Positions 1 through 22,783 of a stretch of 22,783 bases of DNA are shown in pieces. Numbering within the stretch: the first letter of the stretch is position 1; every line of letters starts with the position of its first letter. The DNA comes from a virus: positions 1 through 22,783 of the IMG/VR virus record IMGVR_UViG_3300025324_000271. One strand, given 5' to 3'. The notes beneath the pieces were generated by a model, which ran no database searches, was not told the DNA's origin, and saw only the letters and a list, made by a program, of their open reading frames with translations. A program made the position numbers and the translations under genes.

Positions 1-99
1 GCCGGAGCAGAAGCAGCACTCGACCATTTCCTGCTCATTGGGAGGGTCGAGTCGGGCGTCGTGTTTGCGCGCGAAATCGGCGTGATCCAAATCGCTCAT
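1..99 (-). CDS. Small Cys-rich phage protein, N-terminal part (runs off the window)
   Basis: Leftward reading frame entering from the window edge; only the first 33 codons are visible. It begins MSDLDHADFARK and ends at the edge in ECCFCSG, so three closely spaced cysteines (28, 29, 31) suggest the start of a zinc-binding knuckle. The start is well supported: AAGGAG (complement of 107-112) lies 7 nt upstream of the ATG at 99, and a near-consensus promoter (127-154) lies just beyond. No function is assigned. Acidic, charged N-termini followed by a Cys knuckle are common in small phage regulatory or accessory proteins, but that is only an analogy. Confidence 0.7.
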   Translation of the reverse strand, partial: MSDLDHADFARKHDARLDPPNEQEMVECCFCSG

Positions 100-126
100 C
101 TCTCTTCTCCTTTCATTCATACTAGG

Positions 127-154
127 AGTATAACCGAATATTCGGTTACGTCAA
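127..154 (-). promoter_or_regulatory. Strong leftward sigma70-type promoter with operator in the spacer
   Basis: On the minus strand, TTGACG (149-154) and TATACT (127-132) are separated by 16 bp and differ from the -35/-10 consensus at one base each. The spacer is almost entirely filled by the 18-bp palindrome at 131-148. The expected start near 120 would give a short leader containing the Shine-Dalgarno of the gene that begins at 99. This is the best promoter in the window and is probably repressible. Confidence 0.75.
131..148. promoter_or_regulatory. 18-bp perfect palindrome, probable operator
   Basis: TAACCGAATATTCGGTTA is perfectly self-complementary over 18 bp. It fills the spacer and touches the -10 element of the leftward promoter, the classic place for a dimeric repressor to block RNA polymerase. 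The regulator itself is not in the window. I did not see a second full copy of the site. Confidence 0.7.
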
Positions 155-175
155 GAGGAAAAGTGAAAAATAATT

Positions 176-352
176 CTATCCGCTCTGTTTGCGATAGAGT
201 GCAAGGGCAAGTTTCATTTCAGCGTTGTGTTCGGCCAGCCGGCAGTCGTCGGAGCAGAAATGTTGTTTTCGACGGGCCGGAATGTAGGACTTCCCGCAAC
301 GCGCACAAGCGCGGGAAGGTAGTCCAAGGCGGATTTCACGTTTACGTACCAC
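176..352 (-). CDS. 58-aa zinc-finger protein, unknown function
   Basis: Short leftward ORF (GTG start at 352, TAG at 176-178) encoding a very basic 58-residue protein. It has one clear C-x2-C-x13-C-x3-C zinc finger, CARCGKSY at C16/C19 and FCSDDC at C33/C37, with Arg/Lys on both sides. This looks like a treble-clef or knuckle finger of the kind attached to phage HNH and related nucleases. The same finger type occurs at the N-terminus of the nuclease coded inside intein 1. The reading frame has an in-frame TAA just upstream of ACT CGT TAC GTG, so GTG is the only reasonable start. No Shine-Dalgarno is visible. The candidate promoter (359-386) would start transcription at about the GTG, so a leaderless message is possible. 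A DNA-binding or regulatory role is plausible but not shown. Confidence 0.6.
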   Translation of the reverse strand: MVRKREIRLGLPSRACARCGKSYIPARRKQHFCSDDCRLAEHNAEMKLALALYRKQSG

Positions 353-356
353 GTAA
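342..356. repeat. Short inverted repeat TTACGT-ACC-ACGTAA
   Basis: A 6-3-6 inverted repeat spans the start codon of the zinc-finger gene at 176-352. It could be a small operator or simply the first codons of that gene; little more can be said. Confidence 0.35.
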
Positions 357-357
357 C

Positions 358-424
358 GAGTTTAACGCTTTATGGAGCGATTTGCAACTATTTCCTTGAC
401 ATCTCATGCGAAAGCGTTAAACTC
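358..424. promoter_or_regulatory. 14-bp inverted repeat pair forming a divergent control region
   Basis: GAGTTTAACGCTTT (358-371) and AAAGCGTTAAACTC (411-424) are exact reverse complements, 39 bp apart. Each arm contains TAAACT, which falls at the -10 position of a candidate promoter pointing outward: leftward TTGCAA (381-386)-17 bp-TAAACT (359-364), and rightward TTGACA (396-401)-16 bp-TAAACT (418-423). The symmetry suggests that one regulator bound at both arms controls both the leftward zinc-finger gene and the rightward replication operon. Confidence 0.6.
396..423 (+). promoter_or_regulatory. Candidate rightward promoter of the replication operon
   Basis: Perfect -35 TTGACA at 396-401, a 16-bp spacer, and TAAACT (4 of 6 matches to TATAAT) at 418-423. 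It lies about 90 bp upstream of the first rightward gene (start 512) and overlaps the right arm of the 14-bp inverted repeat. The leader from about 430 to 511 holds no ORF that I trust. Confidence 0.5.
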
Positions 425-511
425 TTAATCGTGTAGCGAACCGGAGATGCGCCGGCTGGAAAACTCACGCCCGCCGATCACGCCTGTAATGGTGAGAGAA
501 GGAGCATTTGC

Positions 512-1390
512 ATGACGGAGAAAAAGTTCCTCGACGACGTGAAAATCGCCGTCGAGGGGGCGCGGCGATCAGTCGAGAAAGCGACGGCAAAACCGCCGAC
601 CGACATCGACCAGATCGCGGGACCGAAGCGAAACGGCGGAAGTTTGATCGCCACGGTCGAGCGCGGCAAACAATCCATGCCGCCCCGCATCGTTCTGGTC
701 GGCACCGAGGGAATCGGAAAATCGACGTGGGCCTCCAAGGCCCCGAAGCCGATCTTCTGTCAGACCGAGGACGGACTCGGACAGATCGACTGCGAACGAT
801 TCCCGCTCGCGCTCGATTACGAATCGGTCGTGGCGCAACTCGAGACGGTCGCGACGGAAAAACACTCATGGCAAACCGTCGTGGTCGATTCCATCGACTG
901 GCTCGAGCGGCTCATCTGGGATCGCGTGTGCCGCCGAACGAATGTTTCCAACATCGAAAAGGCCGGGGGAGGTTTTGCGAAGGGCTATACCTTCGCGCTC
1001 GATGAATGGCGTGAGGTGTTGGATTTGCTCGGCCGTTGCCGGGCGCGCGGGATGGCGGCGATCCTCATCGCCCATGCCAAGATCGAGCGGTTCGAGGACC
1101 CGGAGAATCCCGCCTACGACCGCTACTCGCCGCGGCTTCACAAGCACGCCCAGGCGCTCGTGACCGAATGGGCCGATGCGGTGCTGTTCGCCACGCGGCG
1201 CATGACCGTCAAGCGCGAGGGAGCCGGGTTCAACGAGCGCGCCATCGCTCAGCCGGTCGGCCCGGAAGGGGGGGAGCGGATCGTCCGCACCGTGGGCTCG
1301 GCGGCGTGCGTGGCGAAAAACCGCTACTCGTTGCCGGCCGAGCTCCCACTGTCTTGGGATGTGTTCGTTTCTCATTTGATGAAGGGATAA
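512..1390 (+). CDS. Sak4-like RecA-fold ATPase (phage recombination)
   Basis: A 292-aa P-loop ATPase of the 'phage nucleotide-binding protein' group. Walker A is GTEGIGKST (residues 64-72) and the Walker B strand TVVVD is at 122-126, followed by SIDWLERL. The downstream strand AAILIAHAK resembles the RecA-fold strand carrying a sensor residue. Members of this group act as minimal RecA-core recombinases (Sak4) and usually sit beside a DUF669 or single-strand-binding gene, exactly as here. The start is supported by AGAAGGAG shortly upstream of ATG 512. It is the first gene of the rightward operon, about 90 bp downstream of the candidate promoter. A role in annealing or strand exchange during phage recombination or replication is inferred from family and context. 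The N-terminal 60 residues are charged and not recognised. Confidence 0.85.
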   Translation: MTEKKFLDDVKIAVEGARRSVEKATAKPPTDIDQIAGPKRNGGSLIATVERGKQSMPPRIVLVGTEGIGKSTWASKAPKPIFCQTEDGLGQIDCERFPLALDYESVVAQLETVATEKHSWQTVVVDSIDWLERLIWDRVCRRTNVSNIEKAGGGFAKGYTFALDEWREVLDLLGRCRARGMAAILIAHAKIERFEDPENPAYDRYSPRLHKHAQALVTEWADAVLFATRRMTVKREGAGFNERAIAQPVGPEGGERIVRTVGSAACVAKNRYSLPAELPLSWDVFVSHLMKG

Positions 1391-1399
1391 AGGTGACTC

Positions 1400-1849
1400 A
1401 TGGCGAATCTGGGAAATTTCAACGCGAATGAAGTTCCACCCGCCGGAGATTTCACGCCAATCCCAGAGGGGAAATATGAGGCGATGATCGTCGAGAGCGA
1501 GACGGTGCAGAACTCATCTGGAAACGGGTCGCATCTCAAGCTCACGCTCGTCGTCACGCGCGGCGAGCACGAGGGTCGGAACCTCTGGCATCGGCTGAAT
1601 CTGGACAATCCATCCGAGAAAGCGGTCCAGATCGCCCGCGGCCAGCTCAGCGCCATCTGCCGGGCAGTAAACATCCTGACGCCGAAGGATTCGACGGAGC
1701 TGCACTCGTTGCCTCTCATGGTCAACGTCAAGCAGGAAAGTTATGAGGGTGGCGTATCGAACAGGATCACGTCGTTCTCGGCGTGCGAGGGGATGCCGAC
1801 GCCATCTCCGGCGATGCCCAAGCAACAGATCGCCCCCTGGAAGCGTTGA
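1400..1849 (+). CDS. DUF669 family protein, probable ssDNA-binding partner
   Basis: A 149-aa protein opening MANLGNFNANEVPP, with the family-typical 'G.Y.AMIVESE ... L.L...V..GE.EGR.LW..LNL ... A...L..IC.AV' pattern (about residues 21-100) that marks DUF669. This family is found beside Sak4/RecA-like or Erf genes in phages and is thought to be a beta-rich ssDNA-binding protein. The gene follows the ATPase by 9 bp, with a modest Shine-Dalgarno (AAAGGTG), so they are almost certainly co-translated. The C-terminal tail (about residues 125-149, rich in Pro, Met, Ala and Lys) looks unstructured, as in many SSB-type tails. Biochemical activity is inferred from the neighbourhood. Confidence 0.75.
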   Translation: MANLGNFNANEVPPAGDFTPIPEGKYEAMIVESETVQNSSGNGSHLKLTLVVTRGEHEGRNLWHRLNLDNPSEKAVQIARGQLSAICRAVNILTPKDSTELHSLPLMVNVKQESYEGGVSNRITSFSACEGMPTPSPAMPKQQIAPWKR

Positions 1850-1863
1850 CCTCTCTCTCCATA

Positions 1864-1885
1864 CCGCGCCCCGCTTGGGGCGCGG
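1864..1885 (+). other. GC-rich 9-bp hairpin ahead of the helicase ribosome-binding site
   Basis: CCGCGCCCC (1864-1872) pairs perfectly with GGGGCGCGG (1877-1885) around a GCTT loop. It sits in the 49-nt gap after the DUF669 stop, 4-5 nt before the GGAGGG Shine-Dalgarno of the helicase gene. There is no U-tract, so it is a poor intrinsic terminator. An RNA-stability or translation-control element is more likely. Confidence 0.5.
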
Positions 1886-1898
1886 ATTTGGAGGGAGC

Positions 1899-4800
1899 AT
1901 GGATTACGAAGAGTTTCTTCGGTCGAAAAAGTTCTCCGTCGAGAACGTCGGCCGCGACGTTTCAGATTCCGAAATCAATCCCAAGCTCTTTGACTTTCAA
2001 AAGGCGGTCGTCCGTTGGGGCGTCAAACGCGGCAGGGCGATTTTCGGATGCGACACGGGACTCGGCAAATCCATCATGGCGATGGAATGGGCGCGCCTCG
2101 TCTGCGGCCAATCTCTCATTCTCGCTCCCCTCGCCGTGGCGCTTCAGTTCATCGAGGAGGGAAAGAAACATGGCTATGAGGTCGCTTATGCGAGAACGCC
2201 GGAGGAGATGCCAAAGAGCGGGCTTACCGTCACGAATTACGAGCGATTCCAGAATTTCGAGAGCGTCAAGTTGGATGCCTTGATCGTGGATGAATGCTTT
2301 CCGCCAAATACATTGATTGACACGCCTAGCGGGGGCGTCTATATTAGTAACATTCGACGGGGAGATAAAATTCTAAATGCATATGGGGCGGATACCGTCG
2401 AGGGGCTTGTAAAGAGGAGAATCAAGCGTGCCGTCAAAATCAACGTGGATGGAAAGCAAATCATCTCGAATGAAACGCATCCATTCTTCACGCGGCAGGG
2501 GTGGAAGCGGGCAATTTCGCTCACTGCCGGGGATCAAGTCATGGCAACGTCCTCGGCCATGCGAATGGTGCAAGATGCAGTTCGTGGTCAGATATGTTCA
2601 GATGGCGAAAGCTCGTTTTTGCAGTCGCTCTTGTTCAGCGAGCTACGGCATGAATCTTCCTCACGTGAAAGCAGCAGTTCATTCCAAGGAAGTACACGCC
2701 AGGATCGGGAAGAAGGTGTCTATCTGGCTGAGAACGACAATGAAAGGGAAGAGGCATCTGGAGAAGCTTTCGATGGTAAAGCCCATGCTGATGCCCGGCG
2801 TTCGAGAGAAAGTATCGGCCACCTTGAAACGTATCGGGCACAAGCCGCGAATTCGGGGCGGCAACGGTCATGGGCCGACGATGCCAGAGAAGATTCTACT
2901 TCATTCATTGAGTGGGAATTGGAAATGGAACTATGTAGTTCCAACTCGCATGAAAAGAGAGACGGGTTACCCGACTCATTACAAGCTGGACCTATCACTT
3001 CCGGGCGAGATGGTTTGTATCGAAGTGGATGGTGGGTCTCATCACAGTCGGAAAGCGCAGGATGTGAAGAAGACGAATTTCCTTCGTTCTCGAGGGTGGA
3101 GAGTGTTGAGGTTTTGGAACAAGGACATTCTGAGTTGGAAAAATTCAGGGATGAGGATGGGCTCGTCTATTTCTACGACATTAAAGCGTCACGGCATCCA
3201 TCCTTCTCAGTCAAAGGGCTCTTAGTCCACAACTGCTCCCTTCTCGCCAGCTTTGACGGGAAACTTCGGACCTATATCATTGAACGTTCCCAAGAGATTC
3301 CCTATCGTTTAGGATGTTCCGCGACGCCGGCACCAAACGATTTTGTCGAGCTTGGCAATCACGCCCAATATCTCGGCATTATGACGTGGCAGGAAATGGC
3401 TGCGACGTTCTTCGTCCATGATGGCATGAGCGGAGGGGATTCCAGAAACAACGCTTGGCGTTTGAAAGGTCACGCCGAAGATGCCTTCTGGAAATGGATC
3501 GTTTCATGGATGGTCTTCATCAAGAACCCAAGTGATATCGGATTCGAGGACGAGAAATTCAGGCTTCCGAAACTGTCGATTCAGGATCGAATCGTCAAAG
3601 TCGACGTCAAGCGCGAGGGGGAACTTTTCTTCACAGGACTCCACGGAATCGGAGATCGGACGGAGGTTCGACGGGCCACGCTTGGAGACAGGGTAAAGGA
3701 AGCGATCAGACTGGTGAAGGGAGATCCCGACGCGCAATGGATCGTCTGGTGCGGCTTGAACGCCGAAGCGGATGCCGTGGCCGACGCCCTCGGGAACCGG
3801 TGCGAAAACCTTTCAGGCGACGACGAACCGGAAGAGAAAGCGCGCCGGATCATCGATTTTACGAAGGGCCGATACAACGTACTTGTCACAAAGGCGAAAA
3901 TCGCCGGCATGGGGCTTAATTTGCAAAATTGTTCTCGCCAGGTATTTCTCGGCCTTGGCGACAGTTACCGCGATTATTACCAGTGCATCCGGCGTTCATG
4001 GCGGTTCGGACAGAAAAAGCCCGTGGATGTTTACATCGTCCTGTCTGACGCCGAATCCGAAATCGCTTTGAACGTGCGACGCAAGGAAAAGGATGCCGAA
4101 ACGATGGGAAAGGAGATGGTGAAACGGATGAGCGATCTCGAAAAGCAGGAGATTCTCGGGGCGATAAAGGAAGAAACGATTTACACGCGCCGCACGGTGA
4201 AATCACCCATCGACGCGTGGATCATGGAACAGGGTGATTGCGTCGAGGTGTTGAGTGAAAAGCCTTCCGATTTTATCGACTTTTCCGTTTATTCTCCTCC
4301 TTTTTCATCCCTCTATGTGTACACCAATTCTCACCGTGACATGGGAAACTGTCGAGGAGAAGAGGAATTCTTCAAGCACTTCGACTTCTTCCTCCGAGAG
4401 CTTCTTCGAGTGACGAAACCGGGACGCCTCACGGCCTGCCATGTTTCCCAGCTTGCGGCAATGGCTTCACGAGACGGCTATATCGGACTCAAAGACTTCC
4501 GCGGGCGTTGCATCGACGCCTTCAACCGTGCAGGATGGATTCATCACGGAGAGATCGCGATTCAGAAGAACCCTCAAGCCCAGGCGATCAGGACGAAGGC
4601 GGTAGGACTTCTCTTCGCCACGCTCAAACGCGATTCCTCGAAGCTCCGTCCGGCACTGGCCGATTTCATTCTCGTCTTCAGAAAGCCAGGCGAGAATGCC
4701 GTGCCAGTCAAATCCGACGTGACCAACGAGGAGTGGATCAAGTTCGCGCATCCAATCTGGACGGACATCAGGGAGACCGAAACGCTCTCGGCCATCGAAG

Positions 4801-5093
4801 GACGCGACGAGAAAGATGAAAAGCATGTCTGCCCGCTTCAGCTTGAAGTGATCCGCCGATGTGTTCGGCTCTGGACGAATCGCGGGGAACTTGTGCTTTC
4901 TCCGTTCGCAGGGATCGGGAGCGAAGGGCATGAATCCGTCAAGTCGGGGCGCCGGTTTCTTGGAATTGAACTCAAGACGAGCTATTTCAACGCAGCGGTG
5001 AAGAATCTGGAAAGGGCGGAACATGAAGCAAACTCAGGAGACCTTTTCAGATCGAAAAAGAGTTTTCATCTATTGCCGGAACCGCATCCATGA
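1899..5093 (+). CDS. SNF2-like helicase fused to N4/N6 DNA methyltransferase, interrupted by an intein
   Basis: A 1064-aa precursor: N-extein 1-132, intein 133-445, C-extein 446-1064. The helicase part has Walker A CDTGLGKS (51-58), Walker B LIVDE|CS split by the intein, motif III GCSATP (472-477) and motif VI QCIRRSWRFGQ (695-705) with arginine fingers, so it is an SF2/SNF2-type translocase. From about 774 a beta-order DNA methyltransferase follows: catalytic motif IV SPPF (799-802), then the SAM-binding motif I SPFAGIG (1001-1007). SPP[FWY] is typical of N4-cytosine enzymes, but N6-adenine cannot be excluded. After splicing the protein would be 751 aa. The start at 1899 is chosen for its GGAGGG Shine-Dalgarno; the frame is open to 1743, but that would overlap DUF669. 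It probably couples DNA translocation with modification of phage DNA, for example as anti-restriction. Splicing must restore the Walker B box for ATPase activity. Confidence 0.88.
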   Translation: MDYEEFLRSKKFSVENVGRDVSDSEINPKLFDFQKAVVRWGVKRGRAIFGCDTGLGKSIMAMEWARLVCGQSLILAPLAVALQFIEEGKKHGYEVAYARTPEEMPKSGLTVTNYERFQNFESVKLDALIVDECFPPNTLIDTPSGGVYISNIRRGDKILNAYGADTVEGLVKRRIKRAVKINVDGKQIISNETHPFFTRQGWKRAISLTAGDQVMATSSAMRMVQDAVRGQICSDGESSFLQSLLFSELRHESSSRESSSSFQGSTRQDREEGVYLAENDNEREEASGEAFDGKAHADARRSRESIGHLETYRAQAANSGRQRSWADDAREDSTSFIEWELEMELCSSNSHEKRDGLPDSLQAGPITSGRDGLYRSGWWVSSQSESAGCEEDEFPSFSRVESVEVLEQGHSELEKFRDEDGLVYFYDIKASRHPSFSVKGLLVHNCSLLASFDGKLRTYIIERSQEIPYRLGCSATPAPNDFVELGNHAQYLGIMTWQEMAATFFVHDGMSGGDSRNNAWRLKGHAEDAFWKWIVSWMVFIKNPSDIGFEDEKFRLPKLSIQDRIVKVDVKREGELFFTGLHGIGDRTEVRRATLGDRVKEAIRLVKGDPDAQWIVWCGLNAEADAVADALGNRCENLSGDDEPEEKARRIIDFTKGRYNVLVTKAKIAGMGLNLQNCSRQVFLGLGDSYRDYYQCIRRSWRFGQKKPVDVYIVLSDAESEIALNVRRKEKDAETMGKEMVKRMSDLEKQEILGAIKEETIYTRRTVKSPIDAWIMEQGDCVEVLSEKPSDFIDFSVYSPPFSSLYVYTNSHRDMGNCRGEEEFFKHFDFFLRELLRVTKPGRLTACHVSQLAAMASRDGYIGLKDFRGRCIDAFNRAGWIHHGEIAIQKNPQAQAIRTKAVGLLFATLKRDSSKLRPALADFILVFRKPGENAVPVKSDVTNEEWIKFAHPIWTDIRETETLSAIEGRDEKDEKHVCPLQLEVIRRCVRLWTNRGELVLSPFAGIGSEGHESVKSGRRFLGIELKTSYFNAAVKNLERAEHEANSGDLFRSKKSFHLLPEPHP
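2295..3233 (+). mobile_element. Intein 1, in Walker B of the helicase-methyltransferase
   Basis: A 313-residue in-frame insertion between VDE and CSLLASF. Block A is CFPPNTLIDTPSGG with nucleophile Cys1. Block B is SNETHPFFTRQGW (T61, H62, T66 of the intein). Blocks F/G are YDIKASRHPSFSVKGLLVHN (294-313), ending in His-Asn before +1 Cys. All canonical class 1 splicing residues are present. Removing it rejoins a normal LIVDECSLL Walker B. Residues of about 91-283 lack any LAGLIDADG or HNH motif and are strikingly rich in Ser, Glu, Asp, Arg, Gln and Gly. That is what one expects from a linker read in the non-selected frame of another gene, and the overlapping nuclease ORF (2428-3225) explains it. 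Base composition also shifts: the block A coding region is AT-richer than the helicase around it, which suggests recent acquisition. Confidence 0.93.
2428..3225 (+). CDS. Vsr/DUF559-like homing nuclease overlapping intein 1 in another frame
   Basis: A 265-aa ORF on the same strand as the intein but in a shifted frame, wholly inside it. A zinc finger C45-x2-C48-x16-C65-x3-C69 (CEWC ... FCSRSC) is followed by a basic helical region. The C-terminal nuclease has E154 in MPEKILL, D188 in YKLDLSL, E199 and D201 in CIEVDGGSHH, then D212, and the closing strand GWRVLRFWNKDI. This order matches the EDxHD/Vsr-DUF559 fold used by some homing endonucleases. The GTG start at 2428 has AGAGGAGA (2413-2420) about 7 nt upstream, so independent translation is credible. 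In this frame the protein looks folded and conserved, while the intein frame looks like disordered linker over the same bases. It probably cuts the intein-less helicase allele to drive homing; the target is not known. Confidence 0.85.
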   Translation: MPSKSTWMESKSSRMKRIHSSRGRGGSGQFRSLPGIKSWQRPRPCEWCKMQFVVRYVQMAKARFCSRSCSASYGMNLPHVKAAVHSKEVHARIGKKVSIWLRTTMKGKRHLEKLSMVKPMLMPGVREKVSATLKRIGHKPRIRGGNGHGPTMPEKILLHSLSGNWKWNYVVPTRMKRETGYPTHYKLDLSLPGEMVCIEVDGGSHHSRKAQDVKKTNFLRSRGWRVLRFWNKDILSWKNSGMRMGSSISTTLKRHGIHPSQSKGS

Positions 5094-5187
5094 AAGGCCG
5101 CTTTATCGTTTCTGCCGGGAATGCAAGGGCCGGGAATTCAAGGAAGTGACGGATGCGTTTGAGAGCGTATCAGGAAGCCGCCGTTAA
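5023..5187 (+). CDS. Small Cys-rich ORF bridging the two helicase genes
   Basis: A 54-aa ORF (ATG 5023, TAA 5185-5187) overlapping the end of the helicase-methyltransferase by 71 nt and the next helicase by 35 nt. It fills what would otherwise be a 59-nt gap. It encodes FIYCRNRIHERPLYRFCREC with C18, C31 and C34, which looks like a partial zinc knuckle. The region between the two large genes (5094-5152) is coding only in this frame. The upstream GGGCGG is a weak Shine-Dalgarno. Function is unknown, and the ORF could be spurious because more than half of it overlaps other genes. Confidence 0.42.
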   Translation: MKQTQETFSDRKRVFIYCRNRIHERPLYRFCRECKGREFKEVTDAFESVSGSRR

Positions 5188-6829
5188 CGCCGTTTGGAAT
5201 CACCTCCGCGGAAAGGAAACAAATCCCGTTGTGGTGCTTCCGACGGCGGCCGGAAAAAGCCTCGTGCTCGCGACACTCGCGGCCGAGGCGGTGAAGCGTT
5301 GGAACGGCCGCGTCATCATCCTAGCCCACGTAAAGGAACTCCTGAGTCAAAATGCCCGGCATCTTCAAGAGCTTGCCCCCGATGTCGCGTTCGGCATCTA
5401 CAGCGCCGGACTTGGATCGCGCGAGATGGGTTATCCCGTGACGGTCGCGGGAATCCAAAGCGTCTATCAACGCGCGGAGGAATTTGGCAAGGTGGATCTC
5501 GTCATCCAGGACGAAGTTCATCTCACTCCGCCCGATGGAGAAGGCACATACCGGACGTTGCTGCAAGACCTCAAAGCCATCAATCCGGCCATCCGGCTTG
5601 TCGGACTCACCGCAACGCCGTTCAGAATGACGACGGGGATGATTTTCAAACCTGAAAATCTCTATCAGGAAATCTGCTACTCCGTCGGCATTCGCGAACT
5701 TATTCGGGATGGCTATCTCTCCAAACTGAAATCGAAAGGGGGAACGATCGAGCCCGATCTGTCTAAAGTCCACGTCCGAGGCGGGGAATTCATCGCCGGA
5801 GAGCTTGAAGAGGCGATGAACGACGAGCAGCTCGTGGCTCTCGCGGTGGGCGACATGATCGGACGCGCGAAAGATCGCCACAGCGCGATCGTCTTCGCCA
5901 GCGGCATCGCCCACGGAAACCGTATCGCTTCGCTTCTTGCCGAAGAGGGGGAATCCGTCGAATGTGTCTATGGCGAGACACCTTCTGAGGATCGAGATTC
6001 GGCTATCCGGGACTTCAAGGCCGGAAAGATCCGATGGCTCGTCAACGTGAATGTCCTTTCGACGGGATTCGACGCGCCGAATTGCGATTGCATCGTCCTT
6101 CTTCGCCCTACTTTATCGCCTGGCCTGTACTATCAGCAAGTCGGCAGGGGATTCAGGATTCATCCATCGAAGGAGAATACGCTTATCCTCGACTTCAGCG
6201 GTAACATCTTGCGTCACGGGCCCGTCGATGCCATCCGCATCGAAGAGCGAAAAGGAAATGGGATAGGCGAAGCGCCGGCTAAGAAGTGCCCGGAATGCAT
6301 GGAGATCGTCGCCGCGGGATACGCGACGTGCCCGGAATGCGGATACTTATTCCCTCCTCGAGAGTTAAAACACTTGGCCCGCGCTCAGGATGGAAGCATC
6401 CTTTCCGGCGAGCCCGAATCCTTCGACGTCAAATTCGTTAAATATTTCCGTCACTGGAAACGCGACGATTGGGAGAAGCCGGACGCCATCACTACCTTGA
6501 GGGTCGAATACCATAATGACGTCGCCAATTTCAACGAATGGATTTGCCTGGAACATAAAGGATTCGCGCGGACGAAAGCCGCGAAGTGGTGGACTACCAG
6601 GTCGAAAGCTCCGATGCCGGCCAGCGCGAAAGAAGCCGTCGAGCTTGCGCGTAACGGAATGCTTCTCGAGCCTTCCCGCATCTGGGTGCGTTCGGAAGGG
6701 AAATACATGCGCGTCGTCAGGCATGAAGACTTTCACGAGCGACCCAAGGAACAGCTTGCGGAAAAAATCGTCGAGAAAAAACCGGTCGAAACCGACTTGA
6801 CTTCCGCGCAGGAAGATATAGGATTCTAG
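5153..6829 (+). CDS. SF2 DEAD/DEAH-family helicase with C-terminal zinc ribbon
   Basis: A 558-aa SF2 helicase of the SSL2/type III restriction subunit-like group. Motif Q/I region: LRAYQEAAV and PTAAGKS (30-36). Motif II is DEVH (120-123), motif III LTATPFR (152-158), motif V NVNVLSTGFDAPN (298-310) and motif VI QQVGRGFR (328-335). A four-cysteine zinc ribbon follows (C379, C382, C393, C396; KCPEC ... TCPEC). The C-terminal ~150 residues are not recognised. Phage proteins of this design commonly act in replication initiation or origin opening. The start is supported by AGGAAGTG just upstream. It is the second helicase in the operon and carries no intein in its own DEVH box. Confidence 0.88.
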   Translation: MRLRAYQEAAVNAVWNHLRGKETNPVVVLPTAAGKSLVLATLAAEAVKRWNGRVIILAHVKELLSQNARHLQELAPDVAFGIYSAGLGSREMGYPVTVAGIQSVYQRAEEFGKVDLVIQDEVHLTPPDGEGTYRTLLQDLKAINPAIRLVGLTATPFRMTTGMIFKPENLYQEICYSVGIRELIRDGYLSKLKSKGGTIEPDLSKVHVRGGEFIAGELEEAMNDEQLVALAVGDMIGRAKDRHSAIVFASGIAHGNRIASLLAEEGESVECVYGETPSEDRDSAIRDFKAGKIRWLVNVNVLSTGFDAPNCDCIVLLRPTLSPGLYYQQVGRGFRIHPSKENTLILDFSGNILRHGPVDAIRIEERKGNGIGEAPAKKCPECMEIVAAGYATCPECGYLFPPRELKHLARAQDGSILSGEPESFDVKFVKYFRHWKRDDWEKPDAITTLRVEYHNDVANFNEWICLEHKGFARTKAAKWWTTRSKAPMPASAKEAVELARNGMLLEPSRIWVRSEGKYMRVVRHEDFHERPKEQLAEKIVEKKPVETDLTSAQEDIGF

Positions 6830-6831
6830 GC

Positions 6832-6898
6832 GTGCTATCCGATAATCCGAGAATGCTTCGCGCCTCCGCGCTTCCTCTATCCTCACGTCGGGTAGCAC
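6832..6898 (+). other. Intergenic stem-loop after the helicase gene
   Basis: GTGCTATCCGA (6832-6842) can pair with TCGGGTAGCAC (6888-6898) through 10 Watson-Crick pairs and one G-U. It encloses a 45-nt loop with a possible inner CGCG-CCTC-CGCG hairpin. It starts 3 nt after the helicase stop codon and occupies about half of the 127-nt gap before the next gene. There is no U-tract, so an RNA-processing, attenuation or small-RNA role is only a guess. Confidence 0.35.
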
Positions 6899-6956
6899 TG
6901 CACGTCCGAGGATATGGAGCGCGGGGCGCAAGGGATTTTCGAGAGAGAGGGAGAAA

Positions 6957-7175
6957 ATGGAAGACACTCCATTCGCGAGAAATTCGAGAATCGTCGCCAG
7001 CACCTTGGCTATCTGCGAACGGATGTATTTCGGCTCCCTCGGAAGCGACGATCTTCCGGCCGATCAAGCCCGCATTTCGAAAGATCCATTGGATCTTCTG
7101 GATGATTTCGCAAACGTCATCCAAGCCGCAAAGGATCGAATCGTCGAACTGATGGAAAAGGATCTCATATCGTGA
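6957..7175 (+). CDS. 72-aa protein of unknown function upstream of repA-like helicase
   Basis: Small acidic, mostly helical protein (MEDTPFARNSRIVA ... DLLDDFANVIQAAKDRIVELMEKDLIS). It has no motif that I recognise. Coding is supported by a GGGAG Shine-Dalgarno close to the ATG and by the 4-nt GTGA overlap with the following helicase gene, the usual sign of translational coupling. The position suggests a helicase-loading or replication accessory factor, but this rests on context alone. A second frame over the same DNA is also open but lacks a ribosome-binding site. Confidence 0.65.
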   Translation: MEDTPFARNSRIVASTLAICERMYFGSLGSDDLPADQARISKDPLDLLDDFANVIQAAKDRIVELMEKDLIS

Positions 7176-8389
7176 ACAACTCGGAAATCGAAGCGGCTTT
7201 GTCCGCGCGAGCCGTCGAACTCTCTTCGCATGCGACTCTCGACGAAGCCGAAAGAGTTTCTCGCTCGATCCGCGAAGACGCGCTTTCTCAAGTCCACGGG
7301 ATTTTTCTTAAGATCAAAAACGGAGAACCCGTCAACGGAGAACTTGAAAAACTCACTCAGTCTTTGAGGCTTCTGTCGAAACATCCGCAATCTACTTTCG
7401 AAAACCTCTTTGGCGTCCCTATTCTCGAATCCGGGAGACTTCTCGAGCTCAAGGACATCCCCATAGATTATGTCCTCGAACCGCTTGCCATCCGAGGATG
7501 CTTGACTCAACTTCACGGGCCTTCCAAGGGAGGGAAAAGCACGGTTTCCCTTCACCTTGCCGTATGTCTGGCATGGGGGCACTTCCCGGGCGAATCCCCC
7601 TTGATCTCGATCCAGGAAGCTCAACGCGTACTTTTCATTTCATGGGAAGATGCCGCGGCACTCCTGGCCCGACGAATCTGCAATTACTCAGCCGGCCTCG
7701 GCATGGGATTTACCATCCCCGAAAATCTTCATGTCGTGGAATCCCCGGATCTCGCCTTGAATGTAGAGGAACACGCTCTCGTCCTCGAAGCGAAAATAAT
7801 GGAAAACAAATACGATCTTGTCATCCTCGATACCTTCTCCTTCGCTCACGATGCCAACGAAGACAAGGCTTTCGAAATCAAACCTATCATGCGAACCCTG
7901 AAAAAAATGGCTCGCAAGACTAAATCCGCAATCTGGTACATCCACCATCGAGTCAAAGCTCAGGATGGAAGATCCATGAGCGAAAAAGCTCGCGGATCGT
8001 CCGCTATCAGCGCCGCGGCTGACATCATCATCGACTGGGGAGACAGGGGAGGAAGCGACGTAACACCCATGGAATTCAACTCCAAATGGGGACGTTCCGG
8101 ACAATGGGAAATTGAATATTCGAGGCAGGAAGACGGATCGGTAAAATGGGATTTCAGGGAACTCATCCGAAAATGCAAAAAATCAGACATAAAAATGGAT
8201 GCGGTCTTGGCTACCGTTTCCGCTTTGAAATCCACATACGAAAACAAAGTTCCTGGGCCTCAGATTGTGGCCGTCATGACCCAGGAAGGAATGAGCAAAC
8301 CGACCGTCTATAGATACCTTTCCATGCTTGTAGACTCCGGAAAACTCTCCGCTATAGTAGAAGGAACTACGAAATTCTATGCTTTTTGA
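7172..8389 (+). CDS. RepA-type hexameric replicative helicase (AAA_25/RecA-like)
   Basis: A 405-aa RecA-fold ATPase. Walker A is HGPSKGGKST (115-124), an acidic WED follows at 158-160, and Walker B is LVILD (216-220) followed by TFSFAH. There is a YIHHR motif (256-260) and a RGSSAISAAADIII strand (274-287), the pattern of RSF1010 RepA-like hexameric helicases. The C-terminal ~65 residues form a winged helix-turn-helix (PQIVAVMTQEGMSKPTVYRYL). The N-terminal ~90 residues are helical and family-specific. It starts at GTG 7172, overlapping the preceding stop by 4 nt. It probably unwinds phage DNA at the fork. The repeat-and-hairpin region directly downstream (8390-8516) is a natural candidate for its site of action. 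Confidence 0.82.
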   Translation: MNNSEIEAALSARAVELSSHATLDEAERVSRSIREDALSQVHGIFLKIKNGEPVNGELEKLTQSLRLLSKHPQSTFENLFGVPILESGRLLELKDIPIDYVLEPLAIRGCLTQLHGPSKGGKSTVSLHLAVCLAWGHFPGESPLISIQEAQRVLFISWEDAAALLARRICNYSAGLGMGFTIPENLHVVESPDLALNVEEHALVLEAKIMENKYDLVILDTFSFAHDANEDKAFEIKPIMRTLKKMARKTKSAIWYIHHRVKAQDGRSMSEKARGSSAISAAADIIIDWGDRGGSDVTPMEFNSKWGRSGQWEIEYSRQEDGSVKWDFRELIRKCKKSDIKMDAVLATVSALKSTYENKVPGPQIVAVMTQEGMSKPTVYRYLSMLVDSGKLSAIVEGTTKFYAF

Positions 8390-8422
8390 TTGTCTTAAAA
8401 TTGTCTCAAAATTGTCTCAGGT
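8390..8422 (+). repeat. Tandem TTGTCTYAAAA repeats (iteron- or operator-like)
   Basis: TTGTCTTAAAA (8390-8400), TTGTCTCAAAA (8401-8411) and a partial TTGTCTCAGG from 8412 are head-to-tail 11-bp units starting inside the last base step of the helicase stop. A degenerate TCGTCTCA lies at 8438-8445. Reverse-orientation copies lie at 8486-8493 (TAAGACGA, degenerate) and 8509-8516 (TAAGACAA, exact). The phased repeats suggest binding of a repeat-specific initiator or repressor. Confidence 0.6.
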
Positions 8423-8437
8423 TATTATTATTGCTGG

Positions 8438-8493
8438 TCGTCTCAATTCTCATTCCCTTTAGGGAAAAGGGAAGGGAATGAGAATTAAGACGA
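8438..8493 (+). other. 20-bp stem with 16-nt loop; possible origin element or regulator
   Basis: Arms at 8438-8457 and 8474-8493 are complementary over 20 bp with a single C/A mismatch (8444 against 8487). The purine-rich loop at 8458-8473 has extra self-pairing (CCCTTTAGGG). No U-tract follows, so it is not a standard intrinsic terminator. With the flanking TTGTCTYA repeats and the RepA-like helicase just upstream, a single-strand-initiation or origin structure is a reasonable guess. Transcription attenuation before the resolvase gene is the alternative. Confidence 0.55.
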
Positions 8494-8515
8494 GTAAGAG
8501 GATTTTGATAAGACA

Positions 8516-8872
8516 ATGACCTCAACCCCATGGACCCTCACCCTCCCCAACGTCCCTTGCTCTCTCAATGTACTCCTCCGTCTTCACTGGTCCAAGCGCC
8601 GCAAACTCTCTATCACGTGGTCCTTACTCCTGGTCGAGGCCGGTGTCAACGATATCCCAGATGCCCTCAGGAAGCGTCAGGTGTCGATCTGCCGCTATGC
8701 GCCGCGTACCCTTGACTCAGACAACCTGGTCGCCTCCTACAAGCTCGTAATCGACGCCTTGGTGCGCTCAGGAGCCTTGTTCGATGATTCGCCGGAATGG
8801 CTTGACCTGAAAGTAACGCAATTAAAAGCAAAACGTAAAAAAACGTGTATAACTATTACGGATTTTGAATAG
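8516..8872 (+). CDS. RusA-like Holliday junction resolvase
   Basis: A 118-aa protein with the RusA signature: LDSDNLVASYKLVIDAL (66-82) followed by GALFDDSPEW (86-95). The conserved metal-binding aspartates would be D67/D69 and D90/D91, with K76 between, matching the Asp-Asp-Lys-Asp pattern of Escherichia coli RusA. These enzymes are homodimeric and cut four-way junctions during late recombination or before packaging. Length is typical. It lies directly after the repeat-and-hairpin region and 2 nt before the next gene. The exact-orientation TAAGACAA repeat overlaps its start codon, so binding there could control it. Confidence 0.85.
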   Translation: MTSTPWTLTLPNVPCSLNVLLRLHWSKRRKLSITWSLLLVEAGVNDIPDALRKRQVSICRYAPRTLDSDNLVASYKLVIDALVRSGALFDDSPEWLDLKVTQLKAKRKKTCITITDFE

Positions 8873-8874
8873 AC

Positions 8875-9315
8875 ATGGCTGTTTCAAGAACTGCCGACGG
8901 AAAGCTCGCAAAGGGGAGTGTGCTTAATCCGAAAGGTCGGCCTGTAGGAATTGTCGATAGAAGAATCGACGGATCTTACCAAATTCTTCAAGCTGCTTTT
9001 AACGGACTCGGTGGTTTGGAAGCTCTCGTCAAATGGGGGAAGAGACACAAAGATATTTTCTACACGGAGCTTTGGGCGAAGATTCTTCCGAGAGACGTGA
9101 AAATTTCAGGAGAGATTCGTCAGGAATTCGTGGAGCGAAAGGAATTGATTCTCGCCCTCCTCACCGATCCGAATGCAAGAGAACTTACCGATAGACTTGC
9201 TCTCGCACTTGCTGGAAAATCCAGAATGGAGTCCAGCCATGATGGCAAACGCGTTGACGGCGGGAAAGTGGATCAATTACCCGCATCTGAACCTAGTGGC
9301 GAGCAAGCTCCGTAA
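8875..9315 (+). CDS. DUF5681-like protein, putative small terminase subunit
   Basis: A 146-aa basic protein. Its N-terminus carries KGSVLNPKGRPVGIVDRR (13-30), the 'NPKGRP' signature of DUF5681-type phage proteins, often encoded just upstream of the large terminase. A small-terminase-like DNA-binding role is inferred from position. A helical middle (about 33-110) follows. The last ~35 residues (GKSRMESSHDGKR ... SGEQAP) overlap the large-terminase frame and look low-complexity, as expected for a tail read over another gene. Start ATG 8875 is 2 nt after the RusA stop. It could also be a different packaging accessory protein. Confidence 0.65.
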   Translation: MAVSRTADGKLAKGSVLNPKGRPVGIVDRRIDGSYQILQAAFNGLGGLEALVKWGKRHKDIFYTELWAKILPRDVKISGEIRQEFVERKELILALLTDPNARELTDRLALALAGKSRMESSHDGKRVDGGKVDQLPASEPSGEQAP

Positions 9316-10639
9316 AGTCGCAGCAGGAAAATGCAGGCGACTCATGGTCATGATGCCTCCGCGCCATGGCAAGAGCGAACTCGTTTCGAAATGGTTTCCC
9401 GCCTGGTATCTCGGGCTTTTTCCGGATAATCGAATCATCCTTTCAAGTTACGAAGCTCAATTCGCCGCCTCATGGGGTCGACGCGCTCGGGACATTCTTG
9501 AGGAATACGGACAAAGCCGTTTCGGAATTTCCATTCGTCAGGATTCCCATGCTGCGGATTGGTGGGAAATAGAAGATCACGAAGGCGGAATGTTTACCGC
9601 CGGCGTGGGTGGACCTTTATCGGGCAAAGGAGCTGAATGCGCCATAATCGACGATCCAGTGAAAAACGCTGAAGAGGCTGCATCGCCTACCATGCGGGAA
9701 AAGATTTGGGAATGGTATCTGTCCACTCTCGAAACGCGTCTTCACAAAAACGGCTCCATCATTCTCATCCAGACGCGCTGGCATGAAGACGATTTGGCAG
9801 GCAGGCTGCTTAAGATCCAAGGGGATCGCTGGGAAGTCTTGAGCCTTCCCGCGATCGCGGAACAGGATGAGAATTACGGTGACTGGAAACGGGCCAAAGG
9901 CGCCCCGCTTTGTCCCGAGCTCATCCCCATGTCTCAACTTCAAGAATACAAAGCTAACGATTTCTGGTGGGCTTCCCTCTATCAACAGCGCCCATTTCCC
10001 CGCGGAGGAGGTATTTTCAGGAGGGTAGATTTTGACATCGTTCAAGCGGCGCCGCATCCGAACATGTGTGTCCGAGTCCGCGCGTGGGATCTCGCGGCAT
10101 CCGTCAAGCAAACAGCGAAACGCACGGCGGGATTGCTGCTCTCGAAAGATCCCGAAGGGATCTATTACGTCGAAAGCGTCGTCAAAGGAAAGTGGGTGCC
10201 CGGCGAACGCGATCAAGTCATACTTCAAACGGCCAAAACTGACGGTAGAAATATACCTGTCATTATCGAACAGGAAGGAGGTTCGGGAGGAATTGCGCAG
10301 ATTGACACGCTCGTTAAATCTATGGCTGGATGGCGCGTCCAAGGAATTCAAGTTACTGGCGATAAGCTCACTCGCGCGGATCCCGTCGCAAGCCAGTCGA
10401 ATCGAAGATCCGTTAAACTGGTGAGAGGCGACTGGAACGATGATTTTCTTTCGGAAGCGGAGTCATTTCCGAACGGAGAATATCTCGATCAGATAGACGC
10501 CTTGTCGCTCGCTTTCTCCTTTCTCTGCGACAAGAAACTCAAGGCTCTACAAAAAACCCCTGCTTTCAAGGCCGATTGGCGTGACGAGATGAAATCGCCG
10601 ATGGAGCGCCGCGACGATTGGCGCAAAGAATTTGCTTGA
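9239..10639 (+). CDS. Large terminase subunit (ATPase-nuclease)
   Basis: A 466-aa protein from the chosen start. Walker A is MMPPRHGKSEL, Walker B CAIIDDPVKN, and the coupling region IILIQTRWHEDDLAGRLL follows, giving a packaging ATPase. The C-terminal RNase H-like nuclease shows VRAWDLAAS, then IEQEGGSGG, and finally YLDQIDALSLA, supplying the three acidic positions. It cuts concatemers and drives DNA into the prohead through the portal encoded next. The start at ATG 9239 has GGAG 7 nt upstream and overlaps the previous gene by 77 nt. The frame is also open to ATG 9173 (22 more residues), but that has no Shine-Dalgarno and would overlap by 143 nt. The start is therefore uncertain; identity is not. 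Confidence 0.92.
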   Translation: MMANALTAGKWINYPHLNLVASKLRKVAAGKCRRLMVMMPPRHGKSELVSKWFPAWYLGLFPDNRIILSSYEAQFAASWGRRARDILEEYGQSRFGISIRQDSHAADWWEIEDHEGGMFTAGVGGPLSGKGAECAIIDDPVKNAEEAASPTMREKIWEWYLSTLETRLHKNGSIILIQTRWHEDDLAGRLLKIQGDRWEVLSLPAIAEQDENYGDWKRAKGAPLCPELIPMSQLQEYKANDFWWASLYQQRPFPRGGGIFRRVDFDIVQAAPHPNMCVRVRAWDLAASVKQTAKRTAGLLLSKDPEGIYYVESVVKGKWVPGERDQVILQTAKTDGRNIPVIIEQEGGSGGIAQIDTLVKSMAGWRVQGIQVTGDKLTRADPVASQSNRRSVKLVRGDWNDDFLSEAESFPNGEYLDQIDALSLAFSFLCDKKLKALQKTPAFKADWRDEMKSPMERRDDWRKEFA

Positions 10640-10684
10640 TATGGCATTCTTCATGGGATATTCTTTTTCCGTTCGGGGGAAACG

Positions 10685-12058
10685 ATGAGTCAGCCTTTCG
10701 TGCAGCAATCCTACCAGCAGGACATCTACTCCCAGGCCCTCGCGTCGATCTGGAATCTTTACGACAAGCTGCCGGATATTTCGTACGCCAATTCCAAGGA
10801 CATTGACATATGGGAAATCGTTCAGAGAGATCCGAAGATCAGGCAGGGGATTCAACAGAGGTTGAATCGCGTGGCGGGCCCGACGTGGGGGATCTTCGCC
10901 GGTGATGATAAGCGCGAGGATTCCAAGCGGCTTGCATCCGTGGTGGAAGATTCGTTTCATCGCATCCCTCATTTCAGGGACATTCGTAGGCGTTTAGCGT
11001 CCAGTGTATTTCGAGGGATGTCTGTCGAATTCATGCAAGGGAAACGTCGCGAAATTCAGCTTGGAAGTTACCCGCCGCTCAATTGGTGGTGCATCACGAA
11101 GATGACGAATGTTGATCCCCGTAGATTCGTCATCCGTCCGGTGAAGGAGCAGCGTATCGATGGAACTACCCGAGTGCGTGGGGAACTCAACATCTCAGTT
11201 CTTCTCGACGAAAACTTGAAGCATGTCAAAACGAGCCTTTACCGTTACGTCAAAGTCGAACATCCCGAATGGTTTGTCCGCGTGATCTACGAAGACGAGG
11301 AATCGAGACTCGGTCAAGGACGCGGATTGCTTGAGTCGATCTATTTTTATCACTGGGTGAAACAGATCGTGATCCGGGAAGGCCTTCAGGGCCTTGAGCG
11401 ATGGAGTCAGGGTATCATTGTGGGAAAGATGGACGAGAACAGGGAAGCATCAACATCCAAAACGAATGAGGATTTGCGCGATGAAATGGTTGACGTTCTT
11501 AACAAAATGCGTTCGCGCCATGTGGTCGTGGTTGGGAAGGAAGATGAAGTCGAAGTCTTGACAGGTGGAGGCGAAGGTCATCAAATCGTGACGAGCTTCC
11601 TCAATTACGTGGACAATTCTCTCATGGCGCTCTGCACCGGAGCAATCCTTCCATCCGGTGGAGCTCAGGAGTCCGGCAGCCTGGCTCGCGCGGAAGTGGA
11701 ACAGGACACGCAGGAAAGCATCGTACAGTATGATCGCGACAAGATCGACGAGGATTTGACCACGGACATGATCGGTCTTTTCTTGCGCGTCAATCAACCC
11801 CAACTGGCCGCCACAGGATTGCTGGCCGCGGCGATGGAAACCCCTCCGAAGTTCAAAACCGTGCAGGAAAAAATGGAAGATCCGGATAAAGCGGTGGATC
11901 GGGTTGTCAAACTGCACAATGCGGGGATTCCGCTTTCGGAAGAGGAAGTCTATCAGAAGATCGGATTCTCTCCGATCAAGCCAGGCGAGCGGACGCTTGC
12001 CAGCATCGCGGCTCCAAAGTTGCCTCCAATGATTCCGAATGCTCCTTTCGGGCGATGA
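10685..12058 (+). CDS. Portal protein, DUF935 (Mu gp29-like)
   Basis: A 457-aa protein with the DUF935 layout: YANSKDIDIWEIVQRDPKIRQGIQQRLNR early (about 35-63), a central GRGLLESIYFYHWVKQIVIREGLQGLERWSQG segment (about 213-244), and GAILPSGGAQESGSLARAEVEQD near 320-342. These proteins form the dodecameric ring at the phage vertex for DNA entry. A GGGGGAA Shine-Dalgarno precedes ATG 10685. The pairing with a Mu F-like head-morphogenesis protein is typical, but here the two are separated by 9 kb of glycan genes. The portal stop (TGA) overlaps the ATG of the first gene of that cluster by 4 nt. Confidence 0.9.
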   Translation: MSQPFVQQSYQQDIYSQALASIWNLYDKLPDISYANSKDIDIWEIVQRDPKIRQGIQQRLNRVAGPTWGIFAGDDKREDSKRLASVVEDSFHRIPHFRDIRRRLASSVFRGMSVEFMQGKRREIQLGSYPPLNWWCITKMTNVDPRRFVIRPVKEQRIDGTTRVRGELNISVLLDENLKHVKTSLYRYVKVEHPEWFVRVIYEDEESRLGQGRGLLESIYFYHWVKQIVIREGLQGLERWSQGIIVGKMDENREASTSKTNEDLRDEMVDVLNKMRSRHVVVVGKEDEVEVLTGGGEGHQIVTSFLNYVDNSLMALCTGAILPSGGAQESGSLARAEVEQDTQESIVQYDRDKIDEDLTTDMIGLFLRVNQPQLAATGLLAAAMETPPKFKTVQEKMEDPDKAVDRVVKLHNAGIPLSEEEVYQKIGFSPIKPGERTLASIAAPKLPPMIPNAPFGR

Positions 12059-12687
12059 AATCCATCGAAACCATCCTCAAGGATGGTCAGTGGAAAGGTC
12101 ATAGCTGTTACGTCGTGGGATCGGGGCCGAGTCTTAAAGGTTTCGATTTTGCACGTCTGAACGGCGAGTTTTCCATCGGATGCAACATGGAGTTTCTATG
12201 GAATCCCTCGATTGCGCTTTGCCAAGATGTTCGATTCTTCAGACGATACAAGGATGATCCTCAATATCTCGCGTGCGAATCCATCAAAGCGTATTTCAAG
12301 GGCCATCCGCATCGCGAGGACATCGAAGCGTCAGATCGAATTTACGAAATCAGATCCGCTCATTTCAATTGGGGTAGAATGCTTTCTCAAGGATTGGTCT
12401 ATGGAGCGAACGTCGGGCTTGCGGCCATCAATCTTGCCGATATTCTTGGAGCTTCTCCTATTTACCTTCTCGGATTCGATTGCAAACAAGGACCGTCGAA
12501 CGAATCGCATCATCATGACGCCTATCCGGAACATTGGAGATTGTCGCAACCCGAAGCCGTCGCGTTCAAATACAATCGCAACATCGAGGAATTCAGGAAA
12601 TGGTCGAGTCATGTGAAGGGATACGTCGTCAACGCAACTCCGGAGAGTGCGATTGATTGTTTCGATAAAGGAGTTTTGAGTTTATGA
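12055..12687 (+). CDS. DUF115/CstII-like glycosyltransferase-fold protein
   Basis: A 210-aa protein that opens with a nucleotide-sugar-binding loop, VVGSGPSLKGFDFARLNG (20-37), and has ANVGLAAINLADILGASPIYLLGFD (about 119-143). Both segments recall DUF115/MptE and GT42 sialyltransferase folds (GxGPSL ... LGFD). A catalytic His for that fold could lie in the SNESHHHDAY segment (149-158), though I cannot assign it. It would transfer a sugar, possibly a nonulosonate, from a nucleotide donor. It is the first of the cluster and is coupled to the portal by an ATGA overlap. No transmembrane segment or signal peptide is visible. The acceptor is unknown. Confidence 0.6.
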   Translation: MKSIETILKDGQWKGHSCYVVGSGPSLKGFDFARLNGEFSIGCNMEFLWNPSIALCQDVRFFRRYKDDPQYLACESIKAYFKGHPHREDIEASDRIYEIRSAHFNWGRMLSQGLVYGANVGLAAINLADILGASPIYLLGFDCKQGPSNESHHHDAYPEHWRLSQPEAVAFKYNRNIEEFRKWSSHVKGYVVNATPESAIDCFDKGVLSL

Positions 12688-13055
12688 GCGACGAGCAATG
12701 GCATTGGATCTTCGGAAGGATCGAAACGGTTGGGGATTGCATCTTCCAGGTGCCGGCATCATTCTTCGCGAGCTTTCCAAGCGTTCTGGCGATCAGAAAA
12801 TTGACCCTTCTCGTGGCGACAAATCAAGGGCTTGCTCAAACGAAAGCTCAAGTGTATCAAGCGGGTATCGTTTCAGACGATGAAACGCTGTCTTTCGATC
12901 CTCATAGGCTCCTTTTATGGGCTGAAATCAATTCGAAAGAAGTGTTGAAGAAAATCGAAAACTTGTGGAAGTCGAAAGGTCAAGTGATCTTTGGGAATTC
13001 ACAACAGGCGGAGGACATGGCCAAGGGAATGAGAATCGCGAGGGAAGGGGAATGA
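12684..13055 (+). CDS. Unknown 123-aa protein in the glycan cluster
   Basis: I do not recognise this protein. It opens MSDEQWHWIFGRIETVGDCIFQVPASFF and ends in a lysine-rich helical tail (EVLKKIENLWKSKGQVIFG). The middle is a mix of short strands and helices without catalytic motifs. It is joined to its neighbours by 4-nt ATGA overlaps on both sides (12684 and 13052), so it is a real part of the operon. A role in glycan modification is inferred from location only. Confidence 0.6.
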   Translation: MSDEQWHWIFGRIETVGDCIFQVPASFFASFPSVLAIRKLTLLVATNQGLAQTKAQVYQAGIVSDDETLSFDPHRLLLWAEINSKEVLKKIENLWKSKGQVIFGNSQQAEDMAKGMRIAREGE

Positions 13056-13630
13056 AGCCTGTTTACGTCAGCTTCTACACGCCGGATTACGAGGATTGCG
13101 CGATTGATCTCATGATGTCTCTTGAAACGTTCGGGCTTTCAAGCGACGTGCAAGCTTTCAAGGATCTCGGGACGTGGCTCAAGAACTGCGCCGCCAAACC
13201 TAAATACATCTGGCAGATGATGTCGAAACATGAAGGACACCCTATCGTATGGATAGACGCCGACGCCGTAGTGAGGAGAAGGCCTGAGCTTTTCGATTCC
13301 ATGGAAGCCGATTTAGGCGTGGTGCGCTATGAATGGCCAGCTCCGAAACGTGTTGAGATTCTTAGCGGAACTGTATACGTCGCGAACAACATCAAAGCTC
13401 ATCGGCTTGTCGATGCGTGGATCGAGGAATGCGCCGACAAGCCGGATATCTGGGATCAGAAGTGCCTTGAAAATGCGATGGAGCGCATCGAGGAAAAGGT
13501 CAAGGTAACTTATCTTCCGATCAGCTACGCATTCATTTCGGACACGCATCGTAAAAAATTTCCAGGAGTCGAGCCTGTGATCGAGCATTTTCAGCGTTCA
13601 CGCAGGACGAGATCCAAGAGAATCGTATGA
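13052..13630 (+). CDS. GT-A-fold glycosyltransferase
   Basis: A 192-aa protein opening MKPVYVSFYTPDYEDCA, with PIVWIDADAVVRRRPELF containing a DxD motif (D69-A-D71), the metal and nucleotide-sugar site of GT-A enzymes. The later VANNIKAHRLVDAWIEECADKPDIWDQKCLENAM region resembles the acceptor-side helices of nucleotide-diphospho-sugar transferases. The start at 13052 is chosen for AGGGAAGGGG just upstream and the ATGA overlap. The longer frame from 12965 would run back over the previous gene. Donor and acceptor are unknown. Confidence 0.7.
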   Translation: MKPVYVSFYTPDYEDCAIDLMMSLETFGLSSDVQAFKDLGTWLKNCAAKPKYIWQMMSKHEGHPIVWIDADAVVRRRPELFDSMEADLGVVRYEWPAPKRVEILSGTVYVANNIKAHRLVDAWIEECADKPDIWDQKCLENAMERIEEKVKVTYLPISYAFISDTHRKKFPGVEPVIEHFQRSRRTRSKRIV

Positions 13631-14562
13631 GCCGAATTCTGATCACGGGCGGTGCTGGATTTCTAGGTTCGTCTTTGACGGAATTGCTCAAGACTATGAA
13701 TCATGAAATTCATTCTCTCTCTTCAAAAGACGGAGATTTAACGCTTTTTTCAGCAGCTGATTTACTTATCGGTATAGATAAACCTGACGTTGTCTTTCAC
13801 TTGGCTGCTCGCGTCGGAGGAATCGGGGCGAATCGAGCTCACGGAGCTAAATTCTGGCACGACAATCTATTGATGGGAATGAATGTCCTTGAAGCGTGTC
13901 GCATCCATGAGGTTTCGAAATTGATTCTTGTCGGTACGACATGCAGTTATCCTAGAATTCCAAAGACAATTCCTTTTATCGAGGAGGAAATCTTCGACGG
14001 CTATCCTGAAGAGACGAACGCGCCTTACGGAATCGCAAAACGCGCGTTGATTGCGGGCGCCCAAGCTTATGCGCGAGATTACGGAATGGACATCCGAGTT
14101 GCAATTCCTACAAATCTTTACGGTCCGCGGGATCATTTTGACCTTCAAAGTTCTCATGTGATTCCCGCCATGATGCGAAAGATGGATGAAGCGAAAAAGT
14201 CGGGCGAACCTGTCAAGCTATGGGGAAACGGATTGGCGACCAGGGATTTTCTCTACGTAGACGATTGCGTCAAAGGGCTTGTTTCGCTCATGGATTTCAA
14301 AAGAAACTTGGAAGGGATCGTGAATCTTGGTTCTGGCGTTGAAATCACCGTTGCGGACCTCGCCAAAAGAATAGCTGAAACGGTCGGATACGACGGATCG
14401 GTCATTTGGGATTGTTCGATGCCGAACGGACAACCGCGCAGGGTGCTTTCGACGAAGAGAGCGGAAGAATTGCTTTCATGGCGCGCATCGACACCGTTTG
14501 AATTGGGTCTTGCGAAAACTTATGCTTTCCATCTGGGTGGCGTTTCCAAGTTGCAATCCTGA
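13627..14562 (+). CDS. fcl: GDP-L-fucose synthase-like epimerase/reductase
   Basis: A 311-aa short-chain dehydrogenase/reductase. The NAD(P)-binding loop is GGAGFLG (8-14). The GDP-fucose synthase hallmarks follow: FHLAARVGGIGAN (57-69), GTTCSYP (103-109), and the catalytic YGIAK (Y134, K138). LYGPRDHF and the FLYVDDCVKGL segment complete the family pattern. The enzyme would convert GDP-4-keto-6-deoxy-mannose to GDP-L-fucose or a similar 6-deoxyhexose. The usual SSC before the catalytic Tyr is TTC here, a conservative change. No GDP-mannose dehydratase is visible, so the substrate would have to come from the host. Symbol given by family resemblance. Confidence 0.8.
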   Translation: MSRILITGGAGFLGSSLTELLKTMNHEIHSLSSKDGDLTLFSAADLLIGIDKPDVVFHLAARVGGIGANRAHGAKFWHDNLLMGMNVLEACRIHEVSKLILVGTTCSYPRIPKTIPFIEEEIFDGYPEETNAPYGIAKRALIAGAQAYARDYGMDIRVAIPTNLYGPRDHFDLQSSHVIPAMMRKMDEAKKSGEPVKLWGNGLATRDFLYVDDCVKGLVSLMDFKRNLEGIVNLGSGVEITVADLAKRIAETVGYDGSVIWDCSMPNGQPRRVLSTKRAEELLSWRASTPFELGLAKTYAFHLGGVSKLQS

Positions 14563-15178
14563 GCGTGCCTCTCAAGTTCGGGATGCGTGGCATATTCGAG
14601 GCTATTCTGTCGCCATTGCGTCCGAGAACGAGGATTGCTTGCGCTATGTGGAGCACGGGATTCTCGAAAAAGAATATCAAGGCTACTGGAAAACGTCGAA
14701 TCGGCTGTGTAAGGAACTTGTTGAACGTGGAGCGGATATCGTTGTGGTCGGGGCGGATGATATTTATTCAGACTTGAGATTATCGGCTCAGGATATAGGC
14801 GAGCAATTCACGAAGCGATTCCCTGATTTCTTCGGCGTGATGCAGCCGACGGGGGATGACCTTCAAGGAACGGATAAGATTTGCGGTTCACCTTGGATCG
14901 GAAAGGAATTCATCAATCAAGCCTACGGAGGGAAAGGTCCGTATCTAGACGAATTCTTTCAATTCTATGGCGACGAACTGATGTTCGAGGAGACAAAGCT
15001 CGCGTGCCTTTTGTGGCAGAATCCCGAAATCGTACAGAGACATGAGCATTGGACTCGCAAAGGTGGCCCGAATAAACTCGGGTATCAGGAACGAAATTCG
15101 AATCGTTGGTGGAATCACGATAGGGAGATTTTCATGAAACTGAAGGAATCCGGATTCAGGAAAATCGTAGATGGGTAA
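14522..15178 (+). CDS. Putative glycosyltransferase (GT-A-like)
   Basis: A 218-aa protein opening MLSIWVAFPSCNPERASQVRD. It has ADIVVVGADDIYSDL (71-85), whose GADD is the likely metal/donor site. Later acidic residues in the DELMFEETKLACLL segment could complete the active site. The pattern suits a small GT-A transferase, although weaker than its neighbours. The frame is open upstream to a TTG at 14498. ATG 14522 is preferred because a TTG start has no ribosome-binding site. The gene overlaps the epimerase by 41 nt, another sign of tight operon packing. Confidence 0.6.
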   Translation: MLSIWVAFPSCNPERASQVRDAWHIRGYSVAIASENEDCLRYVEHGILEKEYQGYWKTSNRLCKELVERGADIVVVGADDIYSDLRLSAQDIGEQFTKRFPDFFGVMQPTGDDLQGTDKICGSPWIGKEFINQAYGGKGPYLDEFFQFYGDELMFEETKLACLLWQNPEIVQRHEHWTRKGGPNKLGYQERNSNRWWNHDREIFMKLKESGFRKIVDG

Positions 15179-15920
15179 AACCATCTCGGTCTATTGGACT
15201 CTCTCCCCGAATTTCGGAGACGCGCTTGGTCCGTGGCTTGTCGAGCGCATGACCGGAAAGAAAGTAACGTATTGCGATCCTTCATGGGGGATCGAGCATT
15301 ACGTCGTAAGCGGTTCGATCTTGAATCATGCAAAGAAATCTTCCATCGTCTGGGGAGCTGGCGTGGCTGGAATGTGCGATGGAGTGGATTTCGATGTCAA
15401 AATCCTGTCCGTTCGTGGGCCTCTCTCCCGCGCGAAGGCTTTAGCGTCTAATGCCATATGTCCTTCCGTGTACGGAGATCCGGCGATTTTGCTCCCCGAA
15501 TATTTGAAACCGTCTTCTCGTGCTCACGCTCTCGGGATCGTGCCGCATTACGTGGACCAATATCGAACGTGGGGAAGATACGAAGGCAAAGCGCACATCA
15601 TCGACGTGCTTTCTCCGGTCGAAAAGTTCGTTCAGGAAGTCACGTCATGCGAAAGGATCATTTCGACTTCCCTGCATGGCTTGATCGTCGCGCACGCTTA
15701 CGGGATTCCAGCATTGTGGATGAAATTTTCAGATAGCATCTTGGGGGACGGGACCAAATATCGGGATTACTTTATGTCGGTGGGGATGGATACGTCCGTC
15801 CCTGTCGATGCGAGAGATAACGATCTGGACATTTTGAAAGTAAGCGGATTTGAGTTTCCCGCTTCCGGCGTTATTGAGATCATGTCTCGCAAGCTTCGTA
15901 AAGCGTGTCCCTTCCTATGA
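15171..15920 (+). CDS. Polysaccharide pyruvyl transferase (WcaK/AmsJ-like)
   Basis: A 249-aa protein matching the polysaccharide pyruvyl transferase family (PF04230). It has SPNFGDALGPWLVERMTGK at the N-terminus (12-30), SIVWGAGVAGM and VRGPLSRAKALASN centrally, VYGDPAILLPEY, and the conserved ISTSLHGLIVAHAYGIP segment with SLHG near 166-169. Such enzymes add a pyruvate ketal to a sugar using phosphoenolpyruvate and give a glycan negative charge. It overlaps the previous gene by 8 nt and the next by 4 nt. It is the strongest indication that the cluster builds or decorates a surface-type polysaccharide. Confidence 0.85.
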   Translation: MGKTISVYWTLSPNFGDALGPWLVERMTGKKVTYCDPSWGIEHYVVSGSILNHAKKSSIVWGAGVAGMCDGVDFDVKILSVRGPLSRAKALASNAICPSVYGDPAILLPEYLKPSSRAHALGIVPHYVDQYRTWGRYEGKAHIIDVLSPVEKFVQEVTSCERIISTSLHGLIVAHAYGIPALWMKFSDSILGDGTKYRDYFMSVGMDTSVPVDARDNDLDILKVSGFEFPASGVIEIMSRKLRKACPFL

Positions 15921-16675
15921 GATACGTCAGCTATTCGTTTTTCAGGCATGAGGCGTCGGCCTACGAGAGCGAGCGGGCGGGCGCCGCGCGCGGGAGATTC
16001 TTCGTCAACTATTTGCGGTCCCTTCCTCGAGCTCACTGGTCGGTCTATTCGGATTTGAAACTTGTCATTCATCACGACGAGCGCGTGAAAGAGTATCCGT
16101 ACTTCAAGGCGATTCAGGCGATGGAGCGTGAAGGATTGCTTGAGCTTGTTCCCATGGGGGAAGCCAAGACGCTTACGGGTTCGATGCTCTGGCGCATGAA
16201 AGCGATCTTCAGGAAAGATGCCGAAATCGTTTTGTGCAGGGATCTTGATTCCCTGTCCACGCCGAGAGAGCGTATCGCCGTTGAGCGATGGATCAACTCT
16301 GGAAAAGCGATTCACGTGATCCATGACAGCGTTTCCCATAGCGGCATCATGGGAGGCACTCTCGGCATTCGATGCTCGAAGTTCAAGGATCTTTTCCCAA
16401 CGTGGGAGCATATGCAGGGAAGCATCGAGAATACTTCCGTCGATTGGAACAAGCTGGGAAGCGATCAACGCTGGCTTGCCTGGAACGTGGAACCCGCGTT
16501 TTCAAGTTCCGAAATTCTCGTCAACACGAAAGAGATGATGGGGCCTAAAGAAGATCCGAGGGATTTGTTGTGTAATGGGGTCGGACTTGCTTTTCATGTG
16601 GAGCCCGTCGTGAAATATTATGATGAGCATGAACCCAACGAGAAGATCCTGAAATGCGAAAGAGGGTTGTCGTAA
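15917..16675 (+). CDS. Putative glycosyltransferase with RDLDS motif
   Basis: A 252-aa protein opening MRYVSYSFFRHEASAYESERA. It has AEIVLCRDLDSLSTPRE, with the R108-D-L-D111-S motif that is the metal site of a GT-A-type transferase. DQRWLAWNV further on is common in phage and host glycosyltransferases of the same kind. The start at 15917 follows the ATGA overlap; GTG 15905 would add four residues. Donor sugar is not predictable. Downstream, the ATG of the next gene lies 22 nt inside its end. Confidence 0.65.
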   Translation: MRYVSYSFFRHEASAYESERAGAARGRFFVNYLRSLPRAHWSVYSDLKLVIHHDERVKEYPYFKAIQAMEREGLLELVPMGEAKTLTGSMLWRMKAIFRKDAEIVLCRDLDSLSTPRERIAVERWINSGKAIHVIHDSVSHSGIMGGTLGIRCSKFKDLFPTWEHMQGSIENTSVDWNKLGSDQRWLAWNVEPAFSSSEILVNTKEMMGPKEDPRDLLCNGVGLAFHVEPVVKYYDEHEPNEKILKCERGLS

Positions 16676-17367
16676 GCTGTGGAGTCGGTGATCGTTACGA
16701 ACCGTATCTGGCTAGGTTGAAAGATACGGTTAAACGATTTTCCTCCATCCCGATATTCTCATGGTCTGAGGATTGGCCCATCGGAAGCCCGACTCATCGC
16801 GCGATGCACTACGCCTTCAAGATTCACGCCGTGAAATACGCGAAGGAAAGCGGATACGATTCGGTCTTGTGGCTCGATGCGGCTTCCTACGCGACGGGCC
16901 CGATTGAGCCCGTCTTTGAGAGGATCGAACGGGATGGATATTTTTTGAGTACAGGCGTGGACATACTTGGACAATGGATTTCGGATCGTGCGCTTTCTCA
17001 CTACGGATTCACCAGGGATCAAGCGATGCACTGGAAATTGCCTGCGGGCTGCATCGTGGGACTTGATTTCCAGCACGTTCTCGGACGCGCTTTCTTTTGG
17101 GAATGGTTTGAGGCGTCCAAAACTGGGCTTTTCTGGAGTTTCCATAGCGAGCACGCACCGGATCGGATGACTTCGCTTTATTCTGACGGACCGACCAAGG
17201 AAGCGATTTCATCCGATCCGCGTTGTTTGGGGCATCGTTCGGACGAAGCGTGTTTCGGCCTCATGATGAAATGTTTCGGCATGAAGCCGACACCGATAGG
17301 GGATTTATTCGAGGGCGGATTGGCGAAAACGGTTAACGGATGCATTCGTTCAGGGTACGATTTGTGA
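16654..17367 (+). CDS. Putative glycosyltransferase with WLDAAS site
   Basis: A 237-aa protein. MRKRVVVSCGVGDRYEPYLARL opens a nucleotide-sugar-transferase-like first strand and helix, and DSVLWLDAASYA (69-80) replaces the typical DxD with D75-A-A. PAGCIVGLDFQHVLGRAFFWEWFEA and HRSDEACFGLMM resemble acceptor-side motifs of similar enzymes. It is likely a GT-A-fold transferase, possibly with altered metal dependence. It overlaps the preceding gene by 22 nt and the next by 4 nt (GTGA). Confidence 0.55.
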   Translation: MRKRVVVSCGVGDRYEPYLARLKDTVKRFSSIPIFSWSEDWPIGSPTHRAMHYAFKIHAVKYAKESGYDSVLWLDAASYATGPIEPVFERIERDGYFLSTGVDILGQWISDRALSHYGFTRDQAMHWKLPAGCIVGLDFQHVLGRAFFWEWFEASKTGLFWSFHSEHAPDRMTSLYSDGPTKEAISSDPRCLGHRSDEACFGLMMKCFGMKPTPIGDLFEGGLAKTVNGCIRSGYDL

Positions 17368-17969
17368 TCGAAATCGTAGATCAGCATTCGGTAAGGACGG
17401 ATTTGATCTCTTCCGGCGATTGGGTGCTCGATGCCGGCGCCAGAGGATTCAGGTTCGCTTCATGGTTTGCGGACAAGAATGTCAATGTGCTTGCACTCGA
17501 TCCCGATCCGGACGTGAAAGCTCCCATGATCGGATTCGTCACGTTCAGGCCTTACGCGCTTTCTAAAGAAACGTCATTCCAGATGCTCGCAAGATACAAA
17601 GATGCGGAGGCGAATCATCTTGTTTGCGTGAAAGTTCCCGGAAGCTCGGTAAAAGAGAACGTCAAAGTCCATGCGTGGTCCATCGGCGATCTTATGGAAA
17701 CGCTTTTCGTCGAAAGTTTCGCGTGCGTCAAACTCAACATCGAGGGAGCGGAATACGAGATTCTAGAAAATTGGCCTGGACCGATTGCGAAGCAGATCGC
17801 CGTTTCGTTCCATGACCATACGGGTGCGAATCCTGAAGGCGAAGCAAGATACGGACGCATCCTGAATCGTCTTGGTCAGTGGTACGATGTGGCACGCCAC
17901 GTAAAAGACTCGCGCTATTGTGCTGGAGAGAACTACTGGGATTCTCTTTTCGTCCTGAAGGGGCTTTGA
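17364..17969 (+). CDS. FkbM-family SAM methyltransferase
   Basis: A 201-aa methyltransferase. The SAM-binding motif WVLDAGARGFRFASWFAD lies near the N-terminus (20-37), and CVKLNIEGAEYEILENW is the FkbM-type motif that follows. These enzymes usually O-methylate sugars in surface glycans. The GTG at 17364 is preferred because it makes the 4-nt GTGA overlap typical of this cluster and has CAGGG 7-8 nt upstream. ATG 17340 would add eight residues and a 28-nt overlap, so the start is not certain. Confidence 0.75.
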   Translation: MIEIVDQHSVRTDLISSGDWVLDAGARGFRFASWFADKNVNVLALDPDPDVKAPMIGFVTFRPYALSKETSFQMLARYKDAEANHLVCVKVPGSSVKENVKVHAWSIGDLMETLFVESFACVKLNIEGAEYEILENWPGPIAKQIAVSFHDHTGANPEGEARYGRILNRLGQWYDVARHVKDSRYCAGENYWDSLFVLKGL

Positions 17970-17970
17970 G

Positions 17971-18837
17971 ATGCGTCGATGGGTGGCGATAGGATGCAGC
18001 ACGGTACATGATTACGCTGCTTTTCTGCCCTTGGCGGGGCTTCTTTGGCGCAACCGAATCGGATACGAACCGATCTTCTACTTGATCGGCGATAACAAGA
18101 TATGGGGGACAGGGCATCCTAAAGTAGTCTTCGACGCGCTTGGGAAGTTTTCTTTCCTGATGGGATTCGTCGAGCAAGAAAAAGGAATCGAGGATGCCAC
18201 GATGTCGCAGTCAATCAGGCTCTATGCGGCGGCGGCGCCTTATCTTGATTCAAACGATCTCCTTATTCCTTCCGATGCCGATTTGTTGCCGCTCAATCGT
18301 GAATTCTACTATCAGCATAACGTGGAACGTTATCCGATCGCCAGCTATTACGCAAACGGTTACGACGAAAGCATGACTCATCTTCCCTCTTGTCATGTAA
18401 GCGCGCACGTGGAAACGTGGAGAGAATTCATGAATCTGAATGGATCGTCGCCTAGAGAATCCATGCTCAAAGGATTCGAGGAAAGAAATCTCAAGGCGAA
18501 GATCAAGGCGAAAGAGGAGAATCCTCAGGCGAATTGGGGTCACGTTTGGTTCGAGGATGAATTCAATCTGAGTGCGCGCGTGAGGGCTTCTAAGTTTCAT
18601 CCCGATGGGCTTCAACTCATCAGGCGCGAAGGTCAGCCGCCTCGGGACAGGATTGATCGTTCATGTTGGCCGGCATCCTACAACGTGCTCAACTACTCGG
18701 ATTGTCATAGTCTCCGTCCGATGTGGAGCGATGAAAACTGGGCGAGGATTCGACCTATTTTCGAACAAACGATGCCGAGCATTCTTGATTGGGCGGATCA
18801 ATACAGATTGGATTTCAAGAAAGCGATGGGATTCTGA
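17971..18837 (+). CDS. Putative glycosyltransferase with SDADLL motif
   Basis: A 288-aa protein opening MRRWVAIGCSTVHDYAAFLP, with NDLLIPSDADLLPL (95-108) containing a D102-A-D104 DxD site. GHVWFEDEFNLSARV and the middle SCHVSAHVETWREFM segment suggest an acceptor-binding half. It is one of several divergent GT-A-like proteins in this block. It begins one base after the methyltransferase stop and ends one base before the next start. No signal peptide or membrane segment is visible, as for all genes of the block. Confidence 0.65.
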   Translation: MRRWVAIGCSTVHDYAAFLPLAGLLWRNRIGYEPIFYLIGDNKIWGTGHPKVVFDALGKFSFLMGFVEQEKGIEDATMSQSIRLYAAAAPYLDSNDLLIPSDADLLPLNREFYYQHNVERYPIASYYANGYDESMTHLPSCHVSAHVETWREFMNLNGSSPRESMLKGFEERNLKAKIKAKEENPQANWGHVWFEDEFNLSARVRASKFHPDGLQLIRREGQPPRDRIDRSCWPASYNVLNYSDCHSLRPMWSDENWARIRPIFEQTMPSILDWADQYRLDFKKAMGF

Positions 18838-18838
18838 A

Positions 18839-19360
18839 ATGGGCTTCGACATCTATGGGACGCATCTTCCGGCCCTTATGGCCGCTGTTGCATCTACAGA
18901 GGGCCCGATTTTGGAATGCGGAGCGGGAGATTATTCGACTCCGATTCTTCATGAGATTGCGAATCAGTCGGGTAGGTTTCTTGTCACACTCGAAACGGAT
19001 GCGAAATGGCTTTCAAAATTTCAGGATTTGAGCGGCGACCTTCATAAGATCATTCTTGTGAAGAATTGGACTGACGAAAGGATCATTGACAAGGAATGGA
19101 GCGTCGCGTTGATCGACCACGCACCAGGCGAGCGGAGAATAGAGGAGATCAGGAGGCTTGCCGATCTCGCTACGTTCATCGTCGTTCATGACACGGAAAC
19201 GGATTACGCCACGGGTGCGAATTACGGATATGAGCCCGTGTTCTCCAGATTCAAGTTCAGGACGGATTACCGGCGCTACCGACCTTATACGACTGTCGTC
19301 TCGAATTTCAGAAAGTTGGGATTGAATGACCGTCAGTGGAAGCCGGAGGATAACGGATGA
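18839..19360 (+). CDS. Small SAM-dependent methyltransferase-like protein
   Basis: A 173-aa protein with PILECGAGDYSTPIL (23-37), an ExGxGxxST loop typical of class I methyltransferases, and WSVALIDHAPGERRIEEIRRL further on that fits motif IV and a following helix. IVVHDTETDYA resembles the end of such domains. The start at ATG 18839 lies one base after the previous stop. A longer frame from 18605 would run back over that gene and is not used. Substrate is not known; a sugar O-methylation is likely from context. Confidence 0.65.
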   Translation: MGFDIYGTHLPALMAAVASTEGPILECGAGDYSTPILHEIANQSGRFLVTLETDAKWLSKFQDLSGDLHKIILVKNWTDERIIDKEWSVALIDHAPGERRIEEIRRLADLATFIVVHDTETDYATGANYGYEPVFSRFKFRTDYRRYRPYTTVVSNFRKLGLNDRQWKPEDNG

Positions 19361-20310
19361 GGATACTTGTCACGGGCGGCAGCGGCTTCATCGGTTCCCA
19401 TCTGGTTCACCGTCTTCTTTCGGATGGAGATGAAGTTTCCGTCATGACGCGATACAACGCAGTCGTAAAGAACGAACGCCTTGCGGATGTATGGGGAGAC
19501 ATTCAGGTTGTCGAAGCGGATCTGAGGAATCTGGAGTCTCTTTGTTCCGTGATGGCGGATGCGAAGCCGGAGGCGATTTTCCATCTTGCCGCCTATAATC
19601 ACGTGGGTCAGAGTTTCACGCACTATCAGGAATGTTTCGACGTGAACGCGAAAGGTACGGCGAATCTTCTTCACGCATCCAAATCCAGCCATCCCGTTTT
19701 CGTATACATGAGCACTTCGGAAGTTTACGGCTATCAGGAAGAGTGCCCGTTTCATGAACGGTTCGCTCCCGAGCCCATCTCTCCATATGCCATTACGAAG
19801 TATGCGGGAGAGCTTTATTGTCGCATGAAGCAATTGATGGAAACGGCGGATGTCAGGATCGTCCGATGCTTCAACACTTACGGACCTTGGCAATCCGAAA
19901 AAGCGATCATCCCGGACATCATCGGGAAATGCCTGAGAGGGGAAGAAATCAGATGCACCGAAGGGAAGCAGACGAGGGAATTCAACTTCGTGGACGATAT
20001 CGTTGATGGGCTCGTTCTTGCTTTGATGGCGAAACCGTTTGACGGCCCCGTCAACATCGGTTGCGGCGTTGAAACTCCGATCCGTTCTCTTGTCGAGAAA
20101 ATAGCCGAATTGACCGGTGCGGCGGATCAATTGAAAATCGGAGCTATTGGGTATCGACCTACCGAAATCTGGCGCATGGCTGCGGATGTTTCCCTTGCGA
20201 AGAATCTGTTCGACTACGCGCCGTCTGTTTCTCTCGATGAAGGTATGAAACGAACGGTTGAATGGTTCAGGGAGAGGCATGAGAATAGTCGGCTTGATGC
20301 TCGCGCGTAA
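19357..20310 (+). CDS. NAD-dependent sugar epimerase/dehydratase
   Basis: A 317-aa extended SDR enzyme. NAD-binding GGSGFIG is at 7-13 and FHLAAYNHVGQS at 75-86. STSEVYG (119-125) is followed by the catalytic YAITK (Y144, K148). RCFNTYGPWQ and REFNFVDDIVDGL complete the pattern. It belongs with nucleotide-sugar 4,6-dehydratases or 4-epimerases. The STSEVYG core is close to dTDP-glucose 4,6-dehydratases, while the usual TDE triad is absent, so 4-epimerase activity is equally possible. It is linked to the previous gene by an ATGA overlap and makes the second sugar-nucleotide enzyme of the block. Confidence 0.8.
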   Translation: MRILVTGGSGFIGSHLVHRLLSDGDEVSVMTRYNAVVKNERLADVWGDIQVVEADLRNLESLCSVMADAKPEAIFHLAAYNHVGQSFTHYQECFDVNAKGTANLLHASKSSHPVFVYMSTSEVYGYQEECPFHERFAPEPISPYAITKYAGELYCRMKQLMETADVRIVRCFNTYGPWQSEKAIIPDIIGKCLRGEEIRCTEGKQTREFNFVDDIVDGLVLALMAKPFDGPVNIGCGVETPIRSLVEKIAELTGAADQLKIGAIGYRPTEIWRMAADVSLAKNLFDYAPSVSLDEGMKRTVEWFRERHENSRLDARA

Positions 20311-21154
20311 CGAATCGTGGGTGATCGGCTGCTCCTTGAGAGCGGCTCTTCGCTGGTGCGATTCCGTTCTCGTTGCGCTTCATGCGTGCATCGACGAAAC
20401 GCAAAGGATCGTGTCGCAAATTTCGAAAGAGTCGAACAGAAGGGTAGCTTTCTATAGCATCAAGGATTCGGGCCAATGGGATGAAATGCATGTCCGTCAG
20501 CGGCAGCTCGAGATAGGCCGGCGCGTGATGGGGGGAACCCATTTTGCAATCGTCGATGCGGACGAGATCCTGAGCCATAACTTGCTGGATCACGTTCGCC
20601 CATGGTTTGAGCAACTCGAAACGCGGCAGCTGATTGACCTTCCGATGATCCCGGCATGGAGATCGCTGGATCAATACCGTGATGATTTTTCGGTATGGTC
20701 CCGCGGGTGGATTACCGCAGGATTCAAGGATGCACCGGATCTATGCTGGAAACCCAAGGACCAGAATTACCATCATCATAATCGGCCTCCTCAGGGAACG
20801 TTACCGAATCGTTTGAAACCGATCCATCATGGGGAAGGTGGAGTGTTCCATCTTCAATTCGCGGCGTGGGAGCGATTGAAAGCGAAACATCGACATTACA
20901 AGATGATGGAGCGTCTTCGCTGGCCGGATCGTGAAACCGTCGAGCAAGTGGATCGGAAATATTCACAAGCTCTTGATGAAACGGACATCAAGACTTCCCT
21001 TTGCCCGAGGAAATGGTGGGGAGACTACGAAAAGAATCTCGTTCGATTGAGTCATAAATCGTGGTATGAAGATGAATGCGTGAAATTGTGGAAGGAGAAC
21101 GGGCCCGAACCGTTCAAAGGCCTGAATCTATGGGGGTTCCCTGATGCCCATTAA
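20279..21154 (+). CDS. Family 2-like glycosyltransferase
   Basis: A 291-aa protein opening MRIVGLMLARNESWVIGCSLRAAL, the first strand and Asn-Glu-Ser region of GT2 enzymes ('vrNE'). FAIVDADEILSHNLL (89-103) has D93-A-D95 as the metal site. GEGGVFHLQFAAWERLKAKHRHYKMM, with its conserved HLQF.SW-like segment, is typical of this type. The start at ATG 20279 has GGGAGAGG just upstream; the alternative at 20258 is inside the epimerase. It overlaps the epimerase by 32 nt and the head gene by 11 nt, tying the cluster to the structural genes. Confidence 0.8.
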   Translation: MRIVGLMLARNESWVIGCSLRAALRWCDSVLVALHACIDETQRIVSQISKESNRRVAFYSIKDSGQWDEMHVRQRQLEIGRRVMGGTHFAIVDADEILSHNLLDHVRPWFEQLETRQLIDLPMIPAWRSLDQYRDDFSVWSRGWITAGFKDAPDLCWKPKDQNYHHHNRPPQGTLPNRLKPIHHGEGGVFHLQFAAWERLKAKHRHYKMMERLRWPDRETVEQVDRKYSQALDETDIKTSLCPRKWWGDYEKNLVRLSHKSWYEDECVKLWKENGPEPFKGLNLWGFPDAH

Positions 21155-22783
21155 GCCGTCTATCGACGTTCAGCTTGCGCTTTTGGGAAAGTCTCCCTTT
21201 CTCTTCGCTCGAAAACTTGCCGAGCTTGCCGGATCGATTCTGCGAAGGGATTCGGAGGAAGAGCGCCAGAAGACGGAATCCTTGGCGCAACTTATCGGCG
21301 AGACGATGATGCTTGCCGATCTCGTCGGGCGCCGGAGGGCTTACGTCGAATTCGACGCCATGGCGACGCGCGAGCAACCTTCAAGATTCTCAGCTATCAA
21401 GGATCTTGAATTCGCAAGGATCAGTTTCGGAGCCACTCCGATATTCCCGCGCACGACGTTTACGGAAGCCATAGACGAGCTTTTGGATCTCGAGCCAAGG
21501 CTTGCAAAGACTGCTGAAGAGATACGTCAAATCTATTCCACCCGTTCAGGCTTCGCCGTTCTGAAGTTGCCGGATTTTCTAGCTCAAGACGCGAGATTCA
21601 ACGTCACTCGCAGGATTCAGCAGGCGATTTCGTTTCTCATCCAGGAGGGAAAGCCGATTCCGAAAGCTGCCGAAGAATTGCAAGAGATGATGGATTGGAC
21701 TCAAGCTTATGCCCAGACGGTGTATCGGACGAATCTGGCGACGGCTTATACGGCGGGAAGATTGAGACAGGCGTTCGATCCCGACATCCGAGAAGTGATC
21801 GGAGCATTCGAATACGATGCCGTCATGGATGCGGACACGCGGGGCAATCATGCGGCCTTGCACGGCCTTACCGCTGCCCAGGACGATCCGCTTTGGGATT
21901 TGTATGCGCCCCCAAACGGATTTAATTCTTATCTTCCTGGAAATTTGATGGAAGGAAGGATAGAGACGGCTTCAAAAGCCCTCTACTCTGGTCCCGCTAT
22001 AACTTTTAAGACGAGAAAAGGAAGTAGGATTTCCGTAACCGTCAATCACCCCGTATTGACTCCGCAAGGATTTGTCAAAGCGGCATTTCTTAGAAAATTC
22101 GATTATCTTGTTTGCTACAAACCTAGCTTTGAATCTTTCGTATCGAGTTCCAAGAATGGGGATTTTCCCTCTATATTTGAATCTAGGCGGGCAGTACACG
22201 ATCAATACGCTCCATCCTTCATCGAGAATATTTTTAATGCGTCGTGGAGACAAAGAGCACGATCTTCCATTGGAGAGCGTTTTACGAGGTCTTTCCCTTT
22301 GGATTTCCACGGCGACGCGACTTTTTACAAGAGCGATGTCCACATTGTGGGAGCCGATGGCCTCTTGCCAGATGACTTTGATTCCCCTATTCCTCAAGAT
22401 TCCGCACAAGGCACGTTCGTGGTAGGATCTGATACCTCTTTTTCTATTTCTCATTCCGATTGCATACTTTCTCGAGCTGCATTTGTGCGCTTCGGAGTAG
22501 GATCGAATCTTAATATTTCTCGAGGAGAGTCTATCGGCCAAACATACTCTGGAGATTCCGAATTCTTTGGAAAGCTCGTAGAGGGATTTCCCGAAGACAT
22601 ACTGATTGACCAGATAGTCGACATCGAAATGTTTTCTTATGATGGTCATGTTTACGACTTGCAATCTCCTCTTGGATATATTGTAGCAAATGGGATTATT
22701 TCAAGCAACTGCCGATGCGATCTTCGCTTGGTGGATCGTTTCGAGCTCCAAGATCGAGGATTGATCCGATTCGGAAGAGTCAC
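21144..22783 (+). CDS. Head-morphogenesis protein (Mu gpF/SPP1 gp7-like), interrupted by an intein, 3' end outside the window
   Basis: Open from ATG 21144 to the window edge (546 codons). The N-extein is residues 1-261, the intein 262-522, and the C-extein starts at Cys523. The N-extein is helical, with VYRTNLATAYTAGRLRQAF followed by HAALHGLT ... DPLWDLYAPPNGFN. Joined to CRCDLRLVD this gives the 'PPNGFNCRCD' end motif of Mu gpF/SPP1 gp7-like minor head proteins, which associate with the portal or scaffold during prohead assembly. The first gene after the glycan block, it overlaps the last transferase by 11 nt. No strong Shine-Dalgarno is evident before ATG 21144, consistent with coupled translation. 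Splicing is needed to restore the Cys-rich motif. Confidence 0.85.
   Translation, partial: MPIKPSIDVQLALLGKSPFLFARKLAELAGSILRRDSEEERQKTESLAQLIGETMMLADLVGRRRAYVEFDAMATREQPSRFSAIKDLEFARISFGATPIFPRTTFTEAIDELLDLEPRLAKTAEEIRQIYSTRSGFAVLKLPDFLAQDARFNVTRRIQQAISFLIQEGKPIPKAAEELQEMMDWTQAYAQTVYRTNLATAYTAGRLRQAFDPDIREVIGAFEYDAVMDADTRGNHAALHGLTAAQDDPLWDLYAPPNGFNSYLPGNLMEGRIETASKALYSGPAITFKTRKGSRISVTVNHPVLTPQGFVKAAFLRKFDYLVCYKPSFESFVSSSKNGDFPSIFESRRAVHDQYAPSFIENIFNASWRQRARSSIGERFTRSFPLDFHGDATFYKSDVHIVGADGLLPDDFDSPIPQDSAQGTFVVGSDTSFSISHSDCILSRAAFVRFGVGSNLNISRGESIGQTYSGDSEFFGKLVEGFPEDILIDQIVDIEMFSYDGHVYDLQSPLGYIVANGIISSNCRCDLRLVDRFELQDRGLIRFGRV
21927..22709 (+). mobile_element. Intein 2, in the head-morphogenesis protein
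   Basis: A 261-residue in-frame insertion between GFN and CRCD. It begins SYLPGNLMEGRIE (Ser1 as nucleophile) and has KALYSGPAITFKT. Block B is VTVNHPVLTPQGF (N40, H41, T45). The C-terminal blocks are GHVYDLQSPLGYIVANG and IISSN, ending in Ser-Asn before +1 Cys. The penultimate residue is Ser instead of the usual His, and residue 1 is Ser instead of Cys. Such variants occur in natural inteins but may splice slowly or depend on conditions. There is no in-frame endonuclease motif. The middle part (about 60-230) covers the antisense nuclease ORF. The rest of the host gene after the intein is visible for 24 codons only. Confidence 0.88.
21972..22649 (-). CDS. Antisense Vsr/DUF559-like nuclease with HTH, wholly inside intein 2
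   Basis: A leftward ORF of 225 aa from ATG 22649 (the frame is open to TTG 22664, but AGAGGAGA sits directly against that codon, too close to serve it). The N-terminus carries a helix-turn-helix of the recombinase/homing-nuclease kind: YVFGKSLYELSKEFGISRVC, then IKIRSYSEAH. After a basic linker, YHERAL gives a catalytic Glu (residue 78), IGSHNVDIALV gives Asp (104), and SRVAVEIQ gives Glu (115). DEGWSVLIVYCPPRF is the closing strand. This is the pattern of short PD-(D/E)XK-fold nucleases that also occur as free-standing homing endonucleases. It covers all but about 60 nt at each end of the intein. It probably promotes spread of the intein, but expression from the antisense strand is not shown. 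Confidence 0.82.
   Translation of the reverse strand: MTIIRKHFDVDYLVNQYVFGKSLYELSKEFGISRVCLADRLSSRNIKIRSYSEAHKCSSRKYAIGMRNRKRGIRSYHERALCGILRNRGIKVIWQEAIGSHNVDIALVKSRVAVEIQRERPRKTLSNGRSCSLSPRRIKNILDEGWSVLIVYCPPRFKYRGKIPILGTRYERFKARFVANKIIEFSKKCRFDKSLRSQYGVIDGYGNPTSFSRLKSYSGTRVEGF

Follow-up and report, generated by a model that had tools for sequence, protein, structure and literature searches.

Homing nucleases are known in several settings that resemble the one described here. In canonical inteins the nuclease, of LAGLIDADG or HNH type, is encoded in frame and spliced out with the intein. Nucleases related to I-Bth0305I (EDxHD) and those of the Vsr-DUF559 type are either intron-encoded or free-standing, and we know of none that overlaps an intein in antisense. 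Antisense homing endonuclease genes have been found in nuclear group I introns, I-DsqI being one example (PMC9548176). The ShiLan domain, published in 2025, is an HNH endonuclease hidden in an alternative frame of a phage methylase (PMC11855218). In ambigrammatic narnavirus sequences the reverse complement, too, is open along almost its entire length, and the resulting second ORF has no described function (PMC6884476).

The window, i.e. the whole 22,783-nt stretch of viral DNA analyzed (IMG/VR record IMGVR_UViG_3300025324_000271), ends in a head-protein gene interrupted by an intein, and the opposite strand of this intein encodes a predicted nuclease (Table 1). Splicing blocks A, B, F and G, a conserved insertion site and, as we infer, nuclease-driven mobility are shared with canonical inteins, but here the nuclease is a separate gene on the opposite strand. 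As in the group I introns, the nuclease is antisense to the host gene and is predicted to be expressed from the opposite strand; their host, however, is an RNA intron with no second protein made from the same bases, whereas here both strands code in register. ShiLan also places a homing nuclease in another frame of an insert that is kept open in the host frame. It lies on the same strand, belongs to the HNH type and has neither a detected splicing domain nor a recognizable ribosome-binding site, whereas the window element is antisense, is a true intein and has promoter and Shine-Dalgarno (SD) signals. With the EDxHD and Vsr-DUF559 enzymes it shares the catalytic fold and the Glu...Asp...Glu pattern. 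The window and the narnaviruses have such a second ORF in common; in the window its product can be identified, and conservation extends to both proteins. A search of the literature turned up no intein described as carrying an antisense nuclease. A preprint on the 'non-canonical architecture' of actinophage inteins, cited in PMC11855218, lay outside the reach of this search; overlapping nucleases may already be reported there for a subset of these inteins, so that priority is uncertain. The locus is very probably a mobile intein with its homing endonuclease encoded by a distinct gene on the opposite strand, in exact codon register, and expressed from its own antisense promoter.

Table 1. Features of the intein-containing head gene and of the predicted antisense gene (window coordinates).
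Feature	Position	Strand	Basis
Mu F / SPP1 gp7-like minor capsid (head morphogenesis) ORF, intein host	21144..22783	+	Pfam Phage_Mu_F 6.7e-16; TIGR01641 1.4e-13
Intein, 261 aa, S1 to N261	21927..22709 (783 bp)	+	Pfam Intein_splicing, PDB intein profiles, Foldseek
Antisense homing-nuclease gene (predicted), 225 aa + stop: N-terminal HTH, EDxHD/Vsr-like catalytic domain, C-terminal part opposite blocks A-B	21972..22649	-	
Dual motif: sense DFHGD vs antisense VAVEI, predicted catalytic Glu115 at 22305-22307	22302..22316	both	Glu codon in 115/118
Predicted catalytic Asp104, opposite sense Val of DVHI	22338..22340	-	invariant in A7; D in 113/118 distinct relatives
Predicted catalytic Glu78, opposite sense Phe	22416..22418	-	nearly invariant column in A1 and A7
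Antisense start ATG, complement of block F His codon CAT	22647..22649	-	His CAT enriched in relatives
Possible Shine-Dalgarno AGGAG, 16 nt upstream of ATG (long spacing)	22666..22670	-	
Candidate extended -10 (TGC-TACAAT) of antisense promoter	22680..22685	-	window score 10.7
Weak candidate -35 TTGCTT, 17-nt spacer, opposite splice junction	22703..22708	-	

The host ORF continues past the contig end. Its exteins read ...PPNGFN upstream and CRC... downstream, placing the insertion at PPNGFN/CRC. The intein matched Pfam Intein_splicing (PF14890) with E = 7e-9 and 36.1 bits against a cut-off of 35.8, its sense profile matched PDB inteins at 2.5e-9 and 1.2e-11, and the top Foldseek matches of the sense-strand model were inteins. 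A Hint splicing domain with blocks A, B, F and G was identified, as in class 1-like inteins, with block B His41 and block F GHVY (His241). Terminal residues of that class (N-terminal Cys or Ser, C-terminal Asn, +1 Cys, Ser or Thr) are represented by Ser1, Asn261 and +1 Cys, and homologues without the insert exist in the phages LPB1, Ent2 and SS3e. Residue 1 is Ser in the window copy and Cys in relatives; the penultimate residue of the window copy is Ser in place of His, a known variation of inteins. Splicing of this intein is predicted, with Ser at these two positions counting against it. The AlphaFold model of the sense protein gave pLDDT mostly above 90 for the splicing blocks and disorder for residues 145-208. 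The sense motif DFHGD...[VI]V (22302-22346 and its counterparts in relatives) lies in a fairly ordered part, with predicted pLDDT of about 70-85, and sense constraint was seen there; the literature searched for a role of this motif in inteins gave no known function.

On the opposite strand the register frame is free of stops across 21975-22700, with the ATG at 22649-22647 and the TGA at 21974-21972, and the two frames are in exact codon register. The sequence-only reading had claimed a leftward ORF with HTH and nuclease parts and with catalytic Glu, Asp and Glu inside the 783-bp intein, facing a sense strand that keeps an open frame and the intein blocks. The former was borne out with E78, D104 and E115, the latter by Pfam, PDB profiles and Foldseek. 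It had also aligned DFHGD with VAVEI and DVHI with NVDI; every one of these pairings was exact when checked base by base, sense DVHI (22335-22346) facing antisense NVDI with D104 at 22338-22340.

Comparison of the antisense ORF with phage records by tblastn gave matches in Pseudomonas, Cronobacter, Gordonia, Rhodococcus, Escherichia and Acinetobacter phages, most of them opposite a head-protein gene. No relatives came up in a pattern search based solely on the window nuclease; an alignment of all 14 sequences proved too divergent for searching, and subgroup alignments were used instead. The family profile matched PDB entries 3hrl (3.5e-7) and 3r3p, which is I-Bth0305I (1.5e-5), as well as HTH chains, and this was reproduced with other sequences. 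Members of the family matched the Pfam models MTES_1575 (7 of 14), DUF559, Vsr and, in several cases, HTH models including HTH_58; the window nuclease alone reached E = 0.062 at best, so that its family assignment rests on the alignment. AlphaFold modelled the antisense protein with pLDDT 84.5, and the best Foldseek matches of the model were 1vsr and 3r3p, with probability 1.00 and a modest E of about 0.01. Profile similarity, the conserved Glu-Asp-Glu triad and the fold all agree with an EDxHD / Vsr-DUF559-like nuclease. The HTH-nuclease proposed earlier is thus real, and its identity can be refined to the DUF559/MTES_1575/Vsr/I-Bth0305I fold as the best match.

The arrangement recurs widely. 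All 13 inteins studied in detail (the window and 12 phages) have a long open antisense ORF in register; these ORFs contain the Glu, the YN[LIVM]D-type and VAVE[IV]-type motifs and, in most cases, the HTH, and none of the 13 is annotated. Scans of IMG/VR gave 126 distinct relatives of the nuclease, each of them (126/126) facing a stop-free register frame, while the remaining four frames at these loci usually contained several to many stops. As some of the search patterns (YGVIRG and its like) mirror intein block B, the survey was redone with a pattern for the nuclease catalytic core only. An open register frame was again present opposite all 89 loci found; intein blocks were detected by HMM in 87 of the 89 and both N- and C-terminal blocks in 81. 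At one virus, recorded twice as L214 and L217, no intein blocks were detected by HMM opposite the nuclease relative, which is possibly a free-standing or relic form.

Relatives were also picked by sense similarity only, and the antisense nuclease was then recovered in Klebsiella RCIP0061 (E = 4.9e-52) and Idiomarinaceae 1N2-2 (E = 1.1e-60). Both nucleases are intact; a conserved sense strand with a broken antisense frame was the outcome that the sequence-only reading had named as adverse to it. That reading had also called the arrangement very unusual, which no longer holds, as it recurs as a class in more than 100 diverse phages. Host ORFs were assigned to Phage_Mu_F by Pfam in 32 of the 48 sampled. 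Carriers include cultured Salmonella, Escherichia, Pseudomonas, Vibrio and Gordonia phages, and 12 loci came from bacterial genome assemblies, among them Micromonospora, Gordonia, Atlantibacter and Streptomyces. At L065 (3001-3627) an antisense-nuclease intein lies in a uracil-DNA-glycosylase/DNA polymerase-like gene, not in a capsid gene, and adjoins another intein with an HNH-like motif. In L102 the portal region has an in-frame LAGLIDADG-like intein, and farther downstream the same long sense frame contains an antisense-nuclease intein. The intein of Rhodococcus phage REQ3 (L008, 2770-3438) is shorter and its antisense nuclease is devoid of the HTH, possibly a stage of decay or a minimal form; given this shortening, not every copy need be active.

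Antisense frames in codon register with a conserved protein do show correlated similarity, and the antisense 'GVIRG' motif is truly a shadow of block B. It could therefore be argued that only the intein is selected and that the antisense ORF and its similarities are by-products of the register. Codon register pairs the sense wobble base with the first base of the antisense codon, and the antisense wobble base with the first base of the sense codon. Substitution rates at sense codon positions 1, 2 and 3 (p1/p2/p3) were 0.336/0.131/0.223 in the overlap, for 22 independent pairs, against 0.219/0.165/0.456 in the exteins of the same genes, and p1 exceeded p3 within the overlap in all 22 pairs. Substitutions thus fall on the antisense wobble base inside the inteins and on the sense wobble base in the exteins. 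Sense residues and extein codon usage predict about 689 antisense stops in 138 inteins; stops were observed in three genes. The Glu of the VAVE motif is GAA or GAG in 115 of 118 distinct relatives, which makes the sense Phe codon TTC and the sense Leu codon CTC; the sense residue interchanges freely between the two, whereas the antisense Glu is kept.

Recoding gave the same answer. The window antisense protein scored 135.7 bits against a profile of relatives that excludes the window, whereas 50 sense-preserving recodings scored 68.9 bits or less and had a mean of 7.3 antisense stops. Matches of the antisense frame to solved nucleases and HTH proteins also speak against a by-product, as does the free-standing homologue of Acinetobacter phage IME285, an ordinary gene with 12 stops in its opposite register frame. 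The recoding control, the reversed wobble pattern and the fixed antisense Glu led us to reject this explanation, which we regard as scarcely credible. The sequence comparisons show purifying selection on the protein of the antisense frame, to a degree that the sense frame does not account for.

The converse proposal is that the nuclease is the sole selected protein in the middle of the intein, the sense linker being an unconstrained open loop and DFHGD a shadow of VAVE. By segment, p1/p3 was 0.44 in block A, 0.80 in block B, 1.39-1.86 in the middle, 0.24 in block F and 0.46 from F to G, and the middle is conserved less in sense than in antisense. These ratios indicate that the sequence is set by the intein at the ends and by the nuclease in between, and the predicted disorder of residues 145-208 fits such a loop. 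Against extending it further, blocks A, F and G are sense-dominated, and when the antisense protein was kept in the reverse recoding control the real intein scored 181.3 bits against 84.0 or less for recoded versions, which also gained sense stops. In eight inteins tested by recoding, each protein lost its score when only the opposite protein was kept. At the motif itself, antisense Ile is always ATC (35/35) at the first position, opposite the last Asp of DFHGD, and always ATA (12/12) at the third, opposite sense Tyr, in statistics that were anchored on the antisense motif and not conditioned on the sense motif. This split of Ile codons suggests that the sense residue at DFHGD also appears to be constrained; a constraint at the nucleotide level is a possible alternative. 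The fairly ordered prediction for the DFHGD region likewise does not suit a free loop. We consider this proposal rather unlikely for the intein as a whole, while for the disordered linker it holds true. The earlier statement that active-site motifs dictate intein sequence accordingly stands for the middle and fails at the ends (blocks A, F and G), where the intein dictates, and DFHGD is apparently constrained on both strands. Overall, profile, structure, codon-position, codon-choice and comparative evidence supports the view that the same DNA encodes a splicing element and, in antisense, its probable mobility enzyme.

Signals for expression of the antisense gene were sought opposite blocks F and G. 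Among 81 distinct relatives, 65 use CAT for the block F His (24.0 +- 4.1 expected), and 54 have an SD match of at least 4 bases at the right distance (17.2 +- 3.7 expected); the usual SD position, nearer to the ATG, is weak in the window. A -10 test with extein codon usage was replaced, its strand control being confounded by AT-rich, near-palindromic sequence. In its place a bipartite sigma-70 score was compared with recodings that use region-specific codon usage: upstream of the antisense gene it gave z = 9.9 family-wide over synonymous recodings, against z = -1.6 for the sense strand of the same DNA. One locus (L052) has a near-consensus arrangement, TTGACA-17-TATAAT...GGAGG...ATG. A strict consensus promoter scan of the window found none. 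Across the family, synonymous codon choices in blocks F-G accommodate the putative start, SD and sigma-70-like promoter of the antisense gene; the window signals are weaker.

These signals bear on whether the antisense gene could be a nuclease that has decayed or lost its activity and persists only through the spread of the intein with its host phage. The HTH-less REQ3 copy and the antisense-frame stops of three relatives would fit such decay, but purifying selection, near-invariant catalytic residues across very divergent phages and the conserved promoter, SD and start would not, and we judge it improbable.

Evidence for mobility came from closely related phages. In Salmonella phages Ent2 and SS3e the gene is 1044 bp long, compared with 1860 bp in UPWr_S5, and the difference is exactly an 816-bp intein. 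UPWr_S5 and Ent2 are 95-100% identical nearly throughout more than 1.7 kb; the exception is a tract of about 120 bp immediately 5' of the insertion (63-68%), which is what co-conversion during homing would be expected to leave. The UPWr_S5-type intein is carried by 70 phage records, and 377 records match the upstream extein. The window site has an empty counterpart, PPNGYN/CRC, in Pseudomonas phage LPB1. In Escherichia phages Snoke and KMB36 (L004, L009) the same head gene is occupied by antisense-nuclease inteins that differ between the two phages and sit at two different sites, the site used in one phage being empty in the other. Taken together, the empty alleles and the co-conversion-like tract indicate probable mobility.

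Vsr-like folds occur also in repair and defence proteins, and the protein has an HTH domain; it could on these grounds be a regulator or a phage defence nuclease and not a homing enzyme. This seems very improbable, since the nuclease almost always occurs together with an intein at conserved sites, there are empty alleles and a tract suggestive of co-conversion, and the best fold matches include the homing enzyme I-Bth0305I.

With a homing enzyme, the element would work as follows. The sense strand specifies an intein splicing domain whose parts are connected by a long linker, predicted to be disordered in part, and the antisense strand opposite this linker specifies an HTH DNA-binding domain and an EDxHD/Vsr-like nuclease, in a gene starting opposite block F. 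Host RNA polymerase would transcribe the nuclease from the internal promoter, the nuclease would cut intein-free copies at the conserved MuF site N/C[RK]C, and repair would copy the intein in along with some flanking DNA. The intein would then splice out, leaving the head protein functional. With a promoter of its own, the nuclease would not depend on late capsid transcription, and the two would presumably be separated in time.

Chances seem to us about even that these elements constitute a broad class of ambigrammatic inteins, in which a splicing protein and its mobility nuclease are encoded on opposite strands in register, the active-site motif is doubly constrained, the full cassette of promoter, SD and start lies in the C-terminal splicing blocks, and nuclease expression is independent of, and opposed by, late capsid transcription. 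Long antisense overlaps with a recognizable fold and function for both proteins are very rare, and here one recurs in more than 100 divergent phages. The arrangement illustrates how a mobile element can fit a second gene into itself without added length, the joint constraint on two proteins and a promoter becomes directly measurable, and the system offers a natural model for the design of entangled genes. Annotation pipelines, by implication, miss one nuclease in each such genome.

The window contains a second intein, in a helicase-DNA methylase fusion ORF (1743-5093, + strand). Nested in it is an ORF (2428-3225, +) for a zinc-finger-like and DUF559 homing-type nuclease (Pfam 2.4e-11), which lies on the same strand in the +1 frame. 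The same offset recurs in Pseudomonas MR14 and in two Vibrio phages (K391 and 159E43); in an IMG/VR sample of relatives of this nuclease, N-terminal intein blocks were present in 46 of 53, always in the same alternative frame. Inteins of this type are a putative sister class of overlapping-nuclease inteins. Finally, the portal gene (10685-12058) and the minor capsid gene are close together in the related phages examined, unlike in the window, where about 9 kb of genes (12055-21154), several of them epimerase- or glycosyltransferase-like by eye, lie between the two.
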